64,000 nucleotides of DNA from contig JAUXOM010000134.1 of NCBI GenBank assembly GCA_030682175.1, positions 62,001 to 126,000 on the forward strand, in the 5' to 3' direction. Positions within the stretch are counted from its first letter, which is position 1; every line of letters starts with the position of its first letter. The DNA is from Rhodocyclaceae bacterium. Its GTDB lineage: Bacteria > Pseudomonadota > Gammaproteobacteria > Burkholderiales > Rhodocyclaceae. Shown here piece by piece: positions 1-64,000 of this stretch. The position numbers and the translations under genes are program-made. The notes beneath the pieces are model-generated. The model worked only from the letters and a program-made list of their open reading frames with translations, did no database searches and was not told the DNA's origin.

Positions 1-1227
1 ATCGATCGTACCGATCAGGGTCACCACATCGGCCAGCATGTGCCCCTTCGCCAATTCATCCATGGCGGCCAGGTGCTGGAAAGCTGCCGAACGCAACTTG
101 ACGCGGTAGGGCTTGTTGGCGCCATCCGAGATCATGTAGACGCCGAACTCACCCTTGGCGTGCTCGGTGCCGACATACACTTCGCCGGGCGGAACATGCA
201 TACCCTCGCTGAAGAGCTTGAAATGATGGATCAGCTCTTCCATGCTGCCCTTCATCTTCTCGCGCGAAGGCGGCGCCACCTTGTGGTTGTCGGTAATGAC
301 CGGGCCGGGATTGGCCCGCAGCCAGGAAATGCACTGCCGGATAATACGGTTGGCCTGGCGCATCTCTTCCATGCGCACCAGATAACGATCATAGCTGTCA
401 CCCTTGACGCCTACCGGAATATCGAAATCCAGACGGTCATAAACCTCGTAGGGCTGCTTCCTGCGCAAGTCCCATTCGACACCCGAACCGCGCAGCATCG
501 GACCGCTAAAACCGAGTTGCAGGGCACGCTCGGGCGATACCACGCCGACGCCGACCAAACGCTGCTTCCAGATGCGGTTATCGGTGAGCAGGGTTTCGTA
601 CTCGTCGCAATAAACCGGGAAACGGCTGGTGAAATCCTCGATGAAATCGAGCAGCGAACCTTCCCGTGCAGCGTTGAGCTCCTTGACCGTCTGCGCGTTC
701 TTGAACTTGTTGATTTCGTACTTCGGCATGCGATCCGGCAGATCGCGATACACGCCACCCGGCCGGAAATAGGCGCCATGCATGCGCGCGCCGGAAACCG
801 CTTCGAGCATGTCGAAGATGTCTTCGCGCTCGCGGAAGGTGTACAGCACCATCGCCATGGCACCGACGTCCAGCGCGTGGGTGCCAATGCTCAACAGGTG
901 ATTCAGTATCCGGGTGATCTCGGCGAACATCACGCGGATGTATTGCGCGCGGAGCGGCACCTCGATACCGAGCAGGCGCTCGATCGCCAGGACAAAGGGA
1001 TGCTCATTGACCAGCATCGACGTGTAGTCGAGCCGATCCATGTAGGGCAGCGACTGAATCCAGGTACGCGTCTCCATCAGCTTTTCAGTACCGCGATGGA
1101 GCAGGCCGATATGCGGATCGGCACGGACGACCACTTCGCCGTCAAGTTCCAGCACCAGCCGCAACACCCCGTGCGCCGACGGATGCTGCGGTCCGAAGTT
1201 GATCGTGTAGTTCTTGATTTCAGCCAC
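1..1227 (-). CDS. nuoD: NADH-quinone oxidoreductase subunit D (partial, C-terminus beyond window)
   Basis: Complex I 49-kDa subunit, peripheral arm, helps form the quinone site. The minus strand is open from a GTG at 1227 to the window edge; the N-terminus reads [20 protein letters not shown], the family hallmark, followed by [10 protein letters not shown] and [14 protein letters not shown]. The GTG start overlaps the nuoC stop by 8 bp, as expected for translational coupling in a nuo operon. About 409 codons are visible, so only a small C-terminal part is missing. Confidence 0.96.
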
Positions 1228-1852
1228 GGTCACCCACCTTGCCGTAATTTTCCTCGCGCACGATCCGCGGCGTATTCTCGCGCGGCTCGATGGTCACCGG
1301 CTGATAAACCACGCGGCGCAGCTCCGGGTCATAGCGCATCTCGACATAGCCAAAGATCGGGAAATCCTTGCGGAACGGATGGCCGACAAAACCGTAATCA
1401 GTCAGGATGCGGCGCAGGTCGTTATGACCGCTGAACATGATGCCGTAGAGGTCGAAGGCCTCGCGCTCGAACCAGTTCACGCCATTCCAGACATCCATCA
1501 AGGAATCGAGGACCGGAAAGTCGTTGTCTGTCGCGAACACGCGCAAACGCAGCCGCCAGTTGTGCGTCAACGACAGTAGTTGCGTGACGGCGGCAAAACG
1601 CCGCGCGCCGATCTGGTCCGCCTCCGGGAATGCCACCGCGCCATAGGATGCGTAATCAACACCGCACAAATCCATGGCTTGCTCGAAGCGCAGATCAGGG
1701 TGATCGCGCAAGGTGGTTGCCACCGCCAGATAGTCTGCCGCGGCAACTTCCAGGGCAACTTCACCTCGATCGACGACGAGGCTCTCGATGCGCTCACCGA
1801 GCACATCCCGCAGGTTCTGACAAAGCCGGTCCAGCTTGGCGCTCATTGGCAT
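1220..1852 (-). CDS. nuoC: NADH-quinone oxidoreductase subunit C
   Basis: Complex I 30-kDa subunit, peripheral arm. About 210 residues. The family signature is visible in the C-terminal half ([35 protein letters not shown]). Two ATG codons, at 1852 and 1846, give [10 protein letters not shown] or MSAKLDRL; the longer open frame extending into nuoB is not plausible as a start because it overlaps nuoB coding sequence. It lies 34 bp after nuoB and overlaps nuoD. Confidence 0.95.
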
Positions 1853-1886
1853 ACGTGAAATGCGTAAAATTTGTTGGCGTGGCTCA

Positions 1887-2363
1887 TCAGCGGGCGATCG
1901 TGCAGGTGCGGGTAATCTTGTTCTGCAACTGGATGATGCCGTAGAGCAAGGCCTCGGCTGTTGGCGGACAACCCGGCACATAGATGTCTACCGGCACGAT
2001 GCGGTCACAGCCGCGCACCACCGAGTAAGAGTAGTGATAGTAGCCGCCACCATTGGCACAGGAACCCATCGAAATCACCCAGCGCGGCTCGGCCATCTGC
2101 TCGTAGACTCGGCGCATCACCGGTGCCATCTTGTTGGTCAGCGTTCCGGCCACGATCATGACATCCGCCTGACGCGGACTCGGCCGGAAAACGACACCGA
2201 AACGATCGAGGTCGTAGCGCGACACGCCGGTATGGATCATTTCAATGGCACAACAGGCCAGACCAAACGTTACCGGCCACAATGAACCGGTGCGGGTCCA
2301 GTTGATGAGTTTGTCGAGGGAGGCAGTGACGAAACCCTCTTGCAACACGCCTTCTATGCTCAC
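1887..2363 (-). CDS. nuoB: NADH-quinone oxidoreductase subunit B
   Basis: Complex I PSST subunit carrying the N2 [4Fe-4S] cluster next to the quinone site. 158 residues, normal length. The cluster ligands are visible: tandem Cys37-Cys38 in GLACCAIEM, Cys102 in SMGSCANGG and Cys132 in [11 protein letters not shown]. It lies 16 bp downstream of nuoA in the same direction, in the standard nuoABCD order. Confidence 0.97.
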
Positions 2364-2379
2364 GCCATGATCTCCAACA

Positions 2380-2754
2380 TCATTCCCAGTCCAGAGCGCC
2401 TTTAGCCCAGGCGTAGAAGTCGCCGATGATCAGGATGGCGAGGAATACGAGCATGGTGAAAAAGCCGAAATACTTGAATTCATCGACAGCCACGATCTCG
2501 CCGTAAATTGCCGCCCAGGGAAAGAGAAAGGCAATCTCGAGATCGAAGAGGATGAAGATGATGGCCACCAGATAGAAGCGCGCATCGAACTTCATGCGGG
2601 CATCTTCGAAGGCATCGAAACCGCATTCGTAGGGAGCGAGTTTGGCCGGATCGGGACGGTGCGGACCGACCAGGCGCCCAATGATCAAGGGCGCACAGCC
2701 AAAGACCAGGGCAACAATTACGAAAACGAGAATCGGGAAATAGTTTTCCAGCAT
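2380..2754 (-). CDS. nuoA: NADH-quinone oxidoreductase subunit A
   Basis: Small membrane subunit of complex I with three predicted transmembrane helices (about residues 7-27, 60-82, 93-112). The conserved loop [20 protein letters not shown] and the helix [22 protein letters not shown] are diagnostic. First gene of the nuo operon, 66 bp after the tRNA-Leu gene on the same strand, so it may be co-transcribed with the tRNA. Confidence 0.96.
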
Positions 2755-2820
2755 TTTTGTGGTTTGTGCCGCGTCATTCCTGCGCTGCTCAACTCCTAAA
2801 AATGAACTTCAAACAAAACC

Positions 2821-2905
2821 TGGTGCCGACGGCGAGACTCGAACTCGCACAGCTTTCGCCACTACCCCCTCAAGATAGCGTGTCTACCAATTTCACCACG
2901 TCGGC
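2821..2905 (-). tRNA. tRNA-Leu (GAG)
   Basis: Cloverleaf readable on the minus strand: acceptor GCCGACG pairs with CGTCGGC, then ACCA is encoded. The anticodon stem CTATC/GGTAG closes a 7-base loop TTGAGGG, giving anticodon GAG. A long variable arm and TTCGAGTC in the T loop fit a type II leucine tRNA of 85 nt including CCA. The secG-tRNA-Leu-nuo neighbourhood is typical of betaproteobacteria, here with two extra genes. Confidence 0.96.
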
Positions 2906-3109
2906 GGACGTTGTCTTGCGGTACTACTCAACCGTCATTCACAGCCATTTGCCCTCCGGGAACCGCTATCCGGCAGCCAAATTCAAGGCCGCGAGTATAT
3001 CGCAAGGCGAATGCTGCGACGCAAAATGGCGCAAAATTTATTTTATTGTGCCGTAAAAAAAAACAGCTCCAATCGGGTAGCAAATCAGGCATGAGCAGGA
3101 ACGGCAATT

Positions 3110-3751
3110 TCAGCGTTGCCGCTGGCGGTGCACCATGACAGCCACATCCCGCGCCATGCGTCCCGCTGCATCATTCATGATTCGGTACAAATTTCGCGCA
3201 ATGCCATCGCGCAGCGGAACAAGCAGCGCCGGCAGACGCAGCGAACGACTTAGCGCCTGTGTTTCAAGTGCATACAAGCGCAGCAGATCATGCAACAACA
3301 GCTGCAGTTCTTCGCGAGAAAAACATTCCTGAATAGCCAGGCGACCGCATTTACCCCGGGGCCAGCGTTCCAGGATGGCAAAGGCGGCGCCGAGCAACTT
3401 TTCAATCCGCTGCGTGCGAATCGGTTCGATTTCCGCATAACGAATCACGATACCGACCGGTAAACTACTGACGCGCGCCAGAAAGACATTGTCTATTTCA
3501 CGGGTGGCATGAAACAGTTGCCGCGCAATGGCCAGGCTTGGAGCTGCCCCATGCCTTAAAGTCTCATGCGCCCGACGAATTACCAGTGCGTCTTTTTGCA
3601 CCTCCTTGGCGACATTCAGGTCGAGGAACGGCTCAATCCGCGGCAGGGCAATGCGCAGCGGCAACACGCCACGCAGGGCATCGGTGGTGCGACGACTATA
3701 AGCCACAAGAATCCCGCGGTCGATGGCGACCAGAGCATCAACAGGATTCAT
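3110..3751 (-). CDS. Conserved hypothetical protein, function unknown
   Basis: 213 residues, ATG start, soluble and mostly alpha-helical in appearance, rich in Arg, Leu and Ala, without signal peptide or membrane segment. I recognise no domain. It has proper codon use for this genome and lies 41 bp downstream of the UbiE-like gene on the same strand, so it is probably co-transcribed with it and placed ahead of tRNA-Leu and nuo. A link to quinone or respiratory biogenesis is only a guess from context. Confidence 0.7.
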   Translation of the reverse strand: MNPVDALVAIDRGILVAYSRRTTDALRGVLPLRIALPRIEPFLDLNVAKEVQKDALVIRRAHETLRHGAAPSLAIARQLFHATREIDNVFLARVSSLPVGIVIRYAEIEPIRTQRIEKLLGAAFAILERWPRGKCGRLAIQECFSREELQLLLHDLLRLYALETQALSRSLRLPALLVPLRDGIARNLYRIMNDAAGRMARDVAVMVHRQRQR

Positions 3752-3792
3752 GCCAAAACCCGATGAGTGTTCCGCTCGCTTGCGGGATTCAA

Positions 3793-4566
3793 CTATTCAG
3801 TCGCGCCGTCGGACAGGGGCTTGGCCGCGCGGTGCATGCCGATCATGCCGACCAGCAAGGTCTTGGCAACGACATCGCGGTAACCCAACTCTTTCAATAC
3901 CTGCGACAACTCGTCAGCCGAATAGAACAATTCAATCGCATCGATGAAGTATTTCTTGACGCCCCAGGCAGCTGAACCACTGCGGAAAAACAATCCAGTG
4001 ACCGCCAGACTGCCACGCAAATAGGCATAGTAGAGCTTCTCGACAAGCGGATTGCCGGGCCGCAGCATGTCGCAGTGATGGAAGCGACCGCCTGGCTTGA
4101 GCACCCGGTGTATCTCGCTGAACAGATCGCGCACCCGCAAGTGGCGCGACGCCCATTGCAGGGTGACCACATCGAAATGATTGTCCGGGAATGGCAGCAC
4201 ATGCACATCGCCGATATTGCTGCGAATCTCCAGGCCGCGCTCCTGCGCACGTTTGCGTCCGACCTCCTGCATCGCCGCGCTGCGATCAATGGCATGCACC
4301 TCGAGGCTGGGCTCGCGTTCGAGCAGCGCTATGCCTACAGCATTGGTGCCGGCGCACACATCAAGGACCCGCTGACCGGGCTGCAACTCGATGAGCGACA
4401 TGAAGTTACGCCGGAACCAGCCCCACAGGCCGAAACTGGCAACGTAGTTGGCTCGATCGTAATACGGGGCGACATCGACGAAAACGTCATGCAAGTCATC
4501 TTTCCAGACCGTGCCGAAGCGTTCTTCGCGCAATTTCTCGCGGATGGCGAGTGGGGGGGGACTCAT
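3793..4566 (-). CDS. UbiE/MenG-like class I SAM-dependent methyltransferase
   Basis: About 257 residues from the ATG at 4566. The Rossmann motif I is LDVCAGTNAVGIAL, followed by a conserved acid in HAIDRS and the post-motif RVLKPGGRFHHCDM, all typical of UbiE/COQ5 quinone methyltransferases. It lies between secG and nuo, which suits a quinone role, but it differs from canonical UbiE (motif I is not the usual DVAGGTGD form), so substrate is open. Codons 3-5 contain a run of eight C on the coding strand directly after the start, a possible slippage site. Confidence 0.82.
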   Translation of the reverse strand: MSPPPLAIREKLREERFGTVWKDDLHDVFVDVAPYYDRANYVASFGLWGWFRRNFMSLIELQPGQRVLDVCAGTNAVGIALLEREPSLEVHAIDRSAAMQEVGRKRAQERGLEIRSNIGDVHVLPFPDNHFDVVTLQWASRHLRVRDLFSEIHRVLKPGGRFHHCDMLRPGNPLVEKLYYAYLRGSLAVTGLFFRSGSAAWGVKKYFIDAIELFYSADELSQVLKELGYRDVVAKTLLVGMIGMHRAAKPLSDGATE

Positions 4567-4600
4567 ATGTTGATTTAACCGAAAATTGCGACGGTTCCGA

Positions 4601-4963
4601 TTATTTGGGGATGTCCTGGGACTTCGAGCCATCCGGAGCCGGCAGCGGAACAGTGGCAGGAGCCGTTGTCGGCGGCGCCTTTTGCACGGCGGCATCCATG
4701 ACACTGCTGCTGACTGCTGTCGGCTGCTTGCTTGCCATATAGGCCAAACCCAGGCTGGTCAGGAAGAAAGTCGTTGCCAGCACAGCCGTGGCTCGTGACA
4801 GGAAGTTTGCCGAGCCGGTGGCACCGAACAGACTGCCGGAAGACCCGCCGCCAAAGGCAGCGCCCATATCGGCGCCCTTGCCATGCTGCATCAGCACCAG
4901 GCCAATGACAGTCAGTCCGACCAGGATATGCGCGGTCAGCGTAATCGTGAAAATAACGTCCAT
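4601..4963 (-). CDS. secG: Preprotein translocase subunit SecG
   Basis: Small inner-membrane subunit of SecYEG. 120 residues from the ATG at 4963, preceded by an AAGGAAAA-like ribosome site. Two transmembrane helices (about 3-23 and 53-73) flank the diagnostic loop [22 protein letters not shown]. The C-terminal tail is Pro/Ala/Thr-rich, as in other betaproteobacterial SecG. It follows tpiA by 13 bp, the usual tpiA-secG pair. Confidence 0.96.
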
Positions 4964-4976
4964 ATGTTTTCCTTGG

Positions 4977-5726
4977 TTAAACGGCTGCGGCGCAGATGGC
5001 GGAGAAATCAGCGGCAACCAAAGCGGCGCCACCAATCAACCCGCCGTCAATATCCGGCTGCGCCATGAGTTCTTTTGCATTGCCTGGTTTCATGCTGCCG
5101 CCGTACAGGATCTGCAAGCCGGCGGCAACCTTGGCATCCGCCGCAGCCACGCGCGCCCGGATCAACGCATGCACTTCCTGAGCCTGCTCCGGACTGGCGG
5201 TCTTGCCGGTACCGATGGCCCAGACAGGCTCATAGGCCACAACGGCTTTTGCCAAGGCGGCAACACCGCAGCGCGTCACAACAGCATCGAGCTGGCGTGA
5301 AACAACCTCGGCGGTTACGTTTTTTTCACGCTCATCAAGGGTTTCCCCGACGCACAGAATCGGCACCAGGCCGGTGTTTAGCGCCGCCTCGAACTTTGCC
5401 GCGACCACCGCGTCCGTATCACCGTAGAAGCTGCGGCGCTCGGAGTGTCCGACGATGACATAACGACAACCAAAATCGGTCAGCATCGGCGCGCTGACTT
5501 CACCGGTATAGGCGCCCTGCGCATGTTCTGAAACATCCTGCGCCCCCCAGGCGACATTACTGCCCGTCAGTGCAACGCGTGCCTGCTCCAGATAAGGGTA
5601 AGGCACGCAGACAGCCACATCGGCAACCATACCGGCCACGCCCTTACGCACCTCCTGCAGGAGAGCAGAGTTGGCCGCCAGATTGCCGTGCATCTTCCAG
5701 TTACCGGCAACGAATTTTTTGCGCAT
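4977..5726 (-). CDS. tpiA: Triosephosphate isomerase
   Basis: Interconverts dihydroxyacetone phosphate and glyceraldehyde 3-phosphate. 249 residues from the ATG giving [15 protein letters not shown]. Substrate Asn/Lys in GNWKMHGN, catalytic His in IVGHSERR and catalytic Glu in [11 protein letters not shown] are all present, plus the phosphate loop [11 protein letters not shown]. Starts 13 bp upstream of secG. Confidence 0.98.
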
Positions 5727-5878
5727 GATGTCAGCCCGATGTGTCCGAATACAAAAGTTCAAGAGAAGGCGCATGCCCACGTCTATGGACTTTATGCCCG
5801 AATTAAAAGCTCTGGATTATAACGACCGCGCCCTGCCGCGGTCAATGTGCCAACTCATCCCCGTATAGCAGCTACCCG

Positions 5879-5896
5879 CTGTCACACCGTTGCAAT
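5879..5896 (+). promoter_or_regulatory. Putative Pho box upstream of first GT4 gene
   Basis: Two heptamers, CTGTCAC and TTGCAAT, separated by 4 bases (11-bp period) lie 24 bp before the chosen ATG at 5920. This matches the Escherichia coli Pho box plan of CTGTCAT-like heptamers spaced by 4. One of five such signals in this island. PhoB binding is inferred. Confidence 0.5.
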
Positions 5897-5919
5897 CTGC
5901 ATCGGGCAAGGTACGCGGC

Positions 5920-7107
5920 ATGAAACCCCATGTTCGCCACGCCCGCTTCCTGCGCGTCCTGATGATCTCGGATGTATATTTTCCGCGCATCAACGGCGTC
6001 TCGACCTCGATCGAGACCTTTCGCGCCGACCTCGCCACCGAGGGCATCGAGGTCAGTCTGATCGCACCCGACTATCCCGAAAACCGCGACGCTCCCGATA
6101 TCTGGCGAGTCCCTTCCTGGCGGGTGCCCTTCGACCCTGAAGATCGGCTGATGCGCTGGCGCTCGCTCAACCACGCGGCCCAGCGCCTCGTTGCCGCGGG
6201 CGTCAACCTGATCCATGTGCAGACGCCCTTCTCCGCCCATTACGCCGGCATGCGCACCGCGCGCCAGTACCGGATACCGGTGCTGGCCACCTACCATACC
6301 CATTTCGAGGAATACATCGCCCATTATCTGCCGGCGCTGCCACGCCCGTGGCTCAAGGCGGCGGCACGCCACATCGCCGCCAGCCAATGCAACCAGCTGG
6401 ACGCCGTGGTGGTCCCCTCGCGTGCCATGCATGAGACGCTGAGCGGCTATGGCGTAAAAGCGCCCCTCCACGTGCTGCCCACCGGCATCCCGATCCGCAA
6501 TTTCTCCGCCGGCAACGGCAAGGCGTTCCGCGCGCGCCACGGCATTGCCGCCGACCGTCCCCTGGCATTGTTCGTCGGTCGGGTCGCCCACGAAAAAAAC
6601 ATCGGTTTTCTCATCGAAGCCATGGTTACCGCCGTACGCTGGCGCCCCGACCTGCTGCTGGTAGTCGCCGGCGAGGGTCCGGCCCTGGTGGCGCTGCGCC
6701 GGCAGACAGCCAACGCCAACCTGGATGAAAACATCCGCTTCGTCGGTTATCTTGATCGCGCCCGGGAATTACCCGACTGCTACGCGGCTGCCGATGTCTT
6801 TGCCTTCGCTTCGCGCACCGAAACCCAGGGCCTGGTCCTGCTTGAAGCCATGGCCGCCGGCCTGCCCGTCTTCGCCCTGGCGGCGATGGGAACACGAGAC
6901 ATACTTGACGTCCAGCGCGGCGCTGTCATCGCGCCGGACGACGCCGTTGCCTTCGGCAATGGGCTGGCGACACTCATCGGCAATCGCGGGCAACTCGACA
7001 AGTTGTCGGCCGAGGCGCGCAACTACGCACTGGAATGGGCCGCGCCAATGCGCGCGCGCCAACTCGCCAGCCTCTATCGCTCGCTGGTAAAGCAAGCGCA
7101 TGAATAG
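5920..7107 (+). CDS. GT4-family glycosyltransferase, possibly diacylglycerol glucosyltransferase
   Basis: 395 residues, GT-B fold. The N-terminal domain starts RVLMISDVYFPRINGVSTS; the acceptor region has YHTHFEEYIAHY, similar to 1,2-diacylglycerol glucosyltransferases, and the nucleotide-sugar domain has the EX7E motif in RTETQGLVLLEAMAAG. HVLPTGI precedes the C-terminal domain. A role in making phosphorus-free glycolipids is inferred from these motifs, from the Pho-box-like site just upstream and from the neighbours (PlcP-like, OlsB-like, Pit). Donor and acceptor are not known; a lipopolysaccharide or other mannosyl/glucosyl transfer is the alternative. Confidence 0.85.
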   Translation: MKPHVRHARFLRVLMISDVYFPRINGVSTSIETFRADLATEGIEVSLIAPDYPENRDAPDIWRVPSWRVPFDPEDRLMRWRSLNHAAQRLVAAGVNLIHVQTPFSAHYAGMRTARQYRIPVLATYHTHFEEYIAHYLPALPRPWLKAAARHIAASQCNQLDAVVVPSRAMHETLSGYGVKAPLHVLPTGIPIRNFSAGNGKAFRARHGIAADRPLALFVGRVAHEKNIGFLIEAMVTAVRWRPDLLLVVAGEGPALVALRRQTANANLDENIRFVGYLDRARELPDCYAAADVFAFASRTETQGLVLLEAMAAGLPVFALAAMGTRDILDVQRGAVIAPDDAVAFGNGLATLIGNRGQLDKLSAEARNYALEWAAPMRARQLASLYRSLVKQAHE

Positions 7108-7166
7108 TTCCACACTCACGGCATTCCCGCCCCACCAAGGTACGGTTCGCCCTGGGGCGGCTTGGC

Positions 7167-7213
7167 GCCGTCCCGCCAGTCCCACAGGGATTTCCCTCGG
7201 TCACGCCGACTTT
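7167..7213 (-). repeat. Dispersed 23-bp motif, split by a 24-bp insert
   Basis: Minus-orientation copy of the motif AAAGTCGGCGCTGGC plus GGGACGGC, seen as GCCGTCCCGCCAG at 7167-7179 and CGCCGACTTT at 7204-7213. Joined, the two pieces rebuild the complete consensus; 24 unrelated bases separate them. Confidence 0.6.
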
Positions 7214-8170
7214 CTAGGTCGACGGGGGGCCACCGATGGCCGACCAGAAGTTGCCCTGGCGATTGAGAAATTCGTCGCAACTCATATAGTGCGTACCATC
7301 GCAGGAAAAAGTGAGGCTGACCATGCCGTTGAAAATGTTGATCGATGCCGAGCGCAGGTAGATGGTCTGGTCGGCAAGGCGCAGTTCGCGCATCGCGGCG
7401 AGCATGGGTTTCACGCTCTCGCGCGTTATCAGCGCATCCTTCGGCCACGGCTGGGAGGGGTAGAGCAGGCAGACGTCGGGATCGGCCAGCGCCTCCTGGT
7501 CGAAGATGCGGTAGCGAAACGGATCGTCGATGAACCAGCCAGTGGCGCGACTGCTGGAAAAATGGATCACCACCTGGAACATGCCGCGCTCGGTGATGAG
7601 ATCTTCGAGGATGGCCTGCGCCTGAATGATGTCGCGGTCCATCTGACTCTCCACCCGCTGCTGCAGAAAGACGCCACTGCGGATCGACGGATCACCCTTG
7701 ACCTGCCGCCACTCGCGCGACTCCTCGCTCAATGCGGCGGCAACCGGCAGATCGCGCAGATCGAAGTCGGCACCGAGAAAGCCGAGTTCCTTCTCGCCGT
7801 CGCGCACGATATGGAGTGCCGTCAGCGAGGGGCGCCCCGTCAAGCTGACATAGGCGTCGGAAAGCAGGAAACCCCAGGATGGCAGCGGTTCCCTCATATA
7901 GGGCCGCTGCGAACGGTCGCGGCCGAAATGGCTCGGGGTGATGCGCTCGGCGTCGACGTTGTCGCTGATCTGCACGCCGGCACTGTCGAGCGCATAGATT
8001 GAGACCACCCGGGGAATCCCGCCGCAACCGAGGGCCAGCAGATCGTTCAGGCGCTGGCGGTCGCCCCACACCGAGACGCACAAACCGGCCAGCCGCGCCA
8101 GCGGTTCGTGCAGCCACTCCGCCAGTTCGGCGCGCTTGCGATAGATATCGTCTTTCCAATGTTCATCCAT
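7214..8170 (-). CDS. PDC/Cache-type sensor domain protein
   Basis: 318 residues, no signal peptide or membrane helix visible. The middle part (about 55-160) resembles a PDC/Cache-like ligand-binding sensor: VVSIYALDSAGVQISDNV, RSQRPYMREPLP, DAYVSLTGRPSLTALHIVRD and GFLGADFDLRDLP follow the usual pattern of secreted or cytosolic Cache domains. There is no obvious output domain. It is transcribed away from the CYTH-CHAD gene, and the Pho-box-like site lies in the shared upstream region. Ligand unknown. Confidence 0.72.
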   Translation of the reverse strand: MDEHWKDDIYRKRAELAEWLHEPLARLAGLCVSVWGDRQRLNDLLALGCGGIPRVVSIYALDSAGVQISDNVDAERITPSHFGRDRSQRPYMREPLPSWGFLLSDAYVSLTGRPSLTALHIVRDGEKELGFLGADFDLRDLPVAAALSEESREWRQVKGDPSIRSGVFLQQRVESQMDRDIIQAQAILEDLITERGMFQVVIHFSSSRATGWFIDDPFRYRIFDQEALADPDVCLLYPSQPWPKDALITRESVKPMLAAMRELRLADQTIYLRSASINIFNGMVSLTFSCDGTHYMSCDEFLNRQGNFWSAIGGPPST

Positions 8171-8227
8171 GGCCTATGGACTCCTTTGCAGGGAAAAGGT
8201 TGCTGCGTTGCACCATTTTATGTTTAT

Positions 8228-8250
8228 GCCGTCCTGTCAGCGCCGACTTT
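8228..8250 (-). repeat. Dispersed 23-bp motif copy
   Basis: Intergenic, minus orientation, two mismatches to consensus. It lies between the divergent PDC-sensor and CYTH-CHAD genes, 10 bp before the Pho-box-like site. Confidence 0.8.
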
Positions 8251-8260
8251 TATGAGCAAG

Positions 8261-8278
8261 CTGTCATCGAACTGTAAT
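8261..8278 (+). promoter_or_regulatory. Putative Pho box upstream of CYTH-CHAD gene
   Basis: CTGTCAT and CTGTAAT separated by 4 bases. The first heptamer is identical to the Escherichia coli Pho box repeat and the second differs at one or two positions. It lies 62 bp before the ATG at 8341. The best single match in the window. Confidence 0.65.
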
Positions 8279-8340
8279 AATTTTTCGGCCGGTGGCGACA
8301 TACAATTCAAATAATCCCATATTTGTAACCGGGTCATTAC

Positions 8341-9903
8341 ATGGCAATCCAGACTGCCCTCACGCTCGACCTGCCCGAGGCAGCGCAAGCCCTGTTCATG
8401 CGCCACCCACTGCTCCGGGGCGCGGCCAGTCGGCACAACGAGTCGCTGCTCAGCATCTATTACGACACGCGCAGATTCACGCTGCGCCAGCAGGGCATCA
8501 TCCTGCGCATCAGGAAGCACGGCGACGGCTGGTTGCAGACGGTCAAACACATTTCCGCTGCGGCAGCCACACCCATCACGCCGTACGAATGGGAAGTGCC
8601 CTATCCAAATCGCTTCGACTTCTCTGCGGTCGATGATGAAGCCGTGCAGCGCGTGCTGGAAAAACCAAAAGTCGCCAGGGGCCTCACCGCCCTGTTCGAA
8701 ACCAGCTTCCGCCGCACCACCTGGCAGTTGGAGCCGGAACACGGCACGATTCTTATGGTCATTCTCGATCGCGGCTGGATCGCTGCAAACGGCCGCCGGG
8801 GTTCGATCTCCGATGTCGAGATCAAGCTGGTGAGCGGATCAAAGGCCCAGCTCTACGCAGTTGCCTTCGCCCTTGCTGCGCGCATTCCGCTGACGCCCGA
8901 GTTCGAGTCCAAGGCCGCACGCGGCTACCGCCTGGCCAGCAACACCCGCCCCGCACCGCTGCGCGCCTCTGTCGTGCCCCTCACCGCTACCGACCATCCA
9001 TTGGCCGCCTTCCGCACCATCGCCCTCAACTGTCTGGTGCACCTGCAGCAAAACCATGCCGGCGCCATGCTCGGCGCTGATCCCGAGTATGTGCACCAGA
9101 TGCGTGTGGCGACACGGCGGCTCTTCGCGGCCATGCGCATGTTCGCGCCGGTGCTACCGACGGAGTTCGCTGCGCAATTATCGCCTCCTCTGCGCGCATT
9201 GATGGCCACGCTCGGCCGCGCCCGCGACCTCGACGTGCTGCTGGCCGAGATCGTCGCCCCCGTCCAGGCGGCGCTTGCCGACGATCCACGCATCCTTGCG
9301 CTAGCCGGCATCCTCGCCGACCGCCTCCATGTCACGCACCACGAGACATCCAGCTTCCTCGCGCGACCCGACTACGGTCACCTGCTCCTGCTGGCAGCCT
9401 CGCTGCTGCACGGCAAGGCCCTGGCCGAACCGGAAGCGCCGGCGACAGACCAGCCCGCCCCCACCCTGCTCGATTTCGCCCAGCGCCGCCTGCGCAAGCT
9501 GCAAGTGCGTACACATCTTCTGGCGGAACTCGCCCGCATCGACGACCCGTCCTCGCTGCATGCCCTGCGCATCGCCATCAAGCGCCTGCGCTACGCGCTC
9601 GAGTTCTTCGGCCCCTTGCTGCCCAAGCGTTCTTTCGCGACGGCGACGAAGCAACTGGCAACGCTACAGGACAAACTCGGCCAGCTCAATGACCTGGCCA
9701 ATGCCGGAACGGTACTGATGGCCTGCGCCGGCGCAGACCCAGGTCTGCGCGAAGCGGTGGCGCTGGTCGGCGGCTGGCACGGTGCGCGCCACGTCGCACT
9801 ACTCGGCTGCGTACCCGAGCATCTGAAGGCCGTACGCAAGCTGCGCCTCCCGAAACTCGCAAGAAGCTCGCCGGGCCACCCCAAGAGTTGCCCGGTCCCT
9901 TGA
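8341..9903 (+). CDS. CYTH-CHAD domain protein (inorganic triphosphatase-like, degenerate CYTH signature)
   Basis: 520 residues. The N-terminal ~200 residues form a CYTH fold (YYDTRRFTLRQQGIILRIRK, WLQTVKH, YEWEVP), the family of inorganic triphosphatases such as YgiF. The C-terminal ~300 residues form a CHAD helical domain with repeated conserved His/Arg elements (VHQMRVATRRLFAAMRMF, LHALRIAIKRLRYALEFF), known to bind polyphosphate. Oddity: the catalytic EXEXK signature expected in strand 1 reads QTALT, and a later acidic strand reads DVEIKL, so metal binding may be lost. A Pho-box-like site precedes it and the PlsC-like gene follows, suggesting a phosphate-linked operon. Confidence 0.92.
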   Translation: MAIQTALTLDLPEAAQALFMRHPLLRGAASRHNESLLSIYYDTRRFTLRQQGIILRIRKHGDGWLQTVKHISAAAATPITPYEWEVPYPNRFDFSAVDDEAVQRVLEKPKVARGLTALFETSFRRTTWQLEPEHGTILMVILDRGWIAANGRRGSISDVEIKLVSGSKAQLYAVAFALAARIPLTPEFESKAARGYRLASNTRPAPLRASVVPLTATDHPLAAFRTIALNCLVHLQQNHAGAMLGADPEYVHQMRVATRRLFAAMRMFAPVLPTEFAAQLSPPLRALMATLGRARDLDVLLAEIVAPVQAALADDPRILALAGILADRLHVTHHETSSFLARPDYGHLLLLAASLLHGKALAEPEAPATDQPAPTLLDFAQRRLRKLQVRTHLLAELARIDDPSSLHALRIAIKRLRYALEFFGPLLPKRSFATATKQLATLQDKLGQLNDLANAGTVLMACAGADPGLREAVALVGGWHGARHVALLGCVPEHLKAVRKLRLPKLARSSPGHPKSCPVP

Positions 9904-9961
9904 AGAAAGAACGACACGCAGCGGCGTTCGTGGGGTGGGTCCCATTAACCGCCATGCCGGC

Positions 9962-10720
9962 ATGCTGACCGCGTTGCGCGCTGGCGTACGGCTGTCACGC
10001 CTTGCCCTGCATTTGCTTGCCGGTGCGCTCGCCGCCGCCCTCGTCTATTCCCGGCTGTCGGCCGGGCGACGCCGCAGCCTGAAGCAGCGCTGGTCGCGGC
10101 AACTACTGGAATGTGTCGGCGTCGAGCTACAGGTCTGCGGCACGGTGGCCGAAGGCCTGCTCGTCGCCAACCACATCTCGTTTCTCGACATTTACGTCAT
10201 CAACGCGGTGGCACCCGCCGCCTTCGTCGCCAAGGACGAGGTGCGACGCTGGCCGCTGATCGGCTGGCTCGCGACGCAGACCGACACCATTTTTCTCGAA
10301 CGCGGCAGCCGCAGCGCAGTACAACACGCCCGTACCAAGCTCGTCGATCATTTGCGTGCCGGCCGGCGCGTGGCGCTGTTCCCCGAGGGCACCACAACGA
10401 CGGGAGAGCGCATGTTGCCATTCCACGGCGCCCTGTTCCAGGCCGCCATCGACGCCGGCGCGCTGGTCACGCCGCTGGCGCTGCGCTACACCGGCAGCGA
10501 CGGCCGGCGCAGCGCGGTGCCGGCCTATGTCGACGCCATCACGCTGTGGCAAGCCTTGCGCGCCATCGTCACCGCCGACGGTCTGGTGGCACACATCGAG
10601 GTGCTGCCGCCAATTCTGGCGCACTGCACCGCAAGCCAACCCCGCGCCGACCGGCGCCACCTCGCCGCCAACGCGCATCGTGACATCGCCCACGCCATTG
10701 GCGCGCCACGCCCGGATTAA
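9962..10720 (+). CDS. PlsC/OlsA-like 1-acylglycerol-3-phosphate acyltransferase family protein
   Basis: About 252 residues from the ATG at 9962; a GTG at 9935 is an alternative start. The acyltransferase HX4D motif is NHISFLD, and the second motif is LFPEGTTTTG; an N-terminal hydrophobic helix (about 10-30) anchors it to the inner membrane. PlsC-like proteins make phosphatidic acid, but OlsA, which O-acylates lyso-ornithine lipid, has the same motifs. Because an OlsB-like gene lies 4.4 kb downstream in the same island and the upstream gene has a Pho-box-like site, OlsA is a reasonable candidate function. The sequence alone cannot separate the two. Confidence 0.85.
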   Translation: MLTALRAGVRLSRLALHLLAGALAAALVYSRLSAGRRRSLKQRWSRQLLECVGVELQVCGTVAEGLLVANHISFLDIYVINAVAPAAFVAKDEVRRWPLIGWLATQTDTIFLERGSRSAVQHARTKLVDHLRAGRRVALFPEGTTTTGERMLPFHGALFQAAIDAGALVTPLALRYTGSDGRRSAVPAYVDAITLWQALRAIVTADGLVAHIEVLPPILAHCTASQPRADRRHLAANAHRDIAHAIGAPRPD

Positions 10721-10782
10721 GGACTTGTTTCAGTCTGGTGACGGTTCCTGCCGGGATACCGGAAGCAATTCACTCGAAGCAA

Positions 10783-10822
10783 CGGTCACCTGCTTGAAAT
10801 ATTCCTGTCATGGCACCGCAAT
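10783..10822 (+). promoter_or_regulatory. Putative tandem Pho boxes upstream of pyruvate-kinase-like gene
   Basis: Four heptamers at exact 11-bp spacing: CGGTCAC, TTGAAAT, CTGTCAT and CCGCAAT, each separated by 4 bases. The third is a perfect Pho repeat. The array ends 55 bp before the ATG at 10878, a normal place for PhoB activation. Confidence 0.6.
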
Positions 10823-10877
10823 ACCATGCATTGGAGTTCGGGTTCTCTACCCTGGTCACGGAAACAAGCAAACACAG

Positions 10878-12731
10878 ATGGCACAAAAAGAGCGCACGCA
10901 AAATGACGAATGGGATGTCGGCGAGTGTCGGGCGCTGATTGACGAATTGTGGTCCCTGCGCGAGGCCATGCTCGCGGCTGAAGCGCAGCTGGCGCCATGG
11001 ATCGGGAAGGTCGATCAAGGCTTCCTCCCTAGCGCACGCAACCTCGCGCATTACCTGGCGCTGCGACACAAGGACCGGCGACCGTTGCAGGACAAGCTCG
11101 CCAGGATCGGGCTTTCTTCGCTCGGGCGGGCCGAATCGAATGTGCTCGCCAATCTCGACAAGGTGCTCGGCATCCTGCATCGTCTGGTGGCGCTGCCATG
11201 GCAATCGCATGCGACGGACGAACCCGTGGGCATCAAGCGCAGCCGCAAGCTGCTGGAGCAGCATACGGCCAGCCTGCTGGGTGTTCCGCCCACGGAAAGG
11301 GCAGTACGCATCATGGTCACCCTGCCCTCCGAGGCGGCTGGTGACTATGGCCTGATCCGCCAACTCGTCGATTCGGGCATGGATATCGCCCGCATCAATT
11401 GCGCCCACGATGGCGCTACGGAATGGAAAGCGATGGTGCGTCACGTCCGTCGCGCAGCCAAGGCCATAGGGCGTCCCGTGCGCATCCTGATGGACTTGGG
11501 CGGACCGAAGCTGCGCACCGACCACCTTCCGGCGAGTACGCCCGTGTTGAAACTGAGGCCAGTTCGCGATGAGTTGGGGCGCGTGCAGATGCCAGTGCGC
11601 CTGGGGCTGTATCCGTCCGGCAGGCCGGCACAAGTGAAGGGCGCCAGCGTCAGCATCGGGGTTGAAGCGGACTGGCTGTCCCGGATTAAGCAGGACGATC
11701 AGCTGCACCTCATCGATGCGCGCGACGCGCGGCGGGATTTCCGGGTGGTGGACCGCGACGCGGATGGCGTGCTGGCAGAGTCTTCGCAGACCAGCTATCT
11801 GGTTCCCGAAACACGGATCGGCCATCGTCACAAGGGCCACCGTACGAGCATCACGCGGATCGTCGACCTGCCGACTCAACCGGGAAGCCTGCGCCTGTCG
11901 CGCGGCAGCATGATCCAACTCGTACGCAGGAAAGTCGGCGCTGGCAAGACGGCACTCCAATCGCAGGAGATCGGCTGCACGCTGCCCGAAATCTTCGGGC
12001 AGGTCAGCGTCGGCGAGCGCATCTGGTTCGACGATGGTCGCATCGGCGGCATCATCCGCCAGGTTGCTGCCGACCGGCTGGAAGTGGAAATCACCCATGC
12101 GCGCGAAGCGGGGGAGAAGCTCGCCGGCGACAAGGGCATCAATCTTCCCGACAGCCAGCTCGAACTGCCTGCCCTGACGGACAAGGATATCGAGGACCTG
12201 GCGACCGTTGCCCAGGAAGCCGACATGGTCGGACTGTCGTTCGCGCAACGGGCGAGCGATGTCGAGGCCCTGCGGGGGCATCTGCAGACGCTGGGTGCCG
12301 AACATCTCGGCATCGTCCTCAAGATCGAGACGCGCCGCGGGTTCGAAAACCTGCCCGAACTGCTCTATGCGGCGCTGGCGGGGAAAGCGGCCGGCATCAT
12401 GATCGCCCGCGGCGACCTCGCCGTGGAATGTGGCTACGAGCGCCTGGCGGAAGTGCAGGAAGAAATCCTCTGGGCGGCGGAAGCCGCCCATTTGCCCGTA
12501 ATCTGGGCCACACAAGTCCTTGAAACCCTGGCGCAGACCGGCCTGCCGTCGCGCGCCGAAATCACCGATGCAGCCATGGGCGAGCGTGCGGAATGCGTCA
12601 TGCTCAACAAGGGGCCGCACATCCTGGATGCCATGCACACCCTCGACGATATCCTGCGCCGCATGCAATCGCATCAGTCGAAGAAACGCTCCTTGCTCCG
12701 CGCCCTCAACGCTTGGGGAATCGGAGCCTGA
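10878..12731 (+). CDS. Pyruvate-kinase-like protein with N-terminal extension and no C-terminal regulatory domain
   Basis: 617 residues from the ATG at 10878. Residues 1 to about 135 form an extra helical region not found in standard pyruvate kinase. Then come the barrel elements: MVTLPSEAAGDYGLIRQLVDSGMD opening split around DIARINCAHD, MDLGGPKLRTD, DKGINLPDSQ, KIETRRGFEN, GIMIARGDLAVECGYERL and PSRAEITDAAMGERAECVML. The expected allosteric C-terminal domain is absent: the protein stops about 45 residues after the barrel. Key Lys and Glu (KIE) and the ARGD loop are present, so PEP/ADP chemistry is possible. Tandem Pho-box-like repeats lie upstream, pointing to phosphate-starvation control. 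One copy of the dispersed 23-bp motif lies within it (11931-11953). Confidence 0.82.
   Translation: MAQKERTQNDEWDVGECRALIDELWSLREAMLAAEAQLAPWIGKVDQGFLPSARNLAHYLALRHKDRRPLQDKLARIGLSSLGRAESNVLANLDKVLGILHRLVALPWQSHATDEPVGIKRSRKLLEQHTASLLGVPPTERAVRIMVTLPSEAAGDYGLIRQLVDSGMDIARINCAHDGATEWKAMVRHVRRAAKAIGRPVRILMDLGGPKLRTDHLPASTPVLKLRPVRDELGRVQMPVRLGLYPSGRPAQVKGASVSIGVEADWLSRIKQDDQLHLIDARDARRDFRVVDRDADGVLAESSQTSYLVPETRIGHRHKGHRTSITRIVDLPTQPGSLRLSRGSMIQLVRRKVGAGKTALQSQEIGCTLPEIFGQVSVGERIWFDDGRIGGIIRQVAADRLEVEITHAREAGEKLAGDKGINLPDSQLELPALTDKDIEDLATVAQEADMVGLSFAQRASDVEALRGHLQTLGAEHLGIVLKIETRRGFENLPELLYAALAGKAAGIMIARGDLAVECGYERLAEVQEEILWAAEAAHLPVIWATQVLETLAQTGLPSRAEITDAAMGERAECVMLNKGPHILDAMHTLDDILRRMQSHQSKKRSLLRALNAWGIGA
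11931..11953 (+). repeat. Dispersed 23-bp motif copy inside pyruvate-kinase-like gene
   Basis: Plus orientation, two mismatches, read in frame as KVGAGKTA. Confidence 0.8.
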
Positions 12732-12735
12732 AACT

Positions 12736-12855
12736 TCAACTCAGGCGGGATACCTCCATCTCACTGATCACCGCGCCGATCGCATCGACGGCCCGGCGCA
12801 TTTCGGCAGCGCCGATCACCCCAAGGCAACCGACGCGGAAGGTATCCACGGTGGT
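12736..12855 (-). pseudogene. Remnant of a PhnW-like aminotransferase 3' end
   Basis: On the minus strand about 40 codons stay open from 12855 to a TGA at 12736 and read TTVDTFRVGCLGVIGAAEMR and on to EMEVSRLS. This resembles the C-terminus of 2-aminoethylphosphonate:pyruvate transaminase and related class V aminotransferases (DTFRIGCIG-type end). A stop lies immediately upstream and no other part of the gene is present, so it is a decayed fragment. Its identification as PhnW and not another class V aminotransferase is from recalled similarity only. Confidence 0.5.
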
Positions 12856-12874
12856 TAGCGATTCCTTAATCTAT

Positions 12875-12903
12875 CTGCAATCTCCCCGTCATCGTCGTGT
12901 CAC
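12875..12903 (+). promoter_or_regulatory. Putative tandem Pho boxes upstream of second GT4 gene
   Basis: Three heptamers, CTGCAAT, CCGTCAT and GTGTCAC, each separated by 4 bases (11-bp period); a weaker fourth (CCTTAAT) lies another 11 bp upstream at 12864. The array ends 24 bp before the ATG at 12928 of the Agt-like gene. Confidence 0.5.
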
Positions 12904-12927
12904 ACGGCGCCCGCAACATGCGTGATC

Positions 12928-14106
12928 ATGCGCGTCGCCCTTGTCACCGAAACCTTCCCGCCCGAAGTCAACGGCGTCGCCATGACGCTGGGGCGACTCG
13001 CCGACGGCCTGCGCCAGCGCGGCCACCAACTGCACCTGGTGCGTCCGCGCCAGCAGCGTGGCGAACAGCCGGTGCTGACGGCCGACTTGCGCGAGCTGCT
13101 GGTCGGCAGCCTGCCGCTACCGCGCTACCCGGGCCTGCGCTTCGGCCTGCCGGCGCACGGCGCGTTGCGCAAAGCCTGGCGCGAACAGCGGCCGGACATC
13201 GTCCATGTCGCCACCGAAGGGCCGCTGGGCTGGTCGGCGCTGACCGCGGCGCGGGGGCTCGACCTGCCGATCAGTTCGAGCTTCCATACCAATTTTGACG
13301 CCTACAGCCGGCACTACGGCATCGGCTGGATGCGTGGCAGCATCGAGCGCTACCTGTGCCGCTTCCACAACCGCAGCCAGATCACGCTGGTGCCGACGCA
13401 GCAGATCGCCCGCCGTCTCGCCAGCGCCGACTTTCTGAATTTGCAGGTGATGGCGCGCGGCGTCGACACCCTGCTCTTCAATCCGCGACGCCGCTCCACG
13501 GAATTGCGTCAGCAATGGGGCGCGTACGCCGACACGCTGGTCGTCACCATGGTCGGCCGTCTGGCCGCCGAGAAGAACCTGATGCTCGCGGTCGCTGCCT
13601 TCGACGCACTGCACCGGACATATCCGAATTCACGGCTGCTGTTCGTCGGCGACGGCCCGCAAAAGTCGGCGCTGGCGGCACGGCACCCCGAGTACATCTT
13701 CGCCGGCATGCGCCACGGTGAGGATCTCGCCGCGCACTATGCCTCGGCCGACATCTTCCTGCTCCCCAGCCTCACCGAGACCTACGGCAACGTCACGCTC
13801 GAGGCCATGGCCAGCGGGCTCGGCGTCGTCGCCTTTGCCAGTGCCGCCGCCCTTGAATTGATCGATGACGGCCGTAACGGACTGCTGGTGAACCCCGGCG
13901 ACGAGCAGTCTTTCATCAATGCGGCCATTTCGCTCGCCGTCTCCCCGGGACTGCTTGCCCGCCTGCGCCTGCGTGCCCCGGCGCGCGTGGCCAGCCTCGA
14001 CTGGGACAAGATCCACGACAGCTTCGCCGGCTTGCTCGAAAATCTCGTGCAGATGCATGCGCGGCGCCAGGACGCCAGGGAGATGTTTGCCATTGCTCCG
14101 GACTGA
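12928..14106 (+). CDS. GT4-family glycosyltransferase (Agt/MgtA-like)
   Basis: 392 residues from the ATG giving MRVALVTETFPPEVNGVAMT. GT-B fold with acceptor motif SSFHTNFDAYSRHYG, the VMARGVDTLLFNP segment and the nucleotide-sugar EX7E motif TETYGNVTLEAMASG. It belongs to the GT4 group that includes lipid glycosyltransferases Agt and SQD2 and mannosyltransferase MgtA. It is followed after 69 bp by a PlcP-like gene, the same pairing known for Agt and PlcP in phosphate-starvation lipid remodelling. Two copies of the dispersed 23-bp motif lie inside it in different reading frames. Confidence 0.87.
   Translation: MRVALVTETFPPEVNGVAMTLGRLADGLRQRGHQLHLVRPRQQRGEQPVLTADLRELLVGSLPLPRYPGLRFGLPAHGALRKAWREQRPDIVHVATEGPLGWSALTAARGLDLPISSSFHTNFDAYSRHYGIGWMRGSIERYLCRFHNRSQITLVPTQQIARRLASADFLNLQVMARGVDTLLFNPRRRSTELRQQWGAYADTLVVTMVGRLAAEKNLMLAVAAFDALHRTYPNSRLLFVGDGPQKSALAARHPEYIFAGMRHGEDLAAHYASADIFLLPSLTETYGNVTLEAMASGLGVVAFASAAALELIDDGRNGLLVNPGDEQSFINAAISLAVSPGLLARLRLRAPARVASLDWDKIHDSFAGLLENLVQMHARRQDAREMFAIAPD
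13412..13434 (-). repeat. Dispersed 23-bp motif copy inside Agt-like gene (1)
   Basis: Minus orientation, one mismatch; encodes part of RRLASADF. Confidence 0.82.
13662..13684 (+). repeat. Dispersed 23-bp motif copy inside Agt-like gene (2)
   Basis: Plus orientation, one mismatch; encodes QKSALAARH, a different reading frame from the copy 230 bp upstream. Confidence 0.82.
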
Positions 14107-14175
14107 CTTTCATGATGCGTTGGCTTCGCCCCCGACCATGAAAGTGGCCCACCCCCCTTCCCTGATCGTTAACCC

Positions 14176-15039
14176 ATGACCCGACGAGTTCGCGCCATCT
14201 TCCTCTCCGACATCCATCTCGGTACGCGCGGCTGCCAGGCTGATCGCCTGCTCGACTTCCTGCGCGACCATGAAGCAGAATACCTCTTCCTGGTGGGCGA
14301 TATCATCGATTTCTGGGTCATGAATCGCGGCATCCAATGGTCGGCGGCGCAGAACACCGTGGTGCAGAAACTGCTGCGTCGCGCCCGTTACGGCGAAAAA
14401 ATCTTCCTCATCCCGGGCAATCACGACGAGGCGCTGCGCGAATACCTCGACATGAATTTCGGCGGCATCCAGGTGGTCGACGAATACATCCACATCGCCG
14501 CCGACGGCCGACGTTATCTGTTGATCCACGGCGACGAATTCGACCAGGTGACGCGCCATCATCGCTGGGTGGCGCTACTCGGCGACATCGCCTACAACGG
14601 GCTGGTGCGGATCAATGCCTGGCTGTCGTGGCTGCGGCGCCGCCTCAATCGCCCCGGCTACTGGTCGCTCGCCGGCTATGCCAAGCGCAAGGTCAAGACA
14701 GCGGTGAGCTTCATTTTCGACTTCGAGGACTCGGTAATCCGCGCCGCGCGCGAACGCGGCGTCGATGGCGTGATCTGCGGTCACATCCACAGTGCGACCA
14801 TCCGCGAGGCCGACGGCATTACCTACCTCAACTGCGGCGACTGGGTCGACAGTTGCACGGCCATCGTCGAGCATCTCGACGGCAGCATGGAACTGCTTCA
14901 TCACTCCGCACCGGCGCAGCTACCCCTGTTCCAGGCGGTGATCACTTCATCCAGGGAGCCACCGGGGACGTTCCCTGAACAAGCGCCCGCCGCCCCGCTT
15001 GATTCACATCATCTTAATCATTCTGCAAAACTCTTGTAA
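14176..15039 (+). CDS. PlcP-like metallophosphoesterase (annotated in databases as UDP-2,3-diacylglucosamine diphosphatase family)
   Basis: 287 residues. Metallophosphoesterase motifs in order: FLSDIHLGTRGCQ, VGDIIDFW, PGNHDE, HGDEFD and CGHIH, with GDWVDSCTA near the end. LpxH proper has a GNRDF-type motif and different spacing, whereas GNHDE, the TRGCQ loop and the FGGI and GDWV(D/E)SCTA elements fit PlcP, the phospholipase that splits phosphatidylcholine/phosphatidylglycerol-type lipids to diacylglycerol under phosphate limitation. Context (Agt-like gene before, OlsB-like gene after, Pho-box-like sites) supports PlcP. True LpxH activity is the alternative. The last codons overlap the Pho-box-like repeats of the next gene. 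Confidence 0.85.
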   Translation: MTRRVRAIFLSDIHLGTRGCQADRLLDFLRDHEAEYLFLVGDIIDFWVMNRGIQWSAAQNTVVQKLLRRARYGEKIFLIPGNHDEALREYLDMNFGGIQVVDEYIHIAADGRRYLLIHGDEFDQVTRHHRWVALLGDIAYNGLVRINAWLSWLRRRLNRPGYWSLAGYAKRKVKTAVSFIFDFEDSVIRAARERGVDGVICGHIHSATIREADGITYLNCGDWVDSCTAIVEHLDGSMELLHHSAPAQLPLFQAVITSSREPPGTFPEQAPAAPLDSHHLNHSAKLL

Positions 15040-15040
15040 C
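15012..15040 (+). promoter_or_regulatory. Putative Pho-box array upstream of OlsB-like gene
   Basis: Heptamers TCTTAAT, CTGCAAA and TTGTAAC at 11-bp spacing; only the last two match the consensus well. The array covers the end and stop codon of the upstream gene and ends 50 bp before the ATG at 15091. Confidence 0.4.
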
Positions 15041-15090
15041 CGACTCTTCCGACAATGTCGTCACACCCCCCAGACGACAAGGAGAACAGC

Positions 15091-15858
15091 ATGCTGCAAA
15101 CCCAAGAATGGCAAGCCCAACGCAAGAATGATCATCAACACTATTCAATCGGCCTGGCGCTCAATGCGCACGAGGTCAAGGAGTCACAGCGCCTGCGCTA
15201 CCGCGTCTTTGTCGAGGAACTCGGCGCCAGGATTCAAACGCCCATCGCCGGCGTCGATGCCGACCGCTTCGATCGGCATTGCGAGCACCTGATTGTCCGC
15301 GACATATCGAACGCCGGTGCCGGCAAGGTCGTCGGCACCTACCGCATCCTGACGCCCGAGGCCGCCTGCCGGGCCGGCAACTACTACAGCGAAACCGAAT
15401 TCGATCTCACCCGCCTGCGCTACCTGCGGGATGGCATGGTCGAGGTCGGTCGGTCCTGCATTCATCCCGACTACCGCAATGGCACGGTGATCGCCCTGCT
15501 GTGGAGCAAGCTGGCCGAATTCATGGCTCACCACAACTACCGCACCCTGATCGGCTGCGCCTCGATCAGCATGGCCGACGGCGGCCACAACGCCGCCAAC
15601 CTGTTCCTGAAATTGAGCGACACGCACCTCGCGCCGCTCGAATACCGCGTTTTCCCGCGCGAGCCCCTGCCCTTCGAACGTTTGTCCAACACTGGCGCCG
15701 CCGCAATACCGCCACTGCTCAAGGGTTACCTGCGCGCCGGTGCCTGGATCTGCGGCGAGCCGGCCTGGGATCCCGACTTCAACACCGCCGACCTGCCGCT
15801 GCTGCTGCCGATGTCGCGCCTCACCCCGCGCTACGCGCAGCACTTCATGCCGGGCTGA
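15091..15858 (+). CDS. olsB: OlsB-like acyl-ACP:L-ornithine N-acyltransferase (GNAT fold)
   Basis: 255 residues from an ATG preceded by AAGGAGAA, which decides this start over an upstream in-frame ATG. Family features: ESQRLRYRVFVEELGA near the N-terminus, VVGTYRILTPEAA, YYSETEFDLTRL, VEVGRSCIHPDYRNG and the C-terminal YLRAGAWICGEPAWDPDFNT with LPMSRLTPRYAQHF. OlsB catalyses the first step of ornithine lipid synthesis, attaching a 3-hydroxyacyl group to ornithine. Ornithine lipids contain no phosphorus and are often induced by phosphate starvation, which suits the neighbours. The partner O-acyltransferase may be the gene at 9962. Confidence 0.88.
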   Translation: MLQTQEWQAQRKNDHQHYSIGLALNAHEVKESQRLRYRVFVEELGARIQTPIAGVDADRFDRHCEHLIVRDISNAGAGKVVGTYRILTPEAACRAGNYYSETEFDLTRLRYLRDGMVEVGRSCIHPDYRNGTVIALLWSKLAEFMAHHNYRTLIGCASISMADGGHNAANLFLKLSDTHLAPLEYRVFPREPLPFERLSNTGAAAIPPLLKGYLRAGAWICGEPAWDPDFNTADLPLLLPMSRLTPRYAQHFMPG

Positions 15859-15950
15859 GAACCCCGCCTGATCGTCTCATCCCGGGCGAGCGCCCTGCCC
15901 AGATGCCTGCAGCCAGCCGGCGATGATTCATCCTTAAAACCTCAGCTCAC

Positions 15951-16078
15951 ACCACGGAGGACACGGAGATCACGGAGAAAAGGCGCAAACGGACAAGATG
16001 CGGGCACACCCGACGGATGACGTCGATTGCTTCCGTAACGACTTGTTTTCGCTCCGTGATCTCCGTGTCCTCCGTGGT
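15951..16078. repeat. Large inverted repeat with 27-bp perfect arms
   Basis: Arms at 15951-15977 and 16052-16078 are perfect reverse complements and contain repeated CCACGGAG/ACACGGAG units; the spacer is 74 bp. It lies in the 375-bp gap between the OlsB-like gene and pit; the rest of the gap shows nothing recognisable. It could form a long hairpin and act as terminator or be a mobile palindrome. Confidence 0.85.
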
Positions 16079-16233
16079 CAACTACTTTTTCTAGGTTCAT
16101 AAGCATTTGATGTTGTGTGATCTTTTCAGGCACCGGGTGCTCTAAACAGGGCGCCGCGCGTCCCTGCTGGAACTGCCTATGCCCCTGCCAGCAACATGGT
16201 GCGATAATCCGACGTTTTTTCGCTGCGTCGACC

Positions 16234-17817
16234 ATGGAACTCACCAACATCAACGATATCGAGCGCGCCACGCTCAAGGCGCGCCGGGAGATGCTGCGCT
16301 TCGGCCTGGCATTGCTGTTCATCATCGGCGTGATGTTTTACGCCTGGGCGCGCGGCGGGGGCAGCTTTCTGCTGATCATGGCGGCCGTGATCGGCGGTTA
16401 CATGGCCATCAACATCGGCGCCAACGACGTTGCCAACAATGTCGGCCCGGCGGTCGGCTCGCGGGCGCTGACCATGACGGGTGCCCTGATCATTGCGGCA
16501 GTTTGCGAGGCTGCGGGAGCGCTGATCGCCGGCGGTGACGTGGTGCAGACGATCCGTGGTGGCATCATCAGCCAGGACAGCGTGGCCAACGCCGATGTTT
16601 TTGTCTGGCTGATGATGGCCGCACTGCTGGCCGGCGCGATCTGGCTCAACATCGCCACCGCCGTCGGCGCGCCTGTGTCGACAACGCATTCCATCGTCGG
16701 CGGCGTGCTCGGTGCCGGAGTGGCCGCCGGCGGCTGGAGCGTGGCCAACTGGGGCACGATGGGCTACATCGCCGCCAGTTGGGTGATCTCGCCCGTCCTC
16801 GGCGGCATCATCGCCGCCGCCTTTCTTTTCCTCATCAAACGCCGCGTCACCTATCAGACCGACATGATGGCCGCCGCCCGGCGGATGGTTCCCCTGCTGG
16901 TGGCCTTCATGGCCTGGACCTTCACCACCTATCTGATGCTGAAAGGCGTGCGGGCCGTGCTCAATGTGAGCTTTGCCAGTGCCGCCCTGACCGGCCTGGC
17001 CGTGGCCATCATCGTCTTTTTATTGGTGAAACCGCGCGTCGAGCGGCAATCGCGCAGCGGCGAAAACGCCGTCGGGACCGACAAGCCGCGCGTCAACAGC
17101 ATGTTCACCGTACCGCTGATCTTTGCCGCCGCCCTGCTCAGCTTCGCGCATGGCGCCAACGACGTGGCCAACGCGGTCGGCCCGCTGGCCGCGATTGCCG
17201 ACGTGCTGGGCGGCGCCAGCCTCGGCAAGTCGGCGCACATCCCGCTGTGGGTCATGATGATCGGTGCCATCGGCATCGCCATCGGCCTCGCCCTGTTCGG
17301 CCCCAAGCTGATCCGCACCGTCGGCTCGGAAATCACCGAACTCGACCAGATCCGCGCCTTTTGCATCGCCATGGCGGCCACCATCACCGTCATCATCGCC
17401 AGCCAGCTCGGCCTGCCGGTCAGTTCGACCCACATCGCCGTCGGCGGCATTTTTGGCGTGGGCTTCCTGCGCGAATATCTCAAGTCGAATTACGCGCGCA
17501 TGGTCGAGGAAATCGAGTCGCACCACCCGGCAGACGATCAGGCGGCCATCGAAGCCTTCCTGCGGCGCTTCGACAAGGCGCCGATCCATGAAAAAGGCAA
17601 CATGCTCGAAGTCCTGAAACGCGAAGCCAAGGCCCGCGCGAACCCCGAACTGTTTTCGTCCCAGGAACGCAAGGGCCTGCGCAAGGTCTATCGCAAGGAA
17701 CTGGTCAAACGCTCGCAACTGCTGAAGATCGTCGCGGCCTGGATCATCACCGTGCCGGCCTCGGCACTGCTCGGCGCATTATTCTTTTTCGCCTTGCGCG
17801 GCGCGATGTTGCCCTGA
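16234..17817 (+). CDS. Pit-family inorganic phosphate transporter
   Basis: 527 residues from the ATG giving MELTNINDIERA. The two Pit signature repeats are present, IGANDVANNVGPAVGS (about 67) and HGANDVANAVGPLAA (about 306), with about ten transmembrane segments and paired PVSTTHSIVGG and PVSSTHIAVGG motifs. A soluble loop and a charged C-terminal region (about 420-500) precede a final helix. It moves phosphate, usually as metal-phosphate with protons. It closes the phosphate/lipid island. The last 22 bp of the gene, GCGCGGCGCGATG through TGCCCTGA, are repeated 1,252 bp downstream at the end of the toxin-like gene. Confidence 0.95.
   Translation: MELTNINDIERATLKARREMLRFGLALLFIIGVMFYAWARGGGSFLLIMAAVIGGYMAINIGANDVANNVGPAVGSRALTMTGALIIAAVCEAAGALIAGGDVVQTIRGGIISQDSVANADVFVWLMMAALLAGAIWLNIATAVGAPVSTTHSIVGGVLGAGVAAGGWSVANWGTMGYIAASWVISPVLGGIIAAAFLFLIKRRVTYQTDMMAAARRMVPLLVAFMAWTFTTYLMLKGVRAVLNVSFASAALTGLAVAIIVFLLVKPRVERQSRSGENAVGTDKPRVNSMFTVPLIFAAALLSFAHGANDVANAVGPLAAIADVLGGASLGKSAHIPLWVMMIGAIGIAIGLALFGPKLIRTVGSEITELDQIRAFCIAMAATITVIIASQLGLPVSSTHIAVGGIFGVGFLREYLKSNYARMVEEIESHHPADDQAAIEAFLRRFDKAPIHEKGNMLEVLKREAKARANPELFSSQERKGLRKVYRKELVKRSQLLKIVAAWIITVPASALLGALFFFALRGAMLP
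17796..17817 (+). repeat. Left 22-bp direct repeat of toxin-antitoxin module (3' end of pit)
   Basis: Identical 22 bp to 19048-19069, ending in the stop codon TGA of both genes; a further GCAAC is shared after one mismatch. Encodes the shared C-terminus RGAMLP. Confidence 0.9.
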
Positions 17818-17845
17818 CGCAACTTTCTGGCTGAGCAAAGCGGCG

Positions 17846-17881
17846 TGGACATGAACTCCCCAATGGGGATATATTGTCCCC
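17846..17881 (+). promoter_or_regulatory. Promoter and palindromic operator of the toxin-antitoxin-like module
   Basis: TGGACA (17846-17851) and TATATT (17870-17875) are spaced by 18 bp and would start transcription at about 17882, one base before the ATG at 17883, so the mRNA may be leaderless. Alternating half-sites TCCCC, GGGGA and TCCCC (17857-17881) overlap the -10 box, fitting repression by the HTH protein itself. Confidence 0.55.
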
Positions 17882-17882
17882 T

Positions 17883-18341
17883 ATGAAACAGCAAAATGCG
17901 CTCCGCCAGGCCATGCGGCAAAGCGGCCAGACCCGTATCCAGATGGCTGCAGCCTTGGGGGTGTCGCGACGCGCGCTCGACAAATGGCTGTTGCCCGAAA
18001 CCTCGCAGGATTTTCGGCGCATGCCGGAAACTGCCCTGCGCCTGCTCGCCAACCAGTACGGCGTGCGCAAGTCGGCCGATCTGTCGATGCCCTACGACTG
18101 GTCGAATCCGGCCATGAATGACGAGGCGCTGATTCTTTCCGTCCTGCGTCGGGCGAACTTTCCCGATCTGGTCCGTGTCTGTGCCGATTTCGGCATGAAC
18201 AAGGTCAAGAGCCGGGTCGATGCCGCCCTTGCTCTGGTGCCGGAAGCCGAACGCAACCTCCTCGGGCGCATTCTGCTACGCATGCTGCGCAGCATCGAGA
18301 TCGTTTTCGAAGAATTCAAGCACGCGCGCCCAGTCACATGA
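17883..18341 (+). CDS. HTH-domain putative antitoxin
   Basis: 152 residues from the ATG giving MKQQNALRQAMRQ. Residues 18-40 form a helix-turn-helix (TRIQMAAALGVSRRALDKW), suitable for binding its own promoter. No ribosome site is visible because the predicted transcript starts at the ATG. The stop overlaps the next gene's ATG by 4 bp, the usual layout for a cognate antitoxin followed by its toxin. The C-terminal half (SVLRRANFPDLVRVC onward) is of unknown fold. Assignment as antitoxin is inferred from the partner. Confidence 0.75.
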   Translation: MKQQNALRQAMRQSGQTRIQMAAALGVSRRALDKWLLPETSQDFRRMPETALRLLANQYGVRKSADLSMPYDWSNPAMNDEALILSVLRRANFPDLVRVCADFGMNKVKSRVDAALALVPEAERNLLGRILLRMLRSIEIVFEEFKHARPVT

Positions 18342-19069
18342 TCGAACCCCGGCTTGACCTGTTGCCTCCCGCCACGGCAGCCGTTATCGCCAAGCTGGCT
18401 GACGAGCCGGCGCTTGAAGGTTTCTGCCTGGTTGGCGGCACGGCCATGGCTTTGCAGACCGGGCATCGGCGCAGCCGCGATGTCGACCTCGTCAGCTTCG
18501 CCAGGACACTCGACAAGAATGGCCTGTTCAAGGCCATGCGGGCCAAGGGCGCAACGCTGATTACCCCGCAGTCCATGATCTCGACTGCCAGGATCAACGG
18601 CATCGATCTGCTGGCCCAAGTGCAGGATTACGTGCTTGATGACGTCAAAGTGCAGTGCTTTGCCGATCCGCAAGGGCAGCGACATGGCCAGGGCGTTCAG
18701 CCGGTTGTCGGCTGGCGCTTTGGCCTGGCCGATCTGCCCACGCTGTTTGCCATGAAAAGTGCGCTACTTACCCGGCGTGCCCGCTCACGCGACTATTTCG
18801 ATTTGATGTGGTTCTGTCGCCATGGAAAAACGCTGGCCGATATTCTCGCGGCAGCACTGGAAGCCGACGATGCCCCCGAGACAGCGACGCTGGTCGAACA
18901 CAAGTTGCTCGGATTAATTCCGCTCGATGCCGATGACGAGGGGCTTGACCCGGTGGGGGTTGAAGTAACGCCGACGGATATTTATCGGTTTTTCGAGGGC
19001 CTGGTGCAACAAAGGGAAGTGGCGGAAGCGCGCGTCATACTCGGCCCGCGCGGCGCGATGTTGCCCTGA
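18338..19069 (+). CDS. AbiEii/AbiGii-like nucleotidyltransferase, putative toxin
   Basis: 243 residues. The nucleotidyltransferase motif LVGGTAMALQTGHRRSRDVDLV has the GG, S and DXD pattern of the AbiEii toxin family (polymerase beta-like fold); KSALLTRRARSRDYFDLMWF is the second conserved block. Such enzymes typically pair with an HTH antitoxin and can give phage resistance. The start overlaps the upstream gene by 4 bp. The final codons (RGAMLP stop) are identical at DNA level to the end of pit, so the present C-terminus may have been made by insertion or recombination. Confidence 0.85.
   Translation: MIEPRLDLLPPATAAVIAKLADEPALEGFCLVGGTAMALQTGHRRSRDVDLVSFARTLDKNGLFKAMRAKGATLITPQSMISTARINGIDLLAQVQDYVLDDVKVQCFADPQGQRHGQGVQPVVGWRFGLADLPTLFAMKSALLTRRARSRDYFDLMWFCRHGKTLADILAAALEADDAPETATLVEHKLLGLIPLDADDEGLDPVGVEVTPTDIYRFFEGLVQQREVAEARVILGPRGAMLP
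19048..19069 (+). repeat. Right 22-bp direct repeat of toxin-antitoxin module
   Basis: Identical to the last 22 bp of pit (17796-17817), again ending in the stop codon. Together they bound a 1,252-bp unit holding just the two-gene module. Confidence 0.9.
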
Positions 19070-19195
19070 TGCAACATTACTCAACCATATATAAATATTA
19101 GAATATTTTTATGTGCTGAGAGGCTCGACAGGAGTAATGTGCCCGGCTGTGCGTGCACCCAACTTTAGTTACGTCGTAAATCCCTAGGAGAAGTC

Positions 19196-21025
19196 ATGAA
19201 CCAGACATTCAGGAAGAAATTGCTTGTCACATTGATCGCGGGCCTGGCCCTGCCGATGGTCGCCAGCGCCGCCGATGCCGACCTGCTGAAGCGCCTCGAA
19301 GCCCTCTCGCGCGAGATCGAGACCCTGCGCGCCCAGGTCAAGGCCAGCGAAGAAAAGGTCAACACCCTCGCCGCCAAGTCGGACACCGTCGCCGTCGCCG
19401 ATCTCAAGGGCAAGGTGCAGCGCCTCGAAGACAAGTCACTGAGCAAGTGGCTGAGCGTGGGCGGCAGCTATCAGTTCCGTGCTGATTCTTTGCGTGGGGA
19501 GACCAAGCCTTTCATGGATGTGCAAAATGCATTCAAGGTGATGCAAACCAACGCAATGATGATGCCAACCACTGCTTCGCCATCGCTTGCTGAATTGGTC
19601 ATGGTGTCCGAAGGCATGAAAACTATCAGCACATATCAGGCGGCAGACGGCTTTCTGACAGCTGTGCAAACAATGACTCCCGCACAATTAGCAGCACTTG
19701 CAGCTACTGGACCAGCCGGAGCTGCGCAAGCCGCAGGCATCTCTGCTGGCCAGAGCATGCTTGGTTACATCATGAATCCTGCCAACGCGCCCATTCTTCA
19801 GGTGCCTGCCTACAAACCCAAAAACTCCGCTCTCTACACCAACCGCTTCACCCTCGATCTCGGCGCCAAGGCGACCCAGGATGTCTCGGTCAATGCCCGT
19901 CTGGCGATGTACAAGGTATTTGGCTCACAGAGCGACGCGGCGCTCTCCAATTCCGGCGCGGCGCCCTTCTTCGCCGACCGCGTTGGCGTCTTCGATGGCA
20001 CGGTCAGCCATGTGCCTTCCGACAGCCGTCTCAACGTCGACCGCGTCTATGGCACCTGGAGCAACATCGCCGACATGGACATGTGGTTCTCGGTCGGCCG
20101 TCGCCCCTCCACTGGCGGCGCTCCGAACAACCTGCGCACCAACAACCCGCGTCCCGGCAATGGCGGCACGCCCGGCCTGCTGGTCGATTACGCCTTCGAC
20201 GGCATGACCCTTGGCTACGCGCCGGAAATCGATGCCCTGCCCGGCGCCTACGGCAAGATCTGCTATGGCGTCGGCTTCGACAGTGGCTTCAGCCGCACCG
20301 GCAATTCGATCAAGGACACCACGATGCTCGGCATCGCCCTCGTGCCGATCGACACCGACCCGCTGCGCGTCTGGCTGCAATGGAACCGCGGCATGAAGAT
20401 CTTCGATGCGCCGGAAATGAAAGGCACCTACTTCGGCAACACCGCACCAACCATCAACCTCGGCGACATCGACTGGTTCGGCATCGGCGCAATGAGCACC
20501 TTCAAGGGTGTCGGCGGCGGCGACCTGCATGTCTTCGCCGACTGGGGCCTCAGCCGCACCAACCCGAACAACAACGTTTCGTCGCAGTTCGGCTTCCAGG
20601 GCCTGCTGACTGGCGCATTCTTCCAACCCGAAGCGCCGAGCAAGAAGACCGGCACGGCGATCGCCCTCGGCATGCGCTACGACCTGCCGTCGAAGACCAA
20701 GATCGGCTTCGAGTACAACAAGGGTTCGAAGAACTGGATCACCTTCGCCCCGGCTGCCGACGATGTCTGGACTTCCAAGTACGGCACGCGTGGCGATGTG
20801 TATGAGGCTTATATCATTCAGGAACTGGATCGCATGGCGATCTCTTCCCTGCAGAGCCGCGCCTTCTTCCGCCTCGGCGCGAAGTATTACAACTTCAAAT
20901 ATACTGGCAGCAACAACTGGGTCGGTAAACCTATCGCCATCTCGGACGTTAGTGGACAAATGATGACCACGACGCCCCTGAAGAATGCCAGCGATATTTA
21001 TGCAACTTTTGAGGTCAAGTTCTGA
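19196..21025 (+). CDS. DUF3373-family outer-membrane porin-like protein
   Basis: 609 residues. Signal peptide (MNQTFRKKLLVTLIAGLALP, cleavage after ASA), then a coiled coil (about 28-82, ADLLKRLEALSREIETLRAQ) and a beta-barrel of DUF3373 type ending in the aromatic FEVKF typical of BAM substrates. Residues about 97-210 are written with lower-GC codons than the rest and contain a Met/Ala/Thr-rich insert (MQTNAMMMPTTASPS), likely an exposed loop of different origin. Substrate unknown. A 126-bp leader upstream shows only an AGGAG ribosome site before the ATG. Confidence 0.85.
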   Translation: MNQTFRKKLLVTLIAGLALPMVASAADADLLKRLEALSREIETLRAQVKASEEKVNTLAAKSDTVAVADLKGKVQRLEDKSLSKWLSVGGSYQFRADSLRGETKPFMDVQNAFKVMQTNAMMMPTTASPSLAELVMVSEGMKTISTYQAADGFLTAVQTMTPAQLAALAATGPAGAAQAAGISAGQSMLGYIMNPANAPILQVPAYKPKNSALYTNRFTLDLGAKATQDVSVNARLAMYKVFGSQSDAALSNSGAAPFFADRVGVFDGTVSHVPSDSRLNVDRVYGTWSNIADMDMWFSVGRRPSTGGAPNNLRTNNPRPGNGGTPGLLVDYAFDGMTLGYAPEIDALPGAYGKICYGVGFDSGFSRTGNSIKDTTMLGIALVPIDTDPLRVWLQWNRGMKIFDAPEMKGTYFGNTAPTINLGDIDWFGIGAMSTFKGVGGGDLHVFADWGLSRTNPNNNVSSQFGFQGLLTGAFFQPEAPSKKTGTAIALGMRYDLPSKTKIGFEYNKGSKNWITFAPAADDVWTSKYGTRGDVYEAYIIQELDRMAISSLQSRAFFRLGAKYYNFKYTGSNNWVGKPIAISDVSGQMMTTTPLKNASDIYATFEVKF

Positions 21026-21100
21026 TCATAGTATTTGATCCGGCGGGCAGAAGTTATACTGCTCGCCGACAATTCTTGAACCAACCATAAGGAGTTACAC

Positions 21101-21424
21101 ATGAAAAGCAAACTGTCTGCAATCCTCTTCTCGGCCGTTCTCGCCGTTTCCAGCATGGCCTTCGCTACCAGCGCTTCGGCACAGGGCGAAGCCCGCCTGC
21201 TCGGTCCGATGAACAAGGTCACCATGGCTGCCGATGGCAAGTCCGCTGTTGCCGAACTCACCGACAGCAAGTCCAAGGAAGCCGTCACCATCACCATCAC
21301 CGACGAACTGACCCTGGACAAGATCAAGGCCAAGCAGATCGTCACCGGTGACGAAATCCGCGCCCGCTACATGAAGGACGGCAAGAACACCAGCAAGTCC
21401 TTCAAGAAGGCTGCCGGCTGCTGA
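21101..21424 (+). CDS. Small secreted/periplasmic protein of unknown function
   Basis: 107 residues with a clear signal peptide (MKSKLSAILFSAVLAVSSMA, cleavage after ASA) and a Lys- and Thr-rich mature part with KEAVTITITDELTLDKIKAK; a single Cys is the last residue. AAGGAG lies 9 bp before the ATG. It has a strong terminator directly after it. No family recognised; codon bias looks highly optimised, suggesting high expression. Confidence 0.8.
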   Translation: MKSKLSAILFSAVLAVSSMAFATSASAQGEARLLGPMNKVTMAADGKSAVAELTDSKSKEAVTITITDELTLDKIKAKQIVTGDEIRARYMKDGKNTSKSFKKAAGC

Positions 21425-21450
21425 TTTAACCAATCTTCCGGTTAAAACCG

Positions 21451-21496
21451 GGGGCCGCACGGCGAGCAACTTCGCGCCGTGCGGCCCCTGTTTTTT
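21451..21496 (+). terminator. Rho-independent terminator
   Basis: Perfect 14-bp stem (GGGGCCGCACGGCG with CGCCGTGCGGCCCC), 10-base loop, followed by TG and six T. Confidence 0.9.
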
Positions 21497-21568
21497 GGCT
21501 ATCCAGATTTCACCGCAACCAATGTTACGCACTACCCTAATTTTCGTGATGCGCTGCCCAGCGCTTTT

Positions 21569-21690
21569 GTAGGTCGGGCGCAAGCCCGACACGCCATTGC
21601 GGGCATGGCGCATCCGTCGGGCTGGCGCCCGACCTACATCACGCAATTTAGGCCGGCACTACCCTAACGTAGGTCGGGCGCAAGCCCGAC
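21569..21690. repeat. REP/BIME repeats left of RAYT gene
   Basis: Three REP units: GTAGGTCGGGCGCAAGCCCG (21569-21590), an inverted unit (21616-21637) and another direct unit (21669-21690). Each can fold as a hairpin of CGGGC and GCCCG. The 69-bp pair 21569-21637 recurs almost unchanged at 22210-22278. Confidence 0.9.
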
Positions 21691-21713
21691 AATCAAACCC
21701 GCAAGCCCGACAA

Positions 21714-22160
21714 ATGACTTACAACGCTTTACGTATTGGTCGTTTTTCAGAAATCGGTCGCGCTTACAACATAACCACTGTCACTGCTGGGCGTGTGGCG
21801 GTTTTTGCGGATTTCTCTTTAGCGCGCATCGTAATTTGCCAGATGCGCGCTTTGCATGATGAAGGTCTTGTTGAATCAATGGCCTGGGTATTGATGCCAG
21901 ATCATTTGCACTGGTTGCTGGTGTTGCGCAAGGGTGATCTGGCATCAGCGATGCGCGTGTTCAAGGCGCGGAGTGCGCGGGCGGTGAATGTGGCGAGGGC
22001 TTGTGCTGGAGCACTGTGGCAGCCGTCTTATTTCGATCACGGGGTGAGAGATGACGAAGATGTGCGTGGGTTGGCGCGTTATATCGTAGCCAACCCTTGT
22101 CGCGCCGGGTTGGTGCCACGACCGGGCGATTATCCGCATTGGGATGCGGCGTGGTTGTAA
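21714..22160 (+). CDS. REP-associated tyrosine transposase (RAYT, Y1 family)
   Basis: 148 residues. The HUH metal motif is visible as MPDHLHWLLVL, followed by RGLARYIVANPCRAGLV, typical of RAYT proteins related to IS200/IS605 transposases. The catalytic Tyr is expected in GLARYIVANP. It is flanked on both sides by REP hairpins, its expected substrate. Base composition is lower in GC than the flanking genes. Confidence 0.92.
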   Translation: MTYNALRIGRFSEIGRAYNITTVTAGRVAVFADFSLARIVICQMRALHDEGLVESMAWVLMPDHLHWLLVLRKGDLASAMRVFKARSARAVNVARACAGALWQPSYFDHGVRDDEDVRGLARYIVANPCRAGLVPRPGDYPHWDAAWL

Positions 22161-22179
22161 GGGTGCCGTTGGGATGGGT

Positions 22180-22278
22180 GTCGGGCTTGCGCCCGACCTA
22201 CGGACTTTTGTAGGTCGGGCGCAAGCCCGACACGCCACTGCGGGCATGGCGCATCTGTCGGGCTGGCACCCGACCTAC
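22180..22278. repeat. REP/BIME repeats right of RAYT gene
   Basis: Three REP units at 22180-22201 (inverted), 22210-22231 (direct) and 22257-22278 (inverted). The last two repeat the left BIME with about three base changes. Confidence 0.9.
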
Positions 22279-22330
22279 GTTGTGGCTGATGACTGCGACA
22301 GCAAACGTGAACTTTCACGGTGAACTTGCA

Positions 22331-22353
22331 AAAGTCGGCGCTGGCAGGACGGC
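22331..22353 (+). repeat. Dispersed 23-bp motif copy
   Basis: Intergenic, downstream of glmM, plus orientation, one mismatch. Confidence 0.82.
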
Positions 22354-22376
22354 GCCAAGCTGTGAGCGGCGTTGTT

Positions 22377-23747
22377 TTATGCCTGCCCGGCGGCGACACG
22401 CACCGAATTGGCAATCGCTTCCGCCTGCGCCAGCACCAGCGCTTCGTCGCTGCCTTCCACCATCACCCGCAACAGCGGCTCGGTGCCGGATGGACGCAGC
22501 AACACCCGCCCGGCCCCGTTGAGGATGCGTTCCGCCTGTTCGGCCGCTGCACGAATGCCTTTGTCCGCGCGCCAGTCGAAGCCCGCCACCATGCGCACAT
22601 TGATCAGCTTTTGCGGGAACATGCTCAGATCGGCGCAGGCCTCGGCCAGCGTCTCGTTACGTTCGCGCAGCGCCGCCAGTACCTGCAGGGCGGCGACGAT
22701 GCCATCACCGGTGGTGTGGCGGTCCAGACAGATGACATGGCCGGAATTTTCACCACCGAGCGACCAGCCTTTTTCCTGCATCAGTTCAAGCACATAGCGG
22801 TCGCCCACCTTGGCGCGCGCGAAATCGATACCCAAGCGACCCAGCGCCTGCTCGAAGCCGAGGTTGCTCATCAGCGTGCCGACCAGCCCGCCTGACGCAG
22901 CTTTTGACCGTTGATGACGCGCAATAACGTAAAGCAGTTCGTCACCGTCGAACAGGCGGCCACTGGCATCGACGACCAGCAGGCGGTCGGCGTCACCGTC
23001 GAGGGCAATACCCAGGTCGGCGCGATGTTCCGCGACCTGATCCTTGAGGTGCGCGGGCGCCGTGGCACCGACACCGGCATTGATGTTGAGGCCGTCCGGC
23101 GCAGCGGCCACCGCCACGACCTCCGCTCCCAGTTCGTGAAATACCTTGGGCGCGACGTGATAGGCCGCGCCGTGCGCACAATCGACCACCAGCTTGAGGC
23201 CACGCAAATCGAGCTCGTTCGGGAAAGTGCTCTTGCAGAATTCGATGTAGCGGCCGGCGGCGTCATCCACGCGGCGCGCCTTGCCTAATTGTGCCGAATC
23301 CCGGCAGCCCATCGGCTGGGTCAGGCGCGCCTCGATTTCCTCTTCGACGGCATCCGGCAGTTTGAAGCCGCGCGCGCCGAAAAACTTGATGCCGTTATCG
23401 TCGAAAGGATTGTGCGAAGCCGAGATCACCACGCCGGCGGCGAGCCGCAGGGCGCGCGTCAGATAGGCCACGGCGGGGGTCGGCAACGGGCCGCACAGCA
23501 TCACATCGACCCCGGCGGCGGCAAAGCCGGATTCCAGGGCGGCTTCCAGCATGTAGCCGGAAATCCGCGTGTCCTTGCCGATCAACACGGCGGGACGTTC
23601 GCCATCGCGGGCATGCCCCTGCGCCCGTGCGTGCGCCACCAGCGTTTCGCCGGCGGCAAAGCCCAGCCGCAAGGCAAAATCAGGCGTGATCGGCATCTCG
23701 CCAACACGACCACGCACACCATCGGTACCGAAATATTTTCTGGCCAA
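22377..23747 (-). CDS. glmM: Phosphoglucosamine mutase
   Basis: Converts glucosamine 6-phosphate to glucosamine 1-phosphate for peptidoglycan and LPS. 456 residues. [16 protein letters not shown] start, active-site phosphoserine loop [17 protein letters not shown], metal loop LDGDADR and phosphate-binding [12 protein letters not shown]. It starts 2 bp after the folP stop, the common folP-glmM pair. Confidence 0.98.
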
Positions 23748-23749
23748 GC

Positions 23750-24613
23750 TTATTCTCCCTTCGTTCCTGTTCCCGTTTCCGTTGCCGCCACATTCATGGC
23801 TGCAAATACGGCCAGCGCATCCCGGGTTGCCGCGACATCATGCACGCGCAGTATCCGCGCTCCCCGATTCACCGCCAAAATCGCTGCCGCCACGCTGGCA
23901 TGAACCCGAGCCACACCATTCGGCTGGCCGGTCACCGCGCCCAGCATCGACTTGCGCGACAGGCCAACCAGGATCGGCACGCCCAGATCGTTTAATCGCG
24001 ACAGTTCGCGCAACAGAGTGTAATTGTGATCCACCGTTTTGCCGAAACCAAAACCGGGATCGATCAACAACCGTTCGCGGGCAATGCCGGCTGCGGCGCA
24101 GGCCGCCACGCGCGCGGCAAGGAAATCACGCACCTCTTGCGTCACATCGGTGTAGTGCGGATGCGCCTGCATGGTGCGCGGCTCGCCCTGCATGTGCATC
24201 AGGCACACAGCCGCATCGCTGGCGGCGACGACATCCAGCGCACCGGGCGCCTGCAGGGCCAAAATATCATTGATCATGGCGGCGCCGGCGTCGATCGCCG
24301 CGCGCATCACTTCCGGCTTGGCGGTATCGACCGAGATCGGCAGACCCCAGTCGCGCACAGCATGCAGGACCGGCAGCAAACGGGCAATCTCGACATCAGC
24401 CGGCACGGGAGCCGCACCGGGACGGGACGACTCGGCACCCAGGTCGAGCAGATCGGCCCCGGCATCCCGCTGCGCCGCCGCATGTGCGATGGCGGCAGCG
24501 GCACTGTCACCCACCCCGTCGCCCGAAAAGGAGTCGGGCGTCAGGTTGACGATGCCCATGATGAGCGGGCGATTCAGGGAAAGGCGGAAGGGGCCGCAGT
24601 GCAGGACAGTCAT
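23750..24613 (-). CDS. folP: Dihydropteroate synthase
   Basis: Condenses p-aminobenzoate with the pterin diphosphate in folate synthesis. 287 residues with [15 protein letters not shown] (pterin/phosphate loop), [37 protein letters not shown] and [10 protein letters not shown]. Upstream is not ftsH, as in many relatives, but an intergenic stretch with two copies of the 23-bp motif and then the end of another operon. Confidence 0.97.
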
Positions 24614-24645
24614 TACAGCCGCATTTTACCGGACAGCGGGCAACC

Positions 24646-24668
24646 GCCGTCCCGCCAGCGCCGACTTT
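24646..24668 (-). repeat. Dispersed 23-bp motif copy, perfect consensus
   Basis: Intergenic, minus orientation, no mismatch to my consensus. Confidence 0.85.
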
Positions 24669-24693
24669 TAGCGCGGGCGGGACGTCCAACAAT

Positions 24694-24710
24694 CCGCCAG
24701 CGCCGACTTT
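24694..24710 (-). repeat. Dispersed 23-bp motif copy, partial
   Basis: Last 17 bases of the motif, same orientation as the copy 48 bp upstream. Confidence 0.75.
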
Positions 24711-24720
24711 TACAGGGGGC

Positions 24721-26013
24721 TCAGAAGTAGTAACGCGCCACCAGTTCCAGCCGCCGCACGTTCTGCTTCTCGCCGAATTCGCTGCCCGTCTTGCCCGACA
24801 ACCAGCTGGCGCGCAGGCGCAGGTCGAGGTTGGTCACGCCGGTATAAAGCAATTCCGGCGTCAGCGAGAAGCTGCGGTCGTCGAGATTGGCGATCAGCGT
24901 GATCGAAGGGTTGAAATAAACGATGTCGAAGGGTTCTTTCTGGCTGGCGCGCAAGTAAAGATAGCGCTCGCCGGGGTTGGCGCGCGCGTAACTCGGGCTG
25001 ATCTGGCGGGCCTTGTTCAGCAGCGGGTCGGTTCCGGCGGCCTGAAACTGGGCGAGGCCGTTGTCGATCAGTTGGTAAAAATCCCGCGTCTGATTTTCGG
25101 AATAGCCGGTGCCGTTGCGGTAATACTCAAGGATGTAGGTCGTGTCCTGCTCGGTCAGGTAACGCAAACCGAGCAGGGTGCTGGTCACATTGCGGCGCTC
25201 CGAGGTGATTGTGCCGCCGGGGGAAACGCTGCGCAGTTCGAAATCGCGGATGCGCGCCCATTCGCCATGGATCTCCAGCGCGGTGCTCAGGTTGCGCGAG
25301 AAATCGACGCCGAAACGCGGGCTGCGGCTGCCGCGTCCCAGCCAGGTGAAGTCGATATCGGTATCCCGATAGAGCAGGTAGAGCTTGGCGGCGGCATTCA
25401 GATGATCGGGCTGGCCGAAGTCGCTGTTGATCTGCGCACTGACCGGCAGCAAAACCGGCGTAAAAGCGATGGTCTTGAGATCGCCATCGAAGTTGCGGAT
25501 GAGGTCGGCGGAGACCATCGTGAAACCTTCGCGCGCCAGTTCGACATCGTTGGCATCTTTCGGCCGTTCGACAAAGCCGACGGGATTCCAGGCGTAACCC
25601 TTGCCCCACTTGAGCGCCTGCTTGCCGACATCGAGCGTGAAACCGGGATCGGGTTTCCAGGACAGATAGGCTTCGTCGAAGCGGTTGATGCGCTCCTCGG
25701 TCAGCGCATCGCGGCGCACTTCGGCGTCGGCGCGGAAGCGGAAAATAAAATCGTCGCGGGTGAATTTGCCGTCGAGCTTGAGCGTCGCCGCTGTGCGATC
25801 CAGTGTGTCGCGCGGCGCGCGGTTGTGGAAATTGAGCTTGTAGAGGGCACCGTCGGAGTTGAGCCAGGCACGCTCCTGTTTGAGCTCCAGATAGCCGCCG
25901 AACTCGAAAGGCTTCTTGTCGAATTCGGCGGTATCAAAGCTGAACTCCTCGGCCTGGGCGATGCCCGCCAGCAGGCAGGCACTCAGGAAGACTACGGGCA
26001 AACCCCACTTCAT
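24721..26013 (-). CDS. Outer-membrane beta-barrel protein of Lol/MacB-like operon
   Basis: 430 residues from the ATG at 26013. Signal peptide MKWGLPVVFLSACLLAGIAQ with AEE cleavage, then alternating amphipathic strands rich in Tyr/Trp/Arg and a C-terminal LELVARYYF ending in Phe, as in BAM-assembled barrels. The start overlaps the stop of the LolA-like gene by 4 bp (ATGA), so the two are translationally coupled. No named porin family recognised. It may be the outer-membrane component used by the ABC transporter encoded upstream. Confidence 0.82.
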   Translation of the reverse strand: MKWGLPVVFLSACLLAGIAQAEEFSFDTAEFDKKPFEFGGYLELKQERAWLNSDGALYKLNFHNRAPRDTLDRTAATLKLDGKFTRDDFIFRFRADAEVRRDALTEERINRFDEAYLSWKPDPGFTLDVGKQALKWGKGYAWNPVGFVERPKDANDVELAREGFTMVSADLIRNFDGDLKTIAFTPVLLPVSAQINSDFGQPDHLNAAAKLYLLYRDTDIDFTWLGRGSRSPRFGVDFSRNLSTALEIHGEWARIRDFELRSVSPGGTITSERRNVTSTLLGLRYLTEQDTTYILEYYRNGTGYSENQTRDFYQLIDNGLAQFQAAGTDPLLNKARQISPSYARANPGERYLYLRASQKEPFDIVYFNPSITLIANLDDRSFSLTPELLYTGVTNLDLRLRASWLSGKTGSEFGEKQNVRRLELVARYYF

Positions 26014-26735
26014 TTGCGTAAATCTTCGACGCGCGGCAGATAGTTGAGCGAGAACACCTCGTCGGCGAAGCTGCGCTTCTTGATCTGCGCATACAGCATC
26101 ACCGACTTGTAGTCCTTGTAGAGCGGGCTGTCGGTTTCCAGGGTCGCGGGACGCTTGATGCCGCCGCCGAAATCCTTGATGTCCTTGAAGCGCAGCGTCT
26201 TGATGAGCATGCCACTGGCGGCGTAGCACTCGATGGTGACGGGCAAGAGCGCTTTCTTGTCCACCCACATCTTCAGCCGGTCGTAGGCGACTTCGCCGGT
26301 CTTGGCCTTGAGCTTGAGCAGATGCTGGCCCTGATCGTCCTCGACGGCCTCGACGTTGTACTCCTCGGCATAGTCGATGCGCAGGATGTCGGCATTGTTG
26401 AAGACGCCGCCGGTTACCGATTGCAGGCTGGTGATGCGGAGCGGCTTGCCGACCTCGGGGATGTAGAGCCACATGTTGTCGCCCAGCCGCAAAGTCGCGC
26501 GGCCCTTGTCGCTTTGCGGCGCGAGGAACAGGGCAACCACCTTGTCGCTGCCCTTCTTCACCGAATACAGTACGAACTCCTTTCTCTTGCCGTCCGGCTC
26601 GATATTGATGAGCTTCCTCATCATCTCGTAGGACTCGGGTTCGAGATTGCGGTCCACTTTTTTGAGGATCTCCCCGCCGTCGAGCGCGACGGCGGGCAGG
26701 GCGAAAAAGTACAGCAGGGCGAGAATTATTTTCAT
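26010..26735 (-). CDS. Outer membrane lipoprotein-sorting (LolA-like) periplasmic protein
   Basis: 241 residues. Signal peptide MKIILALLYFFALPAVA, then a LolA/LolB-like half-barrel: NMWLYIPEVGKPLRI, KAKTGEVAYDRLKMWVDKKA and LPVTIECYAASGMLIKTLRF are typical of the DUF/LolA-related proteins that accompany MacB-type transporters. It lies 6 bp after the permease gene and overlaps the barrel gene. Confidence 0.85.
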   Translation of the reverse strand: MKIILALLYFFALPAVALDGGEILKKVDRNLEPESYEMMRKLINIEPDGKRKEFVLYSVKKGSDKVVALFLAPQSDKGRATLRLGDNMWLYIPEVGKPLRITSLQSVTGGVFNNADILRIDYAEEYNVEAVEDDQGQHLLKLKAKTGEVAYDRLKMWVDKKALLPVTIECYAASGMLIKTLRFKDIKDFGGGIKRPATLETDSPLYKDYKSVMLYAQIKKRSFADEVFSLNYLPRVEDLRK

Positions 26736-26741
26736 ATTGTC

Positions 26742-27989
26742 TTACACATGACGTAAAGCGGTAATCGGATCCATGCGCGAGGCCTTCCAGGCCGGTTGCA
26801 GGCTGGCGATGATGGCAACGACGATCACCAGGGCGGCGATGGTCAGCACGTCACCGGCAGCGATGGTCGGCGCCATCACCAGACCCTTCTGCATGCCGAA
26901 GTCGAAGGTCGGCTGCCAGACATTGATGCCGTAAATTCCCGCGAGGCTGAGGACGATGCCGGCGAGCGTGCCGGCAATCCCCAGCATCAGCCCCTCGGCG
27001 AGGAACAGCCCAAGGATGCGCGACGGCGGCGTACCGATGGCGGCAATCGTGCCGATCTCGCGGATGCGCTCATACACGGCCATGATCATTACGTTCATCA
27101 CGGCAACCAGCACAATCGAGACCAGCACGATCTTGATGAACAGCGTCATCAGGTCGATCATTTTCGCGATGTTGGCGAAGGGCGAAAGCTGGGTCCAGTC
27201 ATGCACCTCGAGCATCGGCTTGCCTTCCTTGTTGGTCAGGCCCTCAACCGCCGCCTTGAGCTGGCCGCCGACCCGGTTGAGCTGCGAAAAGTCCTTGAGC
27301 CGCACGACGATCTCGCTCACCTGATCTTCAGTCATGCGCAAGATCTCGCGCGCATCTTCAATGTGAATGTAGCCATCGCGCCCGCCAGGACCGGAAATGC
27401 TTTCGAGAATGCCGCGCACGACAAAGGTTTTGCCATTCACCGAGCCATCCTTGTTGGTCGCCACGACGACTACCGTGTCGCCGAGCTGGCTCTTCATGCC
27501 GCGCGCCAGCAGCAAGGGAATGACGATCTGGCCGCGCTCGACCAGCGCCGCGTTTTTGTCGCCCTCCTGCAGGCGGCCGGACAAGAGCGGCACGGTGGTG
27601 GCTTCGCGCGCCGGGTCGATGCCGTTGATGCGGATGCTGGTGGTTTCGGCGAAGTTGCTGAACATGCCGCCGAACTTGATGCGCGGCGACCAGGCGGCGA
27701 TGGCGGTATTGCTGTCGAGTTCGCTCTCGATTTTGGCGAGCATGTTCGGCCGCATGTTGAGGTTGAGCGGCAGACTGTCGATGGAGGCGACGTAGCCCTT
27801 GCGATGCACCTGGACGTGACCCAGCACCGAATCGGTGATCTGGCCGACCATCATGGATTTGAAGGAACCGGAAACGGCAATGAACAGCAACACCGCGACC
27901 ATGCCGATGACGATCAGCAACAGGGTCAGCAGGGTGCGACGACCGTAGCGCAGGAGATTGCGGCTGGCGATGCCAATGACGTCAAGCAT
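26742..27989 (-). CDS. ABC transporter permease, MacB/LolC (FtsX) type
   Basis: 415 residues from the ATG at 27989. One N-terminal transmembrane helix (about 20-43, TLLTLLLIVIGMVAVLLFIA), a large periplasmic MacB-PCD-like domain (about 45-275), then three C-terminal helices with VYERIREIGTIAAIGTPPSRILGLF, the FtsX-type cytoplasmic motif. Overlaps the ATPase gene by 8 bp. Such permeases work by mechanotransmission to move lipids or lipoproteins. Confidence 0.92.
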   Translation of the reverse strand: MLDVIGIASRNLLRYGRRTLLTLLLIVIGMVAVLLFIAVSGSFKSMMVGQITDSVLGHVQVHRKGYVASIDSLPLNLNMRPNMLAKIESELDSNTAIAAWSPRIKFGGMFSNFAETTSIRINGIDPAREATTVPLLSGRLQEGDKNAALVERGQIVIPLLLARGMKSQLGDTVVVVATNKDGSVNGKTFVVRGILESISGPGGRDGYIHIEDAREILRMTEDQVSEIVVRLKDFSQLNRVGGQLKAAVEGLTNKEGKPMLEVHDWTQLSPFANIAKMIDLMTLFIKIVLVSIVLVAVMNVMIMAVYERIREIGTIAAIGTPPSRILGLFLAEGLMLGIAGTLAGIVLSLAGIYGINVWQPTFDFGMQKGLVMAPTIAAGDVLTIAALVIVVAIIASLQPAWKASRMDPITALRHV

Positions 27990-28671
27990 GATTCTCTCCC
28001 TGGAGTAAACGGCCGTCCTCAAGCGTAAAAATTACTTCCGCCTCGCCCATGATCCTGGCGTCGTGGGTGGAAAAGACAAAGGTGGTCCTGAATTCGTCGC
28101 GCATCTTTTTCATCAGCTCCAGAACGCGGTGGGCAGTCTCGCTGTCGAGGTTGGCGGTGGGTTCGTCGGCCAGCACCAGTTTGGGATCGCTGACCAGCGC
28201 CCGCGCCACGGCAACGCGCTGTTTCTGGCCGCCGGAAATCTGGTCAGGCCGCTTGTGCGCCTGGTCGGCCATGCCGACGGCGTCGAGCAGGCGCAGCACC
28301 TGGGCGCGCCGTTTGGCTGCCGGCCACAGCTGCACCATGCGTAGTGGATATTCGACGTTTTCGAACACCGTCAGCACGGGAATCAGGTTGAAGTCCTGGA
28401 AGACGAAACCGATGTGCTCGCCGCGAAAGCGCGCGGCGGCGCGGCGATCCAGCGTGGCGATGTCGGTGTCGAGCACCTTGAGCGTGCCGCTGGTCGGATG
28501 ATCGAGACAGCCGATCAGGTTCAGCAAGGTGCTCTTGCCGCTGCCGGAGGGCCCGACGAAAGCGACGAAGGCGGCCGCTTCGATGCTGAAATCGACGCCC
28601 TTGAGTGCCGGCACCTCGATGTCGCCGCTGCGATAGGTTTTGGTGAGTTTTTCCGCGCTGAGCAGACTCAT
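27982..28671 (-). CDS. ABC transporter ATP-binding protein, LolD/MacB type
   Basis: 229 residues. Walker A GPSGSGKST, Q-loop FQDFNLIPVLTVFENVEYPL, signature ISGGQKQRVAVARAL, Walker B LVLADEPTANLDSET and H-loop STHD. First gene of a four-gene operon (ATPase, permease, LolA-like, barrel) reading leftward. The 204-bp divergent gap to the TauE-like gene holds a 10-bp-spaced pair of GTTACA elements near 28801-28816. Confidence 0.95.
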   Translation of the reverse strand: MSLLSAEKLTKTYRSGDIEVPALKGVDFSIEAAAFVAFVGPSGSGKSTLLNLIGCLDHPTSGTLKVLDTDIATLDRRAAARFRGEHIGFVFQDFNLIPVLTVFENVEYPLRMVQLWPAAKRRAQVLRLLDAVGMADQAHKRPDQISGGQKQRVAVARALVSDPKLVLADEPTANLDSETAHRVLELMKKMRDEFRTTFVFSTHDARIMGEAEVIFTLEDGRLLQGENHA

Positions 28672-28875
28672 GTGATCTTCCTTGCCGGTAGCGTTATGGA
28701 CATTAGTGTTTCGGACAGTGCAATAGCGGGGGCCATTTCACCACTCGGGCGGAGCGGCGCCACGTTCCGGTTGTATCCACACGTAACAGGATGCTGGATA
28801 GTTACATGAGGTTACAGGCACCCACGCTACCCTTACCGGGATTAAACTGCGCCCTTCGAAAGCCCCCTTGGCACC

Positions 28876-29715
28876 ATGCCGGCCATGTTATTTGAAGTAT
28901 CTGGCGTTGTCGTCCCCGTCTGGCTGCCGCCGCTGGTGGCTTTTGTCATTTCGCTGTTCACCTCGATGGTCGGGATATCGGGCGCCTTCCTGCTGTTGCC
29001 ATTCCAGATGAGCGTGCTCGGCTATGTCGCGCCATCGGTATCGGCGACCAATCTCGTCTTCAACCTGGTTGCCATCCCCGCCGGCGTCTGGCGCTACGCC
29101 CACGAAAAGCGCATGGACTGGCCGCTCGCCTGGGTGATCGCCGCCGGCACTTTGCCAGGGCTGCTGGCGGGCTGGTGGTTGCGCGTACATTGGCTGCCGG
29201 ATCCGCGCGACTTCAAGTTTTTTGTCGGCCTGGTCCTGCTGGGGTTGGCGGTCAAGCTGCTGCTGAAGCGACGTTTGCGTGCCCCGGAGCCGACAGCATC
29301 GATAGTTGCGGATGCCCAATGGCGGGTCATACCGGTACTTTCGATCGCCCTGATCATCGGCGTCGTCGGCGGCGCTTACGGTATCGGTGGCGGCTCGATC
29401 ATGGCGCCGGTTCTGGTGGCCATTTTCAGTTTGCCGATCCATGGTCTGGCCGGCGCAACCCTGTTCGGCACGCTGGTCACGTCCGTCGCTGGCGTGGCGC
29501 TTTACCAGTTCATGCCTGCTCCGCCGGGCATGACGACACAGCCCGATTGGGCACTGGGCATCCTGTTCGGGATGGGCGGCGCGGCGGGCATGTATGCCGG
29601 CGCACGGCTGCAAAAACGTGTGCCGCAACGCGCGCTTGAAATCGGCATCGCGCTGGTGTTGGGCCTGCTGGCGAGCGCCTATGTCGGGGGCTACTGGCTC
29701 GGCACAAGCGGCTGA
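28876..29715 (+). CDS. TauE/SafE-family sulfite-exporter-like membrane protein
   Basis: 279 residues, about eight transmembrane helices in two repeats. Conserved Gly-rich segments SMVGISGAFLLLPF and GVVGGAYGIGGGSIMAPVL mark the two halves. Members export sulfite, sulfoacetate or other organosulfur anions; the substrate here is unknown, and no sulfur genes lie next to it. It is divergent from the ABC operon. Confidence 0.9.
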   Translation: MPAMLFEVSGVVVPVWLPPLVAFVISLFTSMVGISGAFLLLPFQMSVLGYVAPSVSATNLVFNLVAIPAGVWRYAHEKRMDWPLAWVIAAGTLPGLLAGWWLRVHWLPDPRDFKFFVGLVLLGLAVKLLLKRRLRAPEPTASIVADAQWRVIPVLSIALIIGVVGGAYGIGGGSIMAPVLVAIFSLPIHGLAGATLFGTLVTSVAGVALYQFMPAPPGMTTQPDWALGILFGMGGAAGMYAGARLQKRVPQRALEIGIALVLGLLASAYVGGYWLGTSG

Positions 29716-29809
29716 GCGTGTGTTCTCGTAATTGCCCGCCACGCACCGGCTCCGGCAAGCCGCGGGCGGCACTGCGTATAATTCACGCCCCATCAGTACC
29801 CTGCCTTCC

Positions 29810-32800
29810 ATGACGTCCTTGCTGCAACTGCCCGCGCCACCCAAAGCCGGCCAGCGCATCCCGCTTCCGGAACTCGCCACCTCTGCCGACGCCCTGGCCA
29901 TCGTGCAACTGGCCGGGACAACCTGCGCCGGCCAGTTGCTCACCGTCATTACGGCCAGCCCGCTCGAAGCGCAGCGCCTCACGGAAGAAATCGCCTGGTT
30001 CGCTCCGGAGCTGCGCGTGCATCTGCTGCCGGACTGGGAAACCCTGCCCTACGACCACTTTTCACCGCATCAGGACCTGATTTCCGAGCGGCTGGCCACG
30101 CTGTTTGCCGTCACGCAGGGCCACTGCGATGTGCTGCTGGTTGCCGCGGCGACAGCAGTGACCCGGCTGGCGCCACCGGCCTTCCTCGCCGCCCACACCT
30201 TTTTCATGAAAAAGGGCGACCGCCTCGAACTCGACAAACTGCGCGCGCAGATGACGCTGGCTGGCTATCAACACGTTACGCAGGTGGTCGCGCCGGGCGA
30301 ATACAGCGTGCGCGGCGGACTCATCGATCTGTTCCCGATGGGCACCGTGCTCCCCTATCGCATCGAGCTCTTCGACGACGAGATCGAAACCCTGCGCAGT
30401 TTCGATGTCGATAGCCAGCGGACCCTGTATCCGGTACCCGAAATCCGCCTGCTGCCGGCGCGCGAAATGCCGGCTGGTGAGGCGGGACGCACCACCTTCC
30501 GCCAGCGCTTCCGCGACACCTTCGAGGGCGACGCCTCGCGCATCGGCCTGTACAAGGATGTTTCCAACGGCATCATGCCCGCCGGCATCGAGTATTACCT
30601 GCCGCTGTTTTTTGAAGCAACCGCCACGCTGTTCGACTATCTGCCGACGGCAACCACCCTGCTGCTTCACGGCGACGTACCCACGGCGCTCGCCGAATTC
30701 TGGACCGATACGCAAGGCCGCTACAAGATGCTCGGCGGCGACCGCTCGCGGCCGGTATTGCCACCCGGAGAACTGTTTTTGCGCGACGAGGATTTCTTCG
30801 TTGCCGCCAATGCCTTTGCGCAGTACGTACAGAAAGTCGGCGCCGGGCCGTCCCAAGCCGATGCCAGCGGTTTGCCCCCTCTGGGGGTGGGGGGCAGCGA
30901 GCCGGGCTTGCGAGCGTGGGGGGCCAACAAAGTCGGCGCTGGCGAGATGAAATGCCCCGCAGCGGGTACGGCGTCAAAACTTCCGGACGTCGCCGTCAAC
31001 CGCAAAAGCGACGATCCGCTGGCCGCGCTGCGGCACTTTCTCGACGGCTTTGCCGGTCGCGTGCTGCTCTTGGCCGAATCGCCCGGCCGGCGCGAAACGC
31101 TGCACGAATATCTCGGCGAGCACGAACTTCCCGCTGCGCCTTGCGCCGATTTTGCCGCGTTCCTTGCCGGCACGGAACGCCTGATGCTGGCCACCGGGCC
31201 ACTCTCGGCCGGCTTCATCCTTCCCGCCGCGAAGCTTGCCGCCCAGTTCGCCATAATCACCGAGAACGAGCTTTACGCCGCCACCGCCCGGCCGCGCCAC
31301 AAGCGTTCCGACGCCCGCCGCGCCAACCTCGAAGGCTGGCTGCGCGATCTGTCCGAACTGAAGATCGGCGATCCGGTCGTGCATGAGAGTCATGGCATCG
31401 GCCGCTATCTTGGCCTGGTGCACATGGACTATGGCGACGGGGATACAGAGTTCCTGCATCTCGAATATGCCAACGAGACAAAACTCTATGTGCCGGTCGC
31501 CCAGCTTGAGGTCATCTCGCGCTACAGCGGCGTCGACCCGGAAGCCGTGCAACTGCACACGCTCGGCACCGGCCAGTGGGACAAGGCAAAGAAAAAGGCC
31601 GCCGAACAGGTGCGCGACACGGCGGCCGAGTTGCTGAATCTTTACGCCTTGCGCGCCATGCGCGAGGGCCACCAGTTCAACTTCAAACAGCAGGATCTGG
31701 AAGCTTTCGCGGAAGGCTTCGGCTTCGAGGAAACGCCCGACCAGCAGGCCGCCATCGAAGCCGTCATCGCCGACATGCGCTCCGGCAAGCCAATGGACCG
31801 ACTGGTCTGCGGCGATGTCGGCTTCGGCAAAACCGAAGTTGCCCTGCGCGCCGCCTTCGTCGCCGTCGCCGACGGCAAGCAGGTCGCCGTGCTGTGTCCG
31901 ACCACGCTGCTGGCCGAGCAGCACTACCAGAACTTTGCCGACCGTTTCGCCAGCTTCGCCGTCAAGGTCGCCGAAATCTCCCGTTTCAAGAGCAAAGAGG
32001 AACAGGCGGCGGCCATCGAACTGCTCGGCCAGGGCAAGATCGACATCCTCATCGGCACCCATCGGCTGCTGCAAAAGGACGTGCATTTCGAACGCCTCGG
32101 CCTGGTCATCATCGACGAGGAGCATCGCTTCGGCGTGCGCCAGAAGGAAGCCCTCAAGGCACTGCGCGCCGCGGTCGACGTGCTGACGCTCACCGCCACG
32201 CCGATTCCGCGCACCTTGGGGCTGTCACTGGAAGGACTGCGCGACTTTTCGGTGATCGCCACGCCGCCGCAGAAACGCCTGGCGATCAAGACTTTCGTCA
32301 GCCGCTGGTCAGCCGGCCAAGTACGCGAGGCCGCCCTGCGCGAATTCAAGCGCGGCGGTCAGGTCTATTTCCTCCACAACGAAGTCGACACCATCGAGAA
32401 CATGCGGGAGCGACTGGCCAAGTTGTTGCCCGAAGCGCGCATCGTCATCGGCCACGGCCAGTTGCCGGAACGCGAACTCGAACGCGTGATGCGCGAATTC
32501 ACCCAGCAGAAGCACAACCTGCTGCTGTGTTCGACGATCATCGAGACCGGCATCGACAACCCGCACGCCAATACCATCATCATCAACCGCGCCGACAAGT
32601 TCGGCCTTGCGCAACTGCACCAGTTACGCGGCCGGGTCGGCCGCAGCCACCATCAGGCCTACGCCTACCTGCTCACCGACGAACACGCCAAGCCGACGAC
32701 GCAGGCGCAGCGGCGGCTCGACGCGATCCAGGCCATGGAAGAACTCGGTTCCGGCTTCTTCCTCGCCATGCACGACCTCGAAATTCGCGGCGCCGGCGAG

Positions 32801-33361
32801 GTGCTGGGCGAATCGCAAAGCGGCGAAATCCACGAAATCGGTTTCGCGCTCTACACCAACATGCTCAATGCGGCGGTGCGCGCCCTCAAGGACGGCAAGG
32901 CAATCCCCGACCTCACCCAACCCCTCGCCATCACCGCCGAGATCAACCTGCGCACCCCCGCCCTGCTCCCCGACGCCTACTGCCCCGACGTGCATGAGCG
33001 ACTTACACTCTACAAGCGGTTGGCCAACTGCGACGCGGAAGCCGACCTGCGCGCCATGCAGGAAGAACTGATCGACCGTTTTGGCGAACTGCCGCCGCAA
33101 ACCCGGGCACTGGTCGAAACCCACCGCCTGCGCCTGCTCGGCCATCCGCTGGGCATCGCCAAGCTGGATGCCGGCCAGAATGCCATCCAGTTACAGTTCG
33201 TGAAGCACCCGCCCATCGACCCCGCCAAGATCATCCGACTCATCCAGTCCGACCGCGCCTTCAAGCTGGCCGGCCCGGACAAGCTCGCCTGGCAGAAACC
33301 GACCGCCACGCTCACGGAGCGCGTGGCCGCGGTGAAGGCGTTATTCAACAAACTCGCCTGA
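29810..33361 (+). CDS. mfd: Transcription-repair coupling factor Mfd, with an extra repeat-derived segment
   Basis: About 1,183 residues from the ATG giving MTSLLQLPAPP. UvrB-homology part at the N-terminus, RNA-polymerase-interacting domain (VVHESHGIGRYLGL), then a RecG-like motor: Walker A GDVGFGKTEVALRAAF, DEEH in IIDEEHRFGVRQ, TATPIPRTL and the TRG region. Mfd releases stalled RNA polymerase and recruits UvrA. Odd: residues about 342-387 (nt 30833-30970) are low-complexity Gly/Pro-rich and begin and end with copies of the dispersed motif (QKVGAG and NKVGAG); the sequence resembles intergenic repeats elsewhere in the window. The frame is kept, so the protein may still work. Confidence 0.96.
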   Translation: MTSLLQLPAPPKAGQRIPLPELATSADALAIVQLAGTTCAGQLLTVITASPLEAQRLTEEIAWFAPELRVHLLPDWETLPYDHFSPHQDLISERLATLFAVTQGHCDVLLVAAATAVTRLAPPAFLAAHTFFMKKGDRLELDKLRAQMTLAGYQHVTQVVAPGEYSVRGGLIDLFPMGTVLPYRIELFDDEIETLRSFDVDSQRTLYPVPEIRLLPAREMPAGEAGRTTFRQRFRDTFEGDASRIGLYKDVSNGIMPAGIEYYLPLFFEATATLFDYLPTATTLLLHGDVPTALAEFWTDTQGRYKMLGGDRSRPVLPPGELFLRDEDFFVAANAFAQYVQKVGAGPSQADASGLPPLGVGGSEPGLRAWGANKVGAGEMKCPAAGTASKLPDVAVNRKSDDPLAALRHFLDGFAGRVLLLAESPGRRETLHEYLGEHELPAAPCADFAAFLAGTERLMLATGPLSAGFILPAAKLAAQFAIITENELYAATARPRHKRSDARRANLEGWLRDLSELKIGDPVVHESHGIGRYLGLVHMDYGDGDTEFLHLEYANETKLYVPVAQLEVISRYSGVDPEAVQLHTLGTGQWDKAKKKAAEQVRDTAAELLNLYALRAMREGHQFNFKQQDLEAFAEGFGFEETPDQQAAIEAVIADMRSGKPMDRLVCGDVGFGKTEVALRAAFVAVADGKQVAVLCPTTLLAEQHYQNFADRFASFAVKVAEISRFKSKEEQAAAIELLGQGKIDILIGTHRLLQKDVHFERLGLVIIDEEHRFGVRQKEALKALRAAVDVLTLTATPIPRTLGLSLEGLRDFSVIATPPQKRLAIKTFVSRWSAGQVREAALREFKRGGQVYFLHNEVDTIENMRERLAKLLPEARIVIGHGQLPERELERVMREFTQQKHNLLLCSTIIETGIDNPHANTIIINRADKFGLAQLHQLRGRVGRSHHQAYAYLLTDEHAKPTTQAQRRLDAIQAMEELGSGFFLAMHDLEIRGAGEVLGESQSGEIHEIGFALYTNMLNAAVRALKDGKAIPDLTQPLAITAEINLRTPALLPDAYCPDVHERLTLYKRLANCDAEADLRAMQEELIDRFGELPPQTRALVETHRLRLLGHPLGIAKLDAGQNAIQLQFVKHPPIDPAKIIRLIQSDRAFKLAGPDKLAWQKPTATLTERVAAVKALFNKLA
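30833..30970 (+). repeat. Repeat-derived in-frame insertion within mfd
   Basis: Begins with AAAGTCGGCGC (30833) followed by CGGGCCGTCCCAAG, has a G-rich GTGGGGGGCAGCGAG core, and includes a second AAAGTCGGCGCTGGC (30929-30943). CGGGCCGTCCCAAG also occurs near 52010 after nadC, between genes. Confidence 0.75.
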
Positions 33362-33435
33362 GCGAAGCTGCTCAGGCGCACATGCGGATAAAATCAGTCT
33401 TTCCCCTCAAATTTTTCCAGCGGCACACACCCATC

Positions 33436-34512
33436 ATGCAACCGACCGAAAACCTCAACATCGATTCCTTTGACCCCATGCCGACGCCGGAGGAAATCCA
33501 CACCCGCGTGCCACTCACCGAAACCGCGGCAAAGTCGGTGCTGGCGGGACGGCGCACGCTGGAAGCGATTCTCGACCGCCGCGACTCCCGCCTGCTTGTC
33601 GTTGTCGGCCCCTGCTCGATCCACGACCCGATCGCCGGACTCGACTACGCAAAGCGACTGAAGGTCCTGGCCGACGAGGTCGCCAGCACCATGGTACTGG
33701 TGATGCGCGTCTATTTCGAAAAACCGCGCACGGCAACCGGCTGGAAGGGTTTCATCAACGATCCCTACATGGATGACTCATTCCGCATCGAGGAAGGCAT
33801 CCAGAAGGCACGCGAATTTCTGCTCGCCGTCAACGAACTCGGCCTGCCGGCCGGCACCGAGGCACTTGATCCGATCTCGCCCCAGTACATGGGCGACCTG
33901 ATCTCCTGGACGGCCATCGGCGCGCGCACCTCGGAATCGCAGACCCATCGTGAGATGGCTTCCGGCCTGTCCTCGCCGGTCGGCTTCAAGAACGGCACCG
34001 ATGGTTCGCTCACCGCGGCGATCAACGCCATCATCTCGGCAAGCAGCCCGCACAACTTCCTCGGCATCAACATGCAGGGCCGCTCCAGCGTGGTGCGCAC
34101 CTGTGGCAACCGCTACGGCCACCTGGTGTTGCGCGGCGGCGGCGACCGGCCGAATTACGACACGGTGAGCGTGGCGCTGGCAGAAAATGCCCTGGCCAAG
34201 GCGATGCTGCAACAGAATATCGTTGTCGATTGCTCGCACGCCAACAGCTACAAAAAACCCGAACTGCAACCGCTGGTGATGCAGGACGTGGTAAACCAGA
34301 TCCGGCTCGGCAACAAGTCCATCGTCGGCATGATGATCGAGAGCAATATCGAAGCCGGCAACCAGCCGATTCCCGCGGATCTGACCAAGCTCAAATATGG
34401 CTGCTCGGTGACCGATGCCTGCGTCGACTGGCCCACCACGGAAAAGATGATCCGCGAGGCGCACGATGCCCTGCGCGGCCCCTTGGCCGGACGGGCCGGA
34501 CAGGTCAAATAG
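33436..34512 (+). CDS. aroG: 3-deoxy-7-phosphoheptulonate synthase (class I, AroG type)
   Basis: First step of the shikimate pathway. 358 residues from the ATG giving MQPTENLNIDSFD. VVGPCSIHDP, RVYFEKPRTATGWKGFINDP, VGFKNGTDGS, CSHANSYKKP and VTDACVDW are conserved in class I DAHP synthases. The dispersed 23-bp motif occurs at residues about 32-40 (AKSVLAGRR), where the protein aligns without gap to Escherichia coli AroG, so it is not an insertion. Feedback specificity cannot be told. Confidence 0.95.
   Translation: MQPTENLNIDSFDPMPTPEEIHTRVPLTETAAKSVLAGRRTLEAILDRRDSRLLVVVGPCSIHDPIAGLDYAKRLKVLADEVASTMVLVMRVYFEKPRTATGWKGFINDPYMDDSFRIEEGIQKAREFLLAVNELGLPAGTEALDPISPQYMGDLISWTAIGARTSESQTHREMASGLSSPVGFKNGTDGSLTAAINAIISASSPHNFLGINMQGRSSVVRTCGNRYGHLVLRGGGDRPNYDTVSVALAENALAKAMLQQNIVVDCSHANSYKKPELQPLVMQDVVNQIRLGNKSIVGMMIESNIEAGNQPIPADLTKLKYGCSVTDACVDWPTTEKMIREAHDALRGPLAGRAGQVK
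33531..33553 (+). repeat. Dispersed 23-bp motif copy inside aroG
   Basis: Plus orientation, one mismatch; encodes KSVLAGRR. Confidence 0.82.
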
Positions 34513-34516
34513 GCTG

Positions 34517-35758
34517 ATGGTCACGCTGATCAAGCCTTTTCGCGGACTGCGCCCCGCTCCTGGCCGCGCCGCCGAGGTTGCCGCCCCGCCCTATGACGTA
34601 CTGTCCGCCGACGAGGCGCGCCAGCGCGCAGCGGACAAACCCTGGTCGTTCCTGCATGTCTCCCGGCCGGAAATCGACCTGCCCGCAGACATCAACCCAT
34701 ACGACCCCGCCGTGTATGCCAAGGCCGCCGAAAACATCGGCGCAATGCTGGCTGCCGGTGTGCTGCAGCGCGATGCCGCGCCGTGCTACTACGCTTATCG
34801 GCTGACGCTGCACACCTCTGCCGCTGCCCACGTGCAGACCGGACTGGTTGCCACCGCGTCCGTGGCCTGCTATGCCAACAACCGCATCAAGAAACACGAA
34901 TTCACCCGCCCCGACAAGGAAGACGACCGGGTGCGGCAAATCGAGGCGACCAATGCCCAGACCGGTCCGGTGCTGCTGGCCTATCCGGCCTCGGCCACCG
35001 CGGATGCACTGATTGCCGCCAGCGCCCAGGGCAAGGCCGCTGCCGACGTCACGGCCGATGATGGCATCCGCCACCAGATCTGGGTGGTGGACGATGCCGA
35101 GCGCATCGACGCCATCACGCGCTGTTTCGACGGCATGGAAGCGCTCTACATTGCCGATGGCCACCACCGCTCCGCCGCAGCGGCGCGGGTTGCCGCCGCC
35201 CGCCGCCAGGAAGACCTTGAGTTGCCGTCCGATTATTTCCTGTCGGTGCTTTTCCCGCACCACGAGATGATGATCCTCGATTACAACCGCGTGGTGAAAG
35301 ACCTGCACGGCATGGAAAAGTCGGCGCTGGTGGGACGGCTCGCCGCCGCCTTCGCGGTCGAGGAAAGCGCGTCGCGCGTCGCACCCGCGCAGCCCGGCGA
35401 GTTCGGCATGTATCTGGCCGGTCAGTGGTACAAACTGACCATCAAATCCGAACTGATTCCCGCCGATCCGGTGGCACGACTCGATGTCTCGCTGCTGTCA
35501 GACCACCTGCTAGGCCCGCTGCTGGGCATCACCGACCTGCGCCGCGACAAGCGCATCGACTTCGTCGGCGGCATTCGCGGCCTTGGCGAACTGGAACGGC
35601 GCGTCAATTCCGGCGAGATGGCGGTCGCCTTCGCCCTCCACCCGACGCGCATGGATCAGTTGATGGCGGTCGCCGACAGCAATCAGGTCATGCCGCCCAA
35701 ATCAACCTGGTTCGAGCCGAAGCTGGCCGACGGGCTGGTTTCGCACGTACTGGATTAA
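34517..35758 (+). CDS. DUF1015 family protein (SerK/SbnI-like)
   Basis: 413 residues from the ATG 4 bp after the aroG stop. Family markers: RGLRPAPGRAAEVAAPPYDV at the N-terminus, NNRIKKHEFTRPDKEDDR, YIADGHHRSAAAAR and a C-terminal NSGEMAVAFALHPTRMDQL with MPPKSTWFEPKL. The family is related to free serine kinases SbnI and archaeal SerK, which phosphorylate serine; the function in this bacterium is not established. Translational coupling to aroG suggests amino-acid metabolism. Confidence 0.9.
   Translation: MVTLIKPFRGLRPAPGRAAEVAAPPYDVLSADEARQRAADKPWSFLHVSRPEIDLPADINPYDPAVYAKAAENIGAMLAAGVLQRDAAPCYYAYRLTLHTSAAAHVQTGLVATASVACYANNRIKKHEFTRPDKEDDRVRQIEATNAQTGPVLLAYPASATADALIAASAQGKAAADVTADDGIRHQIWVVDDAERIDAITRCFDGMEALYIADGHHRSAAAARVAAARRQEDLELPSDYFLSVLFPHHEMMILDYNRVVKDLHGMEKSALVGRLAAAFAVEESASRVAPAQPGEFGMYLAGQWYKLTIKSELIPADPVARLDVSLLSDHLLGPLLGITDLRRDKRIDFVGGIRGLGELERRVNSGEMAVAFALHPTRMDQLMAVADSNQVMPPKSTWFEPKLADGLVSHVLD
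35317..35339 (+). repeat. Dispersed 23-bp motif copy inside DUF1015 gene
   Basis: Plus orientation, one mismatch; encodes EKSALVGRL. Confidence 0.82.
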
Positions 35759-35780
35759 GCCGACTTCAAGAAGAAGATCC

Positions 35781-35848
35781 GTCACACCGGCGCAAGCCGG
35801 TGTCCAGTTCTTTGATTTTCCTGGATTCCGGCTTGCGCCGGAATGACG
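35781..35848. repeat. Double-hairpin intergenic repeat (CACCGGCG family), copy 1
   Basis: Two stem-loops: CACCGGCGCAAGCCGGTG and TTCCGGCTTGCGCCGGAA, joined by about 20 bp. It lies between convergent genes and may serve as bidirectional terminator. Confidence 0.9.
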
Positions 35849-35899
35849 ATGCTGGAACCAGGCAGCGGTTCCTGGGCGGTGTCCCTAACCCGAAATCAC

Positions 35900-36400
35900 T
35901 TACAAAACTTTCAGCGCGGCCGCGTAGTCGGGTTCGTGGCCGATCTCGGATACCAGTTGGCTGTGCAGCACGCGGTCTTTTTCATCGAGGACCACGACAG
36001 CGCGCGCCGTCAGGCCAAGCAACGGGCCTTCAGCCATGGCGACACCCCAGGCTTTCATGAATTCCGGGTGGCGGAAGGTTGACAGGTGACCGACGTTCTT
36101 CAGCCCTTCGACAGAGCAGAAACGGCCGGCCGCGAAGGGCAGATCGCCCGAAACGACAAGGACGACAGTGTTTTTCAGTGTCGTGGCGGATTCGTTGAAC
36201 TTGCGGGTCGACGTCGCGCAGGTCGGCGTATCGAGGCTCGGCAGAATATTGAGCACTTTGCGTTTGCCTGCGTAATTGGCCAGGGTGACATCGGCCAGTT
36301 CGCCATTGGTCAGATTGAGCGCGGGAGCTTGCACGCCAACAGCGGGAAGGGTGCCATCGACGCGGAATGGGGTGCCGTGCAGGGTGACTGTAGTGCTCAT
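35900..36400 (-). CDS. tpx: Thiol peroxidase Tpx
   Basis: Periplasmic/cytosolic atypical 2-Cys peroxiredoxin reducing H2O2 and lipid peroxides. 166 residues from the ATG giving [12 protein letters not shown]. Peroxidatic Cys in [16 protein letters not shown] and resolving Cys in [13 protein letters not shown] are both present. Overlaps the end of tatD by 4 bp, so it is the last gene of the isc transcription unit or coupled to it. Confidence 0.96.
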
Positions 36401-37224
36401 GGTTTTCCTCTCTGTGTGTTGTGTTGAAAATTTTTGAGGCGCGGCAGCGCCATGTAAGCATTTGCGCTGGTCGCCGCCGCAATTCCGGCCAGCGGCAGAC
36501 CACGCAATTGTGCCAGTGTTTCGGCAATCGGGAGTAGATCGGCCGGCGTGTTGGCTGCGCCGTCTTTCCATTGCGGTGGAATATCCGGCGCATCGGTTTC
36601 GAGCACGATGCTGTCGAGCGGCAGTGTGGCGGCCAGTTCGCGAATCCGTTTTGAACCACTGAAAGTCATCGCGCCGCCAAAACCAAGCATGAATCCGAGC
36701 TTGATGAATTCATCCGCCTGCTGCCGGCTGCCATTGAAGGCATGCGCGATACCGCCCGGCACGGGAATGCGGCGCAGGTGTTTCAGCACTTGATCGATCG
36801 CCCGGCGCACATGCAGCAGGACCGGCAGTCCGTGCTGGCGGGCAATTTCGAGTTGGGCAAGAAAATAACGCTCCTGCAAAGCTTCATCGCGATCCGGCAC
36901 AAAGTTGTCGAGTCCAATCTCGCCAACCGCAACGCAAGGATTCTCGCGCAGGGTGTCATCGAGGGCGGCCAGATCTTCCTCGCGCGCACGAGCAACAAAC
37001 AGGGGATGGATGCCATAGGCGGGAACACAGCCGGCAAACTCACGACAGATGCTCGCCACCGTACCGAAATTGGCACGCTCGATGGCCGGCACCACGATTG
37101 TCGTTACGCCAGCGGTGGCCGCGGCAGCGGCAATCGCCGCACGGTCGCCGTCGAATTCGGCGGCATCCAGATGGCAGTGGGTGTCAATGAGGCCCGTCTC
37201 GGCAAGGCCTGCTGGCAAGCTCAT
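36397..37224 (-). CDS. TatD family metal-dependent hydrolase (YjjV-like)
   Basis: 275 residues. Metal ligands: [31 protein letters not shown] and [10 protein letters not shown]. These hydrolases have DNase or D-aminoacyl-tRNA deacylase-like activity. Its start overlaps the iscX stop by 4 bp, so it is coupled to the isc operon. Confidence 0.93.
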
Positions 37225-37415
37225 TCAAGCTCGTCGATCCAGGCCTGCTGAATCGCTTCCAGTTGTTTCTCGCCACAGTGATGTTCGTTTTCCTCAAACC
37301 CGGGCAAGGCCATCACCCAACGCATCAGGTCGACGAAGTTGATCGTCGTTGGGTCGACTTCCGGGTGGCGTTCGGCCAGTTCAATGGCGATATCGAGGCT
37401 ATCGGTCCACTTCAT
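37221..37415 (-). CDS. iscX: Fe-S cluster assembly protein IscX
   Basis: 64 residues from the ATG giving MKWTDSLDIAIEL. Family hallmarks DPTTINFVDLMRWV, LPGFEE and ending with [10 protein letters not shown]. IscX binds IscS and iron and tunes cluster assembly. It follows fdx after a gap of 115 bp that holds a repeat element. Confidence 0.96.
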   Translation of the reverse strand: MKWTDSLDIAIELAERHPEVDPTTINFVDLMRWVMALPGFEENEHHCGEKQLEAIQQAWIDELE

Positions 37416-37530
37416 TTTGCCGCCTCCGCAGGGCCGCCCCAAGGTGGCGGCATGTCAAGCAACCGGAGCGGGCATTGCCCGCGAACCACAGTCATCCCCT
37501 TCCACTGGAAGGGGGACAGGGGGATGGAAG
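37416..37530. repeat. Intergenic ~100-bp repeat, isc operon copy A
   Basis: Shares with the gaps at 37876-37984 and 40766-40881 the order GGGCCGCCCCA, then an AACATGGA-like block, a CGGGC-GCCCG hairpin followed by GCGAACAATCGT (or close variant), and a G-rich end. Confidence 0.7.
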
Positions 37531-37875
37531 TCATTTTTTGTGTCCTTCCTTTGCCATGTTGATCGTGTATTTGGGGATCTCCACCACCAGCGGCGTTTCG
37601 GTCACCAGTGCCTGGCAGGAGAGACGCGAGTTTGGTTCCAGTCCCCACGCCTTGTCGAGCAAATCTTCCTCGATTTCCTCGGCGGGTTCAAGCGTTTCGA
37701 AGCCTTCGCGGATCACCACATGACAGGTGGTGCAGGCACAGGACTTTTCGCAGGCATGCTCGATATCAATGTCGTTTTCGAGCAAGGCATCGCAAATCGA
37801 CGTGCCGGGAGCCGCCTCGATTACCGCGCCCTCCGGACACAGTTCAACGTGGGGCAGGACAATAATTTGGGTCAC
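37531..37875 (-). CDS. fdx: ISC-type [2Fe-2S] ferredoxin
   Basis: 114 residues starting from GTG at 37875 (VTQIIVLPHVEL). Cluster ligands C-x5-C-x2-C in EHACEKSCACTTCHVV and the fourth Cys in RLSCQALV. Supplies electrons to ISC assembly. Start decided by homology; an upstream in-frame ATG would add unlikely Gly-rich sequence from the repeat. Confidence 0.95.
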   Translation of the reverse strand: MTQIIVLPHVELCPEGAVIEAAPGTSICDALLENDIDIEHACEKSCACTTCHVVIREGFETLEPAEEIEEDLLDKAWGLEPNSRLSCQALVTETPLVVEIPKYTINMAKEGHKK

Positions 37876-37984
37876 AGTTCCTCCGCCGGCCCGCCCCAGG
37901 GAGGGACAGCCAAAACATGGAGCGGGCAGCGCCCGCGAACAATCGTCACCCAATTTTTCGGGAAGGGGGATGGGGGGATGGGGC
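37876..37984. repeat. Intergenic ~100-bp repeat, isc operon copy B
   Basis: Lies between hscA and fdx. Contains GGCCCGCCCCAGG, AAAACATGGAGCGGGC and GCCCGCGAACAATCGT plus G-rich tract; same plan as copies A and C. Confidence 0.75.
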
Positions 37985-39853
37985 TCATAAATTTACCTCG
38001 TCAACTTTCCGCCCGGCCAGCGCGCGCCGGACGCCTTGATTCATGCGGCGGGCCGCGAATTCTGCCGTACCTTTGGAGAGCGCGTCCAGCGCACCATCAA
38101 TGGCCCGCCGATCGTCGCCGAGCAGCACCGACTGCAGTTTGGTCAGACAACTGTCGATATGGACGCGTTCGAGCGTGGACAGCAGGTGCACATCTTCCTT
38201 GAGGGCCGACTGCACCGCCTCGACCAGGCGTTGCGCCTCGACCTGCGCCTCGCGCAGCGCGCGGCGGAACGCGTCGTCCGAAGCATGCGTATAACCATCC
38301 TTGAGCATCGAAGTGACCTCGTCATCATTCAAGCCATACGACGGCTTCACCTCGACACGGGACTCATGACCGGTGGTCTGCTCGCGTGCGGTGACCGACA
38401 GCAACCCGTCGGCATCCACCTGAAAGGTGACGCGAATGCGTGCCGCCCCGGCCACCATCGGCGGAATGCCGCGCAGTTCGAAACGCGCCAGCGAACGGCA
38501 ATCCGAGACCAGTTCGCGCTCGCCCTGCACCACTTGCAGGGCGAGCGCGGTCTGACCATCCTTGAAAGTGGTGAATTCCTGCGCCCGCGCGACCGGAATC
38601 GTCGAGTTGCGCGGGATGATTTTCTCCACCAGGCCGCCCATGGTTTCGATGCCCAACGACAATGGAATCACATCGAGCAGCAGCCAGTCGTCGCCGGAAG
38701 CACGATTGCCGGCGAGCAGGTTGGCCTGGATCGCGGCACCAAGCGCCACCACCTTGTCCGGATCGAGATTATTCAGCGGCTCCTTGCCAAAGAAAGCCTC
38801 GACCGCATGCTGGACCTGCGGCATGCGCGTGGCACCGCCGACCATCACCACGCCCTTGATGTCTTCAGGCGCCAGCCCGGCATCGCGCAAGGCCTTGCGG
38901 GTCGGGCCGAGGGTCTTTTGCACCAGTGTGCGGGTGATTTCCGTGAATATTTCAGAGGTCAGTTTCAGGTCGACGAATTCGCCAGTCGACAGCTTGGCGG
39001 TAATCGGCGCCTCGCCGTGCTGGGTCAGGTACTCCTTGGCCTCGCGGGCACGCATTTGCAGCAGGCGGGCATCGCCCAGCGACACCGGTGAAAGCTCGGC
39101 CTGTTCGCCGATCCAGCAGAACACGCGATGATCGAAGTCGTCGCCACCCAGCGCCGAATCCCCGCCGGTGGACAACACCTGGAACACGCCTTTCGAAAGC
39201 TTGAGGATCGAAATGTCGAAGGTGCCACCGCCCAGGTCGTAAACCGCATAGATGCCTTCGGCGGCATTGTCGAGGCCATAGGCAATTGCCGCGGCAGTCG
39301 GTTCGTTGAGCAAGCGCAATACTGACAAACCGGCCAGGCGGGCGGCATCCTTGGTTGCCTGGCGCTGGGCATCGTCGAAGTAGGCGGGCACGGTGATTAC
39401 CGCGCCGGTCAGCGCGCCGCCTAGGGCAAGTTCGGCGCGTTCGCGCAAGGCCCTGAGGATGTCTGCCGAGACCTCGACCGGATTTTTCACCCCCTGTGCG
39501 GTCTTCAGTTTGATCATGCCCTCGGCTTCGATGAAGTCGTAGGGCATCGACTCGATGTGGGCGATATCCTTGAGGCCGCGCCCCATGAAACGCTTTACCG
39601 AAACGAGGGTATTTTTTGGGTCGAGCGATTGATGCGACTGTGCACTAAAGCCGACCTCGAGCGGCCCGCTAGCGGGATAGCGCACCACGGAGGGCAGCAG
39701 CGACCGTCCCAGTTCATCGTTGATCACGACAGCCATGCCGCTCCTGACGGTAGCGACCAGTGAATTCGTGGTGCCCAGATCGATGCCGACCGCGAGCCGA
39801 TGTTGGTGCGGCGCGGTCGATTGTCCGGGCTCGGATAATTGCAATAGTGCCAT
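37985..39853 (-). CDS. hscA: Fe-S assembly Hsp70 chaperone HscA
   Basis: 622 residues. ATPase domain with [27 protein letters not shown], and [10 protein letters not shown]; substrate domain after about 380. HscA releases the cluster from IscU with HscB as J-partner; the LPPVK motif of IscU is its target and is present here. It starts 46 bp after hscB. Confidence 0.98.
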
Positions 39854-39899
39854 TCTTCTTATTTGCTCCCTGCGAAGTTCATCGTCACCGCGATGACAA

Positions 39900-40442
39900 T
39901 CAACGTTCGATCAACTCCAGCGCGTCATCGACTTCTTGAATCAGTTTTTCCTGGAACATCAACTGCCTGACCAACTCGCCGGCACGCTCAAGCGCCTTGT
40001 CATCAAGCGCCTGCTGCAATAGCCCGTACTCGGAGCGCCCGTCTTTCTTCAGGCGCCGGTGCAACCTGTCCAGCGTATCGGCATCGCCGGCTTCTTTCGC
40101 TTCAGCCACGGCCTCGCGCAACGCCATTTGCTCCATCAGAAATTCGGCCGGCATGGCCGTGTTGGTTTCCAGCTGCACATCATGATCGGCCAGTTGCAGC
40201 AGATAGCGGGCGCGCTTCAGCGGATCCTTGAGCGTCTGGTAGGCCTCATTGACATGGGTTGCCCATTGCATCGCCAGGCGCTTCTCGCCATCGGAAAGAT
40301 GCGCGTGCTTGTCAGGATGCACCTTGGCCTGTATGTCCTGATAAAGCCGTTCCAGCCGGTCGGCATCGAGCCCCTGCTGACGCGGCAATCCGAACAGGGT
40401 GAAGAAGTCCTGGCGGAGGGTCTCAGAATCGAAGCTGGCCAT
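39900..40442 (-). CDS. hscB: Fe-S assembly J-domain co-chaperone HscB
   Basis: 180 residues from the ATG at 40442 (MASFDSETL); a TTG just before would add one residue. J domain with HPDK in [10 protein letters not shown] and C-terminal helices that bind IscU. Start overlaps the iscA stop, showing coupling. Confidence 0.96.
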
Positions 40443-40765
40443 CAAACGTGAAAGCTCTCACCGCAGCCGCACTCATCCTTGACGTTCGGATTGATGAATT
40501 TGAAGCCTTCGTTCAAGCCTTCGCGCGTGAAATCGAGTTCCGTGCCATCCAGATAGGGCAGGCTTTTCGGGTCGACCAGCACCTTGAGTCCGTGACTATC
40601 GAAGACGATGTCATCCGGCTCGCTGCTGTCGGCAAATTCAAGCTTGTAGGCCATGCCCGAGCAGCCGGAAGTCTTCACCCCGAGACGAATGCCAATACCC
40701 TTGCCGCGCTTGGCAATGAAGCCCGCGACATGTTTCGCGGCAGCTTCAGACAATGTAACGCCCAT
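40442..40765 (-). CDS. iscA: Iron-sulfur carrier IscA
   Basis: 107 residues, A-type carrier. Three conserved Cys: [16 protein letters not shown] and DECGCGESF near the end. Follows iscU after 116 bp that carries repeat copy C. Confidence 0.97.
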
Positions 40766-40881
40766 TTAATCAGCTCCTTCGCAGGGCCGCCCCAGGCAGG
40801 AGCGGACAACAACATGGAACGGGCAAAGCCCGCGAACAATCGTTACCCCCTGCCCGAAGAAGGGGGGCGGGGCAAAGGCAG
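40766..40881. repeat. Intergenic ~100-bp repeat, isc operon copy C
   Basis: Lies between iscU and iscA. Contains GCAGGGCCGCCCCAGG, ACAACATGGAACGGGC and GCCCGCGAACAATCGT and a G-rich end. Confidence 0.75.
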
Positions 40882-41268
40882 TCATGCCGCTACCTGCTTT
40901 TTCTTGTAGTCGGCTACCGCCGCCTTGATGGCATCCTCGGCGAGAATCGAACAGTGGATCTTCACCGGCGGCAGGGCCAGCTCATTGGCGATCTGGGTGT
41001 TCTTGATGTCGAGCGCCTGATCGAGCGTCTTGCCCTTGACCCACTCGGTAACCAGCGAGCTCGATGCAATCGCCGAACCGCAACCATAGGTCTTGAACTT
41101 GGCATCTTCGATGACGCCATCCTTGCCAACCTTGATCTGCAGCTTCATGACGTCACCGCAGGCTGGCGCGCCGACCATGCCGGTCGCCACGCCTTCCTCG
41201 TCCTTGCCGAAGGAGCCGACGTTGCGGGGGTTTTCGTAGTGGTCGATGACCTTTTCGCTATATGCCAT
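40882..41268 (-). CDS. iscU: Fe-S cluster scaffold IscU
   Basis: 128 residues. Cluster ligands: Cys in GAPACGDVMKL, Cys in TYGCGSAIASS and Cys in LPPVKIHCSILAEDA, which contains the HscA-binding LPPVK. Start preceded by AAGGAGT-type ribosome site. Gap to iscS is 108 bp and contains a GC hairpin CCCTCCGGGCGGG but not the common repeat. Confidence 0.98.
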   Translation of the reverse strand: MAYSEKVIDHYENPRNVGSFGKDEEGVATGMVGAPACGDVMKLQIKVGKDGVIEDAKFKTYGCGSAIASSSLVTEWVKGKTLDQALDIKNTQIANELALPPVKIHCSILAEDAIKAAVADYKKKQVAA

Positions 41269-41376
41269 TTCAGTACTCCTTGAATTATCTCTGGCTAGTC
41301 ACCCTCGCCCTCCGGGCGGGGGCCGGGGGGTGGGGTAGTTTATTTGCCCGCAGGGCGGCACCTTGATGCACCAGCA

Positions 41377-42591
41377 TCAATGTGCGGCCCACTGGACAGA
41401 ATCCAAGTCCACGCCGTCCTTGAACATTTCCCACAAAGGCGACAGCTCGCGCAGCTTGCCCAGCTTGTCGTGCAGCAGCTTGATGGTGAAATCGATCTCT
41501 TCCTCGGTGGTGAAGCGACCGATGGTAAAGCGGATCGAACTGTGGGCGAGCTCATCCGAACGGCCTAGCGCCCGCAATACATACGAGGGTTCGAGCGAAG
41601 CCGAGGTACAGGCGGAACCTGAAGACACCGCGATGTCCTTGATCGCCATGATCAGCGACTCGCCCTCGACGAAGTTGAAGCTGACGTTGAGGTTATGCGG
41701 CACGCGGTTGTCGATATGGCCGTTGACATAAGTTTCCTCGATGTCCTGCAAGCCCTTCAACAGACGGTCGCGCAACATGCGAATCCGTTCATTCTCGATG
41801 GCCATGTCCTCGCGGGCCAGGCGGAAGGCCTCGCCCATGCCGACGATCTGGTGCGTCGCCAGCGTGCCGGAACGCATGCCTCGCTCATGGCCGCCGCCAT
41901 GCATCTGCGCCTCGAGGCGGATACGCGGCTTGCGTCGCACATACAGCGCGCCGATGCCCTTGGGGCCATAGGTTTTATGCGCCGAGAAGGACATCAGGTC
42001 GACCTTCAGCACGGCCAGGTCGAGCGGCATCTTGCCCGTCGCCTGCGCGGCATCGACGTGAAAGATCACGCCGGCCGCACGGCAGATTTCGCCCAGTTCG
42101 GCGATCGGCTGGATCACGCCGATTTCGTTGTTCACCGCCATCACGGACGCCAGCACGGTGTCCTTGCGCAGGGCGGCCTTGAACTGCTCTGGCGTAATCA
42201 GGCCATCCGGCTGCGGTTGAAGATAGGTCGCCTCGAAGCCCTGGCGCTCAAGCTCCTTGACGGTGTCGAGCACGGCCTTGTGCTCGGTGGCAACCGTGAC
42301 GATATGCTTGCCGCGCGTCCCTGCATAGAAGTGCGCCGCACCCTTGATGGCGAGATTGTTCGACTCGGTAGCACCCGAAGTCCAGACAATTTCCTTCGGG
42401 TCGGCATTCACCAGCTTGGCGACTTCGGCGCGCGCCTCCTCAACGGCCTTGTCGGCCTCCCAACCAAATGGGTGTGAACGCGAAGCCGGATTACCGAAGT
42501 GTTCGGTCAGCCAGGGAATCATCTTCGCGGCCACGCGCGGATCGACAGGGGTCGTTGCCGAGTAGTCGAGATAGATGGGCAATTTCAGCAT
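41377..42591 (-). CDS. iscS: Cysteine desulfurase IscS
   Basis: 404 residues from the ATG giving [20 protein letters not shown] Lys in [13 protein letters not shown], catalytic Cys loop [17 protein letters not shown]. Delivers sulfur for clusters and tRNA thiolation. It lies 16 bp after a second cysteine desulfurase gene. Confidence 0.98.
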
Positions 42592-42607
42592 AGTGTTGAA
42601 CTCCAGG

Positions 42608-43786
42608 TCAGTGGGCCGCGGTGGAGATTGCGGCCAGCGATTGCAAATCGGATACGGTGGCGGACAAGGCCTGCAAAAAGCCGGCAATATCCGGCGCCGT
42701 GGTTTCGGGCCCCAGGCTGACGCGCACGGCGCCACGCGCCGTCTCGGGCGCGATGCCCATGGCCAGCAATACATGCGAAGCTTGCGGGTTGGCCGACGAA
42801 CAGGCCGCTCCGCTGGCAACGGCATAACCGCGACGGTCAAGCTTTGCCACCAATGTTTCGCCATCCAGCGCGGGCAATGAAAAATAAGTCGTATTCGGCA
42901 GCCGTTCGGCATTTCTGGCAAAGATCATGGCACCCAGGGCGGTGAGGCCATGCTCCAGTTCGTCACGCAAACCCCGCAGCCGTTGCGCAGTTTCGGTCAT
43001 CCGCGCGCTGGCCTCTTCGCACGCGACGCCGAAACCGACGATGGCCGGCACGTTTTCGGTGCCGGAGCGCAGGCCGCGCTCATGGCCGCCGCCGGCAATC
43101 AGCGGCACCAAATCGACGCGCTTGTCGACCACCAGCGCCCCCGCACCCTTGGGCCCACCCAACTTGTGGGCGGACAGCGTCAAGGCATGTACACCGGCCA
43201 GGTTAAGGGAACGGAAATCCAGCGGAACCTTGCCCAGCGCCTGCACCGCGTCGCTGTGAAACCAGGCGCGCGACTCTTGCGCAATGGCGGCCAGCCGAGC
43301 CACATCCTGCACCACTCCCGTTTCGTTATTGGCATACATCACCGAAACAATCGTGGAAACTGCGGCCGGCTTCTCTGCCAGCGTCGCCACAAAGTCGGCG
43401 CTGGCGATACGGCAGTCCGCATCGACGGCAATCTCGCGCAACTTCCAGCCATGGCGCCGCAGCGACTTTGCCGGCTCGCGCACGCAGGGGTGTTCGATGG
43501 CGGAAATGGCGGCCAGGCCAACGGGGAGATTGGCTGCAATACCTTTGATGAACAGATTGTTCGCCTCCGACCCGCCACTGGTAAACACCACCTCGGTCGG
43601 GTGTGCGCCGACGGCAAAAGCCACCTGCTGACGCGCCGTGTCGATGGCCCGGCGGGCCGCCCGGCCATACTCGTGGCGACTTGAGGCGTTGCCGTACTGC
43701 TGCCCGAAAAATGGCAGCATCGCTTCAAGCACGCGCGGCGCTACCGGTGTCGTGGCGTTGTGGTCGAGATAGGCTGGGGCAAACAT
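42608..43786 (-). CDS. Second cysteine desulfurase (NifS/IscS-like)
   Basis: 392 residues, distinct from IscS. PLP Lys in [13 protein letters not shown], catalytic Cys in [18 protein letters not shown]. Located between iscR and iscS, 17 bp before iscS. Both desulfurases have complete active sites; division of labour is unknown. One dispersed-motif copy lies within (43391-43413), read in-frame as RIASADF. Confidence 0.93.
43391..43413 (+). repeat. Dispersed 23-bp motif copy inside second cysteine desulfurase gene
   Basis: Two mismatches; the gene reads the opposite strand, giving IASADFVA. Confidence 0.78.
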
Positions 43787-43811
43787 GGGGAAATCCGCGC
43801 TGATTGCAGCC

Positions 43812-44309
43812 CTAAAAGTTGGCCATCACCGCAATACGGCGCGGCTGCCGGGCGGAACCATTCTTCTGCTGCAACTTGTCCGCATTTTCGGCGCATGGTG
43901 TGCCATGCTGCTGCAGCACCAGTTCTTCAAGATTCACCGAACTCAGGTATTCATACATGCGGGTGTTGAGGCCGGTCCACAGACTGTGCGTCATGCAGGG
44001 ATGATTGTCATCGTGGCAATTGCCCATGCCGCCGCAGCCGGTCGCATCGAGGGGCTCATCGACCGCACTGATGATGGCGGCAACAGAAACGCTCGACATG
44101 GGCTTGGCCAAAGTGTACCCCCCCCCCGGACCACGCGTGCTGGCAACCAGATCGTTGCGGCGCAACTTGCCGAATAATTGCTCAAGATAGGAAAGGGATA
44201 TTTTCTGGCGTTCGGCAATGCTGGCCAGCGTCACCGGCCCGCCGTGCTGGCGCAGCGCCATGTCAATCATTGCGGTTACCGCAAAACGTCCTTTGGTCGT
44301 CAATCTCAT
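43812..44309 (-). CDS. iscR: Rrf2-family Fe-S regulator IscR
   Basis: 165 residues. N-terminal winged helix (MRLTTKGRFAVTAMIDMALR; ISLSYLEQLFGKLRRNDLV; RGPGGGYTLAK) and cluster Cys in CGGMGNCHDDNHPC, followed by MTHSLW. Spacing is CX5CX6C. Represses the isc operon when loaded with [2Fe-2S]. The GPGGGY codons create a run of ten G, possibly prone to slippage. Directly followed by the second desulfurase gene. Confidence 0.96.
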   Translation of the reverse strand: MRLTTKGRFAVTAMIDMALRQHGGPVTLASIAERQKISLSYLEQLFGKLRRNDLVASTRGPGGGYTLAKPMSSVSVAAIISAVDEPLDATGCGGMGNCHDDNHPCMTHSLWTGLNTRMYEYLSSVNLEELVLQQHGTPCAENADKLQQKNGSARQPRRIAVMANF

Positions 44310-44394
44310 GGGGGTACCTCGCGTTTGGTCTCGTTGGAGTGCTGTAATTGATGTGTCGGTCTCGTTATGTTCCGACCGATATCATCAAGATATA

Positions 44395-44419
44395 GTTCCC
44401 GATTAATTTAGTCAACTAT
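44395..44419. promoter_or_regulatory. Type 1 IscR-binding site and iscR promoter
   Basis: 25-bp site matches the Escherichia coli type 1 consensus at 22 of 25 positions by my count; the half TAGTCAACTAT is perfect. On the minus strand TTGACT within it can serve as -35 for iscR. It overlaps the last codons of cysE. Supports autoregulation of the operon. Confidence 0.75.
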
Positions 44420-45160
44420 TTTGGATAAGTATTTTGGATCGAATTTGTCTGCGGTTGCCACATCATCCTCGACCGACACGCCGGCACGCTCGATTACCTT
44501 GAGCAGCGCTTCGATGCGCCGGTCGGTTTCCACGGCGTGATCGAGCAGGCCGTGAATCGCCATGGCCAGCGGGTCGTCCTCGTTGCGCGTGACGGCGTAG
44601 GCGGAAAAACCGAGGTTCTCGGCCTTTTCGTGACGCGCCAGTTCCTGACCCGGCTGGATGACCCGCGCCGGAATGCCCACCGCTGTTGCGCCGGGCGGCA
44701 CATCGCGGACCACGACTGAATTCGAGCCGACCTTGGCGCCCTCGCCCACCGTGATCGGCCCCAGTATCTTGGCGCCGGCACCGATCACCACACCGGTATC
44801 CAGCGTCGGGTGACGCTTGCCCTTGTTCCAGGAGGTACCGCCCAGGGTGACGCCGTGATACAGCGTGCACTCGTCGCGGATCTCCGCCGTTTCACCGATC
44901 ACCACACCCATGCCATGGTCGATGAACACGCGCCGACCGATGGTCGCGCCCGGATGGATTTCGATGCCGGTGATAAACCGGGTGATATGTGAGGTCAGCC
45001 GCGCCAGCCAGCGCAAGCGATGCCCCCACAGCCAATGCGCAAGTCGGTGCAGCGTCAGCGCATGAAAACCGGGATAACAGGTCAGCACCTCCCAGGTAGA
45101 ACGGGCGGCGGGGTCGCGCTCGAAAACGCAGGCAATATCTTCTCGCAGGCGGTTAAACAT
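44408..45160 (-). CDS. cysE: Serine O-acetyltransferase
   Basis: Makes O-acetylserine for cysteine synthesis, feeding IscS. 250 residues. N-terminal helices, then left-handed hexapeptide repeats: [46 protein letters not shown] and [16 protein letters not shown]. Catalytic His in DHGMG present. 98 bp upstream of iscR in the same direction. Confidence 0.96.
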
Positions 45161-45254
45161 TGAGGTCAGTCAAAGCCCTATAACGAATGGGTGAATTCTA
45201 GAATTCCCGATAATGTCAGTCAACTTATCAGGCTTTATGGGGGGTTCGCTTTCT

Positions 45255-46064
45255 TTAATCCGCGCTCTCGGAACCGGTCGTTGAATGCCGCCGGCCGGTC
45301 GGTTGCCGAAACGAGGCCAGCAAGCCGCGCAAAATGCTGACCTCTTCCGTTTCGAGGCCGCTCCGGGCAAACAAACGACGCAAGCGCAACATCAGGCGTC
45401 CCGGCCGTTCAGGGTCGAGAAAACCCGAAGCGAGGGCCGAAGCCTCAAAATGCTTCAGCAACCCCTCAATCTCTTGATGCGTTGCCGGCACTCCGGCACC
45501 GGCAACCGCCGGCACCGGCAAGCAGCCACTCAGCGCCAGACGCAGCTCATAGCACATCACCTGCACTGCCGCAGCCAGGTTCAGCGACGAATAGTCGGGA
45601 TTGGCCGGAATCATCGCCCAGCGACCGCACTGCGCCAGTTCATCGTTCGACAGTCCAGAAGTCTCGTTGCCGAACACCAGTGCAATCTCACCAGCACCTG
45701 CAGTCGCATCGCGCGCAACCACCGCGGCCAGTTCCGCGGCGGCTTCACGGGCCCACAGCGGTTCAGTCGCCAATTCGCGTCGCCGCGCCGTCAGTGCCAG
45801 CGCCAGAACAGTGCCGCCCAGGGCTTCCTCCAGACTGGAACAGACTTGCGCGGTCGCCAGCACATCATCCGCGCCGGCAGCCATCGCTGAAGCCTGGGGA
45901 TCGGGAAATATCTTCGGATTGACCAGCACCAGACGGGAAAATCCCATCGTGCGCATGGCCCGCGCCGCCGCGCCGATGTTTCCCGGATGGCTCGTATGGG
46001 AAAGCACGACGCGGACGCGTTGCATGGATTCGGGCACGGCAGGTGCCGACAGTTTAGAATTCAT
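45255..46064 (-). CDS. trmJ: tRNA (cytidine/uridine-2'-O-)-methyltransferase TrmJ
   Basis: 269 residues from the ATG giving [13 protein letters not shown]; a later ATG ([14 protein letters not shown]) is also possible. SPOUT fold with [33 protein letters not shown] and [15 protein letters not shown] forming the knot. Modifies position 32 of tRNAs. Divergent from suhB, a very common arrangement in this group. Confidence 0.95.
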
Positions 46065-46159
46065 CGTTTCCGGTTCCGGCACAACATCTGCCAACGCAGG
46101 CTTTTGCCTTCTCTAATTCATTACTTGCCCGGGCCAAGTGCCCTGATTGCCCCGCCGCC

Positions 46160-46966
46160 ATGCAACCCATGCTCAACACCGCCATCAAGGCCGCCCGCCG
46201 CGCTGGCAGCCTGATCAATCGCGCCAGCCTCGATATCAGCCAGATAAAAGTCAGCGCCAAACAACAAAACGACTTCGTTACCGAAGTCGATCGCGCCGCC
46301 GAAGCCACCATCATTGAAACCCTGCGCGAAGTCTACCCCAGCCATGCCATTCTTGCGGAGGAGTCAGGCGATTCCCGGCCAGACGCCGATAGCGAATTCC
46401 AGTGGATCATCGACCCGCTCGACGGCACGACCAACTTCATCCACGGCTTTCCGCAATACGCCATTTCCATCGCGCTGGCCCACAAGGGCGCGCTGACGCA
46501 GGCCGTCATCTTCGACCCCAACCGCAATGAACTGTTCACTGCCAGCAAAGGTGGAGGCGCTTTCCTCAACGACAAGAGAATCCGCGTCAGCAATCGCGCC
46601 AAGATCGATGAAGCCCTGCTCGGCACCGGTTTTCCTTACCGCATGTTCGATCATGTCGACGCCTATCTGGCGATCTTCAAGGACATGACGCGCCGCTGCG
46701 CCGGTGTACGCCGTCCGGGCGCCGCCTCGCTCGATCTTGCCTATGTTGCCGCCGGTCGTCTCGACGGCTTCTGGGAATTCGGCCTGGCGCCCTGGGACAT
46801 GGCGGCCGGCGCCCTGCTGATCATCGAAGCCGGCGGACTGGTCAGCGACCTGGCCGGCGAGAGCGACTATCTCAATACCGGCAACATCGTCGGCGGCAAT
46901 CCAAAAGTCTTCAACCAGCTGTTGCAGGCCATCCAGCCACACCGCACCGCTGCCTTGCAGGCGTGA
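46160..46966 (+). CDS. suhB: Inositol-1-monophosphatase / Nus factor SuhB
   Basis: 268 residues. Metal motifs [19 protein letters not shown] and [15 protein letters not shown] are intact. Besides phosphatase activity, SuhB participates in rRNA antitermination in related bacteria. Divergent from trmJ. Confidence 0.97.
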
Positions 46967-46973
46967 TCACGGC

Positions 46974-47120
46974 CCGCCCCTCCCGGCCTCCCCTCACGGG
47001 GAGGTGACTTTTAGCTCGCTTCGCTCGATTATTACGGGGAGCCCCCGTTCGTGATTGGGAGCGGATTGCGGCTGGCGCCGCGTGCCGTCTCGCCTTGGGG
47101 CGGCCCGGCGGCGTGACTGC
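46974..47120. repeat. ~140-bp intergenic repeat, copy 1
   Basis: Fills most of the gap between suhB and tRNA-Gly. The block GGATTGCGGCTGGCGCCGCG and the block CTTGGGGCGGCCCGGCGG recur at 58588-58740 in the same order, with a CGCTTCGCTCG hairpin before them. Confidence 0.75.
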
Positions 47121-47221
47121 TGGGGTGTGCTTTTCTCACCTTCCCCCGCAGTGACCGGGGGAGATGTGCCTTCTGGTGGCTTGGCTGCCGGGATAAGTAA
47201 AATAAATTTGGGGTCTGTCGG

Positions 47222-47249
47222 TTGACAGCAATCAATGCGCCGGTACAAT
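47222..47249 (+). promoter_or_regulatory. Sigma-70 promoter for tRNA-Gly
   Basis: TTGACA (47222-47227) and TACAAT (47244-47249) with 16-bp spacing; the tRNA starts 12 bp after the -10 box. Confidence 0.75.
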
Positions 47250-47260
47250 GCGCACCTCTC

Positions 47261-47336
47261 GCGGGAGTAGCTCAGTTGGTAGAGCGATACCTTGCCAAGG
47301 TATAGGTCGAGAGTTCGAGACTCTTCTCCCGCTCCA
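47261..47336 (+). tRNA. tRNA-Gly (GCC)
   Basis: Acceptor GCGGGAG pairs with CTCCCGC, TCCA end encoded. Anticodon stem ATACC/GGTAT with loop TTGCCAA gives anticodon GCC. AGCTCAGTTGG in the D arm and GTTCGAG in the T loop. Confidence 0.97.
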
Positions 47337-47343
47337 GAACACT

Positions 47344-47371
47344 GGGGGAAAGCAAATGCTTTCCCCCTTTT
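47344..47371 (+). terminator. Terminator between tRNA-Gly and tRNA-Cys
   Basis: Stem GGGGGAAAGC with GCTTTCCCCC, then four T. Confidence 0.8.
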
Positions 47372-47412
47372 ATCTTCAAAGTCCCAGGCCGCGGTTCCAG
47401 CCTCCGGGCAGC

Positions 47413-47486
47413 GGCGCGATGGCAGAGTGGTTATGCAGCGGCCTGCAAAGCCGTGTACCTCGGTTCGATTCCGGGTCGCGCCTCCA
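47413..47486 (+). tRNA. tRNA-Cys (GCA)
   Basis: Acceptor GGCGCGA pairs with TCGCGCC, TCCA end encoded. Loop with CTGCAAA gives anticodon GCA; stem CGGC/GCCG. T loop GTTCGATTC. Confidence 0.96.
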
Positions 47487-47507
47487 AATAATTCCAGTTG
47501 TTGCTGA

Positions 47508-48686
47508 CTACTGTCGTGCCAGGGTGGTCTCCACCAGCCGCACCCAGTAGCGAATTCCGGTGGCGATGATCTCGTCGTTGAAGTCGTAATGCGGGCTGTG
47601 CAGCAGGCAGCCACCTTCGCCGCTGCCGTTGCCCAGCCAGACATAGCAACCCGGCACCGCATTGGCCAGATAGGCGAAGTCTTCGGCGCCCATGCTCGGC
47701 TTCATGTTTGAAAAGACGTGCTCGTCGCCGACGATCTGCCGCGCCACCTGGCGACAGACTGCGGTGGGTTCCGCGGCATTGATGGTGGGCGGATAGCCGC
47801 GCGCGAAGTGCAGTTCGGCCCGCACCCGATGCGTGGTTTCGATGCCGGTGCAGATGCGGCCAAGCCCTTCTTCCAGCGCATCCTGCAGTCCAACCCGAAA
47901 AGTCCGCACCGTTCCGCCCAGCACGGCCTGCTCGGGCAGGATGTTGTCGGCATGGCCGGCATGGAAGCGCGTCACGCTGACGACTGCCGCTTCCTGCGGA
48001 TCGGTGCCGCGGCTGACCAGCGACTGCACGGCCTGCACCAGGGAGGCGCCGGCCAGGATGGCGTCCGTCCCCAGGTGCGGCATGGCGGCGTGGGCGCCGC
48101 GCGCGGTGATGTTGATCTCGAAGCGGTCGGCGCCCGCCATCACCGGGCCTTCCATCACCGCCATGCTGCCCGCCGCCAGACCGGGCCAGTTATGCAGGCC
48201 GAACACCATCTGCATCGGGAAGCGCTCGAAAAGCCCCTCTTCCACCATGACGCGCCCACCGCCTTCGTGCTCTTCGGCGGGCTGGAAAATGAAATAAACC
48301 GTGCCATCGAAGTTGTTGCTCGCGCTCAGCTGCTGCAATGCCTCGGCTGCGCCCAGCAGCATCGCCGTATGGCCGTCATGGCCGCAGGCGTGCATGCGGT
48401 CCGGATGGCGCGAGCGGTGCGGAAAGGTATTCAGCTCGGGCAGCGGCAAGGCGTCCATGTCGGCGCGCAGGCCGATGGCGCGCGCACTGTTGCCGAGTTT
48501 GAGGCGCGCCACCACGCCGGTGCCGGCCATCCCCTCATGGACTTCGAGGCCCAGTTTCTTCAGATGGTTTGCCACCACCCCGGCCGTGCGCGTTTCGGCA
48601 AAAGCCAGTTCGGGGTGGGCGTGCAGATCGCGGCGCACGCTGGCGATGCGCGCGACCAGTTCGGGCAGAATGCCGTTCAGATCCAT
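47508..48686 (-). CDS. M20-family amidohydrolase (hippurate hydrolase/aminoacylase type)
   Basis: 392 residues from the ATG giving MDLNGILPELVARI. Metal sites MHACGHDGHTAMLLG, PAEEHEGGGRVMVEEG and a C-terminal SMGAEDFAYL. Hydrolyses N-acyl amino acids or related amides in the cytosol; exact substrate unknown. Divergent from nnr with a 59-bp gap. Confidence 0.92.
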   Translation of the reverse strand: MDLNGILPELVARIASVRRDLHAHPELAFAETRTAGVVANHLKKLGLEVHEGMAGTGVVARLKLGNSARAIGLRADMDALPLPELNTFPHRSRHPDRMHACGHDGHTAMLLGAAEALQQLSASNNFDGTVYFIFQPAEEHEGGGRVMVEEGLFERFPMQMVFGLHNWPGLAAGSMAVMEGPVMAGADRFEINITARGAHAAMPHLGTDAILAGASLVQAVQSLVSRGTDPQEAAVVSVTRFHAGHADNILPEQAVLGGTVRTFRVGLQDALEEGLGRICTGIETTHRVRAELHFARGYPPTINAAEPTAVCRQVARQIVGDEHVFSNMKPSMGAEDFAYLANAVPGCYVWLGNGSGEGGCLLHSPHYDFNDEIIATGIRYWVRLVETTLARQ

Positions 48687-48745
48687 GAATGTTACCTCCG
48701 CATTATTGCTCCACTGTAACATCGCGGAGGACTACAATTGCCAAC

Positions 48746-50218
48746 ATGAGCCTACCCATTCTGCAAGATGCGGCGCTGCGTGCCATCGAGGCAGACCATG
48801 CCGCGATCACCCCATCACTCATGGAACGCGCCGGCTCCGGCGCCGCCCGGGTGGCGCAGGAGATGCTCGCCGGAACCGGAACCGGCCCCCACCCCACATT
48901 GATCATTGCCGGACCCGGCAACAACGGCGGGGATGCTTTTGTCGTCGCCCGCCTGCTCAAGGAAGCCAAACATACGCCGCATGTCCTGTTTGCCGGCGAT
49001 CCGGCCCTGTTGCCGGGAGCGGCACGGCGGGCGCATACCGCCTGGCTGGCTGCCGGCGGCACCTGCCTGCGCAATTATCCGGCCACGGAACCAGGTCTCA
49101 TCATCGACGGCCTGTTCGGCATCGGCCTGGCCCGGCCGATCACCGGCGCCTATGCAGACTGGATCGAGCGGATGAATGCCTGCGGCAGGCCGGTTCTCGC
49201 ACTCGACGTGCCGAGCGGATTGAATGCCGCCACGGGCCAGGCGACCGGTCCGATCGTTAACGCCACCCGCACCGCCACTTTCATTGCCCTGAAACCCGGC
49301 CTGCTCACCGGTGACGGCCCCGATCATTGCGGCCAGATCACGCTGTGCGACCTCGATCTCAAAATCGACATCAAGGACGGCGAACAGGTCACGCCGGCGC
49401 TGTTCCAGCATTGCCTGCTGCCACGCCGCCGCAACAGTCATAAGGGCAGCTACGGCAGCGTTGCCATCATTGGCGGAGCAGCGAGCATGACCGGTGCCGC
49501 CCTGCTGGCCGGACGGGCCGCCTTGCACCTGGGCGCCGGGCGCGTTTATCTGGGCATGCTGGAAAACCCGCTGGTCGATCATGACCAGCCGGAACTGATG
49601 CTGCGCCCACCCGCGGAGGCAATGGACGCCGCCACGGTAGTCGCCATCGGTCCGGGACTTGGGCAATCGCTGCAGGCAGGCGAATTGCTCGGCCAGGCAC
49701 TTTCCTACAATCTGCCCCTGGTGCTCGACGCCGACAGCCTCAATCTGCTCCCGCAAAGCCCGCTGTTGCTGCGCAAGGCCACCGTCCGGCCAGCGCCGAC
49801 TTTCATCACTCCGCATCCGGCCGAAGCGGCACGCTTGCTGGCCTGCTCCATCGACGAGGTTCAGGCGGATCGCCTGGCGGCCGCGCTTGAACTGGCCCGG
49901 CGTTTGCGTGCCTATGTCGTCCTGAAGGGCTGTGGCACGATTGTCGTCGCCCCGGATGCACGCTGGTTCATGAATACCACCGGCAATCCCGGCCTGGCGA
50001 CCGCGGGCAGCGGCGATGTGCTGACCGGCATCCTGGCCGCACTGCTGGCGCAGGGCTGGCCACCCCTAGAAGCCTTGCTGGGTGCCGTCCATCTGCATGG
50101 CGCCGCCGCCGATGCCTGCGTGGCAGAGGGCCTGGGTCCCGTCGGCCTGACCGCCGGCGAACTCATCGCCCCCGCGCGACAGATACTGAACGACTGGATC
50201 ACCCCCTTTGGCGGTTGA
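48746..50218 (+). CDS. nnr: Bifunctional NAD(P)H-hydrate repair enzyme
   Basis: 490 residues from the ATG giving MSLPILQDAALRAIE. N-terminal epimerase (GPGNNGGDAFVVARLL, LDVPSGLNAATG) and C-terminal ADP-dependent dehydratase (KGSYGSVAIIGGAASMTGAA, FITPHPAEAARLL, GNPGLATAGSGDVLTGILAA). Repairs damaged NAD(P)H hydrates. A copy of the dispersed motif lies within (TVRPAPTF). The stop overlaps the next gene's putative TTG start. Confidence 0.96.
   Translation: MSLPILQDAALRAIEADHAAITPSLMERAGSGAARVAQEMLAGTGTGPHPTLIIAGPGNNGGDAFVVARLLKEAKHTPHVLFAGDPALLPGAARRAHTAWLAAGGTCLRNYPATEPGLIIDGLFGIGLARPITGAYADWIERMNACGRPVLALDVPSGLNAATGQATGPIVNATRTATFIALKPGLLTGDGPDHCGQITLCDLDLKIDIKDGEQVTPALFQHCLLPRRRNSHKGSYGSVAIIGGAASMTGAALLAGRAALHLGAGRVYLGMLENPLVDHDQPELMLRPPAEAMDAATVVAIGPGLGQSLQAGELLGQALSYNLPLVLDADSLNLLPQSPLLLRKATVRPAPTFITPHPAEAARLLACSIDEVQADRLAAALELARRLRAYVVLKGCGTIVVAPDARWFMNTTGNPGLATAGSGDVLTGILAALLAQGWPPLEALLGAVHLHGAAADACVAEGLGPVGLTAGELIAPARQILNDWITPFGG
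49781..49803 (-). repeat. Dispersed 23-bp motif copy inside nnr
   Basis: Minus orientation, two mismatches; encodes TVRPAPTF. Confidence 0.78.
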
Positions 50219-51080
50219 GCACCACCCGCTACGCGGCATCCTGCTGATGCTGGCCGCCGTGATGTGCTTCGCGCTGCTCGATGCCACCGCAAAGCATCTC
50301 TCGCAGACTTTCCCGGTACCCATGCTGGTCTGGGCGCGCTATACGCTGCACTTCCTGCTGATGATGCTGGTGCTGGCACCCACCATGCGCTGGCGCCTGG
50401 TCACGACACAGCGCCCCAGGCTGCAGGTCATGCGTGCCCTGATGCTGGTCGGCACCACCGGTTTTTGCATTGCCGCCTTTCGCGAGCTGCCATTGGCGGA
50501 AACCACCGCCCTGCTGTTCATCACCCCGCTGGTCGTCACCTTGCTGGCCGGGCCGTTCCTCCATGAAAAGATCGGTCGGCTGCACTGGGCCGCCAGCCTC
50601 TGCGGCTTCGCCGGCGCCTTGCTGATTGCCCGCCCCGGCGGCACCCTGAATCTGACCGGCCTCGTCCTGGTGCTGGCTGCCGCGGCCTGCTACAGCATCT
50701 ATCAGATCCAGACGCGCATGCTCTCGCCCACGGAAAACACCCTGACCATGCTGTTCTACACGGCGCTGATCGGCACCGTCAGCATGACGGTCGCCGCGCC
50801 GCTGTACTGGGGCGGGCCGATGCCGAACCTGCTCGAAGGCCTGATGATCGCCTCGCTCGGCATCTATGGCGGCACCGGCCACTACATGCTGATTGCCGCT
50901 TTCCGCCTCGCGCCGGCGTCTACCTTGTCGCCCCTGCTGTATGTCCAGCTGATCTGGGCAACCCTGCTCGGCTGGCTGGTTTTCGATCACTGGCCGGATG
51001 CCACCACCCTGACCGGCATGGCGATCATTGCCGGCAGCAGTGTCGCACTCGCGCTCCTGCAACGCCGAAGCCCGCGCTAA
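50208..51080 (+). CDS. EamA/DMT-superfamily transporter (1)
   Basis: 290 residues, ten transmembrane helices in two EamA repeats (RELPLAETTALLFITPLVV in the first, LAPASTLSPLLYVQLIWATL in the second). The likely start is TTG at 50208, overlapping the nnr stop by 11 bp; a shorter start at the internal ATG (MLAAVMCFALLD) is possible. Exports or imports small metabolites; substrate unknown. Confidence 0.85.
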   Translation: MAVEHHPLRGILLMLAAVMCFALLDATAKHLSQTFPVPMLVWARYTLHFLLMMLVLAPTMRWRLVTTQRPRLQVMRALMLVGTTGFCIAAFRELPLAETTALLFITPLVVTLLAGPFLHEKIGRLHWAASLCGFAGALLIARPGGTLNLTGLVLVLAAAACYSIYQIQTRMLSPTENTLTMLFYTALIGTVSMTVAAPLYWGGPMPNLLEGLMIASLGIYGGTGHYMLIAAFRLAPASTLSPLLYVQLIWATLLGWLVFDHWPDATTLTGMAIIAGSSVALALLQRRSPR

Positions 51081-51151
51081 AACCCCACCCCCGACCCGGG
51101 TGTTAGAATCGACGGCACTCCAACACCGAACGACAAAACAGGGTATTTGAC

Positions 51152-52000
51152 ATGGAATTTCCACTGGCACTGGCCCACGAAGTCGAACGCAATGTTCTGA
51201 CCGCGCTGGCCGAAGATATCGGCGGCGGCGACCTCACCGCCATGCTGACACCCATCGACCGCCCGGCGGTCGGCGTTGTCACCTGCCGCGAAGCCGCCGT
51301 GCTGTGCGGCGCCGCATGGTTCGATGCCTGCATCCAGCGGCTCGACCCGACGGCCCGCGTGCACTGGCTCGCCGCGGATGGCGCAATCATCCAGGCCGGG
51401 CAGATTGTCTGCGAGATTGCTGCCGACACCCGCGCCCTGCTCACCTCCGAGCGCAGCGCCCTCAACTTCCTGCAACTGCTGTCCGGCATCGCGACGCAAA
51501 CCCGGCTTTACGTCGAGGCAATCGCCGGCACCCAGGCAAAAATCGTCGACACCCGCAAAACCATTCCCGGCCTGCGCCTGGCCCAGAAATACGCCGTGCG
51601 TTGTGGCGGCGGCACCAACCACCGCCTCGGCCTGTATGACGGTATCCTGATCAAGGAAAACCACATCATCGCCGCCGGCAGCATCACGGCGGCAATGGCA
51701 CGGGCCAGCGCGCTGGCCAATGGCAAGGTGTTCATCCAGGTGGAAGTCGAGACGCTGGAGCAACTGGCCGAAGCCCTCGATGCCGGTGCCACCATGATCC
51801 TGCTCGACAACATGGACCTGGTGCGCATGCATCAGGCCGTCGGCCTGACCGCCGGCCGCGCCGAACTTGAAGCCTCCGGCGGCGTGCGGCCGGAAACCGT
51901 GCGCGCCATCGCCGAAACTGGCGTCGACCGCATCTCCGTCGGCGCCCTGACCAAGGACGTGCGTGCCATCGACCTTTCCTTGCGGCACAGCGAAGGCTGA
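51152..52000 (+). CDS. nadC: Nicotinate-nucleotide pyrophosphorylase (quinolinate phosphoribosyltransferase)
   Basis: NAD synthesis. 282 residues. EDIGGGDLT near the N-terminus, DTRKTIPGLRLAQKYAVRCG with GGTNHRLGLYDGILIKENH and the phosphate site EASGGVRPETV, SVGALTKDV. Starts 71 bp after the transporter gene. The following 186 bp to tRNA-Ser is repeat-like GC-rich sequence. Confidence 0.98.
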   Translation: MEFPLALAHEVERNVLTALAEDIGGGDLTAMLTPIDRPAVGVVTCREAAVLCGAAWFDACIQRLDPTARVHWLAADGAIIQAGQIVCEIAADTRALLTSERSALNFLQLLSGIATQTRLYVEAIAGTQAKIVDTRKTIPGLRLAQKYAVRCGGGTNHRLGLYDGILIKENHIIAAGSITAAMARASALANGKVFIQVEVETLEQLAEALDAGATMILLDNMDLVRMHQAVGLTAGRAELEASGGVRPETVRAIAETGVDRISVGALTKDVRAIDLSLRHSEG

Positions 52001-52009
52001 AACACGCCG

Positions 52010-52140
52010 GGCCGTCCCAAGTGTTTTAGGCCCCTTGAGGGGCGGACGCAGCACAAGGCCGTAGGCCACAGGACAGCCGAAGGCTGGTCCCGCGCAGCGG
52101 GATGCGGCTTTGCCACACAAAGCTGCGTCTTCGGGGTGGG
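52010..52140. repeat. GC-rich intergenic repeat after nadC
   Basis: Starts CGGGCCGTCCCAAG, as in the mfd insertion, then several small palindromes (GCCGTAGGC, CAGCCGAAGGCTG, CCCGCGCAGCGGG). No gene seen. Confidence 0.55.
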
Positions 52141-52186
52141 CTAATTCTGTTAGAATCCGCGCCCTGCCAAGGCAACACACCACCGC

Positions 52187-52282
<96 letters not shown>

Positions 52283-52290
52283 TGGCATAG

Positions 52291-52317
52291 ACGCCCCTCC
52301 CGGGGCGTTTTTGTTTT
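52291..52317 (+). terminator. Terminator of tRNA-Ser
   Basis: Stem ACGCCCC/GGGGCGT with a 4-base loop, followed by T-rich TTTTTGTTTTT. Confidence 0.85.
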
Positions 52318-52349
52318 TGCCACTACTGACCGATTTCACCCATGCGCCC

Positions 52350-54032
52350 ATGATCATCCTCAAGAACGTCACACTCCGCCGCGGCACCAAGGTATTGCTG
52401 GACAATACCTCCGTCACCCTCAATCCGGGCGAAAAAGTGGGTCTGGTTGGCCGCAACGGTGCCGGCAAATCCACCCTGTTCGGCTTGCTCAACGGCACGC
52501 TGCACGAAGACGGGGGAGATTTTTCGTTCCCCCGGCAATGGCGGATGGGACAGGTGGCGCAGGACATGCCCGAAACCACCCAGAGCGCCACCGATTTCGT
52601 CATCGAGGGCGACACCACCTTGCTGGCGGCGCAGGCTGAAGTAAACGCCGCCGAGGCCAGCGACGATGGCATGCGTATGGCGCACGCCTACATGGAACTC
52701 CACGATGCCGGCGCCCACGATGCCGAAGCCCGCGCCCAGGCGCTCATTCTCGGTCTGGGCTTCAAGCCGTCAGAGCTTGCCAAACCGGTCAACAGTTTCT
52801 CGGGCGGCTGGCGGATGCGCCTGCAACTGGCGCGCGCCTTGATGTGCCCCTCCGAATTGCTGCTGCTCGACGAACCGACCAACCACCTGGACCTGGACGC
52901 GCTGGTGTGGCTGGAAGCGTGGCTCAAGCGCTACACGGGCACGCTGATCATGATCAGCCACGACCGGGAATTCCTCGATGCGGTGACCCAGGTCACGCTG
53001 CACATCGACAAGACCAAATTGCTGCGCTACGGCGGCAACTACAGCGCCTTTGAAGACATGCGCGCCGAGCAGATCGCGCTGCAGCAGTCGGCGCAGGCCA
53101 AACAGCAGGAAAAGATTGCCCACCTGCAAAAATTCATCGACCGCTTCAAGGCCAAGGCCAGCAAGGCCAAGCAGGCGCAAAGCCGCGTCAAGGCACTGGA
53201 ACGCATGGAGAAGATCGCGCCGTTCCTCGCCGACGCCGAGTTCAACTTTGAATTCAAGGAACCGGCCAATCTCCCCAACCCCATGCTGTCGATGATGGAT
53301 GCAAGCATCGGCTACCCGCCGTTGCCGGAATCACCGGCGGGCACGCCGCCAACCGTAATCGTGCGCAACATCAACAGGACCGTGCATGCCGGACAACGCA
53401 TCGGCATCCTGGGGGCCAATGGCCAGGGCAAATCGACCCTGGTCAAAACCATCGCCCGGACGCTGGAATCGCTCAAGGGCGAAATCACCGAAGGCAAGGG
53501 ACTGAATATCGGTTATTTCGCGCAGCAGGAACTCGACGTGCTGCGCCCGCAGGACAGCCCGCTGGAGCACATGACCCGGCTGGCCAAGGAAACCATTGCC
53601 GCCGGACGCAGTGGCTGGGTCGCGGCGCGTGAGCAGGACTTGCGCAACTTCCTGGGCACCTTCAATTTCAGCAACGACATGGTCAAGCAGGCCGTCGGCA
53701 CCATGAGCGGCGGCGAAAAGGCGCGCCTGGTGCTGTGCATGATCGTCTGGCAACGTCCCAACCTGCTGCTGCTGGACGAACCGACCAACCACCTCGATCT
53801 GGCGACCCGCGAGGCACTCAGCGTTGCGCTCAACGAATTCGAGGGCACCGTCATGCTGGTCAGCCACGACCGCGCCCTGCTGCGCTCGGTGTGCGACGAG
53901 TTCTGGCTGGTCTCGCGGGGCGGCATCAAGCCGTTTGACGGCGATCTGGACGACAACCAGCGTAATCTGCTGGACGAAGCCAAGCGCTCACGGGAAGGCT
54001 ACGCGGCACCACAGCAAAAGCTCGCCGCATAG
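52350..54032 (+). CDS. ABC-F family ATPase, YheS-like, shortened C-terminus
   Basis: 560 residues from the ATG giving MIILKNVTLRRG. Two ABC domains: Walker A GRNGAGKST and GANGQGKST, signatures FSGGWRMRLQLARAL and MSGGEKARLVL, two LLLLDEPTNHLDL. The linker (FKAKASKAKQAQSRVKALER) is as in YheS. Escherichia coli YheS has about 80 more residues, a C-terminal coiled coil; here the protein stops after DEAKRSREGY, and an intergenic repeat begins 35 bp after the stop, so the tail may have been lost by repeat insertion. Translation factor acting on the ribosomal E site. Confidence 0.93.
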   Translation: MIILKNVTLRRGTKVLLDNTSVTLNPGEKVGLVGRNGAGKSTLFGLLNGTLHEDGGDFSFPRQWRMGQVAQDMPETTQSATDFVIEGDTTLLAAQAEVNAAEASDDGMRMAHAYMELHDAGAHDAEARAQALILGLGFKPSELAKPVNSFSGGWRMRLQLARALMCPSELLLLDEPTNHLDLDALVWLEAWLKRYTGTLIMISHDREFLDAVTQVTLHIDKTKLLRYGGNYSAFEDMRAEQIALQQSAQAKQQEKIAHLQKFIDRFKAKASKAKQAQSRVKALERMEKIAPFLADAEFNFEFKEPANLPNPMLSMMDASIGYPPLPESPAGTPPTVIVRNINRTVHAGQRIGILGANGQGKSTLVKTIARTLESLKGEITEGKGLNIGYFAQQELDVLRPQDSPLEHMTRLAKETIAAGRSGWVAAREQDLRNFLGTFNFSNDMVKQAVGTMSGGEKARLVLCMIVWQRPNLLLLDEPTNHLDLATREALSVALNEFEGTVMLVSHDRALLRSVCDEFWLVSRGGIKPFDGDLDDNQRNLLDEAKRSREGYAAPQQKLAA

Positions 54033-54067
54033 ATCTGTCACGTCGAACCGCCCGGAAGTTTCAAACC

Positions 54068-54135
54068 GTCACACCGGCGCAGGCCGGTGTCCAGGTTGCT
54101 GATATTTCTGGATTCCGGCTTGCGCCGGAATGACG
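54068..54135. repeat. Double-hairpin intergenic repeat (CACCGGCG family), copy 2
   Basis: Same structure as 35781-35848; between the convergent ABC-F and arsM-like genes. Confidence 0.9.
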
Positions 54136-54158
54136 GGCTTATGCTCCGCCTACCCTAC

Positions 54159-55208
54159 TCAGCAACAGCTTGAGGCCGCCGCTGCGGCTGCCGCGGCCGT
54201 GTCGAACGGCATGCTGCTGCCGCTGCCGCAGCCGGCGAACAGGCCATAGTGGCGGCTGAAATCGCCGATGAACTCGAAATGCGGGGCAAACCGGGAACCC
54301 TGCAGCATCTGCCAGGTATTGCCGCAGACCGGGAACACCCTGCCTGTCTCGATGTCATGGTACTTGTCGAAAGCCAGCCGGTCCGGGTGGTTGGGGATGG
54401 TGCCGCGATAGATCACCGCCTGCCCATAATCTTCGCAGGCCATTTCCAGTGCGTCGAGCTTGAAGAGCCGATAGGTCGCCGAAAAAAAACGCAGATTACC
54501 GGTGCGGATCGCCAATTCCGGTTCCGTCACTGCAAGGGGGCGATCCGCAACCAGGCGCGGGTCGGCAAAGCCCTGGCGCTGCGCCAGTCGCTGGAAGTCG
54601 TTCCAGTACAGCGCGCCGCCCAAACACTCGCCATACAGCACCGGGTCGTTGCGCACGGCTTCCGGCACGCGGCGGTCGGCGTACACGTCGGAAAAATAGA
54701 ATTCCCCGCCCGGCTTGAGCAGGCGATGCACGCCGCGCAGCACGGCGTCCTTGTCGGGCGACAGGTTGATCACGCAGTTCGACACGATCACATCGAAACT
54801 GCCCGGTTCAAGCGCCAATTCGTCGAGGCGCTCGATATAGCCTTGCAGGAAACGCACCTTGCGATAACCGAAGGCCTCCGCATGAAAGTCGATATGCCGG
54901 TTGGCCACTTCCAGTTGTTCCGCCGTCATGTCCACGCCGACCACTTCACCGTCGGCGCCCACCAGTTGCGCCAGCGCGTAGACATCCCGCCCCGATCCGC
55001 TGCCCAGATCGAGCACCCGGCAACCGGCCAATAGCGGCGGGCAGACGAGGCCGCAGCCGTAGTAGCGGGACTGCACTTCCGGGTGGATACGTGCCAGCAG
55101 CGGCTTCAGCCAGTCCGGCACCTGATCGATATCGCAGCAGGCGGTGGTCTTGAGATCGCCGGTGTGTTGCAACTGGCGTCCGTAGTAGTCCTGAACCAGA
55201 TCATGCAT
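54159..55208 (-). CDS. arsM: Arsenite S-adenosylmethionine methyltransferase
   Basis: 349 residues. N-terminal Cys pair in LKTTACCDID, third Cys region in RYYGCGLVCPP, SAM motif VLDLGSGSGRDVYALA, and SNCVINLSPDKDAVL with the conserved Cys, all hallmarks of ArsM. C-terminal ~100 residues form the extra domain; the tail is unusual, a poly-Ala stretch (DTAAAAAAAASS) ending in Cys-Cys. Methylates arsenite to volatile or less bound forms. No arsR or efflux gene nearby. Confidence 0.9.
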   Translation of the reverse strand: MHDLVQDYYGRQLQHTGDLKTTACCDIDQVPDWLKPLLARIHPEVQSRYYGCGLVCPPLLAGCRVLDLGSGSGRDVYALAQLVGADGEVVGVDMTAEQLEVANRHIDFHAEAFGYRKVRFLQGYIERLDELALEPGSFDVIVSNCVINLSPDKDAVLRGVHRLLKPGGEFYFSDVYADRRVPEAVRNDPVLYGECLGGALYWNDFQRLAQRQGFADPRLVADRPLAVTEPELAIRTGNLRFFSATYRLFKLDALEMACEDYGQAVIYRGTIPNHPDRLAFDKYHDIETGRVFPVCGNTWQMLQGSRFAPHFEFIGDFSRHYGLFAGCGSGSSMPFDTAAAAAAAASSCC

Positions 55209-55256
55209 AGGTAATCCAATCGTAAAGTCGGCTGCCAGGCAGGCCGGATGCGCTAG

Positions 55257-55376
55257 CTAGGGAAGCGCTAATCAAGTTTGTCACACCGGCGTAGGCCGGT
55301 GTCCAGCTTGTTGATTTTCCTGGATTCCGGCTTTCGCCGGAATGACGAATCTGGACTTAATCAGCATTTCCCTAGG
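55257..55376. repeat. MITE-like element, copy 1
   Basis: About 118 bp. Ends CTAGGGAAGCGCTAATCAAG and CTTAATCAGCATTTCCCTAG are imperfect terminal inverted repeats; inside are the two hairpins of the CACCGGCG family. Near-identical to 58793-58912. Confidence 0.8.
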
Positions 55377-56625
55377 TTGAAGGCAGATAGGGCCGTGGAT
55401 CGATTTCCGGTACCCGGCCCGCCAGTTGATCGGCGAGCAAGCGGCCGGAACCGACGGCCATGGTCCAGCCCAGCGTACCATGGCCGGTATTCAGGTACAG
55501 GTTCTGCAGGGCCGACGGCCCGATGATCGGCACATTGCTTGGCGTGGCCGGCCGCAGTCCGGCCCAGGGTTCGATGGCGGCAGCACTGAATTCCAGTTGG
55601 GGAAATATCTGCCGCGTGCGCCGCACCAGCGCATCGATTCGCGTGGCATTCAGGCTGGTGTCGTAGCCGGCGAATTCCGCCGTGCCCGCCACCCGCAGGC
55701 GGTCGGCCAGCCGGGAATACACCATCTTTGCCTCGTCGTCGATCAGGCTGACTTCGCTGACCAGCGCACCCGCTTGCAGCGGCACGCTGATCGAGTAGCC
55801 CTTGGCCGGATAGACGGGAATGCCGATGCCCACCTGGCGCATCAACAGCGTTGAGTAACTGCCCAGTGCGACGACGTAAGCGTCAGCGGTCAGCCTCTCG
55901 CCATTGCCGAGCCGCACGGCGGCCACCCGCCCGCCGGCGGTTTCCAGCCCGGCCAGCGGGGTGTTGTACCGAAACTTCACCCCGCGCGCCGCGCAGTGGT
56001 CGGCCAGCGCCGCAGTGAACCGTTGCGCATCGCCCGACTCGTCATCCGCCGTGTACGTGCCGCCGACAATCGGCGCGGCGGCGTGAGCCAGCGCCGGCTC
56101 GATGGCCAGGCACTCCGCAGCCGACTTGACGACGCGCTCGCAGCCGAACTCGCGCATCAGCGCAGCCTGCGGCAGGGCGCGGGTGAATTCCGCCGGATCG
56201 GTATAGAAATGCAGGATGCCGCGTTCCAGACAGGAATAGTCGAGCGCCAGTTCGTGGCGCAGCGCCTTCAGGCGCGCCCGGCTGTCGAGCGCCAAGGCGA
56301 GGATCGCGCGAATGTTGGCACGGGTGCGCTCCGGGCAGCATTCGCGCAGGAAGCGCAGCCCCCAAGCCCATTGCGCCGGGTCGGCGGAAAACCGCCACAG
56401 CAGGGGCGCATCTTCACGTCCCAGCCATTTCAGCACCTTGAGCGGCGCGGCCGGGTTGGCCCAGGGTTCGGCATGGCTGGTGGAAATCTGGCCGCCGTTG
56501 GCGAAGCTGGTTTCAAGCGCCGGGCCGGGTTGGCGATCAATTACGGTAAGCTCGTGTCCATCCGCGGCAAGGAACCAAGCCGAGGTCACACCGGTCAAAC
56601 CCGCGCCAAGCACTACGATACGCAT
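55372..56625 (-). CDS. dadA: D-amino acid dehydrogenase DadA
   Basis: 417 residues from the ATG giving [21 protein letters not shown]-terminal FAD motif GxGxxG, substrate domain with [17 protein letters not shown] and C-terminal [20 protein letters not shown]. Oxidises D-amino acids and passes electrons to the respiratory chain. The stop lies within the last bases of the MITE-like element, so the 3' end touches the repeat. Divergent from msrB by 20 bp. Confidence 0.95.
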
Positions 56626-56645
56626 CACCAACACCCAGACCCAAA

Positions 56646-57068
56646 ATGAGCGACGATTATAAGGACAGTCAAGCCAATAACGCCCGTCAGATCAGCGCTG
56701 CCGAATGGCAGGCACGCCTGACGCCCGAACAGTACCGCGTCGCCCGAACCAAGGGTACCGAACGACCGTTTACCGGCGAATACTGGAATTGCACCGATCC
56801 CGGCGCCTATCTCTGCGTCTGTTGCGGCGCGCCGCTGTTCGACGCTGCCGACAAGTTCGACGCCGGCTGCGGCTGGCCAAGCTTCACGCAGCCGAAAGTC
56901 GCGGCAAACATCGCCACGGCAGAAGACGAAAGTCACCACATGCAACGCACCGAAGTGGTGTGCAGCCAGTGCGGCGCCCACCTCGGCCATGTGTTCCCCG
57001 ATGGCCCGCGCCCGACCGGGCTGCGCTACTGCATCAACTCGGTTTCGCTCAGGCTGGAACGCAAGTAA
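56646..57068 (+). CDS. msrB: Peptide methionine-R-sulfoxide reductase
   Basis: 140 residues. Zinc Cys pairs in [10 protein letters not shown] and [13 protein letters not shown]; catalytic Cys in [17 protein letters not shown] motif. Reduces methionine-R-sulfoxide in cytosolic proteins. Confidence 0.98.
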
Positions 57069-57105
57069 ACTTGCAGCACGCGATCCATAACAAGGAACCC
57101 ACCCG

Positions 57106-57408
57106 ATGCTCTACATGATTCAAGGTGAAGACAACCCCGGCACGCTGGACAAGCGCCTTGCCGCCCGCGCCGCCCATCTCGAGCGCCTGCAGGCCCTGCT
57201 GGCCGCCGGGCGGCTGATTCTCGCCGGTCCCTGCCCGGCGATCGACAGTCCTGACCCCGGCCCGGCCGGTTTTTCCGGCAGCCTGATCGTTGCCGAATTC
57301 GCCTCGCTCGAAGCGGCGCGCGCCTGGGCGGACGCCGACCCCTACGTCGCCGCCGGCGTCTATGCGCGGGTTGCCGTCAAGCCGTTCAAGAAGGTTTTAC
57401 CAATATGA
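57106..57408 (+). CDS. YciI-like family protein
   Basis: 100 residues, ferredoxin-like fold. Conserved His in [15 protein letters not shown], Asp-rich [11 protein letters not shown]. Same neighbourhood (yciI, bolA, parvulin) recurs in betaproteobacteria. Function unknown. Confidence 0.92.
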
Positions 57409-57490
57409 GCCCCCCCCGTAAACTCCGCTTTGCGAAGTTCTCCCCCCAGGGGGCCAAGCAACACTTGGGGCGGCCCGGCGTGTTTCTTGT

Positions 57491-57757
57491 ATGAGCGCCG
57501 CGGATTACCTGCGGGAAAAGCTGGAACAGCTTGCCCCCGTACAACTCGACATCAAGGACGACAGCGCCCGCCATGCCGGGCATGCCGGTGCCAAAAGCGG
57601 TGGCCACTATGTGGTCAGAATTGTGTCGCCGCGCTTTGCCGGACTGGGCGTAATGCAGCGCCATCGCCTGGTGTATGATGCCGCAGGCGATTTAATGCAA
57701 AATGGCATCCATGCCCTGAGCATCACCGCCAGGACACCCGAAGAGATGCAAGCCTGA
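57491..57757 (+). CDS. BolA family protein
   Basis: 88 residues. Central HAGHAGAKSGGHYVVRIVS and LGVMQRHRLVYDA with conserved His; typical BolA fold. BolA proteins partner with monothiol glutaredoxins in Fe-S trafficking. The 82-bp gap before it contains a GGGGCGGCCCGGCG repeat fragment. Confidence 0.95.
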   Translation: MSAADYLREKLEQLAPVQLDIKDDSARHAGHAGAKSGGHYVVRIVSPRFAGLGVMQRHRLVYDAAGDLMQNGIHALSITARTPEEMQA

Positions 57758-57789
57758 ATCCCAACCCCTCCATCAAAATCAGGAAAATC

Positions 57790-58584
57790 ATGAAACGCGC
57801 CCTACTCGCCGCCTCCCTGTTTGCCTTTACCGCCGCATTTACCGCTGCCCCTGCCTACGCCCAAGCCACCGCCAAGACGGTCGCCACGGTGAATGGAAAG
57901 GCAATTCCCGCCAGCCGCGCCGACCTGCTGCTCGCCGGTCAGGTTGCACAAGGCCAGCCCAATACGCCTGAGCTGCAGGCCGCGGTGCGCGAGGAGCTGG
58001 TTCGCCGTGAAGTCCTCTCGCAGGAGGCCGCCAAGAAAGGCGTCGGCAAAAAGCCCGAAGTGTTGAACCAGCTTGAGCTCGCCCGCCAGGGTGTGTTGAT
58101 CGGCGCCTATCTCAATGACTTCGCCACCAACCTGAAGTTTTCCGACGCCGACGTGCAGAAGGAATACGACAGCATTCGCGCCACGCTCGGCGAAAAGGAA
58201 TACAAGGCCCGGCATATCCTGGTCGAGCAGGAAACCGAGGCGATGAGCATCATCGACAAGATCAAGAAGGGCGAAAAATTCGAGGAACTCGCCAAGGCCT
58301 CGAAAGACCCGGGCTCCAAGGATCGGGGCGGCGACCTCGGCTGGGCCAACAAGACGACTTACGTCCCCGCATTTTCCGCCGCTCTGGTGAAACTCGAAAA
58401 AGGCAAATACACCGAAGCCCCCGTCCAGAGCAACTTCGGCTGGCATGTCATCCAGCTTGACGACATGCGCGAACTGAAGGCACCCGGACTTGACGAAGTC
58501 AAGCCGCAGCTGGTCCAGGGCATGCGCCAGCGCGCTGTCGAGAAGCACATCCTCGAATTGCGCGGCAAGGCTAAAGTGGAGTGA
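57790..58584 (+). CDS. Periplasmic parvulin-type peptidyl-prolyl isomerase
   Basis: 264 residues. Signal peptide MKRALLAASLFAFTAAFTAA, SurA-N-like region (about 25-130), PpiC domain (about 135-240) with KARHILVEQE, GGDLGWANKTTYVPAF and FGWHVIQLDD. Helps folding of envelope proteins. Starts 32 bp after bolA. Confidence 0.95.
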   Translation: MKRALLAASLFAFTAAFTAAPAYAQATAKTVATVNGKAIPASRADLLLAGQVAQGQPNTPELQAAVREELVRREVLSQEAAKKGVGKKPEVLNQLELARQGVLIGAYLNDFATNLKFSDADVQKEYDSIRATLGEKEYKARHILVEQETEAMSIIDKIKKGEKFEELAKASKDPGSKDRGGDLGWANKTTYVPAFSAALVKLEKGKYTEAPVQSNFGWHVIQLDDMRELKAPGLDEVKPQLVQGMRQRAVEKHILELRGKAKVE

Positions 58585-58587
58585 ACA

Positions 58588-58740
58588 CCCGCCCCCCTTC
58601 GCCCCCCCTCGCGGGGGGTTCGAAACGGCTCGCTGCGCTCGGCTATCACGGGGCGCGGCGGTTCGAGGTGAGTACGGATTGCGGCTGGCGCCGCGTGCCG
58701 CCTTGCCTTGGGGCGGCCCGGCGGCAAGGCTACTTGGGTA
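58588..58740. repeat. ~140-bp intergenic repeat, copy 2
   Basis: Follows the PPIase gene; matches 46974-47120 in order of blocks (CGCTGCGCTCG hairpin, GGATTGCGGCTGGCGCCGCG, CTTGGGGCGGCCCGGCGG). Confidence 0.75.
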
Positions 58741-58792
58741 TGGGCTGTGGGGCTGCTGTGGTGCTGTCGCAAACGCTGCGGTGTTTTTCGCG

Positions 58793-58912
58793 CTACGGAA
58801 GCGCTGATCAAGTCCGTCACACCGGCGTAGGCCGGTGTCCAGCTTGTTGATTTTCCTGGATTCCGGCTTTCGCCGGAATGACGAATCTGGTCTTAATCAG
58901 CATTTCCCTAAG
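58793..58912. repeat. MITE-like element, copy 2
   Basis: Near-identical to 55257-55376 including terminal inverted repeats and both hairpins. With the neighbouring repeats it fills the 408-bp gap 58585-58992. Confidence 0.8.
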
Positions 58913-58914
58913 TA

Positions 58915-58937
58915 AAAGTCGGCGCTGGCAGGACGGC
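58915..58937 (+). repeat. Dispersed 23-bp motif copy
   Basis: Intergenic, plus orientation, one mismatch, directly after MITE-like copy 2. Confidence 0.82.
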
Positions 58938-58950
58938 GCTCATGAACCAA

Positions 58951-58977
58951 ACGGGAGCCCTCGTCCAGGGCTCCCGT
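58951..58977 (+). terminator. Hairpin upstream of second EamA gene
   Basis: 11-bp arms ACGGGAGCCCT and AGGGCTCCCGT with a 5-base loop; not followed by a T-run, so it could be a terminator with weak tail or a leader structure of the EamA mRNA. Confidence 0.5.
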
Positions 58978-58992
58978 TATACATTGCACGCC

Positions 58993-59883
58993 ATGAACCT
59001 CCGCGTTTCACCCTATCTGCTGCTCACGCTGGCCAACCTGTTCTGGGCCGGCAACTGGATTGTCGGGCGCGGCATGCGCGACGAAGTGCCGCCGGTCGCC
59101 TTGTCGTTCTGGCGCTGGGTGATCGCACTGGCCTGCCTGCTGCCGCTGGCCTGGCCGTATCTGCGGCGCGACCGGGCAATTCTCCTCGCCGGCTGGCGCT
59201 GGCTGCTGCTGTTCGGCATCCTCGGCACCTGCCTGTATAACGCGCTGACCTACATCGGCCTGCAGCAGACCGAGGCGATCAACGGCCTGCTGCTCAACTC
59301 GTTCATTCCCATCGTCATCGTCCTGCTGGCCTGGTTGTTCCAGGGCAAACGCCTGCGGCGCATCGAGACAGTGGGCATCGTCATGTCATTCATCGGCGTA
59401 GTGGCGATCGTCGCGCGCGGCGACCTGGGCACACTGCAATCGTTGACCCTCAACATCGGCGACATCTGGATATTGCTTTCCGTCTTCGCCTGGGCAAGCT
59501 ATACGCTGCTGCTGCCGCACCGCCCGGCCGCGCACCCGCTGGCCTTTCTGTTCGCCATCGCCCTGATCGGCGTGCTCGCCACGCTGCCTTTTTATCTGCT
59601 CGAACATTTCACCATGCGCCAGATCACCCCCTCGACAGGCGCCTGGCTGACGCTCGCCTACGCCGGCATCTTTCCCGCCTTTCTCGGCTTCATCTTCTGG
59701 AACAAGGGCGTCGAGCAAGTCGGCGCCGCGCAGGCCGGGCTGTTCATCCATCTCATGCCCGCTTTCGGCATCGTGCTCGCCGCCGTGTTTCTCGACGAAC
59801 GGCTGATGAGTTTTCATTTCATCGGCATCGCGCTGATCTTCGGCGGCATTTTCCTCACCACGATGAAACGGCGGCTGGCATGA
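58993..59883 (+). CDS. EamA/DMT-superfamily transporter (2)
   Basis: 296 residues from the ATG giving MNLRVSPYLLLTL; an upstream ATG would lie before the hairpin at 58951. Ten transmembrane helices, EamA repeats (NLFWAGNWIVGRGM; YAGIFPAFLGFIFWNKGVEQ). Substrate unknown. Overlaps mtfA by 4 bp. Confidence 0.88.
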   Translation: MNLRVSPYLLLTLANLFWAGNWIVGRGMRDEVPPVALSFWRWVIALACLLPLAWPYLRRDRAILLAGWRWLLLFGILGTCLYNALTYIGLQQTEAINGLLLNSFIPIVIVLLAWLFQGKRLRRIETVGIVMSFIGVVAIVARGDLGTLQSLTLNIGDIWILLSVFAWASYTLLLPHRPAAHPLAFLFAIALIGVLATLPFYLLEHFTMRQITPSTGAWLTLAYAGIFPAFLGFIFWNKGVEQVGAAQAGLFIHLMPAFGIVLAAVFLDERLMSFHFIGIALIFGGIFLTTMKRRLA

Positions 59884-60635
59884 TCGAAGCCTTCCGGGCC
59901 TGGCGGCGTCAGCGCGCCGCGGCAAAAATCGCAATCAGCGCGGAACAATGGCAGACGGCCGAATACGCCCTGCCCTTCCTCGACCGACTTTCTGACGACG
60001 AACGCCGCCGCCTGCGCGAACTGGCCCGCCAGTTCATCGCCACCAAGGAATGGGACGGCGCACAGGGCCTGGAACTGACCGCCGCGCTGCAGATTTCCAT
60101 CGCCCTGCAGGCCTGCCTGCCAATCCTCAACCTCGGCCTCGACTGGTATCGCGGCTGGATCAGCATCATCATCTACCCCGGCGACTTCCTCATCCCGCGC
60201 CAGATGATCGGCGCCGACGGCGTCGTGCATGAATATGACGACGCCGTGCTCGGCGAAGCCTGGGAAGGCGGCCCGGTGCTGCTCTCGTGGTTCGACAACC
60301 TCAACGAGATCGGCGACGTCAGCATCGTCATCCACGAATTCGCCCACAAGCTCGACATGCTCAACGGCGAGGTCGACGGCATGCCGGCCCTGCACGACAA
60401 CATGACGCGGGACGCCTGGATCGCCGCCTTCGCGCCCGCCTATGAAAACTTCTGCCGGCGCGTCGATGCGGGCGAGGAAACCCCCATCGACCCCTACGCC
60501 GCCGAACATCCCGGCGAATTCTTCGCCGTCGGCAGCGAAGTCTTCTTCGAAGCGCCCGAAGTGCTGCGCGATGCCTATCCGGCCGTCTATGAACAGTTGC
60601 GCCTGTTCTACCGCCAGGACCCGCTGCAGCACTGA
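59880..60635 (+). CDS. mtfA: Zinc-dependent peptidase MtfA
   Basis: 251 residues. Zinc motif VIHEFAHKLDMLNG and downstream Glu in FFAVGSEVFFEAP; HPGEFFAV is typical. MtfA binds Mlc to regulate glucose uptake in enterics; in betaproteobacteria the partner is not known. Confidence 0.95.
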   Translation: MIEAFRAWRRQRAAAKIAISAEQWQTAEYALPFLDRLSDDERRRLRELARQFIATKEWDGAQGLELTAALQISIALQACLPILNLGLDWYRGWISIIIYPGDFLIPRQMIGADGVVHEYDDAVLGEAWEGGPVLLSWFDNLNEIGDVSIVIHEFAHKLDMLNGEVDGMPALHDNMTRDAWIAAFAPAYENFCRRVDAGEETPIDPYAAEHPGEFFAVGSEVFFEAPEVLRDAYPAVYEQLRLFYRQDPLQH

Positions 60636-60692
60636 GTATTCGGCGTCACCGCGGGGAATCCCCGCAGGACCGGGCTACGACCTACCCGGCTT

Positions 60693-61025
60693 TCAGCCGG
60701 AACTCCACCCGCGCGGCCGCATCATGCCGGCGATCTTGCAGGCCTGCTTGACGTAACCGTAGGGGAAAAGACTGAACAGCCGGTCCTTGGCAGCCTTCTT
60801 GTCCATGCTGCGCTCGTCGGCAAGAAAACCGACGACGTGGCGAACGTCCGGTGCGACCTGGTGCTCGCGCCAGTAATCGCGCATGAAACGCAGGATCGGC
60901 CAATAGGGCTCGGCCAGCTCCAGTTGTTCTTCGGCGGCCAGTTGGCGGGCGAGGCTCTCGTCCCAAGCTTCCGGGTCGGTCAGATAGCCTTCGGGGTCGC
61001 GCGTGGCTTCGATTGCGCTAGTCAT
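60693..61025 (-). CDS. DsrC/TusE-family protein lacking the C-terminal cysteine
   Basis: 110 residues. Typical body EGYLTDPEAWDESLARQLA, PYWPILRFMRDYWREHQVAPDVR and LFSLFPYGYVKQACKIAG. The end reads MMRPRGWSSG: the inner Cys (KQAC) is present, but the penultimate Cys that both TusE and DsrC use for persulfide transfer is missing. So it is probably not a working TusE; a regulatory DsrC-like role is possible. Divergent from a LysR gene. Confidence 0.85.
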   Translation of the reverse strand: MTSAIEATRDPEGYLTDPEAWDESLARQLAAEEQLELAEPYWPILRFMRDYWREHQVAPDVRHVVGFLADERSMDKKAAKDRLFSLFPYGYVKQACKIAGMMRPRGWSSG

Positions 61026-61122
61026 GCTTGATCTCCTCTCTCTGCTTGGTGCTGGAATTCAGCTTGCGGTGAAGCTTAGCGAAGGCTATAAATACCGGTC
61101 AAGCGATATTATTTTGTAGTAC

Positions 61123-61141
61123 ATATCGTAAATCACGATAT
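61123..61141. promoter_or_regulatory. Palindromic LysR-type operator
   Basis: Perfect inverted repeat ATATCGT and ACGATAT with a 5-base spacer, 13 bp before the lysR start, in the divergent promoter region of the DsrC-like gene. Fits autoregulation by the LysR protein. Confidence 0.6.
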
Positions 61142-61154
61142 AAAGGCCGGAACC

Positions 61155-61997
61155 ATGGACATCAATCAGGCACGCACCTTTCTTGCCATCGCCGCGCACG
61201 GCAGCTTCATCGAAGCGGCGCAGCGCTTGCACCTCACGCAGTCGACGGTCAGTGCGCGCATCCAGCGGCTGGAAGAAGAACTCGGCGTGCGGCTGTTCGT
61301 GCGTAACCGTTCCGGCGCCACGCTCACGGTGGGCGGGCGGCGCTATACCGAATACGCCAAGCGCCTGGTGCTGACGGCCGAGCAGGCGCGCCACCACGTC
61401 GGCCTGCCGAGCCGCTATCGCGCCAACCTGCGCATCGGCGGGCGCATCGCGCTCTGGGAAGGGCTGATGCCGGCCTGGGTGCTCTGGCTGCGCGCGCGGG
61501 CGGCGGACGTGGCGGTGCGCGGCGAGATCGGCTTCGAAGAAGACCTGATGCGGCGGCTGATCGAAGGCTCGCTCGACATCGGCCTGATGTACAGCCCGAG
61601 CCACAGCCCCGGGCTGGTGGTCGAGCATCTGTTCGACGAGACGCTGATGCTGGTGAGCAGCCGGCCCGGCGACGTGCAGCCGGGCGAAGACTACATCTAC
61701 GTGGAATGGGGGCCGGCCTTCGACATCCAGCACACGCAGAGCTACCCCGACATCGAGCCACCGCCGCAGGTGGTGAACATCGGCTGGCTGGGCGTGCAAC
61801 TGATGCTGGCCAACGGCGGTGCCTGCTACCTGCCCGCACGCATGGCCGAACCGCTGATTGCCGCCGGCCGGCTCCACCCGGTAGCCGGCGCGCCGCGCTT
61901 CCCGCACCCGACCTACATGGTCTATGCGAAGGACAGCGACAACCCGATGGTCGCCCTCGCGCTGGAAGGTCTGCGCGCCCTGACCCGCGCGGGGTGA
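61155..61997 (+). CDS. LysR-family transcriptional regulator
   Basis: 280 residues. N-terminal HTH (MDINQARTFLAIAAHGSFIE; LTQSTVSARIQRLEEELGVR) and a periplasmic-binding-type effector domain. Divergent from the DsrC-like gene, which it may control. Effector unknown. Confidence 0.92.
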   Translation: MDINQARTFLAIAAHGSFIEAAQRLHLTQSTVSARIQRLEEELGVRLFVRNRSGATLTVGGRRYTEYAKRLVLTAEQARHHVGLPSRYRANLRIGGRIALWEGLMPAWVLWLRARAADVAVRGEIGFEEDLMRRLIEGSLDIGLMYSPSHSPGLVVEHLFDETLMLVSSRPGDVQPGEDYIYVEWGPAFDIQHTQSYPDIEPPPQVVNIGWLGVQLMLANGGACYLPARMAEPLIAAGRLHPVAGAPRFPHPTYMVYAKDSDNPMVALALEGLRALTRAG

Positions 61998-62083
61998 ACA
62001 AACGCGTAATGCCTGGATTGCCCGCGCATCAGGCTGTCCATGAACCGTCGCGTCGTTCCAGCGCCAGAACCCGCTACAGCGCA

Positions 62084-62106
62084 AAAGTCGGCGTTGGCGG
62101 GACGGT
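62084..62106 (+). repeat. Dispersed 23-bp motif copy
   Basis: Intergenic, two mismatches, between lysR and the Mrr-like gene. Confidence 0.78.
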
Positions 62107-62216
62107 GCATTATTGCCCATGACATATTGCATTTCGGCTTGAATGCTGCAATGCTTCGGGGCTGATGCGCATCCGGATTCTTTGGAATACTCCACCCTCT
62201 TTAATTTCCCTTGATC

Positions 62217-63128
62217 ATGCCTATTCCTGACTACCAATCATGCATGCTTCCTTTCATGAATTTTTTGAGCGATGGAAATGACCACACATTACGGGAAGCC
62301 GAGGAGGCGCTTGCCGACCATTTCAATCTGACACCGAGCGAACAGGCAGAGCTCCTTCCAAGTGGGCAACAAGGCATCTTTAAGAACCGTATTGGTTGGG
62401 CGCGGACCTATTTGAAAAAAGCTGGACTAATTGAGGCACCGAAGCGAGGTGTATTCAAAATCACCGACCGAGGGACGAAATCACTGGCATCCTGCCCTGC
62501 TCGAATAGACGTCAAGTACCTGGAGCAGTTCGCGGAATTCATCGAATTCCGGGACGCTTCAAAGCCAGAGAATGGACCCGCAGCCGCGTCTGAGATTCCA
62601 GCGTCGAGAACCACGCCCGAAGAAGCGATTGAACTCGCGCATCAAGGTTTGCGAGAACAACTTGCACAAGAACTATTGTCTCGAATTCTGTCCTGTTCGC
62701 CATCATTCTTCGAGCAACTCGTCGTCGAACTTCTGGTCAAGATGGGTTACGGCGGTTCTCGCAAGGACGCTGGTGAACGCATCGGTCAGACCGGCGACGG
62801 TGGAATCGATGGAATCATCAAGGAGGATCGCCTCGGTCTCGACACTATATTCATTCAAGCGAAACGTTGGCAGGGATCAGTCGGGAGACCCGAAATTCAG
62901 AAATTCGTCGGCGCGCTTCAGGGGCAACGAGCAAGAAAGGGAGTGTTCATCACTACATCGACATACTCTTCCGAAGCAATCGACTACGCTTCCAGAATTG
63001 ACACGAAGGTCGTCCTCATTGATGGAAAGCAGTTAGCCAGTCTCATGACTGACTTCGATGTTGGCGTTTCAATCTCCGCGTCATACGTCGTGAAGCGCGT
63101 TGACTCTGACTACTTCGAGGAAGGCTGA
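62217..63128 (+). CDS. Mrr-like type IV restriction endonuclease
   Basis: 303 residues from the ATG giving MPIPDYQSCMLPF. N-terminal winged-helix Mrr_N (TLREAEEALADHF, GIFKNRIGWARTYLKKAGLI) and C-terminal PD-(D/E)XK domain (LVVELLVKMGYGGSRKDAG, TGDGGIDGIIKED, FIQAKRW) with catalytic D and QAK. Cuts modified DNA. Lower GC and different codon use than neighbours, no methylase nearby, consistent with horizontal gain. Confidence 0.93.
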   Translation: MPIPDYQSCMLPFMNFLSDGNDHTLREAEEALADHFNLTPSEQAELLPSGQQGIFKNRIGWARTYLKKAGLIEAPKRGVFKITDRGTKSLASCPARIDVKYLEQFAEFIEFRDASKPENGPAAASEIPASRTTPEEAIELAHQGLREQLAQELLSRILSCSPSFFEQLVVELLVKMGYGGSRKDAGERIGQTGDGGIDGIIKEDRLGLDTIFIQAKRWQGSVGRPEIQKFVGALQGQRARKGVFITTSTYSSEAIDYASRIDTKVVLIDGKQLASLMTDFDVGVSISASYVVKRVDSDYFEEG

Positions 63129-63201
63129 GATGCCGGTTCAGAAGGAAAAGGGGGCCACCCATTAGCCGACCGGTGTCAAGCGAGTAAACGAGAGGAAAAG
63201 G

Positions 63202-63317
63202 GAAAAGGGGCCAGGCTCGATTTGTTTTCGAAGATTTCCACTTGGCATGAATTGCTTATTTCATGAATTTTTGCAATGCCGACACCGTCGCAAATTTAAT
63301 TCGAGCCTGGCACCTTT
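63202..63317. repeat. Inverted repeat with GCCAGGCTCGA arms
   Basis: Arms AAAAGGGGCCAGGCTCGATT (63202) and AATTCGAGCCTGGCACCTTT (63297) are near-perfect reverse complements about 75 bp apart. Looks like a small mobile remnant in the 600-bp gap 63129-63728, which shows no convincing gene. Confidence 0.6.
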
Positions 63318-63418
63318 TATTCCCGGAGCCAGCTTCGCTCGCGTTACTCGGCCTGGGATTGGTCGGTCTGGTAGCGGGACGGCGGCGCAAGTCCTGATAT
63401 CCCCCTTCAGGGAACGCC

Positions 63419-63446
63419 AACGACGGGAGCTTCGGCTCCCGTCGTT
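63419..63446. terminator. Strong hairpin with TTCG loop
   Basis: AACGACGGGAGC and GCTCCCGTCGTT form a 12-bp stem with a stable TTCG tetraloop, followed by ATTA. Orphan: no gene directly before it on the plus strand. Confidence 0.6.
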
Positions 63447-63513
63447 ATTACTGAATGACCAATGCAGGGATGCAAAAGGGGCTAGGGGCGACTGGTTTTT
63501 GATAACTCAGACC

Positions 63514-63532
63514 CCCCGCCAGCGCCAACTTT
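63514..63532 (-). repeat. Dispersed 23-bp motif copy, partial
   Basis: Minus orientation, 5' part degenerate, one mismatch in the core. Confidence 0.65.
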
Positions 63533-63728
63533 CGGGCAGGGAAACCGTGGTCTGAGCTACCAGGAATAATTCCGCACAGCTTGTATGCGCGCTGGCGCAC
63601 GGTGCTGAAACTCATACGCGCTTAGTCTGGGCACTGGATTCACCCTGACGCTTTTCCGTCGAACACCTTACGGATGGTCTCATGGCTGATTCCTGTTTTA
63701 TCCACCCATTCGGCAAAGGAGAGCAAAG

Positions 63729-64000
63729 ATGAGTCAATTGAATGTGTTTTCAAGTTCCCCTCAAAAGGCATCGAACATCATCGGCAGCAAGGTTGTCAAT
63801 CCCACAGGCGACACCCTTGGCGACATCAAGGAAATCGTCATTGACCCCCGTTCCGGCAAAGTCGCGTATGCAGTCGTGGCCTTCGGTGGTTTTTTCAGCA
63901 TGGGGGAAAAGTTGTTCGCCATCCCGTTCGGTTCGTTTGAGTTCAACGTGACGAAGAACGAATACGTACTCAATGTTTCCAAGGAACGCATGGAATCGGC
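63729..64000 (+). CDS. PRC-barrel domain protein (partial, runs off window)
   Basis: From the ATG giving MSQLNVFSSSPQKASNIIGS the frame stays open to the window end (90 codons). VVNPTGDTLGDIKEIVIDPR, VAYAVVAFGG and KLFAIPFGSF are typical of PRC-barrel proteins, often stress-induced in betaproteobacteria. A GGAGAGCAAAG ribosome-site-like sequence precedes the ATG. Confidence 0.88.
   Translation, partial: MSQLNVFSSSPQKASNIIGSKVVNPTGDTLGDIKEIVIDPRSGKVAYAVVAFGGFFSMGEKLFAIPFGSFEFNVTKNEYVLNVSKERMES

What the first reader, a model, noticed from the sequence alone, without database searches (positions are those of the whole stretch)
5879..17817. Putative Pho-controlled membrane-lipid remodelling island
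Within 12 kb lie a diacylglycerol-glucosyltransferase-like GT4, a CYTH-CHAD protein, a PlsC/OlsA-like acyltransferase, a pyruvate-kinase-like protein, an Agt-like GT4 followed by a PlcP-like phosphoesterase, an OlsB-like gene and a Pit transporter. Five transcription units have heptamers of the Pho-box type at 11-bp spacing in front. Known systems (PlcP with Agt; OlsB) replace phospholipids by glycolipids and ornithine lipids under phosphate starvation. Here both routes, phosphate uptake and a polyphosphate-binding-type protein appear joined in one locus with a variant pyruvate kinase. I do not know this combination as a described unit.
Basis: partly seen in the sequence, partly recalled or inferred. 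Interest (0 to 1): 0.88.

Follow-up and report, generated by a model that had tools for sequence, protein, structure and literature searches.

The report
Phosphate-starvation lipid-swap gene island
A betaproteobacterium carries side by side genes predicted to replace phosphorus-containing membrane lipids with sugar and ornithine lipids when phosphate runs out; that recipe is known, but a spare version of the glycolytic enzyme pyruvate kinase seems to have joined the same phosphate-starvation response, which looks new.

Summary
Core: two lipid-type GT4s, a PlcP-type phosphoesterase (not LpxH; the genome has its own), OlsB- and OlsA-like acyltransferases and a CYTH-CHAD protein. Pho-box-like sites precede four transcription units (GTa, CHAD-PlsC, PK, GTb-PlcP) and are crowded here compared with the rest of window and genome. 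OlsB has no clear box here (8 of 14 relatives do); Pit has none and lay beside the cluster in no fetched relative. The module recurs in Betaproteobacteria in shuffled orders, often with dgkA and pst-phoU. So this is a member of known PlcP-Agt/Ols lipid remodelling. The probably new part is the pyruvate kinase, a PRK14725/Pyk2-type isozyme without the C-terminal domain. Across the order it has Pho-like boxes (17 of 39 loci; 12 of 32 after removing near-copies and biased loci) against 11-13 of 225 other genes of the same stretches and 0 of 22 and 0 of 20 canonical PKs, and it lies near pst, ppk/ppx-CHAD, olsAB-dgkA or GT genes (10 of 26 versus 0 of 20). I propose an overlooked Pho-regulon PK. 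Nothing here is expression data.

The parts
5879..5896 (+). Pho-box-like site before GTa (3 mismatches)
5920..7107 (+). GTa: GT4 glycosyltransferase, lipid type (ORF open from TTG 5890, which the box overlaps; ATG 5920 lies about 24 bp after it)
   Evidence: homologue in 54 of 80 named PlcP loci
7214..8170 (-). hypX: 318-aa protein of no known family, divergent from CHAD, conserved beside it in L154 (92%) and L092 (73%)
8261..8278 (+). Pho box before CYTH-CHAD, 1 mismatch
8341..9903 (+). CYTH-CHAD protein; CYTH hallmark ExExK lost (QTALT)
9935..10720 (+). PlsC-family acyltransferase, OlsA-like; probably one operon with CHAD
   Evidence: its homologue lies beside OlsB in 13 of 15 OlsB loci fetched away from PlcP (L131, L138-L151)
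10783..10822 (+). tandem Pho-type half-sites before PK (sites at 10783, 10794, 10805; 4, 3 and 3 mismatches)
10878..12731 (+). variant pyruvate kinase, PRK14725/Pyk2 type: N-terminal helical extension, A and B domains, no C domain
12875..12903 (+). tandem Pho box before GTb (3 and 2 mismatches)
12922..14106 (+). GTb: GT4 glycosyltransferase; nearest solved relatives are phosphatidylinositol mannosyltransferases (PimA)
14176..15039 (+). PlcP-type metallophosphoesterase (putative phospholipase C)
15091..15858 (+). OlsB-like ornithine N-acyltransferase
16234..17817 (+). Pit-type phosphate transporter; adjacent, but no evidence that it belongs to the module

Best explanation
This is a PhoB-controlled membrane-lipid remodelling locus. 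When phosphate runs low, PhoB is predicted to bind the 11-bp-spaced boxes in front of GTa, CHAD-PlsC, PK and GTb-PlcP. PlcP cleaves phospholipid to diacylglycerol, which GTa and GTb glycosylate to phosphorus-free glycolipids, while OlsB and the OlsA-like acyltransferase make ornithine lipid; phosphate is thereby freed. CYTH-CHAD probably binds polyphosphate or a triphosphate without cleaving it, because its ExExK is lost. The pyruvate kinase is a working second isozyme lacking the C-terminal domain; I infer that it keeps PEP-to-pyruvate/ATP flux going when the phosphorylated effectors of the housekeeping Lys117-type enzyme change under phosphate stress. Shown here: gene families, boxes, conservation. 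Inferred: PhoB binding, substrates, lipid products, role of CYTH-CHAD and of the kinase.
For: Genome has a PhoB over the curated cut-off (358.2 vs 296.2 bits). The same box type (3 mismatches each) precedes phoB itself (tandem) and 3 of 4 pstS-like genes of this genome, 2 of the 4 being over the family cut-off and both of those having it. Named relatives: boxes from 200 nt upstream to 20 nt inside in 29 of 79 PlcP, 12 of 48 GTb and 8 of 14 OlsB genes against 1.8, 1.2 and 0.0 expected from shuffles. All 39 PlcP-bearing genomes among 61 also have an OlsB match. Of 80 named PlcP loci: GTa in 54, GTb 47, dgkA 37, pstB 25, OlsB 14, phoU 13, CHAD 10 (loci run from 4 to 21 kb, so lower bounds). Tree: 39 PlcP-like and 20 LpxH-like proteins separate at 100/100; own LpxH scores 275 vs cut-off 134, the window protein 56. 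PK: catalytic residues kept in 29 of 29, PK fold. Literature: PlcP-Agt1/Agt2 and the same consensus in P. aeruginosa (PMC8528852, passages); C. glutamicum Pyk2 of the same architecture is a working PK (PMC5112673, abstract and passages).
Against: No expression, binding or lipid data. OlsB lacks a clear box here; Pit has none. The box controls are not clean: in the PlcP set the reverse complement gave 7 and the reversed pattern 9 of 79; GTa only 5 of 55 against 1.6; tpiA upstreams gave 3 of 8 against 0.2 (perhaps shared divergent regions). The 5 strong sites outside the island that I checked are not before recognisable phosphate genes. NCBIfam equivalog cut-offs are not reached by OlsB (173 vs 350), OlsA (130 vs 300) or the GTs. 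No characterised PlcP or Agt sequence could be compared. Pyk2 of C. glutamicum is FBP-activated despite lacking the C domain, so 'unregulated' is not safe.
Confidence: 0.8

Rival explanations
1. The pyruvate kinase is not part of the Pho response; it came by chance into a lipid-remodelling locus and its boxes are chance.
For: No hit in the stretches held of the close relatives L092, L153 and L154 nor in the two same-genus genomes searched; its nearest relatives in the tree, L132 and L240, show no box; the box label is not clustered on the kinase tree beyond shuffled labels (about 100 of 500 shuffles as low); presence does not go with PlcP (4 of 7 vs 35 of 54).
Against: Boxes in 17 of 39 PRK14725-type loci vs 11 of 225 other genes of the same stretches, or 13 of 225 with a wider window; after dropping the window's own locus, near-copies and loci found through PlcP still 12 of 32 (Fisher p 3e-6; sequences related, so indicative). 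Canonical PKs 0 of 22 and, re-anchored, 0 of 20. P-module genes nearby in 10 of 26 vs 0 of 20 canonical PK loci (p 0.0013), in different contexts: pst (L135, L285; also L185, L195, L221), ppk and/or ppx with CHAD (L280, L281, L284), olsAB-dgkA (L271, L275), GT4s (L268, L270, L277).
Confidence: 0.22
2. The GT4 pair and phosphoesterase belong to envelope polysaccharide or lipid A synthesis, not to phosphate-starvation lipid remodelling.
For: GT4s match many polysaccharide families weakly; the only solved relatives of the phosphoesterase found by sequence are LpxH.
Against: Own LpxH elsewhere; tree separation; Pho boxes; pst, phoU, dgkA and olsAB company; the two best NCBIfam profiles of each GT are lipid GTs (Mgs, GlcN-PG synthase), though below cut-off.
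Confidence: 0.08
3. The variant kinase serves polyphosphate/ATP turnover (ADP rephosphorylation beside PPK) rather than glycolytic flux as such.
For: CHAD and polyP genes around it: L281 ppk-CHAD-PK-MBL hydrolase, L280 CHAD-PK-MBL hydrolase-ppx-phoU, L284 phoU-ppx-PK-CHAD-ppk.
Against: Only 3 of 26 loci; the other 23 show no ppk or ppx hit in the stretch held. L284's kinase (genome G065) is just under the PRK14725 cut-off (631 vs 642).
Confidence: 0.25

Closest known systems
PlcP-Agt1-Agt2 lipid renovation of Pseudomonas aeruginosa (PA3219, PA3218, PA0842)
   Same: PlcP-type phosphoesterase beside a GT4, two GT4s in all, the same Pho-box consensus (PMC8528852, passages)
   Different: Here both GT4s, olsA/olsB-like genes, CYTH-CHAD and a kinase are in one locus; which GT makes which glycolipid is unknown
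PHO-dependent lipid-remodelling set of Pseudomonas putida BIRD-1 (PlcP, DagK, OlsA, OlsB)
   Same: Same functions, reported as phosphate-responsive, with PlcP and OlsAB absent in the phoBR mutant (PMC5082522, passages)
   Different: In this genome the DgkA gene is elsewhere (C23); in 37 of 80 named PlcP loci a dgkA is in the neighbourhood, often between the two GT4s
Corynebacterium glutamicum Pyk2 (NCgl2809)
   Same: 67.6-kDa pyruvate kinase with an N-terminal extension of about 120 aa and no C-terminal domain (PMC5112673); C. glutamicum is one of two control genomes that ring with PRK14725 (that the hit is NCgl2809 is inferred)
   Different: Pyk2 is co-transcribed with ldhA, induced by oxygen lack and K+-dependent; the window enzyme has Lys at position 117 and a Pho-box context
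CHAD phosins (polyphosphate-granule proteins)
   Same: CHAD domain; polyP-gene company in some relatives (L280, L281, L284)
   Different: CYTH hallmark lost in the 6 island proteins examined, kept in the 3 from loci with ppk and/or ppx

Membership tests
PlcP (phosphate-starvation phospholipase C) | calcineurin-like metallophosphoesterase with all metal-binding motifs | tested here: met
   PF00149 55 bits; DxH, GDxxD, GNHD, HGD, GHIH residues invariant in 20 aligned homologues (motif roles recalled)
PlcP (phosphate-starvation phospholipase C) | separate from LpxH | tested here: met
   100/100 split of 39 vs 20 proteins; LpxH models 56 and 54.5 bits vs cut-offs 134 and 190
PlcP (phosphate-starvation phospholipase C) | next to agt-type GT, Pho box | tested here: met
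   about 70 bp after GTb, which has a tandem box; no box of its own here; 29 of 79 relatives have an own box
PlcP (phosphate-starvation phospholipase C) | high identity to a characterised PlcP; phospholipase activity | not testable with these tools
   I found no characterised PlcP sequence among the loci fetched; activity needs the bench
LpxH | score over curated cut-off | tested here: not met
Agt diacylglycerol glycosyltransferases | GT4 beside plcP, lipid-GT-like | tested here: met
Agt diacylglycerol glycosyltransferases | curated equivalog cut-off of a known lipid GT | tested here: not met
   Mgs 148 vs 400 (GTa), GlcN-PG synthase 151 vs 480 (GTb); no model named Agt among the 25 hits shown for each
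OlsB / OlsA ornithine-lipid synthesis | curated equivalog cut-off | tested here: not met
   OlsB 173 vs 350, OlsA 130 vs 300, each the best hit; models appear to be built on alphaproteobacterial proteins (inferred from their names)
OlsB / OlsA ornithine-lipid synthesis | olsB and olsA adjacent | tested here: inconclusive
   4.4 kb apart in the window; homologues adjacent in 13 of 15 OlsB loci fetched away from PlcP
PRK14725 / Pyk2-type pyruvate kinase | score over NF011314 cut-off; no C domain; N-terminal extension | tested here: met
   773.5 vs 642; only the barrel model PF00224 matches; ends about 55 aa after the SRAE motif; model
PRK14725 / Pyk2-type pyruvate kinase | pyruvate kinase activity | not testable with these tools
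   R73, N75, D113, R120, K270, E272, R294, D296, T328 kept in 29 of 29 (roles of these positions recalled)
Pho regulon | PhoB in genome and Pho boxes above background | tested here: met
Pho regulon | phosphate- and PhoB-dependent expression | not testable with these tools
   no expression data
catalytic CYTH triphosphatase | ExExK motif | tested here: not met
   QTALT in the window; hallmark per PMC8233210 passages

The most novel reading that the evidence does not exclude
PRK14725-type pyruvate kinase is an unrecognised, widely scattered Pho-regulon isozyme of the order that holds this genome: under phosphate starvation PhoB switches on a C-domain-less pyruvate kinase that takes pyruvate/ATP formation out of the control of the sugar-monophosphate and AMP pools used by the housekeeping enzyme, so that central carbon flux and membrane-lipid replacement are switched together, here from one locus.
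Probability: 0.5. Interest if true: 0.65.

Novelty: new variant of a known kind. Interest (0 to 1): 0.52.

Why it matters
The lipid part extends a known phosphorus-saving strategy, described in the papers I saw for alphaproteobacteria, Pseudomonas and methanotrophs, to many Betaproteobacteria, including an Accumulibacter MAG (L205), in an easily recognised gene cluster. The kinase part, if right, shows that a core glycolytic step has a dedicated phosphate-starvation isozyme in bacteria, a direct and cheap test of how cells keep glycolysis running when phosphorylated effectors are scarce.

Tried and rejected
LpxH reading of the phosphoesterase: rejected. K+-independence as the special feature of the variant kinase: rejected, because canonical PKs of the same family also have Lys117 (20 of 20); the distinguishing changes are Ser77 to Ala (28 of 29) and the missing C domain. 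'Allostery-free' kinase: weakened by C. glutamicum Pyk2, which is FBP-activated without a C domain. Kinase tied to PlcP as such: rejected, no co-occurrence. Pit as a module member: rejected. dgkA loss as a feature: the genome has DgkA elsewhere. First ORF calling by length alone picked antisense ORFs in this GC-rich DNA and was replaced by a GC3-weighted one. A C-terminal length comparison was spoiled by a motif that also occurs earlier in the proteins; the absence of the C domain rests instead. The first canonical-PK control used the longest ORF start; it was repeated with starts set near 480 aa, same result. VIA-align was not available.
Full report
What the DNA holds. The window is contig C7:62001-126000 of a 3.49-Mb, 153-contig genome. 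Closest named PlcP relatives are two Rhodocyclaceae MAGs (93% and 91%) and a Sulfurisoma MAG (85%), so the host is of the Rhodocyclaceae type. Likely starts differ slightly: GTa ATG 5920, OlsB ATG 15091, Pit ATG 16234.

Pho boxes. In this genome the consensus CTGTCATN4CTGTCAT has 142 sites at 3 mismatches or fewer, against 69 for the reversed pattern. Single 3-mismatch sites are therefore weak evidence, but the island is crowded: 6 sites lie in 8261-12903, including one of two 1-mismatch sites in the genome. With a Y at the last place 8 of the window's 17 sites fall in the island (19% of length), and spacing 11 is the one that stands out. Four units have sites directly upstream: GTa, CHAD(-PlsC), PK (tandem) and GTb(-PlcP) (tandem). 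OlsB and Pit do not. Positive controls in the same genome: a tandem box before phoB (358 bits to TIGR02154) and boxes before 3 of 4 pstS-like genes, all of 3 mismatches. Negative: of the 7 sites with 2 mismatches or fewer outside the island I looked at 5, and by eye none is in front of a recognisable phosphate gene.

Conservation. Of 61 genomes of the family, 39 have a PlcP-type protein (over 270 bits; one of them in two pieces) and all 39 have an OlsB match. Around 80 named PlcP loci (the best 80 that the single genome-contig scan kept; more existed, and some are the same genomes as G handles) I find GTa in 54, GTb in 47, dgkA in 37, pstB in 25, OlsB in 14, phoU in 13, CHAD in 10, the PK in 3. 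Orders vary: pstSCAB divergent from PlsC-OlsB-GTa-dgkA-GTb-PlcP-CHAD; pstSCAB-phoU-PlcP-GTa-dgkA-GTb; in the nearest relative L154 pstSCAB divergent from GTa, then hypX, CHAD, GTb, PlcP, without PK or olsAB hits in the stretch held. The pst genes of L154 pass NCBIfam cut-offs; representatives of dgkA (two), phoU, ppk and ppx (one each) were checked with Pfam. Pit gave no hit in the 60 family loci or the 80 named ones. Boxes occur upstream of 29 of 79 PlcP, 12 of 48 GTb, 8 of 14 OlsB, 5 of 55 GTa, 2 of 11 CHAD, 2 of 8 PlsC and, unexpectedly, 3 of 8 tpiA genes; shuffles expect 1.8, 1.2, 0.0, 1.6, 0.4, 0.2 and 0.2. Other controls are less flattering: reverse complement and reversed pattern give 7 and 9 of 79 for PlcP, 4 and 1 of 48 for GTb, 3 and 1 of 14 for OlsB.

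PlcP, not LpxH. LpxH models score 56 and 54.5 bits (cut-offs 134, 190), while the genome's own LpxH at C52 scores 275 and 255. In a tree of 39 PlcP-like proteins and 20 LpxH-like proteins taken from the same search, the split has 100/100 support (one short fragment, L130, dropped).

The pyruvate kinase. It passes PRK14725 (773.5 vs 642). The family is sporadic: 41 of 300 genomes of the order at E 1e-100, 36 over the cut-off; in the family search I count 7 of 61 genomes, one of them with the match in two pieces. Residues for PEP, metal and catalysis are kept in 29 of 29; Ser77 is Ala in 28 of 29; Lys117 in 26 of 29 (Arg in 3), as in canonical PKs (20 of 20). The C domain is missing. The predicted model (pLDDT 89.0, pTM 0.81) shows an N-terminal helical domain (14-134), the barrel with the B insertion, and no domain after the helix at 582-596; the 50 Foldseek matches shown from the PDB are all pyruvate kinases. 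Upstream boxes (up to 3 mismatches, coding strand, -250 to +20) occur in 17 of 39 PRK14725-type loci; shuffles expect 0.76, reverse complement 1, reversed pattern 5; canonical PKs 0 of 22 (one too-short locus dropped). Other genes of 26 of these neighbourhoods give 11 of 225, 13 of 225 with a window widened to +170. The 39 include the window's own locus, near-copies and three loci found through PlcP; without them 12 of 32 remain (Fisher p 3e-6). Canonical PKs with re-set starts give 0 of 20. The sequences are related, so the p-values are indicative. In 26 PRK14725-type loci, not counting those found through PlcP, 10 have at least one P-module gene in the stretch held (up to about 9 kb either side, less at contig ends) against 0 of 20 canonical PK loci (p 0.0013); the canonical set comes from this family alone, the variant set mostly from the wider order. 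The contexts differ: beside pstSCAB-phoU (L285) or pstCAB (L135), with ppk and/or ppx and CHAD (L280, L281, L284), beside OlsA-OlsB-dgkA (L271, L275), near GT4s (L268, L270, L275, L277). Three further PlcP loci (L185, L195, L221) read PlcP-GTa-GTb followed by PK and pst on the other strand. Against: nearest PK relatives L132 and L240 show no box, the box label is not clustered on the PK tree beyond shuffled labels (11 changes; about 100 of 500 shuffles as low), and the kinase does not co-occur with PlcP (4 of 7 vs 35 of 54). It is thus linked to phosphate genes in general and joined to the lipid module here and in a few other loci.

Mechanism. PlcP-Agt (PMC8528852, PMC4796936, PMC9239053; passages) and OlsA/B with DagK (PMC5082522; passages) give the lipid scheme. 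For the kinase: a Lys117-type PK of V. cholerae has 0.5% of its activity without ribose 5-phosphate (PMC5501398; abstract and passages), and C. glutamicum Pyk2, of the same architecture as the window enzyme, works in vivo and is not significantly affected by G6P and AMP but is activated by FBP (PMC5112673; abstract and passages). A phosphate-controlled swap from one effector class to another is my inference.

CYTH-CHAD. The ExExK hallmark (PMC8233210; passages) is lost in the six island proteins examined (window, L092, L098, L109, L153, L154) and kept in the three from loci with ppk and/or ppx (L280, L281, L284). The island form is probably a binding protein. That CHAD proteins sit on polyphosphate granules I take from a passage of PMC6416229 citing that work.

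Literature on the kinase. 'PRK14725' is in no held paper; 'pyruvate kinase' with 'Pho box' is in 6, of which I read passages of one (PMC7244524), not about this; the wider searches list nothing on it by title or start of abstract among the 15 and 10 rows shown. At least two of 'Rhodocyclales', 'ornithine lipid' and 'plcP' are in 12 papers, none of which by title is about such a cluster. Subscription papers are mostly not held.

Verdict. Known kind of system, well supported by comparison, with one probably new member, the kinase. All functional statements are predictions.

Noticed in passing
window 7214-8170 (-): 318-aa protein without any Pfam or NCBIfam match, conserved and divergently placed beside CYTH-CHAD in close relatives (L154 92%, L092 73%, L153 fragment 72%).
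   Followed up: partly
window 8341-9903; L092, L098, L109, L153, L154 versus L280, L281, L284: CYTH hallmark ExExK lost in lipid-island CYTH-CHAD proteins but kept in those of loci with ppk and/or ppx.
   Followed up: partly
L098, L109, L275 and 37 of 80 named PlcP loci: A prokaryotic diacylglycerol kinase gene, often between the two GT4s of the lipid module; not in the window's island.
   Followed up: partly
L272, L280, L281: A metallo-beta-lactamase-fold hydrolase of about 253 aa (weakly like cyclic-nucleotide phosphodiesterase) beside the PRK14725-type kinase.
   Followed up: partly
L185, L195, L221, L135: A small unknown ORF (82-118 aa as called) at the downstream end of the PRK14725-type kinase in pst-kinase clusters.
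   Followed up: no
G000 C121:2979, C26:13663, C62:31494, C42:22758, C136:77522: Strong Pho-box matches (1-2 mismatches) that are not before recognisable phosphate genes; false sites or unknown targets.
   Followed up: partly
window 17874-19069: Helix-turn-helix-like gene (weak matches) followed by an AbiEii-like nucleotidyltransferase (PF08843), a likely type IV toxin-antitoxin pair.
   Followed up: no
window 19196-21025: DUF3373 (PF11853) protein, porin-like by eye.
   Followed up: no
window about 15947-16080: Inverted repeat (CACGGAGGACACGGAGATCACGGAG and its complement) between OlsB and Pit; it also produces the only Pho-like matches before Pit.
   Followed up: no
window about 21560-22280: Repeated GTAGGTCGGGCGCAAGCCCGAC elements around a small ORF that looks like a REP-associated transposase (by eye).
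   Followed up: no
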